DNA of 64,000 nt, taken from the NCBI GenBank assembly GCA_903885795.1, contig CAISJV010000047.1, positions 1 to 64,000 on the forward strand. The letters are read 5' to 3'. Below, piece after piece: positions 1-64,000 of the stretch. The notes under the pieces are model-generated. The model was not told where the DNA came from and searched no databases. It worked only from the letters and a program-made list of their open reading frames with translations. The DNA is from an uncultured delta proteobacterium (lineage in GTDB: Bacteria; Desulfobacterota; Syntrophia; Syntrophales; UBA8958). A program made the translations under genes and the position numbers. Within the stretch, counting starts at the first letter, position 1, and each line of letters starts with the position of its first letter.

Positions 1-696
1 GGAAATGCCGGCGGTCCCTTCTTTGGCGCCCGGGGTCTTGGCCAGCATCAGGTGGATAATGTTTTCCGCCAGGTCATGGTCTCCGGAGGTGATGAAGCAT
101 TTCGTACCTGTGAGCTTATACTTGCCGGGAGTGTCGGTGGGAAATGCCTTGCTTTGAACCGCGCCGACCTCGGAGCCTGCGCCCGGTTCGGTCAGGCCCA
201 TGGTACCGCACCATTCACCGGATATCATCTTGGGCATGAACAAGTCCTGTTGCTTTTGGGTGCCATATTCCTGGAGCACCGTGATAGCACCCTGGGTGAG
301 ACACCAGTACATGACGATCGACGGTGATGCAGCAGTCTGCATTTCCAGAATCGGAGCGTACCAAGTCAGCGGTATTTTGCCATCGCCGCGGAAACCAAAC
401 TGCTGTGCTATCGCCGCCTCCTGGACGGTTTTATAAACATTCTTGAACGAGTCGGGGGTGACAACCGCATGTTCATTACCACCCACAAACGTCGCGCCGG
501 GTTCATCGGCATCCTTGTTGGCCGGACACATCACGTCGCGGCAGACTTTGTTGTTAACATCGAGGAAATTATCGATATCGTCAATCCCGTAGTATTCTTT
601 GTAAGCGTCAAGGGTCAAGAGCTTACCCATGTCGAGCCATTCTTTAATCTGGAACGTAATGTCGCGCGTTTGATACAACCAAGTATAATGTGCCAT
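1..696 (-). CDS. acyl-CoA dehydrogenase, N-terminal part (cut by window edge)
   Basis: Flavin enzyme that introduces the alpha-beta double bond into acyl-CoA thioesters in beta-oxidation. The 232 visible residues contain the FAD-binding middle-domain signature MGLTEPGAGSEVGAVQ near residue 165 and a following TGTKCFITSGDHD segment. The protein begins with a long N-terminal stretch (MAHYTWLYQTRDITFQIKEW) typical of the roughly 600-residue acyl-CoA dehydrogenases with an extra N-terminal region, not of the 380-residue type. The start is fixed by an AGGAGGG ribosome site 6 to 8 bases upstream. The catalytic glutamate lies beyond the window. It is the last visible gene of the minus-strand operon running down from 5297. 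Seen: the motifs; inferred: substrate, which cannot be read from sequence. Confidence 0.9.
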   Translation of the reverse strand, partial: MAHYTWLYQTRDITFQIKEWLDMGKLLTLDAYKEYYGIDDIDNFLDVNNKVCRDVMCPANKDADEPGATFVGGNEHAVVTPDSFKNVYKTVQEAAIAQQFGFRGDGKIPLTWYAPILEMQTAASPSIVMYWCLTQGAITVLQEYGTQKQQDLFMPKMISGEWCGTMGLTEPGAGSEVGAVQSKAFPTDTPGKYKLTGTKCFITSGDHDLAENIIHLMLAKTPGAKEGTAGIS

Positions 697-840
697 TTAC
701 AATCCCTCCTAATATTTGTTTAACTGACGACTACGATGCCATCCAGCGGGGGTTGTCTCAATTAACTCAAGAATTTCCCCAGGGGGGGAAAGGACAACGC
801 CCTCTCTCATCGAGAAGAGAGCGTCATGCTCCTTCGCCTG

Positions 841-1623
841 TTAACAACCTTTGAAATTGGCCTTCCTTTTTTCCAGGAACGCCTTCATCCCTTCCTTCTG
901 ATCGTCGGTGCTAAAGCACTGGGCGCAGCATTCAACTTCCAGCTTGTTAGCGTTGTCCAGGGCCAGATCATAGCCATAAACGATGGAGTGTTTCGCCATC
1001 TTCAGGGCAAATCCGGGCAGCCCGGCCAATTTGGCCGCAAATTTCTTTGTTTCTGCCATTAACTGATCCGCCGGGAAAATCCTGTTGACGAGCCCGACTT
1101 CATAAGCCCGCTGGGCGTCAAGCTGACCGCCTCCCATGATGATTTCCTTGGCCCGTCCGACGCCGATGAGGCGCGGCAAGCGCTGCGTGCCACCCCATCC
1201 GGGAATCAGGCCGATGAGAATCTCGGGCTGCCCGAAACGGGCCTTGTCGGAAGCAAAGCGCATGTCACAGGCCATTGCGATCTCCGTCCCTCCGCCCAGG
1301 GCAAAACCGTTGACCGCCGCGATGGAAGGCTTGCTCATCGTCTCGATAAGGCGCAGGGTGGCATGACCCAATTCCATGAATTCCATGGCCTGCTGCGGCC
1401 GCATCTCCTGCATTTCGGATATATCCGCCCCGGCCACAAAAGCCTTATCTCCAGAGCCTGTGAGGATGATTGCCTTTATGGCCGCATCTGTCTGACAGCA
1501 CATGGCTGCATCATAGAGCTCCTTCATTGTCACGGAGTTCATCGCGTTTAGGGCCTTGGGCCGGTTAAAAGTGATTGTCGCTACACCGTCTTCCACATCA
1601 AATAAGAGATTCTGATATTCCAT
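841..1623 (-). CDS. enoyl-CoA hydratase (crotonase)
   Basis: Hydrates trans-2-enoyl-CoA to 3-hydroxyacyl-CoA. The 260-residue length is normal for short-chain crotonases. Visible motifs are the oxyanion-hole segment AFVAGADISEM, GGGTEIAMACDM with the first catalytic Glu, and FGQPEILIGLIPGWGGTQRL with the second catalytic Glu. I start at the ATG at 1623 (MEYQNLLFDVED), because the longer open frame to 1725 would overlap the upstream dehydrogenase gene and its extra residues do not look like crotonase. A G-rich site precedes this ATG. It lies 50 bp downstream of the 3-hydroxyacyl-CoA dehydrogenase gene, in the same operon and pathway. Confidence 0.93.
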   Translation of the reverse strand: MEYQNLLFDVEDGVATITFNRPKALNAMNSVTMKELYDAAMCCQTDAAIKAIILTGSGDKAFVAGADISEMQEMRPQQAMEFMELGHATLRLIETMSKPSIAAVNGFALGGGTEIAMACDMRFASDKARFGQPEILIGLIPGWGGTQRLPRLIGVGRAKEIIMGGGQLDAQRAYEVGLVNRIFPADQLMAETKKFAAKLAGLPGFALKMAKHSIVYGYDLALDNANKLEVECCAQCFSTDDQKEGMKAFLEKRKANFKGC

Positions 1624-1673
1624 CAATTCATACCCCCTTTTTTCTAAGGCATCCCGAAAGATGCTAATTCCCC

Positions 1674-2534
1674 CTATTTCTGACTGTAATCGTAAACCCC
1701 TCTGCCGACTTTCCTGCCAAGCCAACCAGCGTCAACATATTTCTTCAGCAACGGCGAGGGACGGTACTTGGAATCGCCGAAACCCTTGTGGAGAACATCC
1801 ATGATGGCCCAGCAGGTATCCAGACCGATAAGGTCGGCCAGGGCCAGGGGACCCATGGGGTGATTCATACCGAGGATCATGATGTCGTCAATGGCCTTGG
1901 GAGTGCCCACACCTTCCATCAGAGCGCAGAATGCCTCGTTGATCATGGGCATGAGAATGCGGTTGGAGATGAAGCCGGGAAAGTCGTTGCATTCCACAGG
2001 CACCTTGCCGAACTGCTTGGTGAGGCTCTCCGTCAGGTCGTAGGTCGCCTGGGAAGTCGCTAGTCCCCGGATGATCTCTACCAGTCTCATAACCGGGACG
2101 GGGTTCATGAAGTGCATACCAATGACCTTGTCCGCACGCTTGGTGGCGCCGGCAATGCGGGTGATGGGAATTGAGGAGGTATTGGTGGCCAGGATGACAT
2201 CGGGCTTGCAGAACTCGTCGAGTTTTCTGAAGATGCCGAGTTTCAAATCTTCTCTCTCCACCGCCGCCTCGACAACGAAATCGGCGTCCTTCATGTCTTC
2301 GAGATTCGTGCTTTTCTTGATCCGGCTGAGGATCTCCGTCTTCTTATCCGCCGTGATCTTTTCTTTGGCCACCAGCCGGTCGAGGTTCTTCGCGATGGTG
2401 TCGTAGCCTCTATCCACAAACTGATCTGAAATGTCGTTCATGATGACATTCAATCCACCGGGATAGGCCGCCACTTGGGCGATGCCGTTTCCCATCTGTC
2501 CGGCGCCAATGACGCCAAAGGTCTTAACTGCCAT
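1674..2534 (-). CDS. 3-hydroxybutyryl-CoA / 3-hydroxyacyl-CoA dehydrogenase
   Basis: NAD-dependent oxidation of 3-hydroxyacyl-CoA to 3-ketoacyl-CoA (or the reverse). The N-terminus has the Rossmann motif [15 protein letters not shown] (residues 6-20). The catalytic region [13 protein letters not shown] and [11 protein letters not shown] follows near residues 115-145, and the C-terminal dimerisation half contains [19 protein letters not shown] and [18 protein letters not shown]. Length of 286 aa matches the single-domain FadB2/Hbd type. The ATG at 2534 has GGAGGG 8 bases upstream, so I prefer it to the TTG two codons earlier. It sits between a thiolase and the crotonase, as expected for a butyryl-CoA/crotonyl-CoA operon. 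Confidence 0.95.
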
Positions 2535-2568
2535 GTTCAACCCTCCTTATGAGATTAAAGTTCATGAA

Positions 2569-2594
2569 GGGGCGGCCCGGTCAGGGGCCGCCCC
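2569..2594. repeat. intercistronic GC hairpin
   Basis: GGGGCGGCCC and GGGCCGCCCC form a perfect 10-bp stem around a 6-base loop, between the thiolase stop at 2611 and the dehydrogenase start at 2534. There is no T-run on either strand, so it is not a standard intrinsic terminator. It could stabilise the upstream message or tune polarity inside the operon. Confidence 0.6.
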
Positions 2595-2610
2595 GATCAC
2601 ACCAATTTAA

Positions 2611-3900
2611 TTATACAGCCTCGAGGATAATGGACATCCCCTGACCGCCACCGATACACAGGGAGGCCAGACCCAGATTCACACCCTTCTTCTTCATCTG
2701 CATGGCCAGGGTGTATGTGATCCTGGCGCCGGTGTTGCCAATGGGGTGACCAATGGAGATACCACTGCCATTGAGATTACACTTGTCGAGATCGACACCG
2801 AGTTCCTTGATGCAGCCCAGAGCCTGAACCGCAAAGGCCTCGTTAAGCTCGATGAGCCCGATGTCCTTCATCGTGACGCCGAGTTGCTTAAACAGTTTCC
2901 GAGTTGCCGGAATAGGACCGAGGCCCATGTATGCCGGATCGAGACCGCCGGTAGCATAACCCTTGATCTTCGCCAGAGGCTTCAGACCCAGTTCTTTGGC
3001 CTTTTCGGCACTCATGATAACCACTGCCGTGGCGCCATCATTGATGCCAGATGCGTTTCCGGCCGTAACGGTGCCGTCTTTCTTGAAGACCGGCGAGAGT
3101 TTCGCCATCTTTTCGAGGGTCGTATCCATGGGCCGCTCATCCACGGCAAAGACCTTGGGATCGCCTTTGCGCTGAGGAATGACGACGGGTACGATCTCGT
3201 CGGCGACAGCGCCACTAGCGATAGCTGCTCTTGCCCTTCTGTGGCTCTCATAGGCTATCTGATCCTGCTCGGCCCTGGAGATTCCGTACTTTGCGGCGAT
3301 GGCTTCTGCCGTGTTACCCATGTGGTAGCCGTTGAAGATTTCCCAGAGGCCGTCATGGACCAGGAGGTCTGTTACCTTACCGTAGGGCATACTCATCCGG
3401 TAACCCCAACGGGCATCGGCCATAGCGTAAGGTACGTTGCTCATGTTTTCCATACCGCCGGCGACGATAATATCCGCATCGCCTGCCTTGATGGCCTGGG
3501 CGGCCAGGGCGATCGCCTTCATTCCCGATGCACATACCTTCTGAACCGTGAAAACGTTCGTCTCCTCGGGAAGACCGGCAAAAATGGCCGACTGCCGGGG
3601 GGGATTCTGGCCAACGCCGGCATTCAGGACGTTACCCATGATGACCTCGTCAAAATACACGGGGGTCAGGGAACTGTCATAGGCATAGTATTTCTTCTGG
3701 ACATCGGTCATATCGAAATCGCCGAAGATGGTCGGCCGGGCAGCCTTGATGGCGTCCGTAATGGCCGGGCGGAGGCCTGCCCTGATGATGGCTTCCTTAA
3801 TAACCAGTCTGCCTAACTCTACAACCGAGACGCCCTTCAGGGACCCGCCGAATTCACCGACTGCAGTCCGGGCGCCGCTTACAATAACAGCTTCTCTCAT
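2611..3900 (-). CDS. acetyl-CoA acetyltransferase (thiolase)
   Basis: Thiolytic cleavage of 3-ketoacyl-CoA, or condensation of two acetyl-CoA. The nucleophile lies in [15 protein letters not shown], the catalytic His in [17 protein letters not shown], and the second Cys in [10 protein letters not shown]. At 429 aa it is about 35 residues longer than the usual thiolase, because of an insertion (about residues 40-70) between the first strand region and the [10 protein letters not shown] segment. The ATG at 3900 ([17 protein letters not shown]) is preceded by AGGAGAAG. The longer frame to 3996 runs into the upstream gene and adds non-thiolase residues. It is 35 bp downstream of a second thiolase. 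Confidence 0.93.
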
Positions 3901-3935
3901 ACAACTACTTCTCCTTTCAAAAAAAATATTCAGGT

Positions 3936-5297
3936 TTATTTGTCCACTTTGATCAGCATAGCGTCGCCCTGGGCGTGGCCGGAACAGATACCGCACACGC
4001 CGATGCCGCCGCCTCGCCGTCGTAGTTCATAAGCCAGGGTCATAAGTATCCGTGCCCCCGTGGCGCCGATGGGATGTCCGTAGGCAATAGCGCTACCGTT
4101 GGGATTCACCTTTTTGTACATCTCTTCTTTGCTCATTCCCAGGATGGATCGGGCGCTGACAATGGCCACGGCCGCAAAGGCCTCGTTGATTTCTATTACG
4201 TCCAACTGATCGACGGTCATATCATTCTGATCGAGAATCTTCTTGATGGAAAGCCCGGGCACCGTGGCGATATCCTTGGTCGGCTGGGAAACCTCGGCGT
4301 AATCAAGGATAGTGAAGAGGGGTTTCATTCCCAGCTTGTCGGCCATCTCCTTGCTCATAAGCATGCAAACGTCGCCGCCGTCATTGACGCCGGGGGCGTT
4401 GCCCGCCGTAACGCTGCCAAGCTCCCCAGTCACGGTGCTCTTGTGATTGAAGACGGGGGGGAGCTTCGCCAGACCTTCGATTGTCGTCGCCGGCCTTGGT
4501 CCTTCATCCTTATCAAAAATAATGACTTCTTTCCCTTTCTTGATCTCCACGGGGAAAATCTCGTCGTCCAGTTTTCCATCCTTCATCGCCTTCACGGCGC
4601 TGAGCTGGGATTTGAGAGCCCACTCGTCCTGGTCCTGCCGGGTGAAGCCAAACTCGTCGGACGTCTCAGAGCCGTGGATGGCCATGTGGCGGTTGTAGAA
4701 GGCGTCCCAAAGTCCGTCCAAAACCATCGCATCCACGAGCTTGCCGTTCGGCAATCCCATACGGGAACCCCACCGCATGTCGGGAAGGACATAAGGACAG
4801 TTGGTCATGCTCTCCTGGCCGCCGGCGATGACGATTTCGGCCCTGCCGGTCTGAATCATCTGGACTGCGAGATCAACGGTCTTGATACCGGATGAGCATA
4901 CCTTGTTTACGGTAATGGAGGGAACGCTTTCCGGCACGCCCGCCAGCAAAGTCGCCTGACGGCTCGGCACCTGTCCGCATCCCGCCGGAACAACCTGACC
5001 CATAATGATATAATCTACATCCTCACCCTTAACCTTGCCATTCGTTCTCCGGAGACATTCCTTGATGGCCAGAGCTCCAAGTTGGGGAGCATCAAAACCC
5101 TTCAGCGCCCCACCGAAGACTCCATAGGGGGTCCGACAGGCTTCGACGCAGACCACTTCGCGAAGACCTTTGGAATTGTTTTTGATTTTTCTGCCCATCC
5201 CTGAATAATCCGGTTTCCGCTCGCCGAATTTGGCAATCTTCGCGTCCTTGTAATATTCCTTCCTTGTTTTATCCAACTTCTGTGGTACCTTTTCCAT
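3936..5297 (-). CDS. thiolase (acetyl-CoA C-acyltransferase family) with N-terminal extension
   Basis: First gene of the minus-strand beta-oxidation operon. The nucleophilic Cys is in TVNKVCSSGIKTVDLA and the His in GSAIAYGHPIGATGARIL. The usual C-terminal C-x-G-G-G-x-G is replaced by CGICSGHAQGD: the Cys aligns but two of the three glycines do not. About 45 charged residues (MEKVPQKLDKTRKEYYKDAK...) precede the normal thiolase start. They are probably translated, because the ATG at 5297 has a repeated AGGAGG purine tract directly upstream. The pairing of two different thiolases suggests different chain-length preference or a split between synthesis and cleavage; that is inference. Confidence 0.9.
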   Translation of the reverse strand: MEKVPQKLDKTRKEYYKDAKIAKFGERKPDYSGMGRKIKNNSKGLREVVCVEACRTPYGVFGGALKGFDAPQLGALAIKECLRRTNGKVKGEDVDYIIMGQVVPAGCGQVPSRQATLLAGVPESVPSITVNKVCSSGIKTVDLAVQMIQTGRAEIVIAGGQESMTNCPYVLPDMRWGSRMGLPNGKLVDAMVLDGLWDAFYNRHMAIHGSETSDEFGFTRQDQDEWALKSQLSAVKAMKDGKLDDEIFPVEIKKGKEVIIFDKDEGPRPATTIEGLAKLPPVFNHKSTVTGELGSVTAGNAPGVNDGGDVCMLMSKEMADKLGMKPLFTILDYAEVSQPTKDIATVPGLSIKKILDQNDMTVDQLDVIEINEAFAAVAIVSARSILGMSKEEMYKKVNPNGSAIAYGHPIGATGARILMTLAYELRRRGGGIGVCGICSGHAQGDAMLIKVDK

Positions 5298-5831
5298 CTC
5301 CTCCTCCTCCTTTTCTCCTCTTCACCGGCTCCGGTCGGATATTTCCTGGAAATCCCGTTCCTCGCCAGTGTGTATTGTTATGTTATTAAATCATCACGCC
5401 GGGGCAAAGTTCCCCCCTTTCAATGCCGACTGAAAAAGGCCATCCTTCCAGGCATATAAATGCTAATAAATAATATTTGGGTAAATGTTTTTACTACGTA
5501 AGAATGGAGGCAGCCTGAGGTGGTTCCGACGCCTCTTTGCCTGCCTGTCCTTGCGGAAGTATGTCGCATCACGGCCGGGTCATCTCCTTCGACATCAGGG
5601 ATTTCAAGCACAATGACTCTTTACTCGAGATACTCGCTTACAAATTATGTGTTTCAGTGGGTAATAGAGGCGGGGACTTTCAAGATTCAGCAAAAGTCTT
5701 CATCCGCACAGCCACGGCACCTATATACCTTTCAAGTTTGGTTGTCAAGACGAATCCCAATGTTTTTATGATGCTTTAATGACTTTCAGTCAGGCCCTTT
5801 TCAGTTCTCCCTGGCAGCCAAGGATGCCAAG
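5298..5831. other. non-coding region between divergent units
   Basis: This is the divergent gap between the thiolase operon (minus) and the RdgC-like gene (plus). It contains the long purine-rich leader of the thiolase gene and an AT-rich stretch around 5455-5505 that could hold the operon promoter, but I could not fix a convincing -35/-10 pair. Short open frames here (for example 5537-5779 plus and 5420-5611 minus) have no ribosome site and no recognisable content. Confidence 0.5.
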
Positions 5832-5860
5832 TTGCAATTGTCTCCCAGGTTGTATATAAG
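5832..5860 (+). promoter_or_regulatory. candidate sigma-70 promoter for the RdgC-like gene
   Basis: TTGCAA (5832-5837) and TATAAG (5855-5860) are separated by 17 bp. The start codon is about 45 bases downstream of the -10. Sequence match only. Confidence 0.45.
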
Positions 5861-5905
5861 GCGAAACCACCTCACCAAAACAACCTGAAGGGAAGGATAA
5901 AACTA

Positions 5906-6982
5906 ATGGGTCTAAAAAAAGGAGCTTTCTCATTCTCAAGATTTGGCGTTTCCAATCCGTTGCCAGGCGATTTTGCCAATCTTTTTGATGAAAAGATCAA
6001 GTCATTCGCTTTTCGAGATTTCTTTCCCGAAAATGAAGAGAAGTCCCTGGGCTGGACAGGATTGCAGGAAATTCTCGATAGGTCATTCGCATACGCTACC
6101 CATACTCTGGGAGACTACCGGGTTTTTTCCCTGCGCATCGACCGCAAGACCATCTCGTCGGCACTCCTGCGTTTGCGGTTTTTAGAGGCGGAACGAGGCA
6201 TGCTGGCAGAACGGGAAGCGAAAAAACTCTACAAGGAGGAGAAAGAAGCCCTTCGCGAGGCGATCCGCCAGGATCTCATGAAACAGGCGGCTCCCGTCCC
6301 CTCGATGCTGGATGTCTGCTGGTCTCTGACAAAAGGAATGGTTTATTTTTCCTCCCATGCAGAGAAGATCCTTCAGGATTTCCAGGACGTCTTCCGGGAG
6401 AGCTTTGAAATGGAGCTTGCGCTTCATGTCCCCTGGCTGGATAACATGGCGCAAGGCGAAGACAACGCAGCGGAGTTCCTTTCCCGGCAGCCGGGCCGTG
6501 AGTTCCTCACCTGGTTGTGGTTCAAGTGTGAGGAACGTGATGGAAGAATCGCACTGGAAGGTCAGGAGGAAATCGGTCTGGCCTTTGTACGCCGTCTAAT
6601 CCTCGAATCTGGAGAGGGAGATTACGCCGAATCCGTCGTCTGCCAGGGGCAGCACGCGTCTCTTTTAGAGGGCAAAGAGGCCCTCCGGCAGGGGAAAAAG
6701 ATCCGCGAAGCCCGCCTGTTCCTGGAAATCGATTCAATGGAGTGGGAGTTCACCTTCAAGGGGGATCTGTTCCAGTTCCAGTCCATGAAACTGCCGGCCC
6801 CGTCAGATGAATTTGACGAAAACAGCGCCTTGGAAGAAGAGGGACGTCTCCTGGAGCGAATCTTCCTTTTAGAAAAGGTGATCGAGACGATGGATAAGCT
6901 TTTTGCCTTCTTCATGAGACTTAGGTTATCGGCGGGATGGCCCGCCGAAGTCGCCCGCATGGAGATATGGATGAACAGGTGA
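5906..6982 (+). CDS. RdgC-like (recombination-associated) protein
   Basis: RdgC proteins bind double-stranded DNA as a ring and modulate RecA. The call rests on order and spacing of features seen in Escherichia coli RdgC: an early beta-rich part with a G-W segment (residues 45-55), then a DRKTISSALLRLRFLEAE stretch followed by a charged helical run (residues 85-120), then the segment SLTKGMVYFSSHAEKILQDFQ near residue 145 that parallels the RdgC dimer region. The protein is 358 aa, longer than the roughly 300 aa of enterobacterial RdgC, and identity is low, so this is a distant member. The ATG at 5906 has GAAGGA about 10 bases upstream. Downstream neighbours are unrelated acyl-CoA genes. Confidence 0.65.
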   Translation: MGLKKGAFSFSRFGVSNPLPGDFANLFDEKIKSFAFRDFFPENEEKSLGWTGLQEILDRSFAYATHTLGDYRVFSLRIDRKTISSALLRLRFLEAERGMLAEREAKKLYKEEKEALREAIRQDLMKQAAPVPSMLDVCWSLTKGMVYFSSHAEKILQDFQDVFRESFEMELALHVPWLDNMAQGEDNAAEFLSRQPGREFLTWLWFKCEERDGRIALEGQEEIGLAFVRRLILESGEGDYAESVVCQGQHASLLEGKEALRQGKKIREARLFLEIDSMEWEFTFKGDLFQFQSMKLPAPSDEFDENSALEEEGRLLERIFLLEKVIETMDKLFAFFMRLRLSAGWPAEVARMEIWMNR

Positions 6983-7091
6983 AAAGAAGGCGACAGGCAA
7001 CGGGAGATAAGGAAACCAAAAGCGGCAGGAAAGACTACTGGATTGGATTATGAGTTGACAGAAAGGGAATCGTTTATTATACGCATGATCA

Positions 7092-8675
7092 ATGAAGCGT
7101 ATCGCTACACCGGTCATCGTCGGAGCTGCTCAATATACCCAAGCCAGGAACGCCCTGCCCGCCCTCGATCCCCTCAGTATGATGGCAACAGCGAGCCGCC
7201 TGGCCATTGAAGATACCGGCGTTGGACGGCAGATGATACGGGGTATCGATGCCGTCTGTGTTGTCAATCTTTTTACCTGGATTTATAGGAACGCCCCTCA
7301 AAGCCTCTGCGAAAAATTGGGGATACAGGCAACCTTCCTACACTACGGACCCATCGGCGGCAACACCCCCCAGATGCTGGTTAACCACTATTGCCGTGCT
7401 ATAGCCAATGGCGAATGCAAGGCAGTTCTGATCACGGGGGCCGAGGCGGTCTATGGCCTGAACCGCGCCCTGCGGGGAAAGGTCCCTTTCGACTGGCCGG
7501 AGCAGGAATCCCAACCTTTTCTGGAAGACCATCCCACCGCCGTCAACTTCGATGTCCTGCTGCGGGCCGGAGACGGTCTGGAAAGTAAGACCCTGAAAGG
7601 ATATCGCTATCCACTGAGTAATGTGGAAGAGGCATACGATCTCTATCTTCCCCACTTCATGTATCCTTTTTTTGAGACGGCCCTGCGGGCTGCTGCGCAA
7701 GAAAGTGTTGAGGAGCACCGGATACGGCTCGGCATACTTTGTCATGATCTTTGCGCTGTCGCCGCCGGAAATCCCCACGCCTGGAGCCGTTCTCTTCTCT
7801 CCGGTGAAGACATTACCCGGCCCGGAAAACAGAACCGCATGATCGTTTATCCCTACACAAAGTTTATGATGGCCAACATCAACGTTGATCAGGCAGCCGG
7901 CGTCATCCTGACTAGTGAAGAAATGGCCGCGACTATGGGCATCAACCGTTCCCGCTGGGTTTACCCGCTGGGGGGCGCGGATTTCCGTAATGTCTGGCAT
8001 GTAAGCCAACGTCCTTCTCTGATCGATTCCCCGGCCCTGACTGAAGCGGCGCGTCTATCTCTGGAACAAGCGGATCTTTCCATAGACAACATTGGCGCCT
8101 TCGACATCTACAGTTGCTTTCCCTCTGCCGTGGAGATCGCCCGGCAATCCCTGGGGCTGGCGGCAGATGATCCCCGATGCTTTTCCGTAACCGGCGGTCT
8201 TCCTTACTTCGGCGGACCGGGAAACAATTATTCACTCCACGCCATCGCCGCCGTGACCGACAAGATTCGCAGCAACCCCGAATTGAACACTATGATAACA
8301 GCCAACGGCTGGTATAACTCCAAACAATCCGTGGGCATCTATGGGGCGACGCCGCCTGGTAATCGCTGGGAATCTCGCGACGACAGCTCCGTGCAAAGGG
8401 AAATAGAGAGGCAAGAACTGCCATTGCCGGTAGAGAAGGCCGGCGGACCTCTCACCATTGAGGCATATATGATCCGGCATGACGCTGCCGGCGCCCCGGA
8501 ACGGGGAACAGTGATCGGTCGTCTTGCCGACGGCCGCCGCGCCCTGGCCGACATTGACGCTTCCCCAAAAGATCTGGACCGTATGGAAAACACGGAACTG
8601 GTGGGCAAAACCGGGATCGCAAGCTATTTTCCTGAGCGGGGGAAAAATATGATAACCGTGACCGCCATCGTTTGA
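7092..8675 (+). CDS. thiolase-like protein, TLP1/SCP2-thiolase type, probably not a thiolase
   Basis: The N-terminus RIATPVIVGAAQYTQ and the segment TGGLPYFGGPGNNYSLHA (about residue 362) place it in the SCP2-thiolase superfamily. The position of the nucleophilic Cys reads GPIGGNTPQMLVN, with no Cys, so normal thiolase chemistry is unlikely. The last 75 or so residues (IEAYMIRHDAAGAPERGTVI...) look like the extra C-terminal beta domain of thiolase-like protein type 1, a family known from mycobacteria whose reaction is not settled. At 527 aa it has the full expected length. Ribosome site is weak. It may bind acyl-CoA or take part in a hydratase or aldol complex; that is inference. Confidence 0.8.
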   Translation: MKRIATPVIVGAAQYTQARNALPALDPLSMMATASRLAIEDTGVGRQMIRGIDAVCVVNLFTWIYRNAPQSLCEKLGIQATFLHYGPIGGNTPQMLVNHYCRAIANGECKAVLITGAEAVYGLNRALRGKVPFDWPEQESQPFLEDHPTAVNFDVLLRAGDGLESKTLKGYRYPLSNVEEAYDLYLPHFMYPFFETALRAAAQESVEEHRIRLGILCHDLCAVAAGNPHAWSRSLLSGEDITRPGKQNRMIVYPYTKFMMANINVDQAAGVILTSEEMAATMGINRSRWVYPLGGADFRNVWHVSQRPSLIDSPALTEAARLSLEQADLSIDNIGAFDIYSCFPSAVEIARQSLGLAADDPRCFSVTGGLPYFGGPGNNYSLHAIAAVTDKIRSNPELNTMITANGWYNSKQSVGIYGATPPGNRWESRDDSSVQREIERQELPLPVEKAGGPLTIEAYMIRHDAAGAPERGTVIGRLADGRRALADIDASPKDLDRMENTELVGKTGIASYFPERGKNMITVTAIV

Positions 8676-8757
8676 CATGTTCGAGCATTTGTGAGACGTG
8701 TCAAGAAAGTCGCATATGACCTTAAGGCTCTGCCAAATTCAATGAAGGTAACAATGC

Positions 8758-9129
8758 ATGCTCTCTGAAGAAGAAATCCAGGAAAGGGCAAAATACTGTT
8801 ATCTTGTTTTTTTCCAGTTGAGCTGCCTGCGCAGCCTCGAGCTGGCCAATCCCGCCCATTACCTGAAGGTCCTTGAAAAATCATCCCTCCACCTGATCGA
8901 TGACGAATTCATCCTGCTGACAATGGAGGATGAATTCCGCATGGGAAGCACTGACTGTGGTCTTGACTATCTTATCACACTCTTCGAAGGATTTTCCCAT
9001 GCCTACTGCGAAGTTATCGAAAAACAACTCACAAGCATCCGTGACCAAATACCCGACGATTTTCTTAAAAAGCTGGCGGCAGAGATGGACCACGAGGAAA
9101 CAGAAGATGGAATACCGGGGCCTGAATAA
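8758..9129 (+). CDS. hypothetical protein, 123 aa
   Basis: Not recognised. The start at 8758 has GAAGG 9 to 10 bases upstream. The product is acidic and mostly helical by composition, with three Cys (residues 14, 23 and 67) plus one further Cys in FSHAYCEVIEKQL, no signal peptide and no membrane segment. It follows the thiolase-like gene by 82 bp and could be co-transcribed with it. Codon use looks like that of the neighbours, which supports it being a real gene. Confidence 0.6.
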   Translation: MLSEEEIQERAKYCYLVFFQLSCLRSLELANPAHYLKVLEKSSLHLIDDEFILLTMEDEFRMGSTDCGLDYLITLFEGFSHAYCEVIEKQLTSIRDQIPDDFLKKLAAEMDHEETEDGIPGPE

Positions 9130-9177
9130 AACTGGATTCTGGCCCCCGAGCAGTTGAAATATTTTATTTATTTCTTC

Positions 9178-9206
9178 TTGACACGTTAGGTAGGATTAAA
9201 TATAGG
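9178..9206 (+). promoter_or_regulatory. sigma-70-type promoter for the CoA-transferase pair
   Basis: TTGACA (9178-9183), a 17-bp spacer and TATAGG (9201-9206) lie about 205 bp before the CoA-transferase start, leaving a long AT-rich untranslated leader. The leader contains CAGAAGGGTTTT twice (near 9302 and 9343), whose role is unknown. Confidence 0.7.
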
Positions 9207-9410
9207 TTAAGTCGTTTTTGTGTTACCAGATAGTCTAACCATCTTCCGTATGTCTTTAATTATACATATTTTTTAGCGTCACCAGAAAACTAAGATCGTC
9301 CCAGAAGGGTTTTATGAAATTCTTTGTGAGAGGAGGTGGAACAGAAGGGTTTTTTTTATCTCATTATTATTTTTTTGTAAGGGGTTAATTAATAACAAAA
9401 GGAGGTAGTT

Positions 9411-10463
9411 ATGGCAAGAATTCGTGGGAAGTCTAAAACCGCTGAAATCTTGACCCTCGATGCTGCGGTCAAGAAGTATGCACTAAGCGGAAGTCAAATT
9501 GCATTCAGCGGCTTTACAGGGTTTAATAGGAATCCTTTTGCCTTCGCCTGGGAAATGGTAAGGCAGGGTGTCAAGGATATTCATTCCATAGACAGACACG
9601 GCAGTTGCTGCACCTGGCTTCTCAACGCCGCCAGTGCCATCAAGATCTTTGAGACGGACTGGATGGGTTGGGGCGAAATGGCCGGGAAGCTCGATATCAA
9701 TCTTGGCCGAAACTATAAAGCGGGCAAAGTTATCCTTGAGGATTATGCCCATGGCGCCATGGCCATGAGATTTCTCGCCGGCGCTATCGGCGCACCGTTC
9801 ATCCCCTACAACGCACCCTTGGGATCAGACCTTTATAATGAAAAATACGACGCCTTGGGGAAGGCGGGGTTGAGAGACGGCAAAAACCCCAAAATCGCCA
9901 AGAAAAAGTTTATTCAGATGGAAGAACCCTTCTGGGGAAATGGAGACACCGTACTCCTGCCCGCAGCGATGCCCGATCTGGCCGTTATTCACGTAGCCAA
10001 GGCCGGTGACAAGGGGACAGCCCATTGGCGTGGCGTCGGCACCATTGACAAGGAAATCTCCTTTGCCTGCGATAAGGTCGTGATCATCGCCGAGGAAATC
10101 GTTCCCGAAGCAGAGATGAGGAAGTATCCGGAAGCGAACCAGATACCCTATTTTGTTGTTGACGCCATCGTAGAATGTCCCTGGGGCGCCTTCCCGAGTT
10201 CGGTACCCTACTACTATGACTACGACGCACCCTTCATGAGAGTTATGGATGCGGCTTCGCGCAACCCGGATGACCTCAATAAATTTTTGGATGAATGGGT
10301 ATATGCCCCGGCAAGCTGGGAGGAATTCCTTATCAAGCAGGGCGCCAAAAAGCTTCTCGACCTGAAAGCGGAAAGCACCGGTTACAGCACCCGCATGCTG
10401 AGAGGCAAGAAACCCGCACCCCGGATGAAGATGCCCTTGTCCGTGGCAAGAAGTGGTTACTAA
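9411..10463 (+). CDS. CoA-transferase subunit A (glutaconate CoA-transferase type)
   Basis: Larger subunit of a two-subunit class I CoA-transferase, which swaps CoA between acyl-CoA and a free acid. The N-terminus SGSQIAFSGFTGFNRNPFAFA and the internal YAHGAMAMRFLAGAIGAPFI segment match glutaconate CoA-transferase A, as does the later DAIVECPWGAFPSS region; length of 350 aa is slightly above that of the family. The ATG at 9411 follows a strong AAAGGAGGTAG site. Subunit B starts 21 bp after its stop. Together with the following acyl-CoA dehydrogenase and crotonase-like genes it could activate a fatty or dicarboxylic acid at low energy cost; the true substrate is not readable. Confidence 0.88.
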   Translation: MARIRGKSKTAEILTLDAAVKKYALSGSQIAFSGFTGFNRNPFAFAWEMVRQGVKDIHSIDRHGSCCTWLLNAASAIKIFETDWMGWGEMAGKLDINLGRNYKAGKVILEDYAHGAMAMRFLAGAIGAPFIPYNAPLGSDLYNEKYDALGKAGLRDGKNPKIAKKKFIQMEEPFWGNGDTVLLPAAMPDLAVIHVAKAGDKGTAHWRGVGTIDKEISFACDKVVIIAEEIVPEAEMRKYPEANQIPYFVVDAIVECPWGAFPSSVPYYYDYDAPFMRVMDAASRNPDDLNKFLDEWVYAPASWEEFLIKQGAKKLLDLKAESTGYSTRMLRGKKPAPRMKMPLSVARSGY

Positions 10464-10484
10464 GAGAAAGGGGGGAGAGTATAT

Positions 10485-11387
10485 ATGGCAAAATCAATGG
10501 AAGAATTGATGGAACTTATCGATAAGATTCCCGATACACCGGCAAAGCCAGGAGAATTTATCCTGCCGGAACTGATGGCTATCGCCATTGCCCACGAGGT
10601 GCACAACGACGACGTCGTCTTTGCAGGCACCGGGCTACCGATGGTAGGGATTATGACGGCAAACTTCACCAACGCCCCGAAAGCCACCCTGATCTATGAA
10701 TCAGGCATCTGCGATGGCAAGACGATGCATGTCCCCATGTCCGTCTGCGATCAGCGGGCGGCCAACATGAGTTCCACTCTGGGTGGCCTCGTGGATACCT
10801 TCGGGTATTATCTCCAGCAGGGTTATGTCACCCTGGGCTTCCTGGGCGGTGCAGCGATTGATAAATACGGCGGCGTAAACGTCACCTCCATCGGCGACTA
10901 TTACAATCCGTCTCACCGTTTCACCGGTTCGGGCGGCAACTCCGACATCGGCACGATGGCTCATCGCGTGGCCTACATCATCCTTCAGGAAAAGCGCCGT
11001 TTCCTTGAGAGAAACGATTATACAACCACACCGGGCTGGTGGTGCTGGGATTTTAAGACCAACGAATGGAAACCCAAGAAAGAGGTCTGGAAAAACACGG
11101 CATACGCAAACAACGGTCCCTGCGGCGTCGTGACCAACATGGGCGTCTATCGTTTTGATGCCGAAGGCATCATCTACCTGGAAACGTGCCACCCCGGCAT
11201 CACGGTAGAGCAGGTGAAGGACAACTGCGGTTTCGACCTCAACGTGTCGAAGTTGACGGGCGATACGCCATGCCCGACCTACCAGGAACTGTTCATTCTC
11301 CGTGAATTCGTGGATCCGGAATTGATCTTCCTGCCGGCGAAAACTCCTTATACGCCTGACATCCAGGCCATCATCGACAAGGGTTAA
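10485..11387 (+). CDS. CoA-transferase subunit B (glutaconate CoA-transferase type)
   Basis: Carries the catalytic residue of the pair. The segment ATLIYESGICDGKT contains Glu72, at the position of the glutamate that forms the glutamyl-CoA intermediate in glutaconate CoA-transferase B. The FTGSGGNSDIGTMAHRV stretch near residue 145 is also typical. At 300 aa it is somewhat longer than the Acidaminococcus subunit. The start is supported by GGGGGAG 8 bases upstream. Translation is probably coupled to subunit A. A perfect palindromic terminator follows. Confidence 0.9.
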   Translation: MAKSMEELMELIDKIPDTPAKPGEFILPELMAIAIAHEVHNDDVVFAGTGLPMVGIMTANFTNAPKATLIYESGICDGKTMHVPMSVCDQRAANMSSTLGGLVDTFGYYLQQGYVTLGFLGGAAIDKYGGVNVTSIGDYYNPSHRFTGSGGNSDIGTMAHRVAYIILQEKRRFLERNDYTTTPGWWCWDFKTNEWKPKKEVWKNTAYANNGPCGVVTNMGVYRFDAEGIIYLETCHPGITVEQVKDNCGFDLNVSKLTGDTPCPTYQELFILREFVDPELIFLPAKTPYTPDIQAIIDKG

Positions 11388-11400
11388 CGACATATCACCG

Positions 11401-11438
11401 AAAAGAGGGGAAGCATGCTTCCCCTCTTTTCATTTTAT
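11401..11438 (+). terminator. palindromic terminator after the CoA-transferase pair
   Basis: AAAAGAGGGGAAGCA and its exact reverse complement form a 30-base perfect palindrome (11401-11430) ending in TTTT and followed by CATTTTATC. It begins 13 bases after the subunit B stop. The A-run on the other side would let it work on both strands. Confidence 0.85.
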
Positions 11439-11457
11439 CTTTCTCATGAATATGGAA

Positions 11458-11492
11458 ATTAACCATCTGTTCAAGGGACAGATGGTGTTAAT
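11458..11492. repeat. inverted repeat in the acyl-CoA dehydrogenase leader
   Basis: ATTAACCATCTGT and ACAGATGGTGTTAAT pair over 12 or 13 bases with a small bulge and a 7-base loop. It lies between the upstream terminator and the ribosome site at about 11503. No T-run follows, so a regulator-binding site or mRNA-stability hairpin is more likely than termination. Confidence 0.55.
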
Positions 11493-11521
11493 AAACACTA
11501 TCAGGAAGGGGAGAAGATGCA

Positions 11522-12679
11522 ATGAACTTAGATTTAACTGAAGACCAAAAGATGATTCAGGATACGGCAAGAAATTTTGCCAAATCGGAGCTGGAACCTT
11601 TGGCCGCAAAACTGGATGAGGAGGGTGATCGGGAAGCGTTCCTGAAGAACCTCAAAAAGCTGGCGGAACTGGGACTTATGGGGATTGCGGTAAAAGGGGA
11701 ATACGGCGGTTCGGAAGCGGGAACCGTGGCCTTCAGCCTCGCGATCACGGAAATCGCCCGGGCCTGCGCCTCTACAGCAGTGACCACATCGGTGAACAAC
11801 ATGGTCTGTGAGGTCATCCAGGCCATCGGTTCGGAAGAACAGAAAAAGGCATATATCCCGAAGATTTGCTCGGGCGAGTACCCCGCCGGCGGCTTTGGAT
11901 TGACGGAAACGACGGCAGGTTCGGACCCGGCCGGGATGCGTTGCACCGCCGTGCTGGACGGCAACGAGTGGGTATTGAACGGCAACAAGATATTTATTAC
12001 CAGCGCCGAATACGCCGGAGTGTTCGTTGTCTGGGCAGTGACGGATAAAGCGGCCCCCAAGGGCAAGGGAATCAGTTGCTTCCTCGTCGAAAACGGTCTC
12101 CCCGGGTTCATTGTCGGCCGGGCTGAACATAAAATGGGGCAGCATGCCTCCGTCACCAATGAACTCGTCTTTGAAGACTGCCGCATTCCCAAAACCGCCA
12201 TGATGGGAAAACCAAACGACGGTTTCCGCACCGCTGTGGGCGAATTGGCCGGCGGTCGCATCGGGATCGGATCTCTGGGACTCGGCTGCGGACTGGCCGC
12301 CATCGAATACGCCGCCAAGTACGCCGTTGAGAGAAAACAGTTTGATCAGTCCATCACCAACTTCCAGGCCATTCAGTGGATGATCGCCGAATCCTACACG
12401 GAACTGGAAGCGGGGCGGCTGCTCCTTATGAACGCCGCCTACCAGAAGGAAAATGGCCGGTTCTTCGCCCGTCAGGCGTCGATGGCCAAATACTTCGCCA
12501 CGGAAGCGGGAGAGCGGGCCTGTTACAACGCCATTCAGATCCTCGGCGGTTACGGATACACCAAGGAATTCCCTGTTGAGCGTTACTATCGGGACGCCCG
12601 GATCACCTCCATCTATGAGGGAACAAACCAGATCCAGCGCGTCATCATCGCCCGGGACATCCTGAGCAAACTGAAATAA
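11522..12679 (+). CDS. short/medium-chain acyl-CoA dehydrogenase
   Basis: FAD enzyme of the 385-residue class. Motifs in order: GFGLTETTAGSDPAGM (FAD/substrate binding, about residue 120), NGNKIFITSAEYA, the C-terminal signature QILGGYGYTKEFPVERYYRDARI, and the catalytic Glu in SIYEGTNQIQRV near residue 365, the position used by butyryl-CoA and short-chain dehydrogenases. The start has GAAGGGGAG about 8 bases upstream. It stands as its own unit between two terminators. An electron-transfer flavoprotein partner is not in the window. Confidence 0.95.
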   Translation: MNLDLTEDQKMIQDTARNFAKSELEPLAAKLDEEGDREAFLKNLKKLAELGLMGIAVKGEYGGSEAGTVAFSLAITEIARACASTAVTTSVNNMVCEVIQAIGSEEQKKAYIPKICSGEYPAGGFGLTETTAGSDPAGMRCTAVLDGNEWVLNGNKIFITSAEYAGVFVVWAVTDKAAPKGKGISCFLVENGLPGFIVGRAEHKMGQHASVTNELVFEDCRIPKTAMMGKPNDGFRTAVGELAGGRIGIGSLGLGCGLAAIEYAAKYAVERKQFDQSITNFQAIQWMIAESYTELEAGRLLLMNAAYQKENGRFFARQASMAKYFATEAGERACYNAIQILGGYGYTKEFPVERYYRDARITSIYEGTNQIQRVIIARDILSKLK

Positions 12680-12700
12680 AGGCAAATACGGGAAATCGAC

Positions 12701-12748
12701 AAAAACGCCCCTGCCCTCCTGAATAAAGGGGTGGGGGCGTTTTTTTTG
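12701..12748 (+). terminator. intrinsic terminator after the acyl-CoA dehydrogenase
   Basis: ACGCCCC pairs with GGGGCGT, with further pairing inside, and is followed by eight T residues (12740-12747). It lies 22 bases after the dehydrogenase stop. Confidence 0.85.
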
Positions 12749-12779
12749 GATTGATCAATTATATAGGGAGGGCAAAGTA

Positions 12780-13520
12780 ATGGCTTACGAAACGATCAGC
12801 ACCGACCAATCCCACGCAGGCATAGGCATTCTGACCCTCAACCGTCCCGATAAGCGCAACGCTATTTCCATTCAAATGCGCCGGGAAATCTCGGCCTGCC
12901 TGAAGTCATGGAAGGATGATCCCACCATCCGGATTCTCATTGTGACCGGCGCCGGCAGTACCTTCACCGCCGGCTTCGACCTCAGTGAATTCAATAAACC
13001 AGGGCTTCTGCATGAACTCTACCAGACATCCTCCGAATATCACCGTGATATCTGGTATTTTCCCAAGCCGACGATCGCCGCCATTAATGGCCCGGCCCTG
13101 GCGGGAGGCTTCGACCTCGTCAAGCTATGTGACATCCGTATTTGCTCTGCTGGGGCCAGATTCGGCCATCCGGAGATCAAATTCGGCGCCCCTACCCTCT
13201 TTACACCCCTCAAGTGGATTGTCGGCGCCGGTCTGGCAAGGGAATTATGCCTCTCCGGGCGGACCATCGACGCTACGGAGGCTTATCGTATCGGGCTGGT
13301 AAATGAGCTGGTGGAGGAGAGCAAGCTGCTGGATCGCGCCCTGGAGATCGCCGGAAAAATCATGGAGGCCCCTCAGTACGCCCTGGAACAGACCAAGCAT
13401 TTCTTTCTCGACAACGCCGACCGGGGATTCGAGGAATCATTCTCCATCGAACATGACAAGGGTTTTCAGGAATTCCTTCTGAAGCGCGCAACGGAGGCCC
13501 TTCAGAAATTGACGCCCTAA
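12780..13520 (+). CDS. enoyl-CoA hydratase/isomerase family protein
   Basis: Crotonase fold, 246 aa. The first oxyanion region is TFTAGFDLSEF and the second is GPALAGGFDLVKLCDIR. Compared with the true hydratase at 841-1623, the first catalytic Glu is replaced by Asp (GGFDL against GGGTEI), the second Glu remains (FGHPEIKFG), and the usual PGxGGTQRL segment is FTPLKWIVGAG. This makes hydration uncertain; isomerase or other crotonase-superfamily chemistry is possible. The start has GGGAGGG 8 bases upstream. Confidence 0.88.
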   Translation: MAYETISTDQSHAGIGILTLNRPDKRNAISIQMRREISACLKSWKDDPTIRILIVTGAGSTFTAGFDLSEFNKPGLLHELYQTSSEYHRDIWYFPKPTIAAINGPALAGGFDLVKLCDIRICSAGARFGHPEIKFGAPTLFTPLKWIVGAGLARELCLSGRTIDATEAYRIGLVNELVEESKLLDRALEIAGKIMEAPQYALEQTKHFFLDNADRGFEESFSIEHDKGFQEFLLKRATEALQKLTP

Positions 13521-13752
13521 ATGATAACGAAGAAATAATCGTGTACCGAAAGATTATTCTTTATCTCAAATAAGTCGAGATTTGCGATAGCGTTTGTGTA
13601 GCAGATTGCTTTTGGTAATAAGGAAATATTTTCAAGGGGAAATGGAATATGCCGATCATTTGGTCCACCTACAAACAAACGAGGAACAGTTGATAACAAA
13701 ATCGTAGATTATCAAAAGAAATCTTCGATAAATCAATGACTCGTAAATAGAA

Positions 13753-16659
13753 CTATTTCACAACAACCAATGGGAAGTCCATCCCGCGTGAATCCACGAC
13801 AGGATACTGGGCCTCCCGCTTGTACTTTTTCGTGATTTCCGGGAGCTGTTCTTCAACGTATCCCATGAGCTTCCTGACGGTCACTGTGTCGGTTCCTCCT
13901 GCCGCCTTTCCTTTCAAACCCTCCAATAGCGTGTAGGTAAAGACGCCATGCCCGAGTTCCTGCGTCTCGGCGGCGAACTGGTCTTTCGTGGAGGCTGCGA
14001 TGACATGCACCCCTGTAGAACGGGAGAGTTGAGAGAGGGCCTTCCTGTCTTCAAAACCACGGAAGGCGATTAGCATGGCCCCGGCTTTACAGGCATCAAT
14101 GACGACAAGTACTTTCTGTGCCTTTATCTGTTTTACGTAGTCCGCAAGTTCTATGGAGGAGATGCCTTTTGTCTTAACTGCCTCTTCCCGTTCCGGATAC
14201 GTCAGCTCATAAGGAATGAAATACCACTTGTCATCGATATTCTCGCCATGTCCCGCAAGGTAGATAAGCACAACATCCTGGGGGCTGGTTTTTTCAAGTT
14301 CTTTCAGTTTGGCGAAGATCGTCGCTTTGGTTGCTTCCTCGTTGAATATCTCTGTTACGTAGACATCTTTGAACAATCCCTTTCCCTTCTCCCGGAAAAA
14401 GGCAATGATCCCCTTAGCGTCAGGTTCCGCATAGGACAGATTTAATGCAGGGTTCTGGTATTTATTCAAACCGACAGCAAAGACATGCAGGGCAATCTCC
14501 TTCTGGGGTGCCGTGAGCTTTACGGTAAGTTCATAGGGGTTTGATTCAGTCCGGTCCCTGCTGAAACCCGTTGCCCGGAAGATGTTCAGACCATCAACAA
14601 GCGTGACGGTATAGGTTTTCTCCGCCACATCGTTCCCGGCTGCAATCTTCAACCCTCGCACTTCTTCGCCTACCACCTTGCCATTGTGATAGAGCCGTAT
14701 CTCGTCTATGCCGCCACCCTTATCCTGGGCTCTTACGGTTATCTTGATCGTATCTGTACTGAATGATGCATCTGGTGTAGGTGAAGTGATCCGCGTTACC
14801 GGGGCCACAAGAACGCCCTTCCTGATATCGGCAAGCTCCTTGACCTCCTTGCCCTGAAGAACTGAAGCTACATAAACGGGATTGAAGAACCGCTCATAGA
14901 AATTATCGATGGAATAGACTGCATTGCCGACCCGCACGTTAAGGTGCTTTGCCCCGTTGGCCGAGGCATTAAAATAGCCCTCCGGGGTGATTGTTATCCA
15001 CTCTCCGTCGGTAAAGCCGATGAACTGGGCAATCTCTTTACCTGTATGGATGTCCCAGATGCGGGTTGTTGCATCCCAACTACCCGACAAAACATACCGA
15101 CTATCCGGACTAAAGGTAACGGAGAATACTACACTTAAATGACCTTGGAATGTCCTTAACTCTTTTCCCGTAGAAACATTCCAAAGTTTCATGGTTTTAT
15201 CAAGACTTCCCGATAAAATATTCTGACCATCTGAGCTGAAAGCAACAGAATAAACTATGGATGAATGTCCCTCAAAAGATCTGACTTCTTTGCTTGTTGA
15301 GATATCCCAAAGTTTCATGGTTTTATCATGACTTCCAGACAGGGCATACCTCCCATCAGGGCTGAAGTTAACAGACGAAATCGAATTTTCATGACCTTTA
15401 AAAGTCCGTAACTCTTTTCCCGTGGTGACGTCCCAAAGTTTCATGGTTTTATCATAACTTCCAGACAGGGCATACCGCCCATCAGGGCTGAAGTTAACAG
15501 ACGAAACCGAATTTTCATGACCTTTAAAAGTCCGTAACCATTTTCCCGTGGTGACGTCCCAAAGTTTCATGGTTTTATCATGACTTCCAGATAATCCATA
15601 TCGTCCATCCGGACTTAAAGCAAAGGATGTATTCCCACTTGCATATCCTTCGAAAGTCTTTAATTCACTTACTGTAAGGATGTCCCAAATCTTCATGGTT
15701 TTGTCAGAGCTTCCCGACAACGCATACCGCCCGTCAGGACTAAAGGCGACAGACAAAACCTTCTCTTTGTGCCCTTTAAAAGTTTTTAATTCTTTTCCTG
15801 TAACGATGTCCCAGATCTTCATGGTGTTATCATAACTTCCAGATAGGGCATACCTCCCATCCGGACTAAAGGCGACGGATGTAACCGGACCTTCATGTCC
15901 TCTAAAAGTCCTCAACTTTTTTCCTGTATCGATATCCCAGATAGAAACATCCCATGGAGTTAAATGATTTTCCCAACTTCCTGACATCACATACTGTCCA
16001 TCTGGGCTGAAGGCGACGGATGAAATGCTGATTACTTTCCCTTCGAAAGTTTTTAATTCTTTTCCTGTAGAGATGTCCCAGATCTTCATGGTGTTATCGC
16101 CGCTTTCTGATAACGCATACCGCCCGTCAGGACTAAAGGCAACAGACCAAACCTTCTCTTTGTGCCCTTTAAAAGTTTTTAATTCTTTTCCTGTAGAGAT
16201 GTCCCAGATCTTCATGGTGTTATCATAACTCCCAGACAGGGCATACCTCCCATCCGGACTAAAGGCGACAGATAAGACCGCTCCACCATAATGCCCTCTA
16301 AAAGTTCGTAACTCTTTTCCCGTTGAAACTTCCCAGAGTTTGAATCCATTAAGATCCCAACTTCCTGACAAAATGTATAGTCCATCCGGACTAAAGGCGA
16401 CAGACGCAACAGCACCTTCATGCCCTTGAAAAGTTCTTAATTCTCTTCCTGTAGTGATATCCCAGATCCTTAAATAACCATCCCAACTTCCTGACAAAAC
16501 GGTCTTCCTATCTGGACTGAATGCAACTGATGAAACATCTTGGATATTTCCTAATTGTACAAATATCTCCGGTTTCTCTGCTGCTACTGCCACACACTGA
16601 AACGTCAGCAAAGCCAACAATATCATCTTGATCATCAACGGATGTTTCTCATCCCTCAT
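13753..16659 (-). CDS. secreted WD40-repeat protein with C-terminal caspase-like (C14) peptidase domain
   Basis: 968 aa. A signal peptide (hydrophobic residues 9-27, AVAAEK cleavage region) is followed by twelve WD40 repeats of about 42 residues (residues 37-548), enough for two propellers. A linker with Ig-like beta features follows (ITVRAQDKGGGIDEIRLYHNG, about residue 640), then a caspase-like domain from about residue 720. The catalytic dyad is readable as His804 in YLAGHGEN and Cys857 in VVIDACKAG. Such proteins occur in cyanobacteria and other bacteria with complex lifestyles; roles are poorly known. The propellers probably bind a partner that controls the protease. The start follows GGAGGGG. 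Repeats 3/6, 4/7 and 9/10 are nearly identical in DNA. Confidence 0.9.
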   Translation of the reverse strand: MRDEKHPLMIKMILLALLTFQCVAVAAEKPEIFVQLGNIQDVSSVAFSPDRKTVLSGSWDGYLRIWDITTGRELRTFQGHEGAVASVAFSPDGLYILSGSWDLNGFKLWEVSTGKELRTFRGHYGGAVLSVAFSPDGRYALSGSYDNTMKIWDISTGKELKTFKGHKEKVWSVAFSPDGRYALSESGDNTMKIWDISTGKELKTFEGKVISISSVAFSPDGQYVMSGSWENHLTPWDVSIWDIDTGKKLRTFRGHEGPVTSVAFSPDGRYALSGSYDNTMKIWDIVTGKELKTFKGHKEKVLSVAFSPDGRYALSGSSDKTMKIWDILTVSELKTFEGYASGNTSFALSPDGRYGLSGSHDKTMKLWDVTTGKWLRTFKGHENSVSSVNFSPDGRYALSGSYDKTMKLWDVTTGKELRTFKGHENSISSVNFSPDGRYALSGSHDKTMKLWDISTSKEVRSFEGHSSIVYSVAFSSDGQNILSGSLDKTMKLWNVSTGKELRTFQGHLSVVFSVTFSPDSRYVLSGSWDATTRIWDIHTGKEIAQFIGFTDGEWITITPEGYFNASANGAKHLNVRVGNAVYSIDNFYERFFNPVYVASVLQGKEVKELADIRKGVLVAPVTRITSPTPDASFSTDTIKITVRAQDKGGGIDEIRLYHNGKVVGEEVRGLKIAAGNDVAEKTYTVTLVDGLNIFRATGFSRDRTESNPYELTVKLTAPQKEIALHVFAVGLNKYQNPALNLSYAEPDAKGIIAFFREKGKGLFKDVYVTEIFNEEATKATIFAKLKELEKTSPQDVVLIYLAGHGENIDDKWYFIPYELTYPEREEAVKTKGISSIELADYVKQIKAQKVLVVIDACKAGAMLIAFRGFEDRKALSQLSRSTGVHVIAASTKDQFAAETQELGHGVFTYTLLEGLKGKAAGGTDTVTVRKLMGYVEEQLPEITKKYKREAQYPVVDSRGMDFPLVVVK
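15016..16551 (-). repeat. tandem WD40-coding repeat array, 12 units of about 126 bp
   Basis: In-frame units of 42 codons (some 43 or 47) inside the caspase gene. Phrases such as CATGGTGTTATCATAACT and the TCTTTTCC stretch recur with only a few changes, most strongly between 15300-15600 and 15660-16270. The conservation at DNA level, including third codon positions, suggests recent duplication or gene conversion among units. Confidence 0.85.
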
Positions 16660-17022
16660 GCGTCCCCTCCTTGCGTACCAGAAGTCAGTATAAATAAATC
16701 AGTGTTTTGATAAGAATTATTTTCGGGGAGAAATATAGAAAAAACCGTATTAAATGTCAAAATAATAATGTAATCTTTACAGGAATTGAAGTCAGCGATA
16801 TACTTCATTACGCATTGAAACAAAGTGTGCCCATCGAAATCACCGGATACTCTCTTTCAGGAAGTTGTTCACGCCCCCAACCATCCAAATAATCACATCA
16901 TAAACCAGCATGTTACAGCCAGTTATCATCAAAACAGGGTAGAGTCAATGATGTTTTTGTCATCGGTTCGCAAGCACAGAATATATTACCTGACGAGTCA
17001 AACGACTTGCCACCGACAATTT
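16660..17022. other. AT-rich intergenic region
   Basis: It holds the promoter of the WD40-caspase gene (listed separately). The remainder, about 16761-17022, has no ribosome site, no RNA-like structure and no open frame that resembles a protein. Confidence 0.5.
16732..16760 (-). promoter_or_regulatory. sigma-70-type promoter for the WD40-caspase gene
   Basis: On the minus strand TTGACA (16760-16755), 17 bp and TATATT (16737-16732) stand about 72 bp before the start codon. This is a near-consensus match. Confidence 0.75.
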
Positions 17023-18474
17023 TTATTCACGACAAATCATGGCGTGCATGGCATCTTCAATCTGTCGTATGGTCTCTTCATCTACTTTACTCCGCCCGGC
17101 AAGAGGTAAGGAAAGCCATGAGTCAAAAACCGGCGGCGCCTGCCCCTGGATTAGATATTCGAGCAGTGAAAATTCATAATAGACCCTGCGGACAGAAAAC
17201 AGGGGATCGTCGCCATAGATAAGGTGGGCCATGGCCCGGGCCAGATCGCATACCTTAAGAACCCAGTCCATGGCCATTCCCGTATAGGATTCAAAATAGT
17301 AAACACCCTCTGATTGCAGCCACTTGCCGTCCTGCTCCAGTTCTTTTTTCACGGGCGTTCCCGGGAAAGGAATCAGGCATTCCGTGTAGGCGATTTCCGC
17401 CCCGTTTTCGAATAGTTCTTTAGCCAGCCGGATCGTTTTCAGCATCGTTTCGACAGTGTCCCAGGGGCCGAAAAGGATGAAACTGACCACGGGCATGAGG
17501 TTCTGTTCGATGCAGTAGGATACGCCCCGTCTCAGATCTTCCGTTGCCATGCCCTTTCCATAGCGGTCCAATATTTCCTGAGCGCCCGATTCTGCCCCCA
17601 CATAAACAGCCTTGAAACCCGCCTCGCTCAGCCACTGCGCCATGACCGGCCGGCGGCAGAAATCGTCTATTCGCCCCTGGACGTAGAATTCGACACCCTG
17701 CACAAGTCCTTCCTGAATCATCATCCCGCAGATCTCCCGGACACGGCGGGGATGAAAGGTGAAATTATCATCGGTGAACATGATCCGTTTTGCCCCGGCG
17801 GACCGCAAGTCCCTGATTTCTGTCAAGATCTTCGCCAGTGGTTCCTGACGGACAATCCCCTGATAGAGGCTTTGAATCGAACAGAAACGACAGTTGTGGT
17901 AACATCCACGGCTGGAAGACAGGCTACGGGTTCGGTATCCCCGGTTATCCAGAATATGGAAAGCAGGCGGTGGCATGTCCCCCAGATCCTTTAGCAGGGG
18001 GCGGTCAGGATTACACACAACACGATGATTTTTGCGGTAACTGATTCCGGAGATTTTTTTTAAGGAAGCCGGTGCAAAATCACTCCTCATGATCTCACGG
18101 AGGGCATCTTCCCCTTCGCCCCGGACGACCACATCCACGTCTTTATTTTCCCTGAGAATCTCCTCGTGAAGGACGGTGGCGTGGATGCCTCCCAGGACAG
18201 TCCTGATGCGGGGATGGATTTTTTTTGCTGTCCCACATGCCGCTAAAGCAGAGGAGAAACTGCTGGAGAGAGAAGTGACGCCCATGATAAGGGGTTTTCC
18301 CCTTTCCAGGGCATCCGTCAAAAGGACCTGGGCTTCCTCCTCGGAACCAATATCCATGTCAACAATAGATACGGAAATTCCATTTGCAAGGAGAGGCGCC
18401 GCCAAGCATTCCAGGCTGAGGGGCGATACCTCCGAGGCACCGTTAAAGCGCGGATTGACAAGCAGAACATCCAT
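17023..18474 (-). CDS. B12-binding-domain radical SAM protein
   Basis: The N-terminal 150 residues form a cobalamin-binding-like Rossmann part (MDVLLVNPRF, LGGIHATVLHEEIL, VVVRGEGEDAL). The radical SAM core follows with the cluster motif Cys191-x3-Cys195-x2-Cys198 (SRGCYHNCRFCS). VYVGAESGAQEILDRYGKG is the usual motif-IV region. The family includes methyltransferases, cyclases and hopanoid-modifying enzymes, and the substrate cannot be told from sequence. Histidine of the base-on cobalamin motif DxHxxG is not obvious. The start at 18474 has only a weak ribosome site. It is downstream of, but separated by a terminator from, the acyl-CoA ligase gene. Confidence 0.88.
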   Translation of the reverse strand: MDVLLVNPRFNGASEVSPLSLECLAAPLLANGISVSIVDMDIGSEEEAQVLLTDALERGKPLIMGVTSLSSSFSSALAACGTAKKIHPRIRTVLGGIHATVLHEEILRENKDVDVVVRGEGEDALREIMRSDFAPASLKKISGISYRKNHRVVCNPDRPLLKDLGDMPPPAFHILDNRGYRTRSLSSSRGCYHNCRFCSIQSLYQGIVRQEPLAKILTEIRDLRSAGAKRIMFTDDNFTFHPRRVREICGMMIQEGLVQGVEFYVQGRIDDFCRRPVMAQWLSEAGFKAVYVGAESGAQEILDRYGKGMATEDLRRGVSYCIEQNLMPVVSFILFGPWDTVETMLKTIRLAKELFENGAEIAYTECLIPFPGTPVKKELEQDGKWLQSEGVYYFESYTGMAMDWVLKVCDLARAMAHLIYGDDPLFSVRRVYYEFSLLEYLIQGQAPPVFDSWLSLPLAGRSKVDEETIRQIEDAMHAMICRE

Positions 18475-18520
18475 GGTAAATTTACTGTATTTTTTTTGCC
18501 GGGATTACTAAAAGCGCCGG

Positions 18521-18565
18521 TAAAACCAAGGGGCTGGCTTTGTTCACAGAAAACAAGCCAGCCCC
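18521..18565 (-). terminator. terminator after the acyl-CoA ligase gene
   Basis: GGGGCTGGCTT (18555-18565 read on the minus strand) pairs with AAGCCAGCCCC (18540-18530), 11 perfect base pairs plus three more around a bulge. On the minus strand it is followed by TTGGTTTTA. It lies about 50 bases past the ligase stop at 18618. Confidence 0.65.
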
Positions 18566-18617
18566 CTAATGATTTGAAACCAAAAATCTAACGGTCCTTG
18601 TTTGAACCCCTAAATAT

Positions 18618-20264
18618 TTAGCGGTCCTTGAATGTGACCCGCATTTCCCGCTTCAGGATCTTGCCCGTCGGTGTCTTGGGCAGAGCTTCCACGAAGAAGA
18701 CCTTCTTGGGGCATTTGAAGGTTGCCAGTTCGTTACGACAGTGGGTAATGAGTTCCTGTTCGGTCATTGTTTCTCCCGGTTTCAGGACGACAATAGCCGT
18801 CACCACCTCTACCCACTTGGGATCGGGCAGACCGATGACCGCCACCTCCTGGACGCGCTTGTCCAGATAGACCGCATCTTCCACCTCCCGGGTTGGAACG
18901 TTTTCCCCGCCCGTCTTGATCATGTCCTTCTTTCTATCCGCGACAGTAATGTAGCGGTCCGCATCCATGACACCAATGTCCCCGGAGTGGAACCAGCCGC
19001 CCTTCATTGCCTCATCAGTCTTCTCCGGTTCCTTGAAATACATGATCAGGGCATGGGGTCCCTTCCCGCAGATCTCACCGGGAATATCCGGCTTGTCAAC
19101 CGGCGTCCCCGTATCCTCTTCCAGGCGGCTCTCCATGTTCAGCCCCCCCAATCCCGCCGAACCAATCTTGGCCAGGGCGTCTTTGGCCTTGAGAATCGTG
19201 TGATAGGGCGCCAGTTCCGTCTGGCCATAGTAATTGTAAATTTTTACGCCGGGCAGACGTTCCATCATCTCCTTGAGGATCTCCAGAGGCATGATCGAAG
19301 CACCGTAGTAAGCTTTCTTGAGACTGGACAGATCCTGCTTGCTGAATTCCGGATTGCGGAGCATGCCGATCCAGACCGTGGGGGGGGCAAAGAACATTGT
19401 TGCCTTGTAAGCGGCAATATTCTTGAGGATCTGACCGATGTCGGGCATCATCAGGATATTAGTTCCCCCTACCCAGAAAATGGGATTCATGAAGACATCC
19501 CGCTGGGCGCAATGATAGATGGGGAGGGCGTTGAGGTTGATGTCGTCCTCGTCATATTGCCCATCAACGATGGTCCCCATATATTCGGCCATGAGGGCCT
19601 GATTGCTGATGATGACCCCCTTGGGCAGGGATTCCGTGCCGCTGGTGTAGGTCATCTGGCAGGGGTCCTCGATGTGAAGGATGGTGTCCGGTTCTGTAGC
19701 AGGGTATTTCCCGTACCAGTCGTCGAAATTGAGGAAACGGTCGCTGATCGGTGGCTGTCCCGCCAGTTGGTCAGACCAGATCCAGGTCTTGACCGTCGGC
19801 ACATCGTCGAGAACGTCCTTCACCAGGTCAAACAGGGCGTCTTCAACGATGAAGGCCTTGCTCTCTGAATGATTGATGCAGTAGGCAATGTCCTTCCCCC
19901 GGAGCAGATAATTGATAGCCAGATAGATCGCCCCGATCTTGCAGCAGGCCATCCAGATCAGAACGTGATGGATCGTATTGTGGGCCAGAATCGCCACGCG
20001 GTCGTACTTCTGAATCCCTAAATCCCTAAGCGCATTGGCGACACGGTTGCATTCCGCCTCCAACTGGGCATAGGTCAGGGTTTTGTCCTTATAGATAATG
20101 GCGGCTTTGTCGGGGTAGTGGTAGGCGCTCCGGCGGATCATGTCGGCGATGACCCAACGATTCACCTTGTTGTACCTGTTCATTAGGTATTCAAGATTCT
20201 CTTTATTTATGACGGTATAGCGCTTCTTTTCCTCTTCCGTTAGCGGGGGTAAAATGTTTCCCAT
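18618..20264 (-). CDS. AMP-forming acyl-CoA synthetase
   Basis: Activates a carboxylic acid to its CoA thioester with ATP. Motifs: the P-loop-like MTYTSGTESLPKG (residues 204-216), YNYYGQTE, GWFHSGDIGVMDADRYI, VADRKKDMIKTGGENV, and the C-terminal catalytic Lys in KTPTGKILKREM near residue 535. Length of 548 aa is that of fatty-acid or aromatic-acid CoA ligases. The ATG at 20264 follows AGGAGGAGAC. Substrate is not readable; medium-chain or aromatic acids would fit the surrounding beta-oxidation gene content. Confidence 0.93.
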   Translation of the reverse strand: MGNILPPLTEEEKKRYTVINKENLEYLMNRYNKVNRWVIADMIRRSAYHYPDKAAIIYKDKTLTYAQLEAECNRVANALRDLGIQKYDRVAILAHNTIHHVLIWMACCKIGAIYLAINYLLRGKDIAYCINHSESKAFIVEDALFDLVKDVLDDVPTVKTWIWSDQLAGQPPISDRFLNFDDWYGKYPATEPDTILHIEDPCQMTYTSGTESLPKGVIISNQALMAEYMGTIVDGQYDEDDINLNALPIYHCAQRDVFMNPIFWVGGTNILMMPDIGQILKNIAAYKATMFFAPPTVWIGMLRNPEFSKQDLSSLKKAYYGASIMPLEILKEMMERLPGVKIYNYYGQTELAPYHTILKAKDALAKIGSAGLGGLNMESRLEEDTGTPVDKPDIPGEICGKGPHALIMYFKEPEKTDEAMKGGWFHSGDIGVMDADRYITVADRKKDMIKTGGENVPTREVEDAVYLDKRVQEVAVIGLPDPKWVEVVTAIVVLKPGETMTEQELITHCRNELATFKCPKKVFFVEALPKTPTGKILKREMRVTFKDR

Positions 20265-20368
20265 GTATGTCTCCTCCTATGTTCCTTCACATCAATGATA
20301 ATCCGGGATCCAACTCAGAACCATGACAATCCTTCTTATGGTTTCCTCAGCCCCTTTCACCTCCCTTC

Positions 20369-20485
20369 CTATCCCTCATGGGCAACCCAGCAGCGGATCA
20401 TCTCAAAGAGCTTTTCCCGCTTGATGGGTCTGGTCATATAACCGTTCATTTCTCTGCCCAGGCATTTACCAGCATGACGATAAAA
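20369..20485 (-). pseudogene. C-terminal remnant of a response-regulator receiver domain
   Basis: In the gap between the ligase and the flavoprotein genes, the minus strand reads KCLGREMNGYMTRPIKREKL, then FEMIRCWVAHEG and a stop. This is the last helix and the conserved Lys-Pro-like end (here TRPIKREKL) of a receiver domain such as those fused to hybrid histidine kinases. No start codon, phosphorylated Asp or earlier strands remain. It is a decayed fragment. Confidence 0.6.
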
Positions 20486-20603
20486 TATCAGGGTATTTAG
20501 CTGAACCTGATAACTGATATTCGCTGAGCTGTCAAATATGAAATACAATGAAGCGGCCTCAAAACGCTAATGAGCGCCACCGATGGGATTTGATTTGTTA
20601 TGC

Positions 20604-21983
20604 TCACTTGCTCTCGACGACATTCTTTAATGGCTTTACCATCTCTTTTTCAATCATCTTCAGAAACTTTTTCTTGAAGGCAGGTATTTTCGTCATAAGC
20701 ATCATGAAAAAATTCACCCTCCTGGTCTTGAAATCCTTCTGGGGGAAATCATAGTAGCCGTGTTGCTTGTAATAGCGATGATCAGCTTGGAAGACAAAGC
20801 GCAGCATCCCCCAGACCTCGTCCCGAAAGATCTTCATTCCCCCTATCCCCAAGAAGTCAGTCGGATGGACGTAGCCCTGACCGGCCAGATCAACGACGCG
20901 CCCGGCCAGATCAACGAGAAGTTCATCCAGGCGTAGCGAATCTTCGCCTTCATCCGTCACGATGCCGGCAAGATTGGCCAGTTGGAACTGGGCATAGGCA
21001 GAAAGGATCTCCTGAAGATTGGGGAGCTGGGCAAGGGGCCCGGAAAGGAGGAACGCAATCTGTTTATCTTTCAGGGTCGGGGTATGGGTATTGAAAAAAG
21101 AACGGTCAAAATACTGTTTCCAGCGGGAAGACAGATAGCGATCCCGGATCTCCCCGGCAAAGACAATGATATCGGCCGTTTTAACCTTTTCGTTGTAGAA
21201 ATCGATATAGCCGTCCTTGCCCTGATACTGGCAGACGTTATCGATGCCACACTGGCAGCAGCCCAGGCATCCCCCTTTGATGTCAATGTTGGTCAGGCTG
21301 ATCACTTCAACATCATGGATAAAATTATCCCGGAAGGCCTTGATCATTTTCCCGAGATTGCCGCTTTCTTTTTCCTCGTCAACGAGAATCAGTACCTTTT
21401 TGTCTCCCGTCGTCACTGTCTGCCGGCTTGGTCCGGGTTCATGAACAAATTCGCTCCTCACGACGGCTGGAAATTGCTTCACTGCCGGAGCCTGCCTTGC
21501 CACGGACTTGAGAAAGTTACCGGCAAACTGGACAAAACGGGCCCTTTCCCTGCTCCGCACCAGATCGTACATCTCGGCGGAGTAGCCCCCAATGTATTTC
21601 ATCTCCAGATCGTCACATATCCCGTGGATATAATTGTGGGCCGTATGATCGAAGAAGTGGACCGAAGTAGAGAGGGAAACGGCGTACTTGTTTCGAAATG
21701 CCTCGCCTTTTTTCCTTTCAAAAACAAGTTCGATGAAACGCTTGTACTGGGAACAAACCAGGCAATAATACAGGGGGAAGCACCAGACGACCGCATCGGA
21801 TAAAGCGATCTTCTCCACTATGTCCTGAAATGCCTTTTCGTCCCGTTCCAGCTTTCTGATCTGACGGGCCACATGAAAGATATGGTAAACGTGATCAGGA
21901 AAGGTCTTCTTCATGTAGCGGACGTATTGCAGGGTAACGCTGTCATCGCCTTTGGGGCTTCCGCTTAGAACTGTTATTTCCAC
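20604..21983 (-). CDS. tandem flavodoxin-like NAD(P)H:FMN oxidoreductase family protein
   Basis: Two flavodoxin-fold units in one chain. The first opens with VEITVLSGSPKGDDSVTLQY; the second, from about residue 200, contains KKVLILVDEEKESGNLGKM and the Cys-rich segment GGCLGCCQCGIDNVC, typical of iron-sulfur-flavoprotein-like reductases. About 459 aa. I use the GTG at 21983, because AAAGGAG lies 7 bases upstream and the longer frame would overlap the upstream hydrolase gene. Its C-terminus is basic (KIPAFKKKFLKMIEKEM). Probably cytoplasmic FMN-dependent reduction of an unknown substrate; 13 bp from the hydrolase gene, so likely co-transcribed. Confidence 0.8.
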   Translation of the reverse strand: MEITVLSGSPKGDDSVTLQYVRYMKKTFPDHVYHIFHVARQIRKLERDEKAFQDIVEKIALSDAVVWCFPLYYCLVCSQYKRFIELVFERKKGEAFRNKYAVSLSTSVHFFDHTAHNYIHGICDDLEMKYIGGYSAEMYDLVRSRERARFVQFAGNFLKSVARQAPAVKQFPAVVRSEFVHEPGPSRQTVTTGDKKVLILVDEEKESGNLGKMIKAFRDNFIHDVEVISLTNIDIKGGCLGCCQCGIDNVCQYQGKDGYIDFYNEKVKTADIIVFAGEIRDRYLSSRWKQYFDRSFFNTHTPTLKDKQIAFLLSGPLAQLPNLQEILSAYAQFQLANLAGIVTDEGEDSLRLDELLVDLAGRVVDLAGQGYVHPTDFLGIGGMKIFRDEVWGMLRFVFQADHRYYKQHGYYDFPQKDFKTRRVNFFMMLMTKIPAFKKKFLKMIEKEMVKPLKNVVESK

Positions 21984-21996
21984 GATCTTTTCTCCT

Positions 21997-22812
21997 TTAA
22001 ACCATCGAACATGATGCGACAATAAAGTCCATCATCGCCTGCGTGACTGCTTCCCGGGCCTGGAAATGGGGAATATGCCCACAATCGGGAACAATCAACC
22101 CCGATGATGGACCCGATACCTGCCGGAGTATGGCCTCAACCTGGGCCGGCGTACCGTAGGGATCATCCTTCCCCTGAATGGCCAGGACCGGGCAATTAAC
22201 TTTGTGGAGATAATTCTCAATATTCCATTCTCTGAAGGAAGGGGCAAGCCAGGTCTCAGACCATCTTTTGAAGACAAGAGCCGTTTTTTCGCTATGATAT
22301 TTCACCAGACGCTCTCCAAGATCCGTATCTTTATATACCTGGACAGCCTCGCGAATCCCCTCCAGGGTGACATCTTCCACAAAGACGTGGGCGGCCTCAG
22401 TTATCAGGCAACACACGTTTTCCGGGTGTGCGGCGGCAAACATCAAGGCGATGGAACCGCCGTCGCTGTGACCTACCAGGACGCTCCTTTTAATTCTGAA
22501 ATGCGCCAGGACCTGGGGAAGAGAAGCCAGGGCTTCCTCATGCAAATACCTGACATCACCGATTTTATCGCATGGCTCCGACTTGCCGTAACCCCAGCGG
22601 TCGAATACCAGGGCCGGCAGCTTGGTTTTTTTGCAGAGGAACAGAGGGAAATCCTTCCACTGCCCGACACTGCCCAGTCCTTCATGGAGAAAAACCAGAT
22701 GTGGAGATCCCTCCCAGCTAACTTCTCCACCATGAATTATCTCCCCGGCGAGGCGGCGTCCCGCTGCGCAAAAGGAAACCGGGTAAGTGATAAAGTTTTC
22801 TTGCTCAGCCAC
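21997..22812 (-). CDS. alpha/beta hydrolase
   Basis: Alpha/beta-hydrolase fold with the nucleophile Ser116 in LVGHSDGGSIA, the acid in QGKDDPYGTP (about residue 224) and the His in PDCGHIPHF (about residue 248). The oxyanion region is FLHEGLGSVG and a cap domain occupies roughly residues 140-210. Length 271 aa. It starts with GTG at 22812, with GAGGGAATC upstream. Family members hydrolyse esters, thioesters or C-C bonds; nothing visible decides between them. It is followed at 13 bp by the double-flavodoxin gene. Confidence 0.87.
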   Translation of the reverse strand: MAEQENFITYPVSFCAAGRRLAGEIIHGGEVSWEGSPHLVFLHEGLGSVGQWKDFPLFLCKKTKLPALVFDRWGYGKSEPCDKIGDVRYLHEEALASLPQVLAHFRIKRSVLVGHSDGGSIALMFAAAHPENVCCLITEAAHVFVEDVTLEGIREAVQVYKDTDLGERLVKYHSEKTALVFKRWSETWLAPSFREWNIENYLHKVNCPVLAIQGKDDPYGTPAQVEAILRQVSGPSSGLIVPDCGHIPHFQAREAVTQAMMDFIVASCSMV

Positions 22813-22900
22813 GATGATTCCCTCTTTATGCCCCCAATTTCTTCGCCATTGTTGACAAAAGTCAATTGGAAAAATACAGGCTCCCGAATGGTTTACACGG

Positions 22901-24238
22901 TCAGACGGCGACCTGGACAGAATTGGGACGTCTGCGCCGCTTCCTTCTTCGCCGCTTGGCCGGTGTTTCCGTGTTTGACGGTTCCGGTGGCATTACGGAA
23001 TGGTCATCTGAAAGGAAGGCGTCCCACCATTCCAGAGCGGCTCGGTTTTCCCCTCTTGTCTCTACCGATAAACGCAGGTACGCCATGGCTTCTGCAAATT
23101 CAGGCCTGCTGACCATGGCAGCAGGACGTCGAGGCGGCATTCTGTGGAGGGAGGGCTGAAAGGCGAGGATGCGGCGCAGTCGATCGCCGACCCGTGCCGG
23201 AATGCACACGGTCTTGCAGAACTCTTCCATGAAAATGGCGCACGCGCTATCCAGCGCCTGCTGGCGTGGGATACCGTCACGGTGGCGAAGAAGGGTCTCC
23301 TCTTCCAGGCTGGAGCCGAAAAGGGCAGCCATAAAGAGCGATGGCGAGGGTGGCGTTCCACTTCGATATAGTTTATCCAGGCATTCAAGGTTTGCGTGCA
23401 CGAACGTCAAGTGTTGGCTGTTTCTGTGCAGCCACTGACTGAACCCGGAGAAAAGGGCGGCCAGGAGGCCGCTTTCGTCCAGGAGGCTAAAAACCGGTCG
23501 TGCAGATCCAAGCATGAAGAGTTTCAGCATCTCTTCGTAGAGCCTTGCCGGTGCAGCGCGGGGAATAGTGGAGGACAGGGCGCAAAGAATCTCCCAGGTG
23601 GCAGGTTCGATGACGAAGTTATGGGATGCGGCAAAACGGACCGCACGAAGCATTCGCACCGGGTCTTCCGTAAAGCGGACAAAAGGGTCGCCGATGGGAC
23701 GAATGATCCGCTGTTTAAGGTCGCTCAGTCCGGTGCTGTAGTCAATAACCGAAAAATCTGCGATATTGTAGGCAAGGGCGTTGATGGTGAAGTCACGGCG
23801 GAGGGCATCCTCCTCCGGGGTGCCAAAGACGTTGTCACGAAGAACCATTCCATCATCGTTTATGAGGTGACGGGGAGGTTTTTTGCTTTGACCCGTCTCT
23901 TCCGTATCCACTTCATCAGCAGGGGCCGCCGCACGGAACGTGGAGACCTCCAGGATCTCGTCCTTAAAGTGGAGATGGGCCAACCTGAAACGGCGGCCTA
24001 CGAGACGGCAATTGCGAAAGAGCCGCTTGATCTGACCGGGAGTGGCGTTGGTGGCTATGTCGAAGTCCGTGGGGGTTCGTTTCAGGAGCAGGTCCCGGAC
24101 ACATCCCCCCACCAGATAGGCAATGAAGCCATAGTCACGGAGTCGGTGGAGAGTACGCAGGGCATTAGGGTTCACCTGCTTTCGGGATATACTGTGTCCC
24201 TTCCGGGGAATGATCAGTGGTTGCATTTTTTTCACCAT
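22901..24238 (-). CDS. pcnB: poly(A) polymerase / CCA-adding nucleotidyltransferase family (PcnB-like)
   Basis: Adds nucleotides to RNA 3' ends. IPRKGHSISRKQVNPNALRT, YLVGGCVRDLLLKRTPTDFD (catalytic Asp pair) and LFRNCRLVGRRFRLAH closely parallel E. coli poly(A) polymerase I. RRDFTINALAYN and FTEDPVRMLRAVRFA are further family motifs. The basic C-terminal tail (RRRRKRRRRPNS) resembles that of bacterial poly(A) polymerases. The ATG at 24238 begins just before the conserved region; a GTG at 24325 would add 29 residues without conserved content. It is divergent from recC with about 110 bp between them. Confidence 0.88.
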   Translation of the reverse strand: MVKKMQPLIIPRKGHSISRKQVNPNALRTLHRLRDYGFIAYLVGGCVRDLLLKRTPTDFDIATNATPGQIKRLFRNCRLVGRRFRLAHLHFKDEILEVSTFRAAAPADEVDTEETGQSKKPPRHLINDDGMVLRDNVFGTPEEDALRRDFTINALAYNIADFSVIDYSTGLSDLKQRIIRPIGDPFVRFTEDPVRMLRAVRFAASHNFVIEPATWEILCALSSTIPRAAPARLYEEMLKLFMLGSARPVFSLLDESGLLAALFSGFSQWLHRNSQHLTFVHANLECLDKLYRSGTPPSPSLFMAALFGSSLEEETLLRHRDGIPRQQALDSACAIFMEEFCKTVCIPARVGDRLRRILAFQPSLHRMPPRRPAAMVSRPEFAEAMAYLRLSVETRGENRAALEWWDAFLSDDHSVMPPEPSNTETPAKRRRRKRRRRPNSVQVAV

Positions 24239-24347
24239 AGCACACCCGGTCGAAAAAGCAAATCTTCGGCAGCGTCGTATCCGCCCCGGCGACCAGTGAA
24301 CGTGATAGTTGATTTCCCTTTTCACATCATGGTAGGTTGCCTGCGTA

Positions 24348-27300
24348 ATGGCCGGAGTAAAACTTTATACCAGTAACCGTATGGAGGCGCTGAGCAGCAG
24401 CCTTGCGGAATTGCTGCGTAATGATCCACTAAAAGACCCATTGCTGGAGGAAATCGTCATCGTCCAGAGCAGGGGGATGGAACGCTGGCTGTCTCTTGAG
24501 TTGGCAAGCCGCTGCGGGATCTGCGCCAATATCCGATTCCCCTTCCCTATTCATTTTGTCTATGATGTCTTCCGCCATACCTTGGGTAATTTACCGGAGA
24601 CATCCCCCTACGATCCAGCCATTCTCACCTGGAAGATCATGCACCTCCTCCACCGCAACCTGGACGGGGAACCCTTTCAAAGCCTCAGATATTATCTCGG
24701 AGGCGGCGGTATGAATCTCCGCTGCTACCAGCTCTCGGCCCGCATTGCCGGCGTTTTCAATCAGTATCTCCTCTTTCGGCCGGAGATGATCCGGAAGTGG
24801 GAAAGGGGCGAGGAGGACCACTGGCAGGCCCTGCTCTGGCGGAATATGGTGCAAAGCATGGAATCTCCCCATTTAGCGGCTCTCCAGGAGGCCTTCTTTC
24901 AGGGACTTCGGGAGCGAACGCCGGCTTGGCCGAATATGCCCCGGCGAGTTTCCGTCTTTGGCGTCTCCGCCCTGCCCCCCTTTCACCTGAAAATATTAGC
25001 CGCCATTGCCAATTTTATGGAAGTCAACCTTTTTCTCATGAATCCCTCCCGGGAATATTGGCACGATATTGTGTCTGACCGGGAAATGACGCGAATCGCT
25101 GAAAATACAAAGTCCTACGGCCTCTCCGAGGCGGAGGATCTCCACCTGGAACAGGGCCACAGCCTGCTGGCTTCCCTGGGGACATTGGGCAGGGATTTTT
25201 TCCGGATTCTGAATGATTACCCCCTCAGTGAGAAGGCCCTTTTTGAAGAGCCGGGCGAAGAGAATCTGCTGCGGACCATTCAATCGGACATCCTGAATCT
25301 CCGGGAGCGGGGCGGGGAAGGGAAAAAGATGCTGGCAGATGGCGACACTTCCCTCATGGTCCATTCCTGCCACAGTCCCATGCGGGAGATAGAGATCCTT
25401 CAGGACCGCATCCTATCCTTCTTTGCTGCCGACCCCGGCCTGAAACCGGGAGATATCCTGGTGATGACGCCGGACATAGGGTTATACGCCCCCTTCATCC
25501 AGGCAGTATTCTCTCTTCCCTCGGATGACCCCCACTGGCTTCCCTTCAGCATCGCCGATCGCAGCATCCCTCAGGAAAGCACCCTGATAAAAACTTTTTT
25601 CCGTCTTCTCGCCCTCCACGGCAGCCGCTTCCCGGCCTCCGAGGTCTTCGATATTCTCTCAACACCGGCAGTCAGGGAAAGATTCTCCCTTTCTGAGGCC
25701 GACCTGCACGAGATTCATCACTGGTTGCAGGATACGGAGATCCGCTGGGGAACCGACGCCGAAAGCCGGGGGGAGATGGGATTACCCCCCCTCCCCTGGA
25801 ACACCTGGCGGGCGGGACTGGAGCGGCTCCTCCTTGGTTATGCCCTGACCACCCCGCAGGAAGACCGACTTTTTCATGGCATCCTGCCCTATAACCAGAT
25901 AGAGGGAAGTGTTACGGACATCCTTGGTCGCTTTCTGAACTTCACTGATACTCTCTTTAGTTCCGTTTCCGCCCTGGGCGAACAAAGAACACTCCGGGAC
26001 TGGGCTGAATATCTCATTGATTTTTCAGATAACTTCTTTGCCGCGACGGAAGAACGACTCCGCGATGTTCAGTCCCTTCGCCACAGCCTTCACAAACTGG
26101 CCGATCTTCAGGAGCGGTCAGGATTCCCGGAGCGTATTCCCCTGGAGACTATCCGGGAATGGCTTAAAGAAAATCTCGCCGGTCAGGCTTTCGGTACGGG
26201 CTTTCTTACCGGGGGCGTCACTTTCTGCGCCATGCTGCCCATGCGGAGCATCCCCTTCCGGATCATCTGCCTCCTTGGCATGGGGGATGATTCCTATCCA
26301 CGCCGGTCTTTCGCACCCGGCTTCGATCTGATAACGAAACATCCCCGCCCGGGTGACCGTTCCCTCCGGAACGACGATCGCTATCTGTTTCTCGAGGCGA
26401 TCCTTTCGGCCCGGGACAAGCTCCATATCAGTTTCGTGGGGCAGGATATCCGGGATAACAGCTCTCGTCCCCCGTCGGTGCTGGTGAGCGAACTTTTAGA
26501 CAGCATCGAGGAAGGATTTGAATTCGCCCAAGGGGAAATCCGCGCCAGGCTGGTGGTGAAACATCCCCTCCAGGCCTTCAGCCCCGCCTACTTCGGGTAT
26601 AATCCGCAACTATTCAGCTATTCCCGTGAGAATGCAGCCGCCGCCCGGCGCGCCGCCGGGAAGAGGGAAGATCCTCTGGCCCTGATCTCCGCCGGCCTTC
26701 CCGAGGCAGGAGAGGAATGGAAAACGGTGAGCCTGTCCGCCCTCTGCCGTTTTTTTATAAATCCCGCCCGGTATCTCCTCCGGGAGCGCCTCGGCATCCG
26801 CATGGAAGACGATGGGGTCATCCTGGAGGATAAGGAACGTTTCACCCTCGACAACCTTGAAAAGTACCAGCTCCGCCGGGAACTTATCGACCAGGGACTC
26901 TCCGGCCCGGGCATCCCGAACCGGCAAGAAACGCTCCTCGCCGCCGGGCGTCTCCCCCACGGCAATCCGGGCATTTGCAGCTATGAAGACCAGCATCGTT
27001 CCGCAACCGCCTTCCTCACCCGCCTTGCCCCCCTGGCTTCCGGCCCCCGGTTGGCCGACCTGGTTATCGACGGCGCCATCGGCCCCTACCACCTGACCGG
27101 AAGGATCGAACATCGCTACGAACATGGGGTCATCCATTTCCGTCCCGCCAAGGTCAAAGCCAATGACCGCTTGCAGATCTGGATCACCCATCTCTTCCTC
27201 CACCTGGCCCCGGATTCCGAGGCCCGCCGCCAAAGCACCTATATGGGAGAAGACATGACGTGCCGATATCATCCCCTGTCGAATCCTGAGGAGCACCTCG

Positions 27301-27575
27301 CGAAACTGCTTGCGATCTACTGGGAGGGCCTCCATCATCCCCTCCATTTTTTCCCCCGCACCTCTGCGGCTTACGTGGAAGCAATCTTTAATGGCAAGGA
27401 CGAGGCGACAGCCATGAACGCAGCGCTGGGCAAATGGGACGGGTATATGGAAAAGGAGCGGGAAGATCTCTATTTCCGTGCCTGTTTCCGAGACGTGGCC
27501 CCCATGGATAAAGTCTTCAAGGAGCTCTCCCTGGGTATCTTCTTACCCATACTGGCTTTAGAAGAAAGGCTCTGA
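24348..27575 (+). CDS. recC: exodeoxyribonuclease V gamma subunit (RecC)
   Basis: Non-catalytic helicase-fold subunit of RecBCD that splits the duplex and recognises Chi. 1075 aa, close to the 1122 of E. coli. Signature segments: LYTSNRMEALSSSLAELL, VQSRGMERWLSLELA, ANIRFPFP, RVSVFGVSALPPFHLKIL, ILVMTPDIGLYAPFI and FRIICLLGMGDDSYPR. It is separated from recB and recD by three unrelated genes on the same strand, but the trio is complete in the window. Confidence 0.96.
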   Translation: MAGVKLYTSNRMEALSSSLAELLRNDPLKDPLLEEIVIVQSRGMERWLSLELASRCGICANIRFPFPIHFVYDVFRHTLGNLPETSPYDPAILTWKIMHLLHRNLDGEPFQSLRYYLGGGGMNLRCYQLSARIAGVFNQYLLFRPEMIRKWERGEEDHWQALLWRNMVQSMESPHLAALQEAFFQGLRERTPAWPNMPRRVSVFGVSALPPFHLKILAAIANFMEVNLFLMNPSREYWHDIVSDREMTRIAENTKSYGLSEAEDLHLEQGHSLLASLGTLGRDFFRILNDYPLSEKALFEEPGEENLLRTIQSDILNLRERGGEGKKMLADGDTSLMVHSCHSPMREIEILQDRILSFFAADPGLKPGDILVMTPDIGLYAPFIQAVFSLPSDDPHWLPFSIADRSIPQESTLIKTFFRLLALHGSRFPASEVFDILSTPAVRERFSLSEADLHEIHHWLQDTEIRWGTDAESRGEMGLPPLPWNTWRAGLERLLLGYALTTPQEDRLFHGILPYNQIEGSVTDILGRFLNFTDTLFSSVSALGEQRTLRDWAEYLIDFSDNFFAATEERLRDVQSLRHSLHKLADLQERSGFPERIPLETIREWLKENLAGQAFGTGFLTGGVTFCAMLPMRSIPFRIICLLGMGDDSYPRRSFAPGFDLITKHPRPGDRSLRNDDRYLFLEAILSARDKLHISFVGQDIRDNSSRPPSVLVSELLDSIEEGFEFAQGEIRARLVVKHPLQAFSPAYFGYNPQLFSYSRENAAAARRAAGKREDPLALISAGLPEAGEEWKTVSLSALCRFFINPARYLLRERLGIRMEDDGVILEDKERFTLDNLEKYQLRRELIDQGLSGPGIPNRQETLLAAGRLPHGNPGICSYEDQHRSATAFLTRLAPLASGPRLADLVIDGAIGPYHLTGRIEHRYEHGVIHFRPAKVKANDRLQIWITHLFLHLAPDSEARRQSTYMGEDMTCRYHPLSNPEEHLAKLLAIYWEGLHHPLHFFPRTSAAYVEAIFNGKDEATAMNAALGKWDGYMEKEREDLYFRACFRDVAPMDKVFKELSLGIFLPILALEERL

Positions 27576-27678
27576 AAGAGGGGGATTAAATGCTCGTCAA
27601 TTGACTGTTTTTTAAAAGTATGCAAGATTACAATCCGTTATCAAAGATCCGAACTTTTTCTGTTACACTGGAGACACT

Positions 27679-29523
27679 ATGAAAAAGATCCACCTGATCA
27701 CGGGAATTATTCTCCTGGTGTTCATGGCCGCAACCATTGCCGGAATGCTGGGAACCCGGGATCCCGGACCGGGCGCCGAACCATCGGCCAAGCCGGCGAA
27801 GAGGGGCGCTCCTCCCGTGAAGGAACGTTTGGTGGATACGCGGCTCCTCCTGACTGCCCGGCACCTGGCGACCCTGGCTACGGCGCTGGAGGAGAGCGAG
27901 TTTGCCCAACAGGCCCTAAGATTGGCCGACCACGAACTGGATCTGGCCTTGGCCGATTCGATCCGCAGAGCCGTCGAGAATCCTTCCGCACCAAGTCCTG
28001 AGATCAAGGCCATCCTGGCGCTGAGGGATAAGGGGCAGGACGCAGTGGAAGGCGACCAGCAGCGTATCAAAGCAATCGAGAAACAGTTGGCCAGCTCCCA
28101 GGAACAGGATCGTGAGGGCCTCGAAGACCAGTTGGAAGTGGCCAAGGCCCAGATCGAACTTGACAAAAACGAGTTGGAAGAAGCCCAGGACGACTTGGAT
28201 CGTGCAGGTGGGGATGTCCCGGCTAAAATCCGCCGCCTGAAGGCAGCCTATGAGGCCGCCCAGGTGGACACCTCCTTGATCGCAGATAGCAAGAATGCGT
28301 CTGTTTCGCAGTTTTCTCCCGGCAGCCTGGTTGCGCGGATCTCGATGTGGTCGTGGCATCAGTCCAAGCTGGCAAAGCTCCGCCAGGCTCAACAGGAAGC
28401 CCAGACCAAGATCGAACGCATGAGCAAGCGGCGTGACGCCTTAGCGCAGCAGATCAAACTGGCAAAAGAAGAGCGGGAAGCGGCCAAACGCAAGGCCACC
28501 AGTTTCGCCCGAGGAGACCTGAAAGGGGATGGCGAATCATCCAAGGAACTTTCCAAGACCACTCTCCAAACCCTGAAGCGCTTCATGAGTGACCAGCGGA
28601 CTCTGGCCGACCTGAGCAAACGGCTTCAGTTTGTCAAGGACCTGGCAGAGGTCTACGGAAGCTGGACGGCCGTGGTGGAAACACACCGTCGTTCGGCCCT
28701 GCACCAGATGCTCAAGTCCCTGATGGCGATCCTGTCGATCCTGGGCGTAATGTTCTTCGGAAAGCTGCTCGTCGAGCATTTGTTCACCGGCGCTGCCAGG
28801 GCGAGAATCAGCGCCGGAACCCTGCAGACCGTGGCTAACTTCGTGCTTCAGATCCTGGGCGTCCTGGTGATCCTCTTCGTGGTCATCGGCGTGCCCACCC
28901 AGCTGACGACCATTCTCGGCCTGGCTGGTGCGGGCCTTACCGTGGCCATGAAGGACTTCATCGTTGCCTTCTTCGGCTGGTTCGTACTGATGGGCAAAAA
29001 CGGCATCCGCGTGGGGGACTGGGTCGAAATCGATGGCGTGGCCGGCGAGGTCGTGGAGGTCAACCTGCTCCGAACCATCCTGCTGGAAACTGGCGGCCTG
29101 ATCGATTCCGCGCACCCCACGGGCCGGCGGGTGGCTTTTGTGAACAGCTTCGCCATCGAGGGGCACTTCTTCAACTTCTCGACCTCGGGCCAGTGGATGT
29201 GGGATGAGCTGAAGGTGGCCGTTCCTTCCGGACAGAATCTTTATCCCTTTATTGACGCCATCAGAAAGCAGGTGGAGGAAATGACCCAGGACAACGCGAA
29301 GATCGCCGAACGGGAATGGCGCGGCACAACCAAGCGCTATCGTGTCCAGTCATTTTCGGCCGTGCCCCGGATCAGCGTGGTTCCCATCGCCAACGGCATC
29401 GAACTCCACGTAGGCTATATTACCCGGGCCTACGAAAGCCATGAAACCCGCACCCGGCTCAATCAGTCCCTCGTGGACCTGATGCACGGGAAGCGGCCCG
29501 GTGAAGCCGACACCAAGGCCTGA
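27679..29523 (+). CDS. mechanosensitive channel, MscS family, with periplasmic coiled-coil
   Basis: A signal-anchor (residues 4-24) is followed by about 270 residues of charged heptad-like coiled coil (for example QRIKAIEKQLASSQEQ and AQTKIERMSKRRDALAQQ), then transmembrane segments from about residue 345. The pore-lining TM3 is readable as LGLAGAGLTVAMKDFIVAFF, and the beta domain starts at GIRVGDWVEIDGVAGEVVEV. This is the MscS core (PF00924). The large extracytoplasmic part is like that of MscK/YnaI-type relatives. It lies between recC and recB without functional link. Confidence 0.9.
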   Translation: MKKIHLITGIILLVFMAATIAGMLGTRDPGPGAEPSAKPAKRGAPPVKERLVDTRLLLTARHLATLATALEESEFAQQALRLADHELDLALADSIRRAVENPSAPSPEIKAILALRDKGQDAVEGDQQRIKAIEKQLASSQEQDREGLEDQLEVAKAQIELDKNELEEAQDDLDRAGGDVPAKIRRLKAAYEAAQVDTSLIADSKNASVSQFSPGSLVARISMWSWHQSKLAKLRQAQQEAQTKIERMSKRRDALAQQIKLAKEEREAAKRKATSFARGDLKGDGESSKELSKTTLQTLKRFMSDQRTLADLSKRLQFVKDLAEVYGSWTAVVETHRRSALHQMLKSLMAILSILGVMFFGKLLVEHLFTGAARARISAGTLQTVANFVLQILGVLVILFVVIGVPTQLTTILGLAGAGLTVAMKDFIVAFFGWFVLMGKNGIRVGDWVEIDGVAGEVVEVNLLRTILLETGGLIDSAHPTGRRVAFVNSFAIEGHFFNFSTSGQWMWDELKVAVPSGQNLYPFIDAIRKQVEEMTQDNAKIAEREWRGTTKRYRVQSFSAVPRISVVPIANGIELHVGYITRAYESHETRTRLNQSLVDLMHGKRPGEADTKA

Positions 29524-29651
29524 GGCGCGGGCGCAACTTCACTCGGAATTATTTCAAACCAACTTCAAGCATTCCGGCCAGCAGGGCATCATAATTGAGG
29601 AAGCGAGCCTCATAAGATAAAATTGACAAAATATTCAAGGAGGAGAAAGAA

Positions 29652-30047
29652 ATGACGGATCTTAAAGATTTCAAGGGAACAGTCATGGAGCTGCTCGGGA
29701 TAGAGCACCAGGAAATAACAAAAGAAAAGATTGTCTTGACCATGCCGGTGACTCCCAAAACTCATCATCCTTGGGGATCTCTTCATGGAGGGGTATCAGT
29801 TGTCCTTGCCGAAACAGCGGCAACCATGGGTGCAGTTATGAATATAGACCAGGAAAAACAGTTCGCTGTAGGCCTTGAAATAAACGCCAACCATATCCGA
29901 CCCAAGAGAGAAGGAATTCTCAACGCAACGGCGACTCCTGTCCACATTGGCCATGCCGTTAGTGTTTGGGACATCCGGATCATCGACGAGAAGGGAAATC
30001 TGATTTGCACATCCCGCTGTACATTGGCCATCGTCGACAAGAAATGA
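29652..30047 (+). CDS. PaaI-type hotdog thioesterase
   Basis: 131 aa. The hotdog helix with the acidic nucleophile is WGSLHGGVSVVLAETAATMG (Glu54), followed by GLEINANHIRPKREG. This is typical of PaaI/MenI-like acyl-CoA thioesterases hydrolysing aryl- or polycyclic-acyl-CoA. The ATG has an AAGGAGGAG site 8 bases upstream. The next gene follows closely and may be co-transcribed. Confidence 0.9.
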   Translation: MTDLKDFKGTVMELLGIEHQEITKEKIVLTMPVTPKTHHPWGSLHGGVSVVLAETAATMGAVMNIDQEKQFAVGLEINANHIRPKREGILNATATPVHIGHAVSVWDIRIIDEKGNLICTSRCTLAIVDKK

Positions 30048-30077
30048 GTATTGAAGGTTAAGAAAAAGGAGAGTAAA

Positions 30078-31175
30078 ATGGTAAAGGATGCACTTTTAAA
30101 TCCGATAAAGATTGGGCGATATGAACTCCCGAATCGCGTCTTCATGTCTCCGATGACACGAAGTCGTGCGGACAACTCTGAAAACGTTGCGACACCACTC
30201 ATCGCCGAATACTATTCCCAGCGGGCCTCCGCTGGTCTCATCATCAGCGAAGGCTCCCAAGTCTCAAAACAGGGCGTCGGTTATATCAATACCCCGGGGA
30301 TTCATAGCCAGGCCCAGGTTGAAGGCTGGAAGCAGGTTACCCGGGCCGTGCATGACAGAAATGGCCACATCTTCTGCCAGCTCTGGCACTGCGGCCGAAT
30401 GTCCCATCCCGATTTTCACAACGGTCAGCTACCAGTGGCGCCTTCTGCGATCAACCCCAGGGATAAATCCTTTACTCCCGATGGTTTCAAGGATACGGTA
30501 ACGCCGCGTGCTCTGAGGGTGAGCGAAATTCACGATATTACGATGGACTTCAAAAAGGCGGCTGAAAATGCAATCGCCGCTGGTTTTGATGGTGTAGAAA
30601 TCCATTCAGCCAATGGGTATCTTTTTCATCAGTTCTTTACCAACTGTTCCAATATCCGCACAGATGAATACGGCGGCAGTCACGAAAACAAGGCACGCTT
30701 TTTCTTTGAAACCATCGACACCGTGGGTGGAACCATCGGTTTTGAAAGAGTGGGAATTAGGTTGAATCCATCAGCCCACGGTTTCTTCGGCATCACGATT
30801 GACCAAGATACCATCCCCACATTTGAGTATATTGTGGAGCGACTAAACGACTACGGGAATCTTGTCTACGCCCATCTTGTCGAACCCATGGCCCCCGTGG
30901 ATCAAGTTCCCTATGCGGTGAAGGAAATCGCAAAACATTTTCGGCCCCGTTACAATGGCACCCTGGTGATTAACTGTAGATTCAACCTTGACAGCGGCAA
31001 CCGGGTCCTGGAGGAGGGCCTTGCTGATGCGGTCGCTTTCGGTAAACCATTCATATCGAATCCTGATCTTGTCGAGCGCATCCGTCGCGGGTCAGGCTGG
31101 GCAAAATGGGATGAAAATACTTTTTATACTCCCGGAACAAAAGGTTATACGGACTATCCAGGACTTGACGGATAA
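30078..31175 (+). CDS. Old Yellow Enzyme-family NADH:flavin oxidoreductase
   Basis: FMN TIM-barrel reductase of activated C=C bonds or nitro compounds (NemA/OYE group). The N-terminus LLNPIKIGRYELPNRVFMSPMTRSRA, the FCQLWHCGRMSHPD segment, the EIHSANGYLFHQFF active region and DEYGGSHENKARF are all typical. I start at the ATG at 30078, with AAAAAGGAG directly upstream, instead of an upstream TTG. It may act with the thioesterase on CoA or aromatic intermediates, but both families are broad. Confidence 0.92.
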   Translation: MVKDALLNPIKIGRYELPNRVFMSPMTRSRADNSENVATPLIAEYYSQRASAGLIISEGSQVSKQGVGYINTPGIHSQAQVEGWKQVTRAVHDRNGHIFCQLWHCGRMSHPDFHNGQLPVAPSAINPRDKSFTPDGFKDTVTPRALRVSEIHDITMDFKKAAENAIAAGFDGVEIHSANGYLFHQFFTNCSNIRTDEYGGSHENKARFFFETIDTVGGTIGFERVGIRLNPSAHGFFGITIDQDTIPTFEYIVERLNDYGNLVYAHLVEPMAPVDQVPYAVKEIAKHFRPRYNGTLVINCRFNLDSGNRVLEEGLADAVAFGKPFISNPDLVERIRRGSGWAKWDENTFYTPGTKGYTDYPGLDG

Positions 31176-31207
31176 ATCATTGTAAATGAAACTCATTAAG
31201 ATGCCTT

Positions 31208-34200
31208 ATGAATAAATCCCGTCCTTTCGATCTTGTCCACAGCCCCCTGGCCGGGGCCAACCTTATCGAGGCCAGCGCCGGGACTGGCAAGACCTACGCC
31301 ATAACCGCCATTTTTCTCCGGCTCCTTCTGGAGCAGCAGCTAAATGTCAGCAATATTCTAGTTGTCACCTACACTGTGGCGGCGACGGAGGAGTTGCGGG
31401 ATCGCATCCGCCGGCAGATAAGAGCGGCCATCGTCGCCATGGAAGGCGGGACCACCGAGGACAAATTCATCGGGGATCTCATCAGGAATATTGTCAATCC
31501 CGGGGAAGGGCTTCTCCTCCTGAAAGCGGCCCTCCGGAATTTCGATGAGGCCCCCATCTTAACCATCCACAGCTTCTGCCAGCAGGTACTGCGTGAGCAC
31601 GCCTTTGAAAGCCTGAGTCTCTTCGATACGGAACTGATCACCGATGAAAGACCCCTGTCAGAAGAAATCGTCGAGGATTTCTGGCGCCGCAACTTCTACG
31701 GAGCCGCACCGGAGTTCATCCGTTACGCCCTGGAGAAGAAATACGGCCCCGACATTTTCCTGAAGATAACCAGGAACTCTCTCTCCCAGCCCGATGTCCG
31801 GATTCTACCTGAGATCCAACCATTAGAGCTGCATTCCCTGGAACCATTTCGCGATACCCTGAGCAAAGTAAAGACGTCCTGGGGTGCAGCCGCACCCGAC
31901 GTCATTGACAAGTTGAAGAGTCCGGGATTGAACAAGGCATCGTACAAAAACCCCGACGTCCTCATTTCCCTCATGGATCAATGGCTAAATGGGGAGGGTG
32001 GCTTCCCATCCTTCCCCGGCCTGGAGAAATTCACCCCCGGCTTTTTGAAGGAGAAGACCAATAAGAACCGGCAGACGCCGGAGCATCCTTTTTTCGATCT
32101 CTGCGGCGAGTTATGGAATATTTCCCAAATCCTGGCGGAGGAAATGGACCGCCAGCTTCTTTATCTCAAGACAGAGATGTTCCGCGTCCTGCGCCGGGAG
32201 CTGCCCCTCAAGAAAGAGCAGCAAAACATCCAGTCCTACGATGACCTCCTTATCCGGGTCCGGACAGCCTTGGAAAAACCCGGCGGAGAAGCCCTGGCCC
32301 ACGCCCTGCGCGGGCGCTACCACGCCGCCCTCATCGACGAATTTCAGGACACCGACCCGGTTCAGTATGCCATTTTTCAGACCGTCTTCGGCAGGGACAG
32401 CATTCTCTTCCTCATCGGCGATCCCAAACAGGCAATTTACAGTTTCCGTAGCGCCGATCTCTTTTCTTACCTCCGCGCCTCCCGGCAGGTTCAGAATCGC
32501 TATAGCTTGACCCATAACTGGCGCTCCGAACCGGGCCTCGTCGCGGCGATCAACCATGTCTTCGCCGCCCCCGGGCAGTATAACCGTGAACCCTTTGTCT
32601 TCGCCGAAATCCCCTTTCAGGCCGCTTCCGGTCGGGAAGACCTGGACCGTCCACCTTTGACGCTTTCCGGCGATGCGAACGCCCCTTTTCAACTCGTCTA
32701 TATAGACAAAGAACGCCTCACCGGGGCCAATGCCACCGGAAACAAGGAAAATTTCCGCCGCCTGATCGCCGGGGCCGTAGCGGAAGAAATCTCCCGCCTC
32801 CTGTCACTTGCCCGGCAGGGAAAGGCAAATATCGGCGCCTCGCCACTACAGCCTGGTGATATAGCTGTCCTTGTCCGGGAAAACCGTGAGGCCCGCCTAG
32901 TCCAGGAGGCCCTCCATGAGCTTGCCATTCCCTGCGTTCTCCATGGCGCGGGAAATATTTTTGATTGTCCGGAGGCACTGGAGATGGAGCGCCTCCTTAC
33001 CGGCATCGCCGAACCACGCAGTGAAAGGGCACTGGGAGCGGCCCTGGTAACAGATATCATGGGCGTCAGCGGCGAGACCCTGATGTCCGCCAAAAGGGAG
33101 GAGCGTCCGTGGGAGGCCTGGGTAAACCGCTTTCAGGAGTATAATGACCTCTGGGAAGAAGCAGGTTTCATCCACATGTTCCGGACCCTCCTGAGAAACG
33201 AGGATGTCCACCCGCGGCTGTTAGGCTATCGCGACGGGGAAAGAAGGCTTACCAACCTCCTCCATCTGTCGGAAATCCTCCATAATGAATCCTCAGCACA
33301 AAAAATGGGCATGGCGGGGCTGATCAAATGGCTCGCCCGGCAGCGGGACCCGGCCGCAACCCGTTTGGAAGAGCACGAGTTGCGCCTGGAGAGCGATGAC
33401 AACGCCGTCCGTCTCGTAACGATCCACAAAAGCAAGGGCCTAGAATATCCGCTCGTCTTCTGCCCTTTTCAATGGGGATCGTCGCGGATGAGAAAAAACG
33501 AACTACCGCGCTATCATGACGGTCAGGACGATTGGCGATTGAACCTGGTCCTTTCCGATGAACATCAGCAGGCGGTCATCCTGGCCGAGCGGGAAGCCAT
33601 GGCGGAAAATATCCGGCTCCTCTACGTAGCCCTGACCCGGGCGAAATACCGCGCCTATCTGTACTGGGGACCATTCAAGGATGCAGGCAGTTCCGCCGTC
33701 GCCTACACTCTTCATCCGGCCCCCGGCGCCTCTCACCCTCAACCTCACACTTCCGGAGACATCATGGCGGGAGTAAGTAATCCATTATTCACCCATACCC
33801 TTCTTCCGGCGGAAAAGACAGGATGGGACATTGTCGATACTACAGAAAACCATTTTCTCGCTCTTACGGACACTCATCTCCGCCAAGATCTGACGGCCCT
33901 AATGGACCGATCCGGGGGGACCATCCAGATAATAGCCTTTGCCAACCTGCCGGGCATCCCCTACCAGAAACCGCCCGAAACTGCCGTCCCTTCCACCGGA
34001 CTTACCTTCACCGGACGGATTCCCCGAGCGGACCGGGTTGCCAGCTTTTCCTATTTCATCGCCCACAAGGAGGATGAACTTGACAAAGCCGATCGTGATC
34101 ATGCCCCGTCGACCGGCGAATCAAACCGCGCGGCCATATTCGCTCCTTCCGCGCCTTCCCCCGGTCGCAAGTCACCATCGGAATCAACTGACGCACCCGA

Positions 34201-34948
34201 TCTCACCAGCATCTTCGCCTTTCCCGCCGGGACGCGGGCAGGCATATTTATTCATGACATATTCGAAGCTCTCGATTTTACCGACGATAGCGCCATCGAA
34301 GCAGTCGTCGGTAAAAAGCTCAGCGAGCACGGTTACGAGCCGTACTGGCAAGACACACTCTGTACGATGATCCGCAAAGTCCTTGCGGCGCCCCTTGCCC
34401 CGTCCATCCCTGTATTGCAGCTTTCCGCCGTTTCCCCCGCCTGCTGCCTGCGGGAGCTGGGATTCTATTTTCCCCTGCAACCGGCCACTCCGGAAAAACT
34501 GAGCAGGCTCTTTGACGGGAAGGGCATTCCGGATAATTATCCCCGGCAGATGGGACGGCTAAACTTCATACCCGCCCAAGGTTTCATGAACGGTTACATA
34601 GATCTGGTCTTCAGATTCGCGGAGCGGTTCTATCTTATCGACTGGAAATCCAACCTACTGGGGACAAACATCAAAAATTATAACCAGGATGCCATGAAAC
34701 TGGTCATGGAGGAGGATTACTACTTCCTGCAATACCATCTTTACGTCCTGGCCCTGGATCAATATCTGAAATCACGGATGGGCACAGATTACGATTACGA
34801 GCGGCATTTCGGCGGTGTTTTTTATCTTTTTCTCCGGGGCGTCGATCCGGCGCGGGGAGGCGACTTCGGTATATATCGGGATCGACCTAAACCGGAAACA
34901 ATAGCAGCGCTGTCACAGGGTCTGATAAAAAAAGTCTGCAATGATTAG
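31208..34948 (+). CDS. recB: exodeoxyribonuclease V beta subunit (RecB)
   Basis: Helicase-nuclease subunit of RecBCD, 1246 aa. Walker A ASAGTGKT (residues 22-29), the UvrD-type motifs QDTDPVQYAIFQ and VTIHKSKGLEYPLVF, and the C-terminal nuclease core GYIDLVFRFAERFYLIDWKS with the catalytic Asp-x-Lys are all present (Trp replaces the usual Tyr in DYK). A proline- and serine-rich stretch near 34080-34200 probably forms a linker. Ribosome site is weak. recD follows by 9 bp. Confidence 0.96.
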   Translation: MNKSRPFDLVHSPLAGANLIEASAGTGKTYAITAIFLRLLLEQQLNVSNILVVTYTVAATEELRDRIRRQIRAAIVAMEGGTTEDKFIGDLIRNIVNPGEGLLLLKAALRNFDEAPILTIHSFCQQVLREHAFESLSLFDTELITDERPLSEEIVEDFWRRNFYGAAPEFIRYALEKKYGPDIFLKITRNSLSQPDVRILPEIQPLELHSLEPFRDTLSKVKTSWGAAAPDVIDKLKSPGLNKASYKNPDVLISLMDQWLNGEGGFPSFPGLEKFTPGFLKEKTNKNRQTPEHPFFDLCGELWNISQILAEEMDRQLLYLKTEMFRVLRRELPLKKEQQNIQSYDDLLIRVRTALEKPGGEALAHALRGRYHAALIDEFQDTDPVQYAIFQTVFGRDSILFLIGDPKQAIYSFRSADLFSYLRASRQVQNRYSLTHNWRSEPGLVAAINHVFAAPGQYNREPFVFAEIPFQAASGREDLDRPPLTLSGDANAPFQLVYIDKERLTGANATGNKENFRRLIAGAVAEEISRLLSLARQGKANIGASPLQPGDIAVLVRENREARLVQEALHELAIPCVLHGAGNIFDCPEALEMERLLTGIAEPRSERALGAALVTDIMGVSGETLMSAKREERPWEAWVNRFQEYNDLWEEAGFIHMFRTLLRNEDVHPRLLGYRDGERRLTNLLHLSEILHNESSAQKMGMAGLIKWLARQRDPAATRLEEHELRLESDDNAVRLVTIHKSKGLEYPLVFCPFQWGSSRMRKNELPRYHDGQDDWRLNLVLSDEHQQAVILAEREAMAENIRLLYVALTRAKYRAYLYWGPFKDAGSSAVAYTLHPAPGASHPQPHTSGDIMAGVSNPLFTHTLLPAEKTGWDIVDTTENHFLALTDTHLRQDLTALMDRSGGTIQIIAFANLPGIPYQKPPETAVPSTGLTFTGRIPRADRVASFSYFIAHKEDELDKADRDHAPSTGESNRAAIFAPSAPSPGRKSPSESTDAPDLTSIFAFPAGTRAGIFIHDIFEALDFTDDSAIEAVVGKKLSEHGYEPYWQDTLCTMIRKVLAAPLAPSIPVLQLSAVSPACCLRELGFYFPLQPATPEKLSRLFDGKGIPDNYPRQMGRLNFIPAQGFMNGYIDLVFRFAERFYLIDWKSNLLGTNIKNYNQDAMKLVMEEDYYFLQYHLYVLALDQYLKSRMGTDYDYERHFGGVFYLFLRGVDPARGGDFGIYRDRPKPETIAALSQGLIKKVCND

Positions 34949-34957
34949 AGTCCTAAA

Positions 34958-36850
34958 ATGAGGGAATATCTTGATCAACTATACCGGAACCAGTATCTGT
35001 CGGCGCTGGATCTCCACTTTGCCCGGTTCATCCAGGGGCTTGTCGGCGACGACACTCCCGAGATTGCCCTGGCGGCGGCCCTGGTCAGCCGCTGGCGCAG
35101 CGATGGCCATATCTGTCTGGACCTTGCCATCCCGGCCGGTAAAATCCTCCTTCCCGGGGCCGACGGTTCCGTCCGTTGTCCCGAACTTGCCTCCTGGCGT
35201 CAAACACTCTCTGAAAGCCCCGTGGTTGGCCAGCCCGGGGAATGGAAACCATTGATCCTCACGGGCACGCGGCTCTATCTCTACCGCTACTGGGAATATG
35301 AGAACAAACTGGCGACAATCCTGAAGCAAAGGATGGAGGCAAAGCTGCCGGCATTTGATGAAAACCTGCTCCGGGAAAGTCTTGACCGCCTTTTCCCCCC
35401 TCCTTTTTCCGACAACGAGACGAACGGGAGGCAAGGATTCGACATATTGACAAACTGGCAAAAAGTGGCCGCCTTTACTGCCTTTGTCAAATCCTTCTCC
35501 GTGATTTCAGGTGGACCGGGGACAGGGAAGACCTTCACAGTCGCCAAGATTCTGGCCCTCCTGATCGAGCAGAACGGAGGTAAACCGCTACGGATAGCCC
35601 TGACGGCCCCAACGGGCAAGGCTGCGGCCCGGGTGCAGGAGGCCATCCAGGAAGCAAAATCTGTTCTCCCCTGCACGGAAGCAGTCAAATCTGCCCTTCC
35701 GGTAGCGGCTTCCACGATACATCGATTTCTGGGCAGCGTCCCCCATGCCCCGCATCCCCGGTATCACGAGGATAATCTCCTACCCGTAGATGTAGTCGTC
35801 GTCGATGAGTGCTCCATGATCGATCTGGCCCTCTTGTCCAGGCTCGTCCAGGCTATTCCTGATTCCGCTCGGCTGATCCTGTTGGGGGACAAAGACCAAT
35901 TGGCCTCCGTCGAGGCCGGGGCCGTCTTCGGAGATATCTGCCACACGAGACGCCATCCGTTCTATTCGCCGGCATTTGCCGAAACCTGCCGATGCATGAC
36001 GGGGGAATCCATACCTGTGCGGCTTCCGGGACGAGTCGCTCCACCGGCTGCAGACTGCCATGTGGAACTGCTCAGGAATTACCGCTTCCACGCCGAGAGC
36101 GCGATTGCCGGCGCAAGTCGCGCCGTGAATAAAGGCGATGGTCTGGAGGCGTTGAGCATTCTGAAAACTGCGTCGGCCGGAGACGCCCGCTGGCAATCCC
36201 TGCCCAGCCCCGAGGCCCTCCATAAATCCCTTGAAAGTATCCTGACGGAAACGTTCGCCGGGTATCTGGCCACCACCGATCCCCGGGACGTTTTCGGGCG
36301 TTTCAATCTCTTACGGATTCTATGCGTCCTCCGGGATGGTCCTTACGGCGTCGGTCACGTCAACGACTTGATAGAAGAGATCCTGCACCGCCAAAAGATC
36401 GTCCACCGGGATACACCATGGTACTTCGGACGGCCGGTCATGATCACCCGGAACGATTACACGGCACGACTTTATAACGGCGATATCGGCATCGTCCTTC
36501 CCGATCCGGAAGGGCAAAACGAACCCCGGGTCTTTTTCCCCACCCCGGAGGGGACATTCCGGAAAATCCTGCCCTCCCGCCTGGGGTCATACGAAACGGT
36601 CTTCGCTATGACCGTCCATAAAAGCCAGGGCTCTGAGTTCGACCGGATCCTTTGCCTACTTCCCGACCGTGATGCACCGCTTCTGACCAGGGAATTGATT
36701 TACACGGCCCTCACCAGAGCCCGCAAGGATGTAGCAATCTGGGGACGGGAAGATGTTTTTCTCAAGGCTGTCTCCCGGCGGATCGAACGCTCCTCGGGAC
36801 TACGGGACGCCCTGTGGCCAACGAATGGTGGTGAGGAAAATACGGATTAA
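34958..36850 (+). CDS. recD: exodeoxyribonuclease V alpha subunit (RecD)
   Basis: 5'-3' helicase subunit of RecBCD, 630 aa. Walker A is VISGGPGTGKTFTVAK (about residue 180), followed by ALTAPTGKAAARVQEAI, VVVDECSMIDLALL (Walker B) and LLGDKDQLASVEAGAVFGDI. The C-terminal AMTVHKSQGSEFDRI and YTALTRARKDVAIWG complete the superfamily 1B set. The start is 9 bp after recB, so translation is coupled. A bidirectional terminator follows. Confidence 0.96.
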   Translation: MREYLDQLYRNQYLSALDLHFARFIQGLVGDDTPEIALAAALVSRWRSDGHICLDLAIPAGKILLPGADGSVRCPELASWRQTLSESPVVGQPGEWKPLILTGTRLYLYRYWEYENKLATILKQRMEAKLPAFDENLLRESLDRLFPPPFSDNETNGRQGFDILTNWQKVAAFTAFVKSFSVISGGPGTGKTFTVAKILALLIEQNGGKPLRIALTAPTGKAAARVQEAIQEAKSVLPCTEAVKSALPVAASTIHRFLGSVPHAPHPRYHEDNLLPVDVVVVDECSMIDLALLSRLVQAIPDSARLILLGDKDQLASVEAGAVFGDICHTRRHPFYSPAFAETCRCMTGESIPVRLPGRVAPPAADCHVELLRNYRFHAESAIAGASRAVNKGDGLEALSILKTASAGDARWQSLPSPEALHKSLESILTETFAGYLATTDPRDVFGRFNLLRILCVLRDGPYGVGHVNDLIEEILHRQKIVHRDTPWYFGRPVMITRNDYTARLYNGDIGIVLPDPEGQNEPRVFFPTPEGTFRKILPSRLGSYETVFAMTVHKSQGSEFDRILCLLPDRDAPLLTRELIYTALTRARKDVAIWGREDVFLKAVSRRIERSSGLRDALWPTNGGEENTD

Positions 36851-36889
36851 TAATTTAAGTTCCTTCCCCGAACGAAGGAATTATTATTC
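36849..36889. terminator. bidirectional terminator between recD and the MFS gene
   Basis: TTCCTTC (36860-36866) pairs with GAAGGAA (36874-36880), flanked by AATAATT and TTATTATT that extend the pairing and supply T-rich ends on both strands. It lies between two converging genes. Confidence 0.75.
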
Positions 36890-36900
36890 AATAATATGAT

Positions 36901-38142
36901 TCATCTCTTCCTTGATCGTCCCATCCAGACAAGTCCCATCAACCCGGCGATGAGTAATCCCGTCACCGGCCATGTGCCGCCGGCAAAGGTGGGGGAGATA
37001 AGCAGGGAGGAGGCGCCGCAGGCTGGGCCAACAAACAGCCCGGCGCCGATGATCGCCTCGTGCAGTCCACCGTGGGTCCCTTTTTCCTCCGAGGCGTTCA
37101 TGGAGTAGAAGAGCGACGAGTAGTATATAAGCCCTATCGAAAGGCCAAAACCCACTTGTGCGGCCAAAAGCATGGGCACGGACCGGGGATGGACAAACCC
37201 GGCAAAGCAGGCCGTCATGACGGCGAATGCCCCAATGAGCCAAGCAATGTGGTATTGCCATCCTGTCCAGCGCCAAAGGATGACGAAGGCGGCGAGTCTC
37301 GCAAACATCCAGACCGAGCAGAGAATTCCTGCAGCCCCCGTTGACAAATCAAGGCTATCTGAAATGGACGGAATCAGGGGCACTACGGTATTTATAGCAA
37401 CGTAGGAGAGTGGATTTGCCAGCCAGGCCATGTACAGGAGCCGTCGTGAATCGGTCGGTCTGCCTGTTTCCGTCGCTTCGGTCGCAACCGGCGCAAGGGT
37501 TTTCCTCTTTTGCTGCAATCTCCCGGCAAGAAAAACCAGCAGCGCCTGGAGCGCCACCAGACAAAGGGGAAGCCAGAAAAGGCTTGGCATCCCGAGGCTC
37601 TCCAGAAGGAGCCCTGCCGTAAAGTAGGCCACCGCAGCGCCCACCGCCCAAGTGATGTTATATATCCCCACCATGTCCGACAGTCGCGCGCCGCCGCCTT
37701 CACTAACAATGGCCGACAGGGCCGGCCAGGTAAAGCATATGGAAACCGTCCAGGCTGCAAAAGCAATGACCTGCCCCGCAACGGAATCCAAGAGCAGTCC
37801 CGTCGCCATAGATACGGCGACACCTATGAGTCCCACATAAAGCCCCCGCACATAGCCGAAACGCTCTGCAAACTCTCCGCCCTGCCACGCAGCGAAAATG
37901 TAAACAAGCCCGCTGAGAGCAGCGAGAAGAAGGTTCTCCAATCCGCTAAACCCGAAACGGTCCCTGACGTAAAAAAACAGGAAATTGGAATAGTAAACCG
38001 CAGCATAGCTGTTGATTAAAACGACAAGATAAAAAATGATTTTAGACGGGCTCATGAACGCAGCAATCGTATCGCCCGTTTCTTCACTGGTGAATGTGAC
38101 GCCCTCTATTTGGCCTGAAAGTTCTTCCAGTTGTTTATTCAT
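36901..38142 (-). CDS. major facilitator superfamily transporter
   Basis: 413 aa with about 12 hydrophobic segments and the loop FAERFGYVRGLYVG, which fits the MFS motif-A position. A cytoplasmic N-terminal tail of about 30 residues precedes the first helix and a basic loop (GRLQQKRKTLAPV) separates the two halves near residue 215. Substrate unknown. It converges on recD and is not in an evident operon. Confidence 0.85.
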   Translation of the reverse strand: MNKQLEELSGQIEGVTFTSEETGDTIAAFMSPSKIIFYLVVLINSYAAVYYSNFLFFYVRDRFGFSGLENLLLAALSGLVYIFAAWQGGEFAERFGYVRGLYVGLIGVAVSMATGLLLDSVAGQVIAFAAWTVSICFTWPALSAIVSEGGGARLSDMVGIYNITWAVGAAVAYFTAGLLLESLGMPSLFWLPLCLVALQALLVFLAGRLQQKRKTLAPVATEATETGRPTDSRRLLYMAWLANPLSYVAINTVVPLIPSISDSLDLSTGAAGILCSVWMFARLAAFVILWRWTGWQYHIAWLIGAFAVMTACFAGFVHPRSVPMLLAAQVGFGLSIGLIYYSSLFYSMNASEEKGTHGGLHEAIIGAGLFVGPACGASSLLISPTFAGGTWPVTGLLIAGLMGLVWMGRSRKR

Positions 38143-38471
38143 GCAGGGCTTTGTATTTCCAGGCTTTTAAGAAGGTCTGTGGTCATAGATAATACTTTCA
38201 ATGACAGATATTATGAGAACACGGGGAAGCTAACACAGGAACGAAAGAAATGCAAAAGCAGGGGTCAATCCTGAATACCATCTGTTATAAGATGTGGATT
38301 TGCACATTACACAACTTGCGGTATATCGCCCGCTCGGCATAGGCTCGCCAGTATCCGTACTGCCATGAAAAATGCTCGTCAGAGCTCCTGATGAAGATCT
38401 CAAAATCATCTCCCCGGCGCAACGGTAATAATCGGTCAACTTGTAAATACATATTATTTTGTTTGTTTTGA
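38143..38471. other. intergenic region
   Basis: Between divergent MFS and ClpX-like genes. It contains a possible small minus-strand gene (38285-38452, listed separately) and, at its right end, the AT-rich promoter of the ClpX-like gene. Nothing else is supported. Confidence 0.5.
38285..38452 (-). CDS. possible small protein, 55 aa
   Basis: An ATG at 38452 opens a frame whose composition is protein-like (LLPLRRGDDFEIFIRSS, then HFSWQYGYWRAYAERAIYRK). No ribosome site is visible, and an 82-residue frame overlaps it in another register (38230-38478). It may be a remnant of a larger gene. No family recognised. Confidence 0.3.
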   Translation of the reverse strand: MYLQVDRLLPLRRGDDFEIFIRSSDEHFSWQYGYWRAYAERAIYRKLCNVQIHIL

Positions 38472-38500
38472 TTGACACATAAGAATTATTTACTTATATT
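38472..38500 (+). promoter_or_regulatory. sigma-70-type promoter for the ClpX-like gene
   Basis: TTGACA (38472-38477), 17 bp and TATATT (38495-38500), about 55 bp before the start codon. Confidence 0.75.
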
Positions 38501-38554
38501 CCCCCTCGGAAAAAGCAAGTTCCCGTCAATAAAATTCAACAGAGGTACACCTTT

Positions 38555-39655
38555 ATGACAAAGAAATATTTTCCCACTGATATTTTTCAGTATTTATCCG
38601 GCAAGGTACTGGGTCAGGAAGACGTGATCAAGAAGATCGCCGTGGCAGTCTATAAGCATATTCAAGGCCTCCGGTCGGGAAACGTGCTGCTGATCGGTAA
38701 CAGCGGCACCGGCAAGACCACCATCATGAAGTCGATTCAACAATTTTACAACGAACATGAAGGATTGAATCCATTCAGAATAATGACCATCACCAATGCC
38801 AATATGCTGATGGATGAAGCGGGGGTGATCAACACCATCCGGTTGTTCAAGAACCTTGAGTCCGAAGTCCTGACGGCTACAGGATTCAAGGTCACCGTGG
38901 AGGAAATGAAGGAATACATCGAAAACGCCACGGTCTGCATCGACGAAATTGACAAGATATCCTCCAAGATATCCGGAAAGGTCAATCCGACAGGAATCAG
39001 CATCCAGCAATCTCTTCTGACCCTGCTAGAAGGTGAAACGATTCTCCTGGAGACGGGGTTTTATGAAGAGGGCAGCAAGAGCAAGGTGAAACTGCCTATT
39101 GATACCTCCAGAATGCTGTTCATCTGCGGCGGTGCGTTCGAGGAATTATACGAGCAGGTGTATAAGGTAATCGCCAGTCACGGCGATGAGCGGAAGTTCA
39201 GAGATGTCGCAGAAATGGACGGCCATGGGGGCGTGCGTTATAAGGTCAGGTTTATCCTCAAGGAGTCCCTTAAGCTTTCTGACCTGTTCACATATGGGAT
39301 GTACCCGCAGTTTATCTCTCGCTTCAATACCATCGCCGTCCTGGACGATCTCAGCAAGCGCGATTTGAAGCAGATAATGCTGCAAGCCGATGATTCCCCA
39401 TTTCAATACGCCCGGGAATATTTCAGTTCAATGGGCATTGAGCTGCGAATGACAGACGACGCCCTGGACCTGATTGCAACACACGCCCTTGATGAACTGC
39501 GTATCGGTGCGCGAGCCTTGCGTGAAGTTTTTGGACGGATTATCGCCGGTGTTGAATTTGACCCTTACAACTCGGAAGGAATCACCAAAACCGCCGACGG
39601 CAAGCCCATATTGACCATTGACAGAAACACGGTGGCAAATAATTTAACCCGATAA
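38555..39655 (+). CDS. ClpX-like AAA+ ATPase without zinc-binding domain
   Basis: 366 aa. Walker A GNSGTGKT (residues 48-55), Walker B TVCIDEID (residues 126-133), and the C-terminal alpha-helical domain IGARALREVFGRII follow the ClpX plan, including an N-terminal GQEDVIKKIAVAVYKH. It lacks the N-terminal Cys4 zinc domain. The segment that carries the GYVG pore loop in ClpX reads NANMLMDEAGVINTIRLF, and I see no IGF loop before YGMYPQFISRFN, so partnership with ClpP is doubtful. It probably remodels a specific target. It stands alone with its own promoter. Confidence 0.82.
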   Translation: MTKKYFPTDIFQYLSGKVLGQEDVIKKIAVAVYKHIQGLRSGNVLLIGNSGTGKTTIMKSIQQFYNEHEGLNPFRIMTITNANMLMDEAGVINTIRLFKNLESEVLTATGFKVTVEEMKEYIENATVCIDEIDKISSKISGKVNPTGISIQQSLLTLLEGETILLETGFYEEGSKSKVKLPIDTSRMLFICGGAFEELYEQVYKVIASHGDERKFRDVAEMDGHGGVRYKVRFILKESLKLSDLFTYGMYPQFISRFNTIAVLDDLSKRDLKQIMLQADDSPFQYAREYFSSMGIELRMTDDALDLIATHALDELRIGARALREVFGRIIAGVEFDPYNSEGITKTADGKPILTIDRNTVANNLTR

Positions 39656-39850
39656 AACATCGCTGGTCACAAAGATTCCAGGTCCAGGATGACGCCAATG
39701 GGCGAGGGACAGGCCACGCAGGCAGACGCATAAAGCACCTCAATGAGCCGATAATGAATTCTGTTTGGGCTGATTTGGAAAATAAACAGTAAAAGAAAAA
39801 AATACACCCGATCATCTTTTCATTCAATTAGACGAATGGGAGCAATGTTG

Positions 39851-42064
39851 ATGATAAAAATTGCACGATTGTCCAATAGGCTGACCGGGGACATCTTGGG
39901 CGGTCTTACGGCTATGCTCGTGGCGCTCCCTTCGGCCATCGCTTTCGGGATCATCAGCTATTCTCCCCTCGGCGCACAGTACGCAGGTAAAGCTGCTGTT
40001 GCCGGCATGATAGGTGCGGTTGCCCTTGGGCTAATCGCGCCGCTTTTTGGCGGCACACCGCGTCTTATCACGGCCCCTTGCGCCCCCGCGGCCGCCGTAC
40101 TTTCTGTTTTCGTCGGCCAACTTGTCAAAGGCGGAGCCACGCCGATTGAGGCTATCCCCTTTTATGTGGCCATGGTCGCCCTTTTAGCAGGTATCATTCA
40201 GTTTTTGGCAGGGCGCTTCGGTGGTGGGAAATTCATTAAATACATTCCTTACCCTGTCGTCGCCGGGTATCTGAGCGGCGTCGGGATTTTGATCCTCCTG
40301 GGACAATTACCGAAATTGTTGGGTCTGCCGAAAGGACTCACCCTCTGGCACGGACTTTTACAGCCAGTTGTTTGGAGCGGAACGAGCATATTCGTCGGGC
40401 TTATCACCATTGCAGCCATGCTCCTGGCCCCCAGGTTCCTCAAACTAATCCCGGCGGCCATTGTCGCTTTGCTTTTCGGGATCGGCGCCTATTTCGCCCT
40501 GGCTGTCTTAAACCCGTCGCTCCTCACGATCAACAACAATCCCTTGATTATCGGACCAATATCGTCATCGGGCCTGGAGGCATTCCGAACTGCCATGAGC
40601 CAGTGGGCCTATCTTGACATCATCAATTCCAAAAGCTTCACCATGATTATCGTTCCGATTTTAACCTTGGCGATCCTTCTTTCTATCGACACCTTAAAGA
40701 CATGCGTGATCCTCGACGTCATAACCCAATCCCGCCACAAATCCAACAAAGAACTCATGGGGCAGGGACTCGGCAACATTTCCTCGGCCCTGGTTGGAGG
40801 CATTCCCGGTTCGGGAACTATGGGCCCTACCCTGGTAAACTTGGCCAGCGGCGGTCAAACATGGCGGTCGAGCGTACTTGCCGGCGTTTTTGCCGGATTG
40901 GTTTTTCTTCTCCTCGGAAAGCTTATGGCCTGGATTCCCCTGGCCGCCCTGGCGGGTGTCCTGATTGTCATTGCCGTCCGTATGCTCGACAAAAACAGCC
41001 TGCAATTGCTGAAACATAAATCAACTATTTTTGACTTCCTTGTGATACTTGCAGTTGTGATCTCCGCCGTCAGCATGAGCCTTATCGTTGCTGCCGGCGT
41101 CGGGACGGCAATGGCAATTATTCTGTTTCTAAGGGAACAGATACGTTCCTCTGTGGTCAGACGGAAATTCTTCGGCAATCAGAAGTTTTCAAAAAAACGC
41201 CGTGTGACTACGGAACTTTCCATCCTTGAATCTCAGGGGAAAGGCACGATCATCTGCGAGCTTCAGGGCCAGCTGTTCTTCGGTACGACGGATCAACTCT
41301 TCACTGAACTGGAACCGCATCTTGCCCAGTGTTCATTTGTGGTGCTAGATATGAGACGTGTTCAATCTCTCGACTTCACGGCCGCCAACATGCTCCGGCA
41401 GATCCACAATCGCGTCAAGGAGAAACAAGGCTATCTTGTTCTTACTTCAATCCCGCTGAATCTCCCTACTGGCCAGGATGTCAAAGCATATCTGGCAAGC
41501 CTTGGCTTTACGGAATCGGGCATGAACCTTAAATTTTATCCGGATCTGGACTCGGCCTTGGAATGGATTGAGGACGAGATAATCAACACCTCGTCCGATG
41601 GCAACAAAGGTGCCCGCCAGGCCTTGACCTTACGGGACTTTGATTTTTTTTCCGGTTTTCCTGATGGAGCCATAGAAAAGATCTCTGTCACCATAACAGA
41701 GCAATCATTCCAACCGGGGGAGAAGATTTTCTCTATGGGAGACAGAAGTGACCAGATCTTCTTCGTCCGTAAAGGGACAGTAAAAATCGGCCTGCCATTG
41801 ACAGGGGGAATGATTCACCACCTCCTGACCTTATCCAGAGGAGATTTTTTCGGTGAGATGTCCTTCCTTGATAAAGGGAAGAGATCCGCCGATGCCATCG
41901 CGACAAATGATGTCATGCTCTACATCCTCTCACGAAAACAGTTTGAAAAGATTAACGAATTCCATCCCGAAATCGCCGGAATATTCTTTGAACGTCTGGC
42001 GTACGCCATCTCTCAACGCCTGCGGCTGACAAATATTGAACTGATGGCCCTGGAGGAGGGTTGA
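39851..42064 (+). CDS. SulP-family anion transporter with STAS and cyclic-nucleotide-binding domains
   Basis: About 737 aa. Residues 10-420 form the SulP membrane part (LTGDILGGLTAMLVALPSAIAFG; FGGTPRLITAPCAPAAAV; GQGLGNISSALVGGIPGSG). The STAS domain follows (CELQGQLFFGTTDQLF, LDMRRVQSLDFTAANML), and the last 140 residues form a CRP-like cNMP-binding domain (GEKIFSMGDRSDQIFFV, GDFFGEMSFLDKGKRSADA). I prefer the third in-frame ATG (39851), because GGGAG lies 8 bases before it; an ATG at 39836 adds five residues. It may carry sulfate, bicarbonate or another anion under nucleotide control. Confidence 0.92.
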   Translation: MIKIARLSNRLTGDILGGLTAMLVALPSAIAFGIISYSPLGAQYAGKAAVAGMIGAVALGLIAPLFGGTPRLITAPCAPAAAVLSVFVGQLVKGGATPIEAIPFYVAMVALLAGIIQFLAGRFGGGKFIKYIPYPVVAGYLSGVGILILLGQLPKLLGLPKGLTLWHGLLQPVVWSGTSIFVGLITIAAMLLAPRFLKLIPAAIVALLFGIGAYFALAVLNPSLLTINNNPLIIGPISSSGLEAFRTAMSQWAYLDIINSKSFTMIIVPILTLAILLSIDTLKTCVILDVITQSRHKSNKELMGQGLGNISSALVGGIPGSGTMGPTLVNLASGGQTWRSSVLAGVFAGLVFLLLGKLMAWIPLAALAGVLIVIAVRMLDKNSLQLLKHKSTIFDFLVILAVVISAVSMSLIVAAGVGTAMAIILFLREQIRSSVVRRKFFGNQKFSKKRRVTTELSILESQGKGTIICELQGQLFFGTTDQLFTELEPHLAQCSFVVLDMRRVQSLDFTAANMLRQIHNRVKEKQGYLVLTSIPLNLPTGQDVKAYLASLGFTESGMNLKFYPDLDSALEWIEDEIINTSSDGNKGARQALTLRDFDFFSGFPDGAIEKISVTITEQSFQPGEKIFSMGDRSDQIFFVRKGTVKIGLPLTGGMIHHLLTLSRGDFFGEMSFLDKGKRSADAIATNDVMLYILSRKQFEKINEFHPEIAGIFFERLAYAISQRLRLTNIELMALEEG

Positions 42065-42133
42065 TGGCGTGTTATTCCAAGATTTAAAGTCCCCCTGAAT
42101 CCGGCGGTATGATCGTCGCACTGGACCCGAATG

Positions 42134-43981
42134 CTACAGGCTAACCGTCGTACTACCCGACTGCTCCCTGACATGACGAACGATATGCGCTGAATCTTCA
42201 TAGCTGTGTTTGCCAAAAGGCATGATGAGGTATAGCCCGGAGGCGTCTGCTGCAATGCCGGTTGCAAGTTCACAAGCCTGATCCAGGCCTAAACGACGCT
42301 GATCCTCCGGCGAATCATACCGTGTGAAACTTGCCACGACATCTTCCGGTACTACAATCCCCGGAATACGGCCGCTGGCCAGAAACACGGCGCTGCGGTG
42401 GCTGACCAGAGGCATGATCCCGGGGAAAAACCGAATCATCAGTCCTGCCATGGCGTCACGCAGCCTCCTGTAGTCATCGAGAGTAAAAACCGGCTGGGAG
42501 AATACAAACTCGGCTCCAGCGTCGATTTTGGTCTTGAGCCACCGAATTTGTGCCAGGATCGGCCGTCCGACGGCACAACCGGCACAAAAGTCGGGAGGAT
42601 CCGCCAACCCCTCCCCGTTAATGATCTTTCCATCACGCAGTTCGCGGATCAGGCGCAGCAATTCGACTGAACTCCTCATGTCCACAACGCGGTGAGCCAG
42701 ATTGCCCAGATGCCCCATGGAAGGCGCATCACCCGTAATCGCCAGAAGGCCGCGCAGACCCGAATCCCAACATCCGATAAGTGTGGAATGCAGTCGCATA
42801 AGGTTGGATTGCGTCACGCTGAAATGGCAGATTGAAGGAATCCGAAGGGCGTTCTGCAGGCGAGCGGCCGTTACTATCGAATCCCGTCCGACGGTCGCTC
42901 CTGGGTTGTCCGGCACATCGAACATGTCCGCCCCGGCTGCCGCAACTTTTAAAGCACCCTGCACAATCTCATCCAGAGACTGCCTTCGATCGGCGCGTAT
43001 TTCCACGCTGACAATAAAGCGGTTTGATTTCATCATGGAACGAATGGAGTTGGCGGTGATGTCCGTCCGCCCAGGCAGTACGGGGGCTTGCTCGCTATTG
43101 ATTTGAATGCGTGGCCGCGACATGACAGCCCGCCGCCCTATCACATCCGCCATTCTGCGGATATGATCCGGTGTCGTGCCGCAACAACCGCCAATAATCG
43201 CAACTCCTGCTGAGTAAAGGGATACCGCTGCAGCAGCGAAATCATCAGGGGTAAATTCATACGTCACGACCCCTCGCTCGATCCGTGGATGTCCGGCATT
43301 CGGCGAGGCGGTTAATGGAAGATTGGTGCGCGCGCCGATGTAGGATGCCACACGCAAAATCTCGTCCGGATGGTAACAGTTTGTTCCCACAGCAATAACA
43401 CCCGCCCGGTGCGCCTCCTGGAGAAGCTGATCCATGCGATGCCACCGCCGTGATCCTCCACCGGTATTGCCGATCTGGAAAATGACCGGCAGGCCGGTAT
43501 CGACTGCTGCTTGCAGTGCCGCCCGCGCTTCCCGCACCTCCACAAACGTCTCCAGCAACAGTGCGTCGGCTTCGCCGAGCGCCTTGCACTGATTGCGATA
43601 GACATCAAGCAAGGTATCGGCAGGGTAGTCATCCAACCGTAACCCAAGTCCCAATGGCCCCATCGAGGCCCAGACCATACATTCCGAACCACCAGCCTCC
43701 CGAGCCAGAGCTACACCCGCACGGTTTGTCTCCTCACACAGCTCTGCAACACCCGCATCACCGAAGAGAAGCGTATTTGCTGCAAAAGTATTGGTCACAA
43801 GAATCCGTGATCCTGCCGATCGATAGGCGGTATGCAGGCTCATGACCGCTTCGGGTTGTCTGAGATTGAGGAGCTCAATCGGCTCATCGCCCGTACCACT
43901 CGCCTGACGCAGGCAGGTTCCAATCGCCCCGCTACTGATCAGTATATTGCCCCCCAATTCGCGCATTATGAAATCAGTCAT
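42134..43981 (-). CDS. bifunctional homocysteine S-methyltransferase / methylenetetrahydrofolate reductase
   Basis: 615 aa, two enzymes in one chain. Residues 1-285 are a zinc homocysteine methyltransferase with the ligands Cys202 (VGTNCYHPD) and Cys266-Cys267 (IIGGCCGTTPDHI). Residues 315-615 are a MetF-like FAD barrel (FIVSVEIRADRR, LLAITGDAP, FVFSQPVFTLDDY). It would couple methyl-THF formation with homocysteine methylation. Same arrangement as Bacillus YitJ. The ATG at 43981 follows GGGAGAGGATG. No SAM riboswitch was identified in the 170-base leader. Confidence 0.93.
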   Translation of the reverse strand: MTDFIMRELGGNILISSGAIGTCLRQASGTGDEPIELLNLRQPEAVMSLHTAYRSAGSRILVTNTFAANTLLFGDAGVAELCEETNRAGVALAREAGGSECMVWASMGPLGLGLRLDDYPADTLLDVYRNQCKALGEADALLLETFVEVREARAALQAAVDTGLPVIFQIGNTGGGSRRWHRMDQLLQEAHRAGVIAVGTNCYHPDEILRVASYIGARTNLPLTASPNAGHPRIERGVVTYEFTPDDFAAAAVSLYSAGVAIIGGCCGTTPDHIRRMADVIGRRAVMSRPRIQINSEQAPVLPGRTDITANSIRSMMKSNRFIVSVEIRADRRQSLDEIVQGALKVAAAGADMFDVPDNPGATVGRDSIVTAARLQNALRIPSICHFSVTQSNLMRLHSTLIGCWDSGLRGLLAITGDAPSMGHLGNLAHRVVDMRSSVELLRLIRELRDGKIINGEGLADPPDFCAGCAVGRPILAQIRWLKTKIDAGAEFVFSQPVFTLDDYRRLRDAMAGLMIRFFPGIMPLVSHRSAVFLASGRIPGIVVPEDVVASFTRYDSPEDQRRLGLDQACELATGIAADASGLYLIMPFGKHSYEDSAHIVRHVREQSGSTTVSL

Positions 43982-44157
43982 TCACATCCTCTCCCACTGC
44001 CGTAAGGCTGCGCGCTAGCGTCACCTTTTCTCATCCTCGAAAATATGATGCTGCCCTCATGTAGAACTTTGCCTAAATGACAACATACAAGTCCACGGTA
44101 TCCAACGGGGCGAGATTGTATGGACAGAGGATGAGGCGAATTCACTCACCCTCGGCC

Positions 44158-45111
44158 TTATGTAAATACGGCGAAGACAGCCGGAACCACCACCGGGCTG
44201 ATAACGATATGAGTAAAAGTAAGCAGCGTGGCGGTTTTCGCTGCGCAGTCGTATCGGGCGGCAAAGACTGGGCCCAGTATCGCAGCGGGCATAGCGCTGA
44301 TGAGAACCAGAATCTGCCTGTTTTCAGTGCCGACGCTTAACAGGACTGAAACGAAATCGTTGAACCACGGCTGAAACAACATCTGGACCAGGATGGAAAC
44401 CGTTATCAATTTCCAGAATCCGCCCATCGGCTGAAAGGAAAGCTGAAGCCCGAGAATGACAGCCGAGATGACCACCAGGGCTCCCTGCATCATATTCAAA
44501 GCTTCCCTGATCGTATCCACAAACGGCGTTCCTGCCGGAATATCGAGGTGTGACAAAACAAGTCCCAAGACAACTGATAGAAAGATGGGCGACAGGAAAT
44601 AGTCTTTCACCAGTTTTCGCATATCTTCATTTCCTTTAAACGTCCCCCCGAAATACATCGCTACGGCAGGACATAATATGAAGATCGGCAGGCCGACTCC
44701 GAGTTCACTGATGATAATCCCCTTGGCAAGCGCCTGGGGGTTGTTTGCAAAGGCGTATTGGATGATTGGATATCCTATGAGTGCGGAAGACCCGAAGGAT
44801 GAGACAATCATTAGCGCACCGATGCTCTGGCGATCGAATTTCATAAGGACTCCGATCAGCCAACTGATTGCCAGCGAGACAGTTCCCGATAAGAACATGA
44901 TCAGAACGGGAGCCAGACTTTCGCCTGAGAGACGGTGCGTCCAGAGCTGATAAAAGATCGTGGCAGGTAATATCGCCTGGGTGAGCAGCCTCGCAAAGAT
45001 GGCACTGTCATCCTGCTTCAGTATCCCTTTTATTTTCAGGAGGTACGCCGCTATGACTATCAGGGCAAATGCGATCACTGTTTCGGCTACATGCAAACTC
45101 ACTGCCGACAT
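44158..45111 (-). CDS. AEC-family (auxin efflux carrier type) transporter
   Basis: About 317 aa with ten hydrophobic segments in the 5+5 arrangement of AEC carriers. FGSSALIGYPIIQYAFA is the conserved TM4 region and SAMPAAILGPVFAARYDCA the TM9 region. Bacterial members carry malate, malonate or similar acids; no substrate is readable. The ribosome site AAGGAGG directly precedes ATGGAAATG, so the second ATG (45111) has the better spacing. Confidence 0.88.
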   Translation of the reverse strand: MSAVSLHVAETVIAFALIVIAAYLLKIKGILKQDDSAIFARLLTQAILPATIFYQLWTHRLSGESLAPVLIMFLSGTVSLAISWLIGVLMKFDRQSIGALMIVSSFGSSALIGYPIIQYAFANNPQALAKGIIISELGVGLPIFILCPAVAMYFGGTFKGNEDMRKLVKDYFLSPIFLSVVLGLVLSHLDIPAGTPFVDTIREALNMMQGALVVISAVILGLQLSFQPMGGFWKLITVSILVQMLFQPWFNDFVSVLLSVGTENRQILVLISAMPAAILGPVFAARYDCAAKTATLLTFTHIVISPVVVPAVFAVFT

Positions 45112-45385
45112 TTCCATCCTCCTTAGAGAAATCCCTTATGGGCCGAATACATATAAGCAAGAATATTGTGTGTCAATGTAATATTGGTCACAAAACATGG
45201 CGGGCGTTGCGGACGATCCCGAGAGAACGGTTAGATTAACTAATTCAAAAGAACCCCTCAACTCCAACCCCTTATATTCTCGTTACGCATCCGTAGAAAA
45301 TAAGATTGAACTTGTGATCTGTTTTCCGGCATCCCCGCACCCGGAGGCCGAGGGAGAAAAGTCCCGGCTCCCGGTTGGGATGATT

Positions 45386-46171
45386 TTACACATTGATCTC
45401 TCCTCTGGAATAGGTAACCGAGTTGCCGCCAATCTTCACACGATCTCCTGCGTCTTGGCAGAACAGTTCACCTCCCCGCGAAGAAAGCTGCACTGCATGA
45501 AGTTCTGTCTTCTTTAAGCGCTTGGCCCAGTAAGGAATCAGCGTTGAATGTGAAGACCCAGTCACCGGGTCTTCATTCACGCCTGCTCTGGGGGCAAAGA
45601 AGCGGGACACAAAATCCACGGTCTTCCCAGGTGCCGTGACGATCACACCCAGGCAATCCCAGTTCAGCATCCGGACTAAATCCGGATTCATGTTTCTGAT
45701 TTCATCTTCATTATCGAAGACCATCAAATAGTCTCGCGAACGCCAGATCTCAACGGGCTTATTCCCCAGTGTTTCCTCCAACTCCCTGGGCGTTTCGCAT
45801 GTTACAGGCGGCCGGGAGGGGAAATCCAGAATTAATCTGTCTCCCTTTCTTTCCACGCTCACGATTCCGCTGCTCTTGGTGGTGAATTCGATCAGGTTCC
45901 CATCCAAGCCTGTTTCTTTGAAGAGAACGTGGGCGGGAGCAACGGTGGCATGACCGCACAGATCTACCTCTATAGTGGGAGTGAACCAGCGAAGCTCGAA
46001 AGATCCGCCCTGACGAAGGACAAAGGCCGTCTCCGACAGGTTATTCTCAAAGGCAATCTGTTGCATAAGTTCATCGGCGGGCCATCCGGACATCAACAGA
46101 CAGACGCCTGCGGGATTGCCTTTGAAGAGGCGATCAGTAAAGACATCAACCTGATAGTAGGGTATCTTCAT
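45386..46171 (-). CDS. PhzF-family isomerase/epimerase-like protein
   Basis: 261 aa. PYYQVDVFTDRLFKGNPAGV, NNLSETAFVL (catalytic Glu), WFTPTIEVDLCGHATVAPAH and the C-terminal ARAGVNEDPVTGSSHSTLIP are diagnostic of the PhzF family. The family isomerises small metabolites such as the phenazine precursor, but most members are uncharacterised. The open frame extends upstream in register to 46294, but those residues belong to a transposase remnant, so I start at the Met before KIPYYQ. The ribosome site is poor, perhaps because the native upstream region was replaced. Confidence 0.9.
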   Translation of the reverse strand: MKIPYYQVDVFTDRLFKGNPAGVCLLMSGWPADELMQQIAFENNLSETAFVLRQGGSFELRWFTPTIEVDLCGHATVAPAHVLFKETGLDGNLIEFTTKSSGIVSVERKGDRLILDFPSRPPVTCETPRELEETLGNKPVEIWRSRDYLMVFDNEDEIRNMNPDLVRMLNWDCLGVIVTAPGKTVDFVSRFFAPRAGVNEDPVTGSSHSTLIPYWAKRLKKTELHAVQLSSRGGELFCQDAGDRVKIGGNSVTYSRGEINV

Positions 46172-46183
46172 TTCTTTTTCCAT

Positions 46184-46303
46184 GTTCAAACGGAGTCTTT
46201 GTTCCTGCGACATAGCCACATATTCTTTGACAAATTCATGTGGCGTCATATAGCCGAGAGAGCTGTGAGAACGCTCTGCGTTGTATTCGATCAATGAAAG
46301 CTG
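46184..46303 (-). pseudogene. IS3-family transposase C-terminal remnant
   Basis: Upstream of and in frame with PhzF, the minus strand encodes SLIEYNAERSHSSLGYMTPH followed by EFVKEYVAMSQEQRLRLN. This is the end of an IS3-type OrfB integrase catalytic domain (consensus YN-x-x-RPHSSLGY-x-TP-x-EF). The rest of the element is gone. A TAG stop that ends the small gene at 46304 marks the other boundary. Confidence 0.75.
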
Positions 46304-46483
46304 CTATACCTTCATTATATAATCAAAAAGTGGTTTAAAGAAGCCACCCCAATACGTGAGAGTTACCAAAATAGTTGTAGCAATAAGACTAGCCTTAAAA
46401 TTACGATCAGAATGTATTACCGAAGTGACTAAATTAATTAAGAGTACCGCTATGAATATCATTTGAGGTAATGCTTCCTTCAT
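46304..46483 (-). CDS. small membrane protein, 59 aa
   Basis: It starts with ATG at 46483 behind a strong AAAGGAGGAAT site. The product has two hydrophobic segments (MIFIAVLLINLVTSVI and ASLIATTILVTLTYWGGFF) joined by a short polar turn (HSDRNFK). It is more AT-rich than the neighbours. Such two-helix proteins with strong ribosome sites are common in prophages and plasmids, so an acquired origin is likely but not proven. Its stop abuts the IS3 remnant. Confidence 0.7.
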   Translation of the reverse strand: MKEALPQMIFIAVLLINLVTSVIHSDRNFKASLIATTILVTLTYWGGFFKPLFDYIMKV

Positions 46484-46748
46484 ATTCCTCCTTTAAGATA
46501 GTTAACAGTGTCGGTTAGAAATAATATAAGGTTACATTCGCTACAAGATTCACTGTAGGGTTACCGAATATCTGTTCAGATGTCAAATTGAATCTATTCA
46601 ATCAAATACTGCTATCCCTGAACGGATAATCGTGTCTTGCATATCCTACATTTCCTTAGTTGATGGGGCGACGTATGAGCTCTTTCCGGACAAATATCAA
46701 GGAATGTTTTTTGACTTATAAACCATCATTTTTATCCTGGTAATCTCC
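46484..46748. other. AT-rich intergenic region beside an IS remnant
   Basis: No supported gene. An open frame on the plus strand from about 46530 to 46715 (ending VDGATYELFPDKYQGMFFDL) lacks a start codon and ribosome site. It may be decayed foreign DNA. Confidence 0.4.
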
Positions 46749-46777
46749 TTGACATAGAAGGATGGCGTCTTTATAGT
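46749..46777 (+). promoter_or_regulatory. sigma-70 consensus promoter for hrpB
   Basis: TTGACA (46749-46754), 17 bp and TATAGT (46772-46777), 45 bp before the hrpB start. Both hexamers are near or at consensus. Confidence 0.8.
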
Positions 46778-46821
46778 CGCTCACAGGAGAAGTAAATTTC
46801 TATCTAATAGGTGACTATGGC

Positions 46822-49404
46822 TTGTCATATCTGAATTCTGTGAATCCATTCCCCATCGACCATATCCTTCCGGAGCTAAAAGAGGCAGTCCGCACCAAGC
46901 CAGCGGTGGTGCTTACGGCCCCACCCGGTTCCGGCAAAACAACGCGGGTCCCTCTGGCCCTCTTGGAAATGATTCCCGCGGCGCAGGGGCGGATCATCAT
47001 GCTCGAACCGAGACGGATCGCGGCGGTTGCCGCAGCCCGCTGGATAGCCCAACTCCTGAAAGAACCGGTCGGCCGGACCGTCGGCTATGCCATCCGCTTC
47101 GACCGCAGGATTTCAAAAGATACCCGCCTGGAGGTAGTTACCGAAGGAATCCTTACCCGTCGCCTCCTGGACGATCCCGCCCTGGAAGGGGTTGCCATGA
47201 TCATTTTCGACGAGTTTCACGAGCGGAACCTTCAGGCAGACCTCGCCCTGGCCCTGAGCCTCGATATTCAACGGGGCCTCCGGGAAGATCTCAAGTTGCT
47301 GGTCATGTCGGCGACCATCGATACCCCAACTATTGCGGCCCTGTTGGGCAACGCCCCGGTGATTTCTGCCACGGGTAAGACCTTCCCCGTGGCAGAACGT
47401 TATTTGCCGGACGATGGATGGATAAGCGGCCGGGGCGAACCAATAGAAGATCGTATTGCCGACGCTGTCCTCACCGCATTGAGAGAGACCACGGGGGACA
47501 TCCTCGTTTTCCTGCCCGGAGCCGGAGAAATCCGCCGGGCCGCGGCGAGCTTACAGGAAGTCATGAAGAGTTGGGAAACCCCCGTTTCCCTCCATCCCCT
47601 CTATGGAGACCTGCCTTTCGCGGAGCAGGAACGGGCGATCCTGCCCGCAAGTCATCGGAAGATCGTCCTGGCAACAAATATCGCCGAAACAAGCATCACT
47701 ATCGAAGGGGTCCGAGTGGTGATCGATGGCGGCCAAGCCCGTAGGCTCCAATATGACCCCGCCACGGGCATGAATCGTCTCGTGACCGTTATGACTTCCC
47801 GCGCGTCGGCGACGCAGCGCCAAGGCCGGGCGGGACGCCTCGGGCCGGGTATCTGCTATCGCCTGTACAGCCGCCATACCTATCAGTCCATGACCCCCTT
47901 TACGCCGCCGGAAATCCTTTCCTCCGATCTTGCCTCCCTGGTCCTCGAATTGGCGGCCTGGGGAGTAACGGACCCCTTGACCATGGCCTGGCTCAATCCA
48001 CCGCCAAAAGCAGCCTGGGAAGGGGCACGGCAGCTCCTCATGGATCTGGACGCCCTGGATAAGGCCGGGACGGTGACGCCAAGCGGCCGTACCATGGCCC
48101 ACCTCCCCCTCCACCCCCGCTTAGGGCGGTTGCTGTTGCGGGCAGTCGAATCAGGGCGACTCCGCTTGGGAGCGGATCTTGCCGCCCTCCTTTCCGAACG
48201 CGATATTATGGGCCGAAGTCAAATGAATAACAGGGATCGACAGGGGGGAACGGACATCGGCGAACGCCTCGATATACTTCGGCGCTGGCGTGAGGGAAAG
48301 CAGGCACCAGCAGGAACGGATATCTATGCCTTGCGAGCCGTGAAGCGGGCAGCGCAACAGCTCCGGAGTCTGATGGAAACGGCGACGGGGGCGACTGTCC
48401 GGAAAAGTGAAGATTCAGCAATTTCCTCCCTCCTCCTCCACGCCTATCCTGACCGGATCGCCAAAAGGCGCGTCGAGGGGAATGGTCGCTATATTTTGGC
48501 TCAAGGAAGAGGTGTGCGGCTGCCCCGAGGGAGCGGTCTGGTCGCAAACCCCTTTCTCATCGCCGTGCACCTTGACGGGGGTGAAAAGGCGGAAGGGACG
48601 ATCCACATGGCCGAACCGGTGTCCGAGGAGATCATCAGGCGGGAAATGGGCGCCCATATCGATACCAGGCGGCAGGTGGAATGGGATAAGCAGGAAGGAC
48701 GGATTCTCTCGGTCCTTTCAGAACGACTGGGGGCGCTGTCACTCTCGACAAAACCTTTCCCGGCCCCTGATGAAGAGACAATCCCGATCCTGTGCCAGGC
48801 GATCCGCGCCGGGGCCACCGTCCTGACTTTCGGCAGGGAAGACAGGCAATTTCAAGGTCGTGTCTCCCTGCTGCACCGCACCTTTCCCGGGGAGCACTGG
48901 CCGGACCTGTCGAAGGAGGCGCTCCTGTCGTCACCGGAGGAATGGCTTGCACCCTGGCTCAGGGGCATCCGCACCGGAGAACAGCTTGCCGGTCTCACGC
49001 TCCTCCCGGCCATGAAGGCCCTCCTTTCCCGGGAACAGCGGAAACACCTTGACGAGGGCGCCCCGGCGACCCTTGTCGTTCCAAGCGGTCGCAGTATTTT
49101 TATAGACTACACCGATGGTGAGCTACCTGTCCTGGCCGTCAAACTCCAGGAACTGTTCGGTCTAGCCGCAACGCCCACCATAGCAGCCGGGAGGGTGGCG
49201 GTGCTTATTCACCTCCTGTCACCCGCTGGACGTCCGGTACAGATCACGCGTGACCTGAAGGGATTCTGGGAAACCGGCTACCCCCAGGTGAAGAAGGAAT
49301 TGCAGGGACGCTATCCGAAACATCCTTGGCCCGACAATCCCTGGAACGCCGTACCTACACACCGGACACAACGCCAAAATAAAAAGGTTGGATCACGCAG
49401 ATAA
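46822..49404 (+). CDS. hrpB: ATP-dependent helicase HrpB (DEAH/RHA family)
   Basis: 860 aa, slightly longer than E. coli HrpB. Walker A APPGSGKTTRVPLALL (about residues 33-48), MLEPRRIAAVAAARW, motif II FDEFHERNLQADLAL, SATIDTPTIAALL, and NIAETSITIEGVRVVIDGG with QRQGRAGRLGPGICYRLYS for the second RecA domain; the HrpB-specific C-terminal domain ends the protein. The initiation codon is probably TTG at 46822, with AGGTG 9 bases upstream. Function of HrpB is not well defined; it is an RNA- or DNA-dependent ATPase. Confidence 0.95.
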   Translation: MSYLNSVNPFPIDHILPELKEAVRTKPAVVLTAPPGSGKTTRVPLALLEMIPAAQGRIIMLEPRRIAAVAAARWIAQLLKEPVGRTVGYAIRFDRRISKDTRLEVVTEGILTRRLLDDPALEGVAMIIFDEFHERNLQADLALALSLDIQRGLREDLKLLVMSATIDTPTIAALLGNAPVISATGKTFPVAERYLPDDGWISGRGEPIEDRIADAVLTALRETTGDILVFLPGAGEIRRAAASLQEVMKSWETPVSLHPLYGDLPFAEQERAILPASHRKIVLATNIAETSITIEGVRVVIDGGQARRLQYDPATGMNRLVTVMTSRASATQRQGRAGRLGPGICYRLYSRHTYQSMTPFTPPEILSSDLASLVLELAAWGVTDPLTMAWLNPPPKAAWEGARQLLMDLDALDKAGTVTPSGRTMAHLPLHPRLGRLLLRAVESGRLRLGADLAALLSERDIMGRSQMNNRDRQGGTDIGERLDILRRWREGKQAPAGTDIYALRAVKRAAQQLRSLMETATGATVRKSEDSAISSLLLHAYPDRIAKRRVEGNGRYILAQGRGVRLPRGSGLVANPFLIAVHLDGGEKAEGTIHMAEPVSEEIIRREMGAHIDTRRQVEWDKQEGRILSVLSERLGALSLSTKPFPAPDEETIPILCQAIRAGATVLTFGREDRQFQGRVSLLHRTFPGEHWPDLSKEALLSSPEEWLAPWLRGIRTGEQLAGLTLLPAMKALLSREQRKHLDEGAPATLVVPSGRSIFIDYTDGELPVLAVKLQELFGLAATPTIAAGRVAVLIHLLSPAGRPVQITRDLKGFWETGYPQVKKELQGRYPKHPWPDNPWNAVPTHRTQRQNKKVGSRR

Positions 49405-49427
49405 TCTGATAATCTATCGACAAAATA

Positions 49428-49934
49428 TTAATCACAGGAAATATCCTGATCCCGCTGGCATGCCTTTTCATGGGTCTTTTCGGCAAGACGCATTTCCCGC
49501 CTGGTCTTTGCCTCTCCGTTGCGCCGTCTCTGCGTGTCCGTCTCCATGATCAGCGGCGGCAATGTCAGGGCCTTGCCATGCTTGTCAAGGGACACATAGG
49601 TCAAATAGGCAGTCGAGGTATGGAGCCGCTCACCGGTAAGGAGATTTTCCGACTCTACCCGCACTCCCACTTCCATGGAGGCTCTCCCAACAAAGTTTAC
49701 GCTGGCCCGGAGGGTGACAAAGTCCCCGACAAAGACTGGGTGATAGAAATCCAACCGGTCCACGGAGGCCGTAACGGCATTGGACCGGGCGTGCCTGATG
49801 GCCGCCACACCTGCCGCCGTATCAATGAGTTTCATGATTACCCCGCCATGAACATTACCGGCGGGATTGGCATCCTGGGGATTCATCTGCTGTGCCATGA
49901 CCACCGAACTATCTCTGACTTTTTTACCTTCCAT
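49428..49934 (-). CDS. acyl-CoA thioesterase, hotdog fold (YciA/BFIT type)
   Basis: 168 aa. PQDANPAGNVHGGVIMKLIDTAAGVAA with the catalytic Asp in the hotdog helix, followed by VTASVDRLDFYHPVFVGDFV. The C-terminal 40 residues are polar and charged. Likely hydrolyses medium or long acyl-CoA. The ATG at 49934 (MEGKKVRDS) is chosen because GAGAGG lies 6 bases upstream. It is the only gene between hrpB and the next promoter and is on the opposite strand. Confidence 0.9.
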   Translation of the reverse strand: MEGKKVRDSSVVMAQQMNPQDANPAGNVHGGVIMKLIDTAAGVAAIRHARSNAVTASVDRLDFYHPVFVGDFVTLRASVNFVGRASMEVGVRVESENLLTGERLHTSTAYLTYVSLDKHGKALTLPPLIMETDTQRRRNGEAKTRREMRLAEKTHEKACQRDQDISCD

Positions 49935-50023
49935 TGTTAACCTCTCCATTCTCTTTCTTAATTATTCTTTTGGAGTATAACAAGTGCAGGAAAATATCAA
50001 ACCTGATTTGGTGGACATGGTAT

Positions 50024-50051
50024 TCTTTATTTTACCGTCTTTATTTTACCG
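50024..50051. repeat. tandem 14-bp duplication before a promoter
   Basis: TCTTTATTTTACCG occurs twice without a gap (50024-50037 and 50038-50051). The second copy ends at the base before the -35 hexamer of the next promoter. Could be an activator or repressor site, or an AT-rich upstream element. Confidence 0.75.
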
Positions 50052-50080
50052 TTGACGCTTACCCATTCTTATCCTATGAT
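50052..50080 (+). promoter_or_regulatory. sigma-70-type promoter for the 50115 operon
   Basis: TTGACG (50052-50057), 17 bp and TATGAT (50075-50080), about 35 bp before the start codon at 50115. Confidence 0.7.
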
Positions 50081-50114
50081 AAACGTCAAGGATTTATAAG
50101 GAGGAGGTATTGTC

Positions 50115-50507
50115 ATGGCCGATGACTCAAGGAAACATACCAACAAATCACGTGTCAACTTATGGATCGCGGTTATCCTGCTCGTGCCGATCGCCGGTTT
50201 TGTTTTCTATACCTGGATCACATTGACCTGGAATTTCTCCAGGGGCGAACGGACCGGTTATGTCCAGAAACTCTCCAAGAGCGGCTGGGTCTGCAAGACC
50301 TGGGAGGGTGAAATGGCAATGGTGACGATGCCCGGCGCCATACCGGAGAAATTCTTTTTCAGCATCCGGGATGACAAGATAGCCGAACGCATCAATAAAT
50401 TGGCCGGTAAGCGGGTTTCCGTCGTTTATGAGCAGCACAAAGGCGTGCCGACTACCTGTTTCGGAGACACGCTGTATTATGCCGTTGATGTCAAGACAAT
50501 CGATTAA
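50115..50507 (+). CDS. hypothetical membrane-anchored protein, 130 aa
   Basis: One transmembrane helix (residues 15-36, LWIAVILLVPIAGFVFYTWI) followed by an extracytoplasmic domain of about 90 residues containing SGWVCKTWEGEMAMVTMPG and VYEQHKGVPTTCFGDTLYY, with two Cys that may form a disulfide. The family is not named with confidence; the same plan occurs in conserved hypothetical proteins of proteobacteria. The start has AGGAGGAGG 8 bases upstream. First gene of a three-gene plus-strand unit. Confidence 0.8.
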   Translation: MADDSRKHTNKSRVNLWIAVILLVPIAGFVFYTWITLTWNFSRGERTGYVQKLSKSGWVCKTWEGEMAMVTMPGAIPEKFFFSIRDDKIAERINKLAGKRVSVVYEQHKGVPTTCFGDTLYYAVDVKTID

Positions 50508-50548
50508 GGTAGTTGAAAAAACAACCGCGCTTATGATACCTCTTCCCC

Positions 50549-51025
50549 ATGCTATCTGTGTCTATGCAGAAAGGACGTTATCTCGGCCTTGTCATCATCA
50601 TCGTCGTCTTCTTTCTCGCCCACGGATGCGGCAGCAAGGCGCCCTACACCACCAAAGAAAAGAGAATCGTCCGAAAGATGCTTGTCACCGGTTACGATGC
50701 GGGGAAGAAATCGACAGGATGGAAACGCAAATTGGGCCTCTTTTTCATGCCCCCCGTTTATGCCTCCGGGCCCAATGAAGGCAAGCGCAAGGAGGTCGGC
50801 GTCACCTCCGACGGCACCAAAGCCAAAAAAGGAACCATCGCCGCCGACATCACCCGCTATCCCTACGGCACGAAGATGTATGTTCCCGGTTATGGCTGGG
50901 GGGAGGTGCATGACATCGGCAGCGCCATTAAGGGAGAACATATCGATCTCTTCTTCACCACTGAAAAAGATGCCAAGGCCTGGGGGAAGAAAACCCTGGA
51001 TGTCATAATCCTACTGAAGGACTAA
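50549..51025 (+). CDS. 3D-domain lipoprotein
   Basis: 158 aa. A lipoprotein signal (LVIIIVVFFLAHGC, lipobox Cys at about residue 27) precedes a 3D domain with the three Asp that name it: VTSDGTKAKKGTIAADITRY, VHDIGSAIKG and HIDLFF. 3D domains form the catalytic core of MltA-like lytic transglycosylases and Rpf/YabE-type proteins, so a cell-wall lytic or binding role is inferred. The start could be ATG 50549 or ATG 50564 (MQKGRYLG); the ribosome site does not decide. Confidence 0.82.
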   Translation: MLSVSMQKGRYLGLVIIIVVFFLAHGCGSKAPYTTKEKRIVRKMLVTGYDAGKKSTGWKRKLGLFFMPPVYASGPNEGKRKEVGVTSDGTKAKKGTIAADITRYPYGTKMYVPGYGWGEVHDIGSAIKGEHIDLFFTTEKDAKAWGKKTLDVIILLKD

Positions 51026-51032
51026 TTGAATA

Positions 51033-52415
51033 ATGGACTTTTTCTTTAAACCAAAGAGCATTGCCGTCATCGGCGCGACAACCAACCCCTTTAAGGGTGG
51101 TAACGCCATTCTGAAAAACCTGATAACCGGTTACCAGGGAAAAATCTATCCCATCAACCCCCGTTACGACGAGATCGAGGGTCTTCCCTGTTATCCTTCC
51201 GTCAGCGCCATTCCCGGACCCATCGATCTAGCCATTATCTTCGTCCCCGCCCGCCATGTTCCCGACGCCGTGGCCCAATGCACCGACAAGAGGGTCCCGG
51301 GAGTGATCATCGAATCCGGCGGCTTTGCTGAAACAGGGGCCGACGGCAAGAGTCTCCAGTCCTCCCTGATCAATCTGTCCAGAACTACGAGGATCAGGCT
51401 CTGGGGACCAAACTGCATGGGCCTGGTTGACGCGGTAAACGGCCATGTTTTTTCCTTTATGGATCCCCGGGCCTTTAAGGCTGGTCTGACGCCCGGCAGC
51501 GTTTCCCTGGTGGTCCAGAGCGGCATGTTATCGGCGGGATTTCTTGTAGATATAATGACCCACGGCATCATGGGGATCAGCAAGGTCTGCTCGGTGGGAA
51601 ACAAGATCGACGTCGACGAGTGCGATCTCCTCTCCTGGCTTATCGAAGATAAGGATACCGCGGTCATCGGACTATACCTGGAATCCCTCCTCAATGGTCG
51701 CCGTTTTATAGACATCTGCCGGAACTCTCCGAAACCGATTGTGGTGCTGAAAGGCGGCAAAAGTGCGAAGGGGGCCCAGGCCGCCATGAGCCATACGGCC
51801 AGCCTGGCAGGGAACGAAAGGATTATTCAGGGCGCCTTTGCCCAGGCCGGTGTTGTCGAGGCAAGCGACTTTAAACAGATGATGGATCTCTGCCGGACCC
51901 TGAGCATGGTACCGCCTCGGGGAGACGGCCATCCAGCTCGTGTCGCCATTCTGACCTTTAGCGGCGGGGCGGGTATCGTTTCCGCAGATTTTCTGGAAAC
52001 GGACGGCCTGGAAGTAGCCGACCTTTCCGAACAAACGAAAGAGTCGCTGGGCAGGCTTTTCCCGGAATGGATGCCCGTAAGCAATCCCGTGGATCTCTGG
52101 CCTGCCCTGGAACGTCATGCCGGCGGAAAGGTCGATGTCATCGGTCAGGCTTTAACGGCGGTGCTTGCAGATTCCCAGGTGGACGCCGTCTTCCTCCACG
52201 CCTTTGTGGGCAATTTCCGTATCCTCTTTGATATTAATAATTTGGCGCAACAGATCAAAGCGGCGGGTAAGCCCGCCTTCATCTGGCTCTTGGGAAAGAG
52301 GGAAGAGGCCTTCAATTTTTACAACGAGGCACGGACCCTTGGAATCCCCGTATTCTCGGAGATCGGCCGGGCCGTCGAATGCATGGCCGCCGTATTCAAA
52401 GTCAGAAAGTATTAG
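51033..52415 (+). CDS. ADP-forming acyl-CoA synthetase alpha-subunit-like protein (CoA-binding)
   Basis: 460 aa. The N-terminal CoA-binding fold is FKPKSIAVIGATTNPFKGGN and a succinyl-CoA-ligase-like domain follows; the phosphorylated His is readable as His254 in QAAMSHTASLAGN. This is the layout of the alpha subunit of acetate-CoA ligase (ADP-forming), which makes ATP from an acyl-CoA. The beta (ATP-grasp) subunit is usually fused or adjacent; neither is seen here, so the partner must be elsewhere. It starts 7 bp after the 3D lipoprotein. Confidence 0.87.
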   Translation: MDFFFKPKSIAVIGATTNPFKGGNAILKNLITGYQGKIYPINPRYDEIEGLPCYPSVSAIPGPIDLAIIFVPARHVPDAVAQCTDKRVPGVIIESGGFAETGADGKSLQSSLINLSRTTRIRLWGPNCMGLVDAVNGHVFSFMDPRAFKAGLTPGSVSLVVQSGMLSAGFLVDIMTHGIMGISKVCSVGNKIDVDECDLLSWLIEDKDTAVIGLYLESLLNGRRFIDICRNSPKPIVVLKGGKSAKGAQAAMSHTASLAGNERIIQGAFAQAGVVEASDFKQMMDLCRTLSMVPPRGDGHPARVAILTFSGGAGIVSADFLETDGLEVADLSEQTKESLGRLFPEWMPVSNPVDLWPALERHAGGKVDVIGQALTAVLADSQVDAVFLHAFVGNFRILFDINNLAQQIKAAGKPAFIWLLGKREEAFNFYNEARTLGIPVFSEIGRAVECMAAVFKVRKY

Positions 52416-52456
52416 CGGTAATAAGGAAAAACTCCTCATCTTACAACCCCTTAATC

Positions 52457-52475
52457 CCCTCCCGTCAAGGGAGGG
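52457..52475. terminator. weak hairpin between converging genes
   Basis: CCCTCCC and GGGAGGG form a perfect 7-bp stem with the loop GTCAA, between the stop at 52415 and the converging gene ending at 52511. No T-run, so termination would be weak. Confidence 0.4.
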
Positions 52476-52510
52476 AAACTACCACTTTGAAACAAAAATG
52501 AGCCAATGAT

Positions 52511-53647
52511 TCATTCCGGAATCAGGTCGATGACAGTGATTTCCGGGGCTGAGAGAAAACGCATCGGCGGCCCCCATGTTCCTGTACCCCTGCTCACGTA
52601 AAGACTGGATCCTTCCTGTAATTTGAAATATCCACTCTGCAAGGGGAAAACCAGCCCTGTCACCATGCTGAAAGGGAAGATCTGGCCTTTATGGGTATGA
52701 CCGGAAAGCTGGAGATCAAAGGCCCCCAGCGCCTCCGGATCAATAATCGGCTGGTGCTTCAGAAGAATCGTATATTTATGCTTTGGCAGGTCGGCAAGGA
52801 TCTTTGATTCTTGAATCCCACGGTACGTTCCCATCCGCTTCCCCGCCAGATCGTCAACACCTACAAGGTTAATCGTCCCCGCAATATTTATCCCTTCGCC
52901 CCGTAAAACTGTGAATCCGGCCCTGCGTGTAAAATCGAGGGCCTGGTCAAGGCCGGCGTAGAATTCGTGGTTTCCCGTAACAGCGTATTTGCCGTATTTC
53001 GCCTGGATACCCTTCAGAAGCGGCAGCGATCCATGGATATTGTCGATCTGGCCGTCCACGAGATCTCCCGTGGACACCAGAATATCCGGGGCAGCCTTCT
53101 TTACCGCCTCCATCATTCTTTCCAGACGCCCTCCCCGGACAATCATACCCACATGGACGTCAGAGATCTGCACAATCCTGAGCTTCTCGATTTTATTGCT
53201 GATTTTTGACGTCTTAATGACAAGGTGCTCCGTCCGTATATTGAGCGCCTCAAAATAACCGTAAATATTGACACCAACGGCGATCAGGAGGGGCACCAGG
53301 AACAGGACCGAAGCGGTGGGATAAAGATGGTTCAGCTCAAAACCGCCGATCTCGCTGTTCATCCAAATGGCAAAACGGTAAAAATCCAGGCAAATGGAAG
53401 TGACAAAAAATAAAAAGACCACCCCCATCCAGGAATAACCGAGATAGGACAGAAAACAGGCGGCCCCCTCATAGCCCTCCCGCTCGGAAAGACGGACCAG
53501 GATGGGGCTGATTAAGAGGATCAGCAGGGATGCCGCAACAGCGGCGTGAACCCATGGCGTCAGTTGGAAAGCCGCCTTCAGGCGGACGTAGAAATAAACA
53601 TGGATGCCGCCGTAAAGAAGGAAAAAGGAGAGCAGAAAAAGGATCAT
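52511..53647 (-). CDS. membrane metallophosphoesterase
   Basis: 378 aa. About four N-terminal transmembrane segments (residues 1-135) precede a calcineurin-like phosphoesterase domain with metal-ligand motifs ISDVHVGM, STGDLVDGQ, VTGNHEFYAG and LSGHTHKGQIF. This is the YkuE/YaeI-type membrane phosphoesterase layout, with some members acting on UDP-diacylglucosamine-like lipids or other phosphates; the substrate here is unknown. Its start overlaps the stop of the CoA-transferase beta gene by 4 bp, so the three genes down from 55244 form one translational unit. Confidence 0.9.
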   Translation of the reverse strand: MILFLLSFFLLYGGIHVYFYVRLKAAFQLTPWVHAAVAASLLILLISPILVRLSEREGYEGAACFLSYLGYSWMGVVFLFFVTSICLDFYRFAIWMNSEIGGFELNHLYPTASVLFLVPLLIAVGVNIYGYFEALNIRTEHLVIKTSKISNKIEKLRIVQISDVHVGMIVRGGRLERMMEAVKKAAPDILVSTGDLVDGQIDNIHGSLPLLKGIQAKYGKYAVTGNHEFYAGLDQALDFTRRAGFTVLRGEGINIAGTINLVGVDDLAGKRMGTYRGIQESKILADLPKHKYTILLKHQPIIDPEALGAFDLQLSGHTHKGQIFPFSMVTGLVFPLQSGYFKLQEGSSLYVSRGTGTWGPPMRFLSAPEITVIDLIPE

Positions 53648-54390
53648 AAGCCCCAGACCAAGGCGGCGAACTGAGGATAGATCCGACGCATCCGCTCCTG
53701 CACCGGCCCCCGCAGCATTGCCAGTTCCTCATCCGTCAGGGGGTTCATAATCGGAATGCGCCGCTCCCCGATGCCCAGATCAAACCCGGTATTGCGGACC
53801 ACTTCCGCCAGAGAAACGCCGGGAAAGACGGATTCCAGGACAATTTCCTTCTTTGTGCCGTCAAAGGCCATCGTGCAGAGCGGCGTGACCACATGGCTGA
53901 GGCCGCCCCGCCGCCAGGGGGCGTCGTCAGTGGCTGTGGCGTTGATAAAATCTACCTTGGGAACAAAAAGCCGCTGGTTATGACTGGTCGTGAAAATGAT
54001 CACCCGTCTGACCAGGGCGGAAAGCATGGACGACCCGGCGCCCCCGGGCAGACGAACAGTAGGCCGGTTATAATCCCCCAGCATAGAAAGATTGATATTC
54101 CCCTGCTTGTCTATCTGTACCCCGGAGAGAAAGAATACGTCAATCTTCCCCTTCTGGGCAAGGGCAAACAGCTCATGAAAGCCCTCGGACAGACGGAAAT
54201 CAGGGTCGCCGTAAATCAGTGTTGTCAGGTGCGGCGCATGGGTCATTTTCGCCAGCAGTGCAGCCGCCGCCGGGAGGGGCGACAGGGTTCCCGTCGCTAC
54301 CCACTCGCCGTCCCGCAACAGTCTGGAAATGGCGCTGATCATCACTTCCGGGGGTTGAACCGATTGATTGGAAATGGTTGGTTTCGTCAT
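53644..54390 (-). CDS. CoA-transferase-family beta subunit lacking the catalytic glutamate
   Basis: 248 aa of the glutaconate CoA-transferase B fold (VATGTLSPLPAAAALLAK, SMLGDYNRPTVRLPGGAGSS, SHVVTPLCTMAF). Where the active transferase at 10485 has LIYESG with Glu72, this protein reads LIYGDPDF with Gly61. Without this Glu a covalent CoA-transfer mechanism is not possible as known. In mycobacterial IpdAB the same loss marks a CoA-dependent ring-opening hydrolase. It overlaps its alpha partner by 4 bp (ATGA) and the phosphoesterase by 4 bp. Confidence 0.85.
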   Translation of the reverse strand: MTKPTISNQSVQPPEVMISAISRLLRDGEWVATGTLSPLPAAAALLAKMTHAPHLTTLIYGDPDFRLSEGFHELFALAQKGKIDVFFLSGVQIDKQGNINLSMLGDYNRPTVRLPGGAGSSMLSALVRRVIIFTTSHNQRLFVPKVDFINATATDDAPWRRGGLSHVVTPLCTMAFDGTKKEIVLESVFPGVSLAEVVRNTGFDLGIGERRIPIMNPLTDEELAMLRGPVQERMRRIYPQFAALVWGL

Positions 54391-55244
54391 GACTGTTTCC
54401 CCCCGCGAAAATTTACTACTTCCAGATACCGTTTATGATCTTCGGGTCCGAAAATGTATTTTTCTAGATAGGCGCGGAATCCCTGCTCGTCTTTGGACGC
54501 CGCCACATATTCCCGGATATGGGCGGCGTCGGTTTCGTAAATTCCCGGGCAAGCCGTCGGATGAGCCCCAACCGGGGCCAGGACTACCGCATCGATATGT
54601 ACGGAAGCTACAAAGACCTCCTGACGACCGGGCAGAACTGCTTCCGGTTCCACAATTTCCTCAACAACGGCAATCGTTTTCTTGGCCGCCATGGCGAGGA
54701 GCCGGTCATTACGGGTGGCGTCGGTCGTGATCTCTCCGCTACGACTGCCTTTGGCGGCATGGATAATGGCTACATCGGGCATGATGGGCAGAACGACGAC
54801 GTATTCGTTACCGGAATAGGGATCGCGCACTGTTTTGAGATCCCGGCGAACCTTCATCAGGTCGGAATGCATGATACCAAGGACAGGAATGAACGGCAGG
54901 TTATGGACCCCAGCCTGGAGTCCCAAGAGCAGTGCCGGTCAGATCGTCTCCAGGAGCTTGAGTTCGCCCCGCTCGCATTTCCGGCGGAAATTGGGGGCCA
55001 GGCCAAATTCATCGAGAACGATCTGCGGAAACTGGACCGTCTCAACGCATCCGGCGCCGATGAGAAGATCCGCCACGTATCCCCCCGTTAGCACCGGGGT
55101 CAGCGTCAAACCCTTCACCCCCAGACGGATAATTTCCCGCACCACCGCCATAGGGTTCATCGTCATGCCCGCCCCTACCCCGAGGTGCATCCCGTCTTTC
55201 ACCCAACAGGCCGCTTCCTTCGCCGTTATCAGTTTGTCCATCAT
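54387..55244 (-). CDS. CoA-transferase-family alpha subunit with in-frame UGA at codon 102 (candidate selenoprotein or nonsense-mutated gene)
   Basis: 286 codons including the stop, the expected length for an IpdA/GctA-type alpha subunit. The frame is continuous on both sides of a single TGA (54941-54939). The part before ends KCERGELKLLETI and the part after continues PALLLGLQAGVHNLPFIP, both typical of the family, and no frameshift is present. Later motifs VLPIMPDVAIIHAA, VEEIVEPEAV and VVLAPVGAHPTACPGIYE are intact. A TTG just after the TGA could restart translation but has no ribosome site. A promoter lies upstream and the gene overlaps the beta gene. Interpretation as selenocysteine is inference; a nonsense mutation or sequencing error remains possible. 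Confidence 0.75.
54905..54923 (-). promoter_or_regulatory. candidate bacterial SECIS hairpin
   Basis: On the minus strand GGACTCC and GGGGTCC pair over 7 bp (one U-G wobble) with the loop AGGCU. The apical loop begins 22 bases after the UGA, within the spacing reported for bacterial SECIS elements, and has G as its second base, as in the E. coli fdhF loop. GC-rich coding DNA forms such hairpins by chance, so this alone is not proof. Confidence 0.4.
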
Positions 55245-55282
55245 CGCTTTTTACCCCAATGTCAATTAGTAAGCCTGACTTA

Positions 55283-55311
55283 TTTATATCTGGAAATAAT
55301 GGAGCTGTCAA
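55283..55311 (-). promoter_or_regulatory. sigma-70-type promoter for the alpha/beta/phosphoesterase operon
   Basis: On the minus strand TTGACA (55311-55306), 17 bp and TATAAA (55288-55283), about 38 bp before the start at 55244. The good match suggests the operon is expressed. Confidence 0.75.
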
Positions 55312-55424
55312 TTGACTAGCTCGACCCGGTGGGTGGAATTCTGCTGAGAATGTTTAGGTGGCTTTTGTGCCTGGACCCCCGTCACCTATTCGGAAGGGAG
55401 AACCCAGAACGCACATAGTTGTTT

Positions 55425-55460
55425 AAAAAAACGTCATTCCGGATCAAGTCCGGAATGACG
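55425..55460 (-). terminator. REP-like palindrome acting as rhlE terminator
   Basis: CGTCATTCCGGA and TCCGGAATGACG form a 12-bp stem (55432-55460) followed on the minus strand by seven T residues (55431-55425). It lies about 37 bases after the rhlE stop. The stem resembles widespread GTCATTCCGGA-type dispersed palindromes, so it may be a mobile repeat that has taken on a terminator role. Confidence 0.8.
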
Positions 55461-55496
55461 AAAGTTAATATTTAAGATTTTGCGAGCTTGTAAATC

Positions 55497-56831
55497 TTAC
55501 CGACTGGAGCGATTTTGTCGGTCGCGACTGGGGTAAGACGATTTTGCCGCCGCTGCGGAAGCCGCCGAGCGCTGCAGCATGGCTTGTCCCTGGACGCTTG
55601 AAAAGCTTCTCCGTCTCACCTGCTGTTGCTGGCGCGGACGGTCGTGACCGCCGTCATTTCCTGCCGGCGCCGGGACGCCGTAGTTAAAGTCCTGCAGCGT
55701 CCTCTTTTCTACCGTTTCCCCAAGGGCCTTCTCGATGCCCCAGATGAATCCCCGCTCTTCACGGGTCATAAAGGTAAATGCATCCCCCGTCTTTGCGGCC
55801 CGGCCGGTGCGGCCGATGCGGTGCGTGTAGGCGTCGACGGTGTCGGGCATATCGTAATTGATCACATGGGAAATACTGGAAACGTCGATTCCCCGGGCGG
55901 CGATGTCGGTGGCCACCAGGATCTGGTACTTGCCGGCGCGATAACCGCTTAGTACTGCCTGGCGCTTGGTCTGCGGCAGGTCGCCCTGCAGGGACGCCGC
56001 GACAAAACCGGCCTGGGCGATCTGGGTAGCCAGTCGGGTGGCACGATGCTTGGTTCGCGTGAAAACGAGGACCGATTCCGTATCCGTACCTTCCAGAATC
56101 TTCATCAACAGAGCCGTTTTGAGGTGCTGCTCGACAGGATAGATGGCATGAGAGACCGTGGATACGGGATTACTGTCGCCGACCTGGATGTTGACCGGAT
56201 TGCTCATTACTTCCTGGACCAGTCCGCGGATGTCAGCGGGCATGGTGGCAGAAAAGAGAAGGGTCTGACGCTTGACCGGCAGACACTTGATGATCCTCTT
56301 GATGTCCGGCAGGAAACCCATGTCGAACATGCGGTCTGCCTCGTCAAGGACAAGGACCTCTACTTGGGAAATATCAATTTCACCGTGGTTAACGAGATCG
56401 AGAAGACGTCCCGGGCAGGCCACGACGATTTCGGCTCCGTTACGGAGCTTTGTGATCTGGGGGTTTTTGTTCACACCACCATAAACGGTGACACTCTTCA
56501 CTTTCGTACGGCGGCCCAACTCAATAATAGCCTCATGGGTCTGCTCTGCCAGTTCCCTGGTCGGGGCGACAATCAGCGCCCGGACCCGCTTGCGTTGTCC
56601 GTCCATCAGACGCTGCAAAATCGGCAACACAAACGCCGCCGTTTTCCCCGTGCCCGTATGGGCCAGCCCCATAACGTCCCGGCCGTTAAGAATAGACGGG
56701 ATGCACTCGGCTTGAATCGGGGTAGGTACCGAGTAGCCGGCCCCTTCAATCCCTGCTTCAATCAGGGGGTGGAGGTTAAAGGATTTAAAATTCGTTAATA
56801 ATTCTCCGCTTGTTGCTTTTGCTTTTTGCAT
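55497..56831 (-). CDS. rhlE: DEAD-box RNA helicase (RhlE type)
   Basis: 444 aa. The Q motif (FNLHPLIEAGIEGAGYSVPTP), Walker A AHTGTGKTAA, PTRELAEQT, the VLDEADRMFDMGF Walker B, SATMP, and HRIGRTGRAAKTGDAF are all present. The last 60 residues are Gln-, Arg- and Ser-rich (RPRQQQQVRRRSFSS), a typical RNA-binding tail. It probably acts in RNA unwinding during ribosome maturation or decay. The ATG at 56831 follows AGGAAATTGAG. It is followed by the REP-like terminator. Confidence 0.94.
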   Translation of the reverse strand: MQKAKATSGELLTNFKSFNLHPLIEAGIEGAGYSVPTPIQAECIPSILNGRDVMGLAHTGTGKTAAFVLPILQRLMDGQRKRVRALIVAPTRELAEQTHEAIIELGRRTKVKSVTVYGGVNKNPQITKLRNGAEIVVACPGRLLDLVNHGEIDISQVEVLVLDEADRMFDMGFLPDIKRIIKCLPVKRQTLLFSATMPADIRGLVQEVMSNPVNIQVGDSNPVSTVSHAIYPVEQHLKTALLMKILEGTDTESVLVFTRTKHRATRLATQIAQAGFVAASLQGDLPQTKRQAVLSGYRAGKYQILVATDIAARGIDVSSISHVINYDMPDTVDAYTHRIGRTGRAAKTGDAFTFMTREERGFIWGIEKALGETVEKRTLQDFNYGVPAPAGNDGGHDRPRQQQQVRRRSFSSVQGQAMLQRSAASAAAAKSSYPSRDRQNRSSR

Positions 56832-56919
56832 GTACTCAATTTCCTTCTTCTATTGGACGTCATCATATTGACGTTGATTTACCGGAATTCTCCTGACATT
56901 CTTTACACCACATCAGCAT

Positions 56920-56958
56920 AAAAAAATCCCCACCAGCCTAATTTACAGGCTCTGGGGA
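56920..56958 (-). terminator. intrinsic terminator of prfC
   Basis: TCCCCA and TGGGGA with inner AGCCT/AGGCT pairing (56927-56958) are followed on the minus strand by seven T residues (56926-56920). It lies about 108 bases past the prfC stop. Confidence 0.8.
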
Positions 56959-57065
56959 CACTATGGACCAAAACCGGCTCTGAAACTGCGACGTTAATAC
57001 GCTTCCCCAATGAGCATGTCAAGGATTATATTCAAGAATGCTAAAATGGGGCATCGGGGGCAGGC

Positions 57066-58655
57066 TTATTTGCTGTGTTCCTGGGTCTTGAGGAAGGTTA
57101 CTTCCGGCCAGGTCTCCATGCAGCGTTCCAACCGGTATTCGCTGGAGGCAAGAAAGGTCGGACGACCTTCGGCGTCAAGGGCAAGGGAGCTTCCGTTCTT
57201 CAGTTCGAACTCCTTGAAGCGAATTTTGTCGTCACAGGTCACCCAGCGGGCGACGTTGTAAGGCGTCTCTTCAAAAACCGTTTCGGCGCCATACTCTGTT
57301 CTCAACCGCTCGGCAGTCACGTCAAACTGGAGGACCCCCACCGCTCCTAGAATGTAGTCGCTCTTTCCCAGGGGCTGGAAGACCTGTACGGCCCCCTCCT
57401 CGGAAAGCTGAACCAGGCCCTTCTGGAGCTGCTTGCTCTTCATGGGGTTCTTCAACCGCACGCGCCGGAAGTTCTCCGGAGCAAAACTGGGGATGCCCAT
57501 AAATTTCAGCGGCTCATTCTCCGTAAAGGTATCGCCTATCTTTATGTTGCCGTGATTATGGATGCCGATAACGTCTCCGGGGTAGGCCTCTTCGACATGG
57601 CTACGGTCCTGGGACATAAAAATAGTGGCATTGGCGAGGGTAATTTCCTTGCCGAGACGGTGGTGAATCACCTTCATCCCCCGGCGGAATGTCCCCGAAC
57701 AGACCCTCAGGAAGGCAATGCGGTCACGATGGGAGGGGTCCATGTTCGCCTGGATCTTGAAGACGAAACCCGAAAAGTCCTCTTCGTAGGGGGAGACATC
57801 TCTTGTCGTGGTGGTGCGGGCCACAGGGGCCGGCGCCATTTCCACAAAGGCGTCGAGGAGCTCCTTCACACCGAAGTTGTTGATGGCACTGCCGAAAAAG
57901 ACAGGAGTCTGGTTACCCTTCAGATACTGCTCCAATTCAAAGGGGTTGGCAGCCCCTGCCAGGAGATCCACTTCCTCCCGTAGCTCCCTGGCCTGGCTTC
58001 CCAGGATGTCATCAAGGCGGGGATCGGCAAGATCGGTGATCAAAACACCCCCCCGAGGCTGGGTATGCCCACCGGCCGTAAAGAGGTGCAACTCCCGTCG
58101 GTAAAGACTATAAACACCCCGGAAGGACTTACCCATGCCGATTGGCCACGACATGGGTACGCACTCGATCTGGAGCTTTTCTTCAATGTCGGCAAGCAGT
58201 TCCAGTGGCGCCAGGCCGTCGCGGTCCAGCTTGTTGATGAAGGTAATTATCGGGGTGTTGCGCATCCGGCAAACTTCCATGAGCTTTTCCGTCTGCGGCT
58301 CCACGCCTTTTACGCTGTCGATGACCATCAGGGCGCTATCCACAGCAGTTAGCACCCGGTAAGTGTCTTCGGAAAAATCCTTATGACCCGGTGTATCCAG
58401 GAGATTGATTTCGTAGTCCCGATAGTTGAATTTCATGACCGAGGTAGTGACGGAAATGCCCCGTTCCTTTTCGATGCTCATCCAGTCGCTCAGGGCATGG
58501 CGCCCGGCCTTGCGCGCTCGGACGGCCCCGGCCTGCTGAATCGCCCCGCCAAAGAGCAGCAATTTTTCCGTCAGAGTGGTTTTCCCGGCGTCGGGATGAC
58601 TGATGATCCCGAAATTGCGGCGACGGTCCACTTCTCTTCGATGGTGCTTGTCCAA
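57066..58655 (-). CDS. prfC: peptide chain release factor 3
   Basis: GTPase that recycles RF1/RF2 after termination. 529 aa, the normal size. Motifs: G1 [51 protein letters not shown] (G2-G3; here split over two segments), FINKLDRDG (G4), and the RF3-specific C-terminus [15 protein letters not shown]. Translation seems to start with TTG at 58655, with GAGGTT about 8 bases upstream. The gene has its own promoter candidate (58726-58753), with a terminator-like hairpin between the promoter and start. Confidence 0.96.
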
Positions 58656-58684
58656 TTTTATAACCTCAAAAGCTTTCTTTATAG

Positions 58685-58710
58685 AAAAAGCCGGGCTTTT
58701 AGGGCCCGGC
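58685..58710 (-). terminator. terminator after the TPR membrane gene, inside the prfC leader
   Basis: GCCGGGC (58704-58710 on the minus strand) and GCCCGGC (58690-58696) form a 7-bp GC stem with a 7-base loop, followed on the minus strand by five T residues. It lies 40 bases past the stop at 58750 and 30 bases before prfC. Confidence 0.7.
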
Positions 58711-58725
58711 CTTCAAGTTGGCGTC

Positions 58726-58753
58726 AATATAATGATTGAACTTCAAAAGTCAA
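58726..58753 (-). promoter_or_regulatory. possible promoter for prfC overlapping the preceding gene end
   Basis: On the minus strand TTGACT (58753-58748), 16 bp and TATATT (58731-58726). It overlaps the stop of the TPR gene at 58750 and precedes the hairpin at 58685-58710. If used, the hairpin would be an attenuator in the prfC leader. Confidence 0.4.
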
Positions 58754-60471
58754 TGATTAAGATGAACGGAAGTGGGTGTGTGGGAAGAAGGTTGATCTTC
58801 CCTGATTTTTTCTTTTTCCGCAATTTTCAGATTCTTGATTGCCTCACCATAATCAGGGCGAATTCTGATTGCCTCCCGGAAATGGGCTATCGCCTGATTA
58901 ATATTTCCCGTTTTGGCGTAGGCGATGGCGATATTATTGTGGCCTTCTGCGAAACGTGGTTGCAACGCCAATACCCTCCCGTAGAAGGGTAGCGCCTCCC
59001 CATAACGCCCCTCTCCGGCAAGTGCTTCACCCATGTTGAAGAGGGCCTCTTGATAATCGGGGCGAATCTGCAAGGCCCTCTCAAATTGCGGTATGGCTTC
59101 CCCATGCCGCCCCTGTCGGGAAAGAGCGGCTCCCAGGTTATTATGGGCAAGGTAGTTATTTTCCGTCACCATGACCGCTTGACGAAATAGTGTCTCTGCA
59201 TTTTGCCAGCGCCCCACCTGTACCACGGAAATCAGAGCAAAAAAGACGATAGCAGCCAGCCCTGACATGGCAGCTAATAATTGTAACCGATCACTGCCAA
59301 GAAATTGCCGCAATTTTCGCTGTTCCGTTAATCCCCCTACCCACCAGACGAGGGCGATAAAGACGCCGATCAACGGGATATAGGTATAACGGTCCGCGAA
59401 GGCATGGCCCCCGATCTGAATGAGACCGATAACGGGAAGGAGGCTGATCAGATACCACAGCCACCCGACAAGCAAGTACGGCGCAGATTTAAGCTGTTTG
59501 ATGGAAAAGCAGCTAATCACCCCCAAAACTGCCAGAGAAAGGGCAACCGGACCCAAAGGCCAGGCGCCCGGATGAGGATAATGGACGGAAAGGTTGAAGG
59601 GAAGAGCCATTTTGTAGAGATAAAAACCATAAGCGACAATGGCATTGGTCAAACGGGCGAAAAAGGGAAATTCCTCGAAAGACTTCAAAGCCCCCACCTG
59701 CTGCTCCGCCATCATCGTCACGAGGCCCACCGCGACCCCAATGATCAGAAACGGGATTTTTTCCCAAAACACGAGTTTCCAATTACGGCGCCAATTCCCC
59801 TCCGACAAACGATTGCAAGGCCAAACATCCAACAAAAGCATAATAACGGGAAGTGTAACTACCATCGGCTTGGCCATCACACCCAGGATAAACGAGAGAA
59901 GAACGAGGCTGTAACGACCCCACCCCGGACTTTCGACGTACCGGGCGTAAAGAAACAGGGAGAGCATCCAGAAAACGCCGCTCAGGACGTCCTTGCGCTC
60001 CGCAATCCAGGCAACGGATTCCACATGGAGGGGATGAAGGGCAAAGAGAGCAGCCACGATACCGCTTTTCCAGAGAGCCCCGGTCAGGCGATTCAAAGCG
60101 GTAAAAAGAAGCAACGTCGCGGCCAGGTGCAGAAGAATATTGGTGATGTGGTACCCACCCGGATTCAGCCCCCAGATTTCACGATCCACAATGAGGGATA
60201 ACCAGGTCAGGGGATGCCAAAAACCAGCGTCAGTGGCCGTAAAGGCCCAACGGATAGACTCCGTGGTCAGCCCGGCCAAAACTTGCGCCTTCTCGATGAC
60301 ATAGACATGATCGTCAAAAAAGACAAAATCAAAGAAGGCCAGCCGCCCAAAAACAGCCAGGATGGACAGCGCCAGTCCCAGGCAGATAAGACGCCGCCAT
60401 TGGGAAGGACTGTCAGCGATTCCAGGTGCAGGTGAATCTGATTTTGGCGTGGTTGATGAATTTTCGTTCAT
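58750..60471 (-). CDS. membrane protein with C-terminal TPR repeats (GT-C / TMTC-like)
   Basis: 573 aa. Residues 30-420 contain about ten hydrophobic segments and start with a GT-C-like region: FVFFDDHVYVIEKA, WHPLTWLSLIVDREIWGLNP, HITNILLHLAATLL and ALHPLHVESVAWIAERKDVL. The last 130 residues are three to four TPR units (NYLAHNNLGAALSRQGRHGE and similar). Family members transfer sugars from a lipid carrier. It lies 3 bp downstream of the YfhO-like gene in the same direction, so it probably belongs to the same envelope-glycan operon. Confidence 0.87.
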   Translation of the reverse strand: MNENSSTTPKSDSPAPGIADSPSQWRRLICLGLALSILAVFGRLAFFDFVFFDDHVYVIEKAQVLAGLTTESIRWAFTATDAGFWHPLTWLSLIVDREIWGLNPGGYHITNILLHLAATLLLFTALNRLTGALWKSGIVAALFALHPLHVESVAWIAERKDVLSGVFWMLSLFLYARYVESPGWGRYSLVLLSFILGVMAKPMVVTLPVIMLLLDVWPCNRLSEGNWRRNWKLVFWEKIPFLIIGVAVGLVTMMAEQQVGALKSFEEFPFFARLTNAIVAYGFYLYKMALPFNLSVHYPHPGAWPLGPVALSLAVLGVISCFSIKQLKSAPYLLVGWLWYLISLLPVIGLIQIGGHAFADRYTYIPLIGVFIALVWWVGGLTEQRKLRQFLGSDRLQLLAAMSGLAAIVFFALISVVQVGRWQNAETLFRQAVMVTENNYLAHNNLGAALSRQGRHGEAIPQFERALQIRPDYQEALFNMGEALAGEGRYGEALPFYGRVLALQPRFAEGHNNIAIAYAKTGNINQAIAHFREAIRIRPDYGEAIKNLKIAEKEKIREDQPSSHTPTSVHLNH

Positions 60472-60474
60472 ATG

Positions 60475-62910
60475 TTAAGGTAGAGCCGCTCTTTGAGCAT
60501 TATTTCCTTTGCGCCGCCTAATCCATGCGAGGCCAAGCAATCCGCCAAACCCGATCCATGCAATCGTTGAAATCCAGGTTCCGATGACAAACGACAGCGG
60601 GCGATATTCGACGAGCAGCGAATGCTCACCAGTGGCCAACGATATGCCCATCAGGGTATAGTTAGCCGGTAAAATTTCGTATTCTTTTTGTGCCCCCGGA
60701 GTCAATGACCGCACCCGCCACCCCCGGCTGTAATTATCAGTGATTAGCAAAATCGCCGGGGCGGCAAGTTTCGCCTTGATCGTTAAATGATCTCCCCCAT
60801 TATCCAAAATCGCATAGGTGTTTTTGGCGTCTGATTTCACATAGCCAGACAATGGCACGGGCATGGAAACGACCGCTGAGCCAGAATCAGTCGCTGGCGC
60901 TTTTGTAGACATGAACGCAGGCATCGGCTTCTTTTCAAGAATTACCGTTTTGCGCGGATCAAAGGTCGGCTTCCCCAGCTCCTGAAAAAGCTCCGCCGTG
61001 CTCCTCGCTACCTTCCAATCCTGAACCAGGGAAATACGCGGCATCCAATCCTGGTATTCCTTAACCGTCACCCCTTTCTCTCCAGGAGTAAGAACATATC
61101 GCAACCGGAGCATCTTGAAGAGCGAATGATATTGATTAATTTTCAAATAGGTCGTCGCCTTGTCCGGGTCCGCCCCTTGCGTCCAGGCCATAAACTGCAC
61201 ATACCTGCCCATCGCCACCGGCCCGTATCCCCAAATATCATGAGCCCCGGTGGACATGGCCGTATTGGCATTGATCAAGCTCAAAACCCGGTAATCCCCC
61301 GGATGGTCCTGATAAAATGCCTTAAATTGAGAGATTTTCAGATCGTCATAAGCAAAGGTAGGACGATTCAATCTCGCAAAGGTAAACATCTCGATAATCG
61401 CCAGCAGGATCAGGACATAGACGACGCGGCGGGAAGAATGAAGCAAAAATAACAGGCCTGCCACAATCAGGCATGAACCTGTGGCCACGTACAGACCCAG
61501 GCTGGAAAACCTTCCCGCCTTCACCAGGAATGCACTACTCCTGGATAGGCTTAACGGAAAGTATGATTCGCTCGTATTCGCAATGAACTTTACTATACTT
61601 ACCCAGAGGGAACTGCTAGTCGTTGCCGCAGAATTATTAAAAATCCAAGCCGCCATTGCCCCCAGAATCAACGCGGCGGCCAAGGGAATCACAAAGAACT
61701 TCCTTAAAGGAATTTCCTGGCGGATCAGCCCATCCAAACCGTAACCAGCCAGCAGAATCCAGAATAGGGACGCAAAGAACATAAATTTTGATGTCCCGCG
61801 AAATTTGTTAAAACCGGGCAGCCAGTCAAATAGAATCATGAAGAAAGGCGTATGCGCTCCCAGCGCCAAAATCATCAGGATCACAATCATGGCGATCAAC
61901 CCATAACGTGTCCGTCTTTGGCCGCTAACAGCACCATAGAGAGCCAAAAAGAAACCAAATACCCCCGTGAAAAGGCACATTTCCCAGAGATAGCAGCGCC
62001 CCCAGTAAGGAAAAGCCTGAATATCGCCGAAGAAAAAAGGCGCTACGAGGGTGATGAGATTTTCCGGCGGGAAGCTGAACATAGCGGCAAAACCGACAGC
62101 AACGCCGCCGCTGCGAACACCTTCCTGGGACGCCGTCAAAACGGGTAACACATGAAAGGCGGTGAGGAGCAGGCTTCCAGCAAGAATAGCCAAAAGGCCC
62201 GGAATAACGTATTTCCACTTTTCGACGAAAAAAAGGCGGCTGCCTCCATACAGTACAACGGCAATGGCCGTGTAATAGACATACTGGAACTGCCCAGTCA
62301 GAATCTGCATGGCCACGGCAAACATCCCCAACAGCGCCCATTTGAGAGACGGCTTCTCCATCATCCCGTCTATGGCAAGAAAGATCAATGGCGCCCAAGT
62401 CATGGCGCAGAGATTACTCATATGCCCAGCAAAAACATGCATGAAATAGGGCCCGGAGAACATGAACAGGATCGCCGCAAGCAGGCAAGCCAAGGAATGC
62501 AAGCGCCGGTAGGCCACCCACAAATACATGAAAAATCCGGCCAGAAAAACGTGAAAAGCGATACTTGCATTGATGGCCTGGGGCAAGGGAAGAAAGAGAT
62601 GAAAAAAGTACGGTGGATAAAGAGCTGTCATAAGCCAAAAGGAGCCGGAAAAGACATGGGGATTCCACAGCGTTAAATTGCCGTTTCTCAGTTCCCGATA
62701 AACAAAATCAAGTGACGGCAAATCTCCGGCATACAGATCCAGCCCTTGGGCGGACAATATCCTGCCGCTACCTGTAAAAAGAACATCGCCGAACATCGCC
62801 AGTGTGATCATGAACAGGATGAAAAACGCATGACGCCAGTCAAAATCATCCCATAATCGATTATCGAAAGATCTAAAGGGCAAATGCGCAGGCGGAGGAT
62901 TAATTGTCAT
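60475..62910 (-). CDS. YfhO-family membrane protein
   Basis: 811 aa with about 12-13 hydrophobic segments and a C-terminal soluble domain. The start is a short cytoplasmic tail followed by the first helix (FFILFMITLAMFGDVLF); the loop GDLPSLDFVYRELRNGNLTL with LWNPHVFSGSF is typical of YfhO, and LLITDNYSRGWRVR appears near the end. Related to GT-C glycosyltransferases and needed for lipoteichoic-acid glycosylation in Gram-positives. It follows GtrA by 12 bp. Confidence 0.85.
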   Translation of the reverse strand: MTINPPPAHLPFRSFDNRLWDDFDWRHAFFILFMITLAMFGDVLFTGSGRILSAQGLDLYAGDLPSLDFVYRELRNGNLTLWNPHVFSGSFWLMTALYPPYFFHLFLPLPQAINASIAFHVFLAGFFMYLWVAYRRLHSLACLLAAILFMFSGPYFMHVFAGHMSNLCAMTWAPLIFLAIDGMMEKPSLKWALLGMFAVAMQILTGQFQYVYYTAIAVVLYGGSRLFFVEKWKYVIPGLLAILAGSLLLTAFHVLPVLTASQEGVRSGGVAVGFAAMFSFPPENLITLVAPFFFGDIQAFPYWGRCYLWEMCLFTGVFGFFLALYGAVSGQRRTRYGLIAMIVILMILALGAHTPFFMILFDWLPGFNKFRGTSKFMFFASLFWILLAGYGLDGLIRQEIPLRKFFVIPLAAALILGAMAAWIFNNSAATTSSSLWVSIVKFIANTSESYFPLSLSRSSAFLVKAGRFSSLGLYVATGSCLIVAGLLFLLHSSRRVVYVLILLAIIEMFTFARLNRPTFAYDDLKISQFKAFYQDHPGDYRVLSLINANTAMSTGAHDIWGYGPVAMGRYVQFMAWTQGADPDKATTYLKINQYHSLFKMLRLRYVLTPGEKGVTVKEYQDWMPRISLVQDWKVARSTAELFQELGKPTFDPRKTVILEKKPMPAFMSTKAPATDSGSAVVSMPVPLSGYVKSDAKNTYAILDNGGDHLTIKAKLAAPAILLITDNYSRGWRVRSLTPGAQKEYEILPANYTLMGISLATGEHSLLVEYRPLSFVIGTWISTIAWIGFGGLLGLAWIRRRKGNNAQRAALP

Positions 62911-62922
62911 GAGATACTGAAC

Positions 62923-63366
62923 CTATGGGGAACGGAAAGAAAAACGGGAATGCCCCAGGTAGCTGAAGACGGTGCAGATCAAGATAATCACCGCTGCGGC
63001 AACCTGCGGCGTCATCCCTAATAGTTCCACGAAAACGGGCAGCAGGATCAAACCTATGATGAAGCTGAAAAGATAGGTGCCGGCAAAACGGAAATATTCC
63101 CGGAGAGCGTCCCATCCTGCCTCCTTCGACTTGAACGTGAAATACTTGTGAAAAAAAAAGGCGTTTGTAATGGCCAGCACATTGCCCAGCACGCTGGCCG
63201 TCATATACGCGACATAGCGGGGCGATAAAAAGCGATTAAAAACTTCATTGAGGATCAGGAAGACGACATAGCCAAAAACCGTATTCCAGGCGCCGACCAC
63301 CAGGAAGCGGATTTTAATCTGATGCCGCCGCCATATTGGTTCACGCACAGCCCTCAAGAGGTCCAC
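62923..63366 (-). CDS. GtrA-family membrane protein
   Basis: 147 aa with four transmembrane segments. KIRFLVVGAWNTVFGYVVFL and TNAFFFHKYFTFK are diagnostic of the GtrA/DPMS transmembrane family that helps flip or hold a polyprenyl-phosphate sugar. Translation begins with GTG at 63366 behind GAAGGGCAAG. It sits 8 bp after the remains of a polyprenyl-sugar glycosyltransferase, its usual partner. Confidence 0.92.
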   Translation of the reverse strand: MDLLRAVREPIWRRHQIKIRFLVVGAWNTVFGYVVFLILNEVFNRFLSPRYVAYMTASVLGNVLAITNAFFFHKYFTFKSKEAGWDALREYFRFAGTYLFSFIIGLILLPVFVELLGMTPQVAAAVIILICTVFSYLGHSRFSFRSP

Positions 63367-63374
63367 CTTGCCCT

Positions 63375-63521
63375 TCAGTCAAAATTGATTCGTTCCTTTT
63401 CGATGACCAGCGGCCGCTTCAGGACCTGGGTATGTATGGCCCCGATATATTCACCGATGATCTCGACGCGACACATCTGTTTTGCGGCGCAGAGAGCGTA
63501 GAAGACAGAGATCCACCGTTG
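63375..63521 (-). pseudogene. C-terminal remnant of a polyprenyl-phosphate glycosyltransferase (GT2)
   Basis: The minus strand reads MCRVEIIGEYIGAIHTQVLK, then RPLVIEKERINFD and a stop, directly before GtrA. This is the end of DPM1/ArnC-like GT2 enzymes (GEYIG-R-IY...V-K-RPL...INF). The N-terminal catalytic part is missing; the reading frame joins the end of the HipA-family gene through its TGA. The operon GT2-GtrA-YfhO-TPR has therefore been broken by rearrangement. Confidence 0.7.
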
Positions 63522-64000
63522 TCATGGAATACTGCCCGCCCGCTTTCTGATCAGCGCCAGGATCTCTTCGATAATTGCTTTGGCGCCCTGCTCTCTCTGG
63601 AAATCCCCCCCCAGCTTTTCCGCCTCAATGACAATCATCGCCGTCATTCTTTGGATCATGTCTAGAACAAATCGCTTCTTCATTGACAACTCATCAGCTA
63701 GACGCTCCCAATGACGGAGTTGCAGCCAGTCCGGCCTATTCTCCCCGCCGATTTTCATTGCATATTTCTCTGCCAGATCCGGATAAATCTGTGTGCATAG
63801 GAGATCGTAAAACGGCGCAAGACGAGGTCCTTTATCAGCGTACAATATGGCGAGATTTTTCGCGTGAGCATCAGCATTTCCGATAAGCGCGTTAAAAATA
63901 ACCCATGACAAAAGGCTCCGCTGATCGGCCGCCGGACGCGTGCTGTTGTCTCTTAGCAACAAGAAACACTGCGAGAGCTTCGGACCGCCTTCGCTTTCGT
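63522..64000 (-). CDS. HipA-family kinase/toxin, C-terminal part (cut by window edge)
   Basis: 159 residues visible. EGGPKLSQCFLLLRDNS, NALIGNADAHAKNLAILYAD (the kinase catalytic loop region) and LAPFYDLLCTQIYPDLA identify the C-terminal lobe of HipA-type Ser/Thr kinases, toxins of HipBA modules that phosphorylate a tRNA synthetase. The N-terminal part and any hipB are beyond the window. The gene ends with TGA at 63524-63522, directly against the glycosyltransferase remnant, suggesting insertion by recombination. Confidence 0.82.
   Translation of the reverse strand, partial: ESEGGPKLSQCFLLLRDNSTRPAADQRSLLSWVIFNALIGNADAHAKNLAILYADKGPRLAPFYDLLCTQIYPDLAEKYAMKIGGENRPDWLQLRHWERLADELSMKKRFVLDMIQRMTAMIVIEAEKLGGDFQREQGAKAIIEEILALIRKRAGSIP

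Follow-up and report, generated by a model that had tools for sequence, protein, structure and literature searches.

A protein encoded on the 64,000-nt stretch of DNA analysed here (the window) joins a predicted WD40 double propeller to a caspase-type protease in one chain, and it may be an exported, self-contained sensor-protease whose recognition face evolves fast and which probably serves in conflict, a reading that we place a little short of even. The protein is a bacterial caspase homologue, an already known kind whose function is largely unknown (PMC3501461). That it is a recognition receptor is slightly favoured; a role in conflict or defence is put forward tentatively, our estimate having been lowered because a PADLOC scan of 88 neighbouring genes yielded no recurring family.

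The gene (Table 1) is complete, with an AAGGAGG-like Shine-Dalgarno site, recognized by eye, directly 5' of its ATG. Domain searches bear out the first-pass annotation in placing twelve WD40 repeats and a caspase in one chain: Pfam marks 12 WD40 stretches, and the C-terminal part scanned alone scores 59.7 bits with PF00656 (cut-off 21.4). They also reveal a feature absent from that annotation, a Big_7 Ig-like domain preceding the caspase domain (38.7 bits, cut-off 24.1). A NACHT or STAND NTPase domain is neither among the 25 of 60 Pfam families listed for the whole chain nor found in a scan of residues 540-968, and residues 30-557 align with propellers. Upstream, the TTGACA-17-TATATT site agrees with consensus at 11 of 12 positions, but the scan returned six promoter-like sites against 6.1 on average in shuffles; the "strong promoter" previously assigned to the gene is thus only plausible.

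Table 1. Features of the gene, its product and the insertion site, in window coordinates.
Feature	Position	Strand	Basis
WD40 - linker - Ig-like - caspase protein, complete gene, 968 aa	13753..16659	-	ORF with ATG start
Signal sequence, residues ~1-27, hydrophobic core MILLALLTFQCVAVA, likely cleavage after AVAA	16579..16659	-	By eye and family comparison
WD40 repeats, n=12, residues 46 to ~540 (repeat starts 46 to 515)	15040..16524	-	Pfam, motif scan, model
Linker after last WD40 repeat, residues ~541-619, family-wide	14803..15039	-	Family comparison
Big_7 Ig-like domain, residues 620-686	14602..14802	-	Pfam scan of C-terminal part
Caspase domain Peptidase_C14, residues 728-958, with His804, Asp855, Cys857	13786..14478	-	Profile, alignment, model
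Sigma-70-like promoter TTGACA-17-TATATT	16732..16760	-	Consensus agreement alone; no excess over shuffles
3,502-bp insert between two convergent genes	13521..17022	.	Gap comparison with relatives
Left flank, enoyl-CoA hydratase family gene	12780..13520	+	97% identical in G005, 94% in G001
Right flank, B12-binding radical SAM gene	17023..18474	-	86% in G001, 84% in G005

The chain begins with MRDEKHPLMIKMILLALLTFQCVAVAA followed by EK, by eye a Sec-type signal. No other segment of the chain is as hydrophobic as its core: the 19-residue mean is 2.25 there and does not exceed 1.63 anywhere past residue 40. A hydrophobic N-terminal segment is present in 41 of 45 complete family ORFs, the window protein included, as against 67 of 187 control ORFs of the same loci, picked mechanically in six frames, among which are wrong starts and, probably, spurious ORFs. 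Low N-termini occur in four family ORFs: one close to a contig end and lacking a signal (C20), two whose start is probably over-long (G002 and G017) and one other that has none (G007:C245). The sole Cys of the mature chain is the catalytic Cys857; Cys beyond residue 60 stands at 0.40% in family ORFs and 0.99% in control ORFs. The proposal of a signal peptide is supported, and the protein is, to judge from its sequence, very probably exported; its site would be periplasmic if it is not released past the outer membrane. Export had been thought unexpected for such a protease: the domains, dyad and export are all supported, but in the genomes examined export is the rule for the family, and caspase homologues with N-terminal helices, possibly signal peptides, have been reported (PMC3501461).

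In the caspase part, His804 and Cys857 occupy the positions given by the first-pass annotation and align with the family, so that its intact dyad stands. Among 49 aligned family rows, Asp855 and Cys857 are conserved in all and His804 in 48. Asp855 we take to be the S1-pocket position, compatible with cleavage after Arg or Lys; such cleavage is the specificity of orthocaspases (PMC6426788). The predicted model (mean pLDDT 62.9) shows both the large and the small part of a caspase fold, and its closest matches are the MALT1 paracaspase (4i1r: Z 20.8, rmsd 2.7, 199 aligned) and metacaspases. The protein is likely to be an active protease. Comparison of the caspase part by sequence with solved structures gave nine matches, all at E 0.18 or worse and none a caspase; the EACC1-associated caspase model NF047832 scored 80.1 bits, below its curated cut-off of 140; and among components of known anti-phage systems PADLOC returned no strong match to the gene, the best being a weak partial one to its "caspase" model (45 bits).

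The motif scan finds exactly 12 WD40 units, spaced by 42 aa in all but two cases (44 and 47 aa). In the predicted model, a first ring, residues 35-329, matches complete seven-bladed propellers (Z ~46-48, rmsd 1.0-1.1), and the best structural match over residues 30-557 is 2ymu (Z 48.0, rmsd 5.8, 509 aligned). The second ring, ~330 to 557, shows five clear WD40 blades, its closure being of low confidence in the model; with that qualification the two propellers foreseen for the chain are supported as predictions. Pairwise identity of the repeats averages 61% and reaches 95% (66 pairs), and a repeat's best match averages 70% among the other repeats of its own chain and 49-66% in nine other proteins. 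As a sign of concerted repeat evolution this comparison is weak, since most of the other proteins lack the pattern, short matches counted as zero, and the repeat model derives from the window protein's own repeats.

Variation among the repeats is not evenly placed. In the fungal HET-D/E repeats, high dN/dS is found at positions 10, 11, 12, 14, 30, 32 and 39 (PMC12222747); we anchored the fungal numbering on codons 7, 9, 25 and 27 of PMC1805685. The five most variable repeat positions of the window protein all fall in this set; positions 24 and 33 are variable too, yet lie outside it, and position 23, within it, varies little. pN/pS is 1.20 at the HET-D/HET-E face positions and 0.28 elsewhere, in an analysis based on the only four of 11 proteins that contained five or more repeats of the 42-aa pattern, the remaining seven being dropped; the face value was matched or exceeded in none of 41 rotations and none of 300 random position sets. 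The difference persists in all 12 window repeats (1.07 against 0.30), in adjacent repeat pairs (0.97 against 0.28) and in eight chosen inner repeats (1.33 against 0.20). Scaffold sites are under strong purifying selection (pN/pS 0.28). The face value is not clearly above 1 (bootstrap 0.82-1.59, with synonymous change near saturation), and binding-face differences between blades may occur in any WD40 protein.

Across the family, the linker-Ig-caspase part is conserved and the WD40 part mostly is not. Among 147 pairs with caspase identity of at least 60%, the sensor is at least 60% identical in 11, 50-59% in two and 20-49% in 134; these counts omit pairs with a sensor below 250 aa or a caspase alignment below 200 residues, the pairs are non-independent, and differences in repeat number can shift the global alignment out of register. 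The clearest pair, G001:C17/G035:C59, has a sharp border, with 15-49% identity over most of the WD40 part and 86-100% throughout the linker and all that follows it. Decoupling is slight or absent in some close pairs: G047/G033 (88 and 82%), G004/G002 (84 and 80%), G037:C58/G025:C41 (79 and 86%) and G017:C43/G041:C119 (79 and 72%).

The gene is the only ORF of at least 100 aa in its insert. In a comparison covering a handful of genomes, the corresponding gap measures 61 bp in the same-genus G001 and holds genes of anti-phage type, AbiU and MazEF-like ones, in the same-genus G005. The AT-rich surroundings noted earlier are confirmed: the insert has a GC content of 0.445, against 0.531 for the window, and only one of 242 segments of 3,502 bp taken at 250-bp steps, itself overlapping the insert, is as low. 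A match above 40% to the linker-Ig-caspase part was found in none of seven same-genus genomes. In G039 and G008 the C-terminal part has 70-73% identity; in G036 and G026, where the comparison spans contig-end fragments, it has 84-86%. Identity by itself is no proof of transfer, PcnB (67% in G039, 66% in G008) and enolase (62-91%) being comparable; the case for transfer rests on the absence of the gene from the genus and the near-empty site, to which loss of the gene in relatives may be the alternative. Carriage by a mobile element was considered and set aside: viral_contigs gave eight pattern stretches with no relative confirmed, the phage search one record at 27% identity, and the plasmid search 30 records, all below 60%. 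The insert ends, scanned singly for repeats, contain one 14-nt inverted pair in the right end and none in the left.

The survey for conserved neighbours proposed in the first-pass annotation was carried out on two sets. When 411 ORFs around 58 family genes were clustered, no recurring operon partner emerged, the widest cluster, which its window member marks as acyl-CoA-ligase-like, reaching six genomes. The second set consisted of the 88 nearest neighbours, chosen mechanically as complete ORFs of 150 aa or more that lie no farther than 1.5 kb from family genes; among the best 25 of 145 Pfam families, ordered by member number, none occurs in more than three of them, and matches with E no greater than 1e-20 fall in 12 PADLOC families, none of which occurs more than twice, the two being Pycsar-cyclase matches. 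These neighbours show no defence-island signature. In a few genomes a second caspase adjoins the family gene. A methyltransferase beside the radical SAM gene in G006, whose PADLOC match to mad2 is partial (55 bits), was taken for a shared methyltransferase fold.

We picture the protein at work as follows. Sec export, well supported by the sequence, would take the chain out of the cytoplasm, and twelve WD40 blades would there make up a double propeller and bind a protein ligand on its top face, the fold being the supported element and the ligand the conjectural one. Binding would be relayed through the linker and Ig-like domain to the paracaspase/metacaspase-like protease, which by analogy with orthocaspases may cut after Arg or Lys, Asp lying two residues before the catalytic Cys. 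The recognition part would change fast by duplication and replacement of repeats and the linker-Ig-caspase part would be retained, a pattern to be expected of a receptor engaged in biological conflict with phages, competitors or non-self at the cell envelope, and the gene would have arrived as single-gene cargo in a site that holds AbiU and a MazEF-like pair in a relative. The earlier suggestion of ligand sensing with a part in defence or death gains from those site genes, from the decoupling of sensor and effector and from the face-focused variation; against it, no PADLOC family occurs in more than two of the 88 neighbours. A broader proposal, speculative and on balance doubtful, sees these exported caspases as an extracytoplasmic counterpart of NLR immune receptors: a horizontally mobile linker-Ig-caspase cassette recombined with changing WD40 double propellers, their face under diversifying selection, would supply uncultured bacteria with an envelope receptor repertoire that senses invaders and sets off proteolysis beyond the cytoplasm.

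Conflict need not be involved at all if the propellers dock on a host envelope complex and the enzyme processes host proteins, in quality control, signalling or development. The distribution of the family would suit such a protease, PF00656 matches occurring in 37 of 60 genomes of the order (its own included) and linker-Ig-caspase matches in 31, as would the absence of a recurring defence neighbour among the 88. Some copies moreover adjoin genes suggestive of envelope signalling: DUF4384 is found in three of the 88 nearest neighbours, with genes 4 and 19 bp downstream of the caspase in G039 and G026, and CHASE2 in two, CHASE2-cyclase genes being confirmed beside family genes in G036 and G058; in Nostoc, too, a CHASE2 sensor gene lies beside WD40 genes (PMC5587647). 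This explanation nevertheless predicts conserved sensors and stable presence, whereas most sensors are unconserved, the seven same-genus genomes lack a match above 40% and the site in G001 is almost empty, and we consider it unlikely.

Release of the protein to cut proteins of neighbouring cells, as a weapon or for nutrients, with propellers binding prey or debris, would accord with the export signal, with the lack of any equally hydrophobic segment in the rest of the chain and with one genome's many paralogues with signal-like N-termini (by eye); fratricide has been proposed as an option for extracellular caspase homologues (PMC3501461). The insert has no other ORF of 100 aa, and therefore no immunity or secretion gene; we consider this reading improbable. 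Least probable of all is that the gene is mostly neutral cargo, a fast-diverging repeat gene spreading with the insertion site under weak selection: its low-GC insert, patchy presence and internal repeat duplication would fit, but the ORF is intact, the catalytic Cys and its Asp are kept in every aligned row, and the repeat scaffold is strongly constrained.

Should the exported sensor-protease reading be true, the existence of a widespread exported class whose protease is conserved and whose sensors are replaceable would shift part of the caspase-homologue question to the cell envelope, in testable form: the variable face predicts where to seek ligands, and the single Cys simplifies active-site labelling.

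Among known systems, the bacterial caspase homologues (orthocaspases and prokaryotic metacaspases) share the C14 domain with its His/Cys dyad, and WD40 is their commonest partner domain (73 of 671 sequences; PMC3501461). The named WD40-bearing types in that paper have NACHT or TPR, though its WD40 group may include the present layout; here WD40 comes first, followed by linker and Ig-like domain, with no NTPase seen and an export signal. MALT1 (caspase-Ig3), the best fold match of the C-terminal model, likewise has an Ig-like domain adjoining a paracaspase-type protease; in the window protein, which is bacterial and apparently exported, the Ig-like domain precedes the caspase, and identity over the match is 16%. 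The PDB WD-40 repeat protein 2ymu ("highly repetitive propeller structure") is the best whole-sensor match in both structure and sequence, but nearly all of its 577 residues align with the sensor, leaving no room for a protease domain. WD40 proteins are called highly repetitive at an internal identity of at least 0.7, six of eight contiguous repeats being pairwise at least 70% identical (PMC5587647); the repeats here have a mean of 61% and a maximum of 95%. The fungal NLRs HET-D and HET-E, whose WD40 repeats are of high internal conservation and for which a double propeller has been proposed, also have partly homogenised repeats, usually 11 where the window protein has 12, variable at the same face positions (PMC12222747); they carry NACHT and HET domains, whereas in the window protein the protease is fused directly to the sensor and the whole is apparently exported.

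The WD40-caspase gene of the window belongs to contig C47 of a draft genome of 4.0 Mb, and the domains of its product are established (table below). Its ORF coordinates and the catalytic positions His804 and Cys857 in the first-pass annotation proved exact on re-reading of the sequence, and the conservation of the dyad is equally firm: in an alignment from the linker to the chain end (49 rows including the window's protein), every row keeps D855 and C857, and 48 keep H804, the remaining one having Tyr.

Layout of the WD40-caspase gene and its product
Feature	Location	Strand	Remark
WD40-caspase ORF	13753..16659	minus	968 aa
Predicted signal sequence	residues about 1-27		window's protein
12 WD40 repeats	residues 46 to about 540		window's protein
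Conserved linker	residues about 541-619		window's protein
Big_7 Ig-like domain	residues 620-686		window's protein
Caspase domain	residues 728-958 by profile		carries His804, Asp855, Cys857

PF00656 matches occur in 37 of the 60 genomes searched, the window's own counted; the latter has 14, two being overlapping pieces on C54 (L064, about 4495-5147, split between overlapping frames through either a frameshift in the gene or an assembly error). A linker-Ig-caspase protein query finds matches in 31 of the 60 and picks up extra own-genome copies, on C11 for example. Full-length relatives are present, among 17 named loci checked, in a Nitrospirae assembly (L021, best segment 41%) and a Spirochaetaceae assembly (L015, 39%). 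In the tree the window's gene groups with its C20 paralogue (98/96), within a five-row clade with G008 and two copies from G039. Genome G039 also carries a tandem pair of WD40-caspases (L072, contig C41, 7799-15461), one of them a 1413-aa protein, adjoining the intact copy, in which Tyr replaces the catalytic His; judged by this residue, it is apparently a pseudo-enzyme. The window's genome further encodes shorter caspases with the motifs SGHGAP ... DSCFSG: four with hydrophobic N-termini, three in tandem, on C67 (L066, 3536-14879), and a fifth of this type on C21 (L062, 2268-3611).

Sensor (WD40) and effector (linker-Ig-caspase) are often conserved to very different degrees. Among 147 non-independent pairs whose caspases share at least 60% identity, counted from histograms, the sensors reach 60% or more in 11, 50-59% in 2 and 20-49% in 134. 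The clearest pair, G001:C17 and G035:C59, spans two families of the order: the caspases are 95% identical, linker and Ig-like domain together 90%, the sensors 42%. Along the chain identity runs at 68-73% over the initial hundred residues, 15-49% over the rest of the WD40 part and 86-100% from the linker onward. Such decoupling is not automatic, because coupled pairs exist (G047/G033, 88 and 82%; G004/G002, 84 and 80%; G037:C58/G025:C41, 79 and 86%); the window's protein and its C20 paralogue share 77, 65 and 51% across these three parts.

Within the window's repeats, the most variable of the 42 positions are 36, 40, 38, 37 and 14. In the available text of PMC12222747, fungal HET-D/HET-E show high dN/dS at positions 10, 11, 12, 14, 30, 32 and 39; the part of PMC1805685 consulted, which numbers the repeat differently, names codons 7 and 9 of the d-a loop together with codons 25 and 27 of the b-c turn, each pair flanking a consensus residue. 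By our own mapping, anchored on that description, the fungal face corresponds to positions 36, 37, 38, 40, 14, 16 and 23. Across all 12 repeats these seven sites have a pN/pS of 1.07 (0.30 elsewhere); across the ten fitting the 42-aa pattern it is 1.20 (0.28 elsewhere), a value matched by none of 41 rotations or 300 random sets. Eleven proteins were tried, seven having too few such repeats; the three others gave 0.91 against 0.26, 1.02 against 0.36 and 0.81 against 0.39. In each, none of the 41 rotations came up to the value, and 3, 9 and 3 of the 300 random sets did. Selection above neutrality at the face is not established, because the bootstrap range is 0.82-1.59; synonymous sites are near saturation, and blade-to-blade differences within one propeller may have ordinary causes.

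By eye, a Shine-Dalgarno site precedes the ORF, and the N-terminus has basic residues, then a hydrophobic core—the peak hydrophobicity of the entire chain—and an AxA-type site. With one threshold applied throughout, a hydrophobic N-terminal segment is found in 41 of 45 complete family ORFs, a set made up of the window's gene and its paralogues plus copies from related genomes and from two named contigs; for control ORFs from the same loci the count is 67 of 187. The chain has two Cys, one within the predicted signal and the other catalytic; past residue 60, Cys content is 0.40% in family ORFs and 0.99% in controls. Taken together, these sequence features make export likely. The first-pass annotation had called export unexpected for a housekeeping enzyme; export itself is upheld, as likely, but it is the family norm and not peculiar to this gene.

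The folds are likewise predicted. A full-length AlphaFold2 model built from three sequences (mean pLDDT 71.2, pTM 0.47) has about 48 strands in series across the WD40 part, the count for 12 four-stranded blades. Complete seven-bladed propellers match residues 35-329 (Z about 46-48, rmsd 1.0-1.1), and the sensor taken whole aligns best with 2ymu (Z 48.0, rmsd 5.8, 509 aligned), which we take to be a double propeller. Five WD40 blades are seen in the second ring of the model; we infer that the linker closes it, although residues 549-573 and 579-635 are below 50 pLDDT. The C-terminal part, modelled separately (mean pLDDT 62.9), best matches MALT1 (4i1r; Z 20.8, rmsd 2.7, 199 aligned), and the hits ranked next include plant metacaspases and human caspases; this predicted caspase fold is no demonstration of activity.

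The gene sits between convergent enoyl-CoA hydratase and B12 radical SAM genes, whose spacing is 3,502 bp in the window, 61 bp in G001, 365 bp in G007 and 3,359 bp in G005; in G008 and G010 the two genes run 4 bp into each other. The effector has no match above 40% in any of the seven same-genus genomes, and, among stretches of equal length, AT-richness in the window peaks at the insert. From gap sizes, absence from the genus and AT-richness we read the insert as the gain of a cargo of one gene; it contains no ORF of integrase size. The G005 gap (L083, contig C180, 2659-6019) holds an AIPR protein (PADLOC call AbiU, 514 bits), then MazE-like and PemK/MazF-like genes, and the G007 gap, sharing stretches by eye with the ends of the G005 insert, looks like a remnant. 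Next to the radical SAM gene of G006 come a 177-aa ORF that matches no Pfam family, a MazE-like gene scoring 22.2 bits, short of the 24.7 cut-off, and then a methyltransferase; no hydratase lies within the 6 kb read there. Elsewhere in the window are an ordinary RecBCD-like set (RecC, UvrD-type helicase, RecD; 24348-36850) and a cyclic-nucleotide-binding domain fused to a sulfate permease family protein (39836-42064).

The protein may act in conflict: the propeller face would bind a ligand, the signal would pass via linker and Ig-like domain, and the protease would cut after Arg/Lys outside the cytoplasm. The hydratase/radical SAM gap is a possible defence hotspot, but a single site carrying a single defence cargo hints at a defence role and does not prove it. 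The scan of the 88 nearest neighbours of family genes counts against it, since no PADLOC family (E up to 1e-20) occurs in more than two; the commonest Pfam families, among the best 25 of 145, reach three each and are ordinary enzyme families except DUF4384. Alternatively, the protein may serve envelope signalling or quality control, be a weapon that is secreted, or amount to weakly selected cargo.

Among individual loci, a CHASE2 plus adenylate/guanylate cyclase gene lies downstream of the WD40-caspase in two families (L074, G036:C213, 2821-4962; L125, G058:C99, 5270-7363), and PADLOC's Pycsar cyclase matches 2 of the 88 neighbours. DUF4384 proteins with signal-like N-termini (L072, 6920-7795; L075, 8825-9676) are encoded 4 and 19 bp downstream of WD40-caspases, also in two families.

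Titles and abstract beginnings of open-access papers, among the matches listed, do not mention sensor-effector decoupling in exported WD40 caspases. The part of PMC3501461 consulted deals with 671 prokaryotic caspase homologues: 73 carry WD40 and 104 have transmembrane helices, 98 being classed as membrane proteins, most with an N-terminal helix that is possibly a signal peptide. The paper also considers extracellular roles. WD40 proteins of high internal identity have been published from prokaryotes (PMC5587647, in excerpt).
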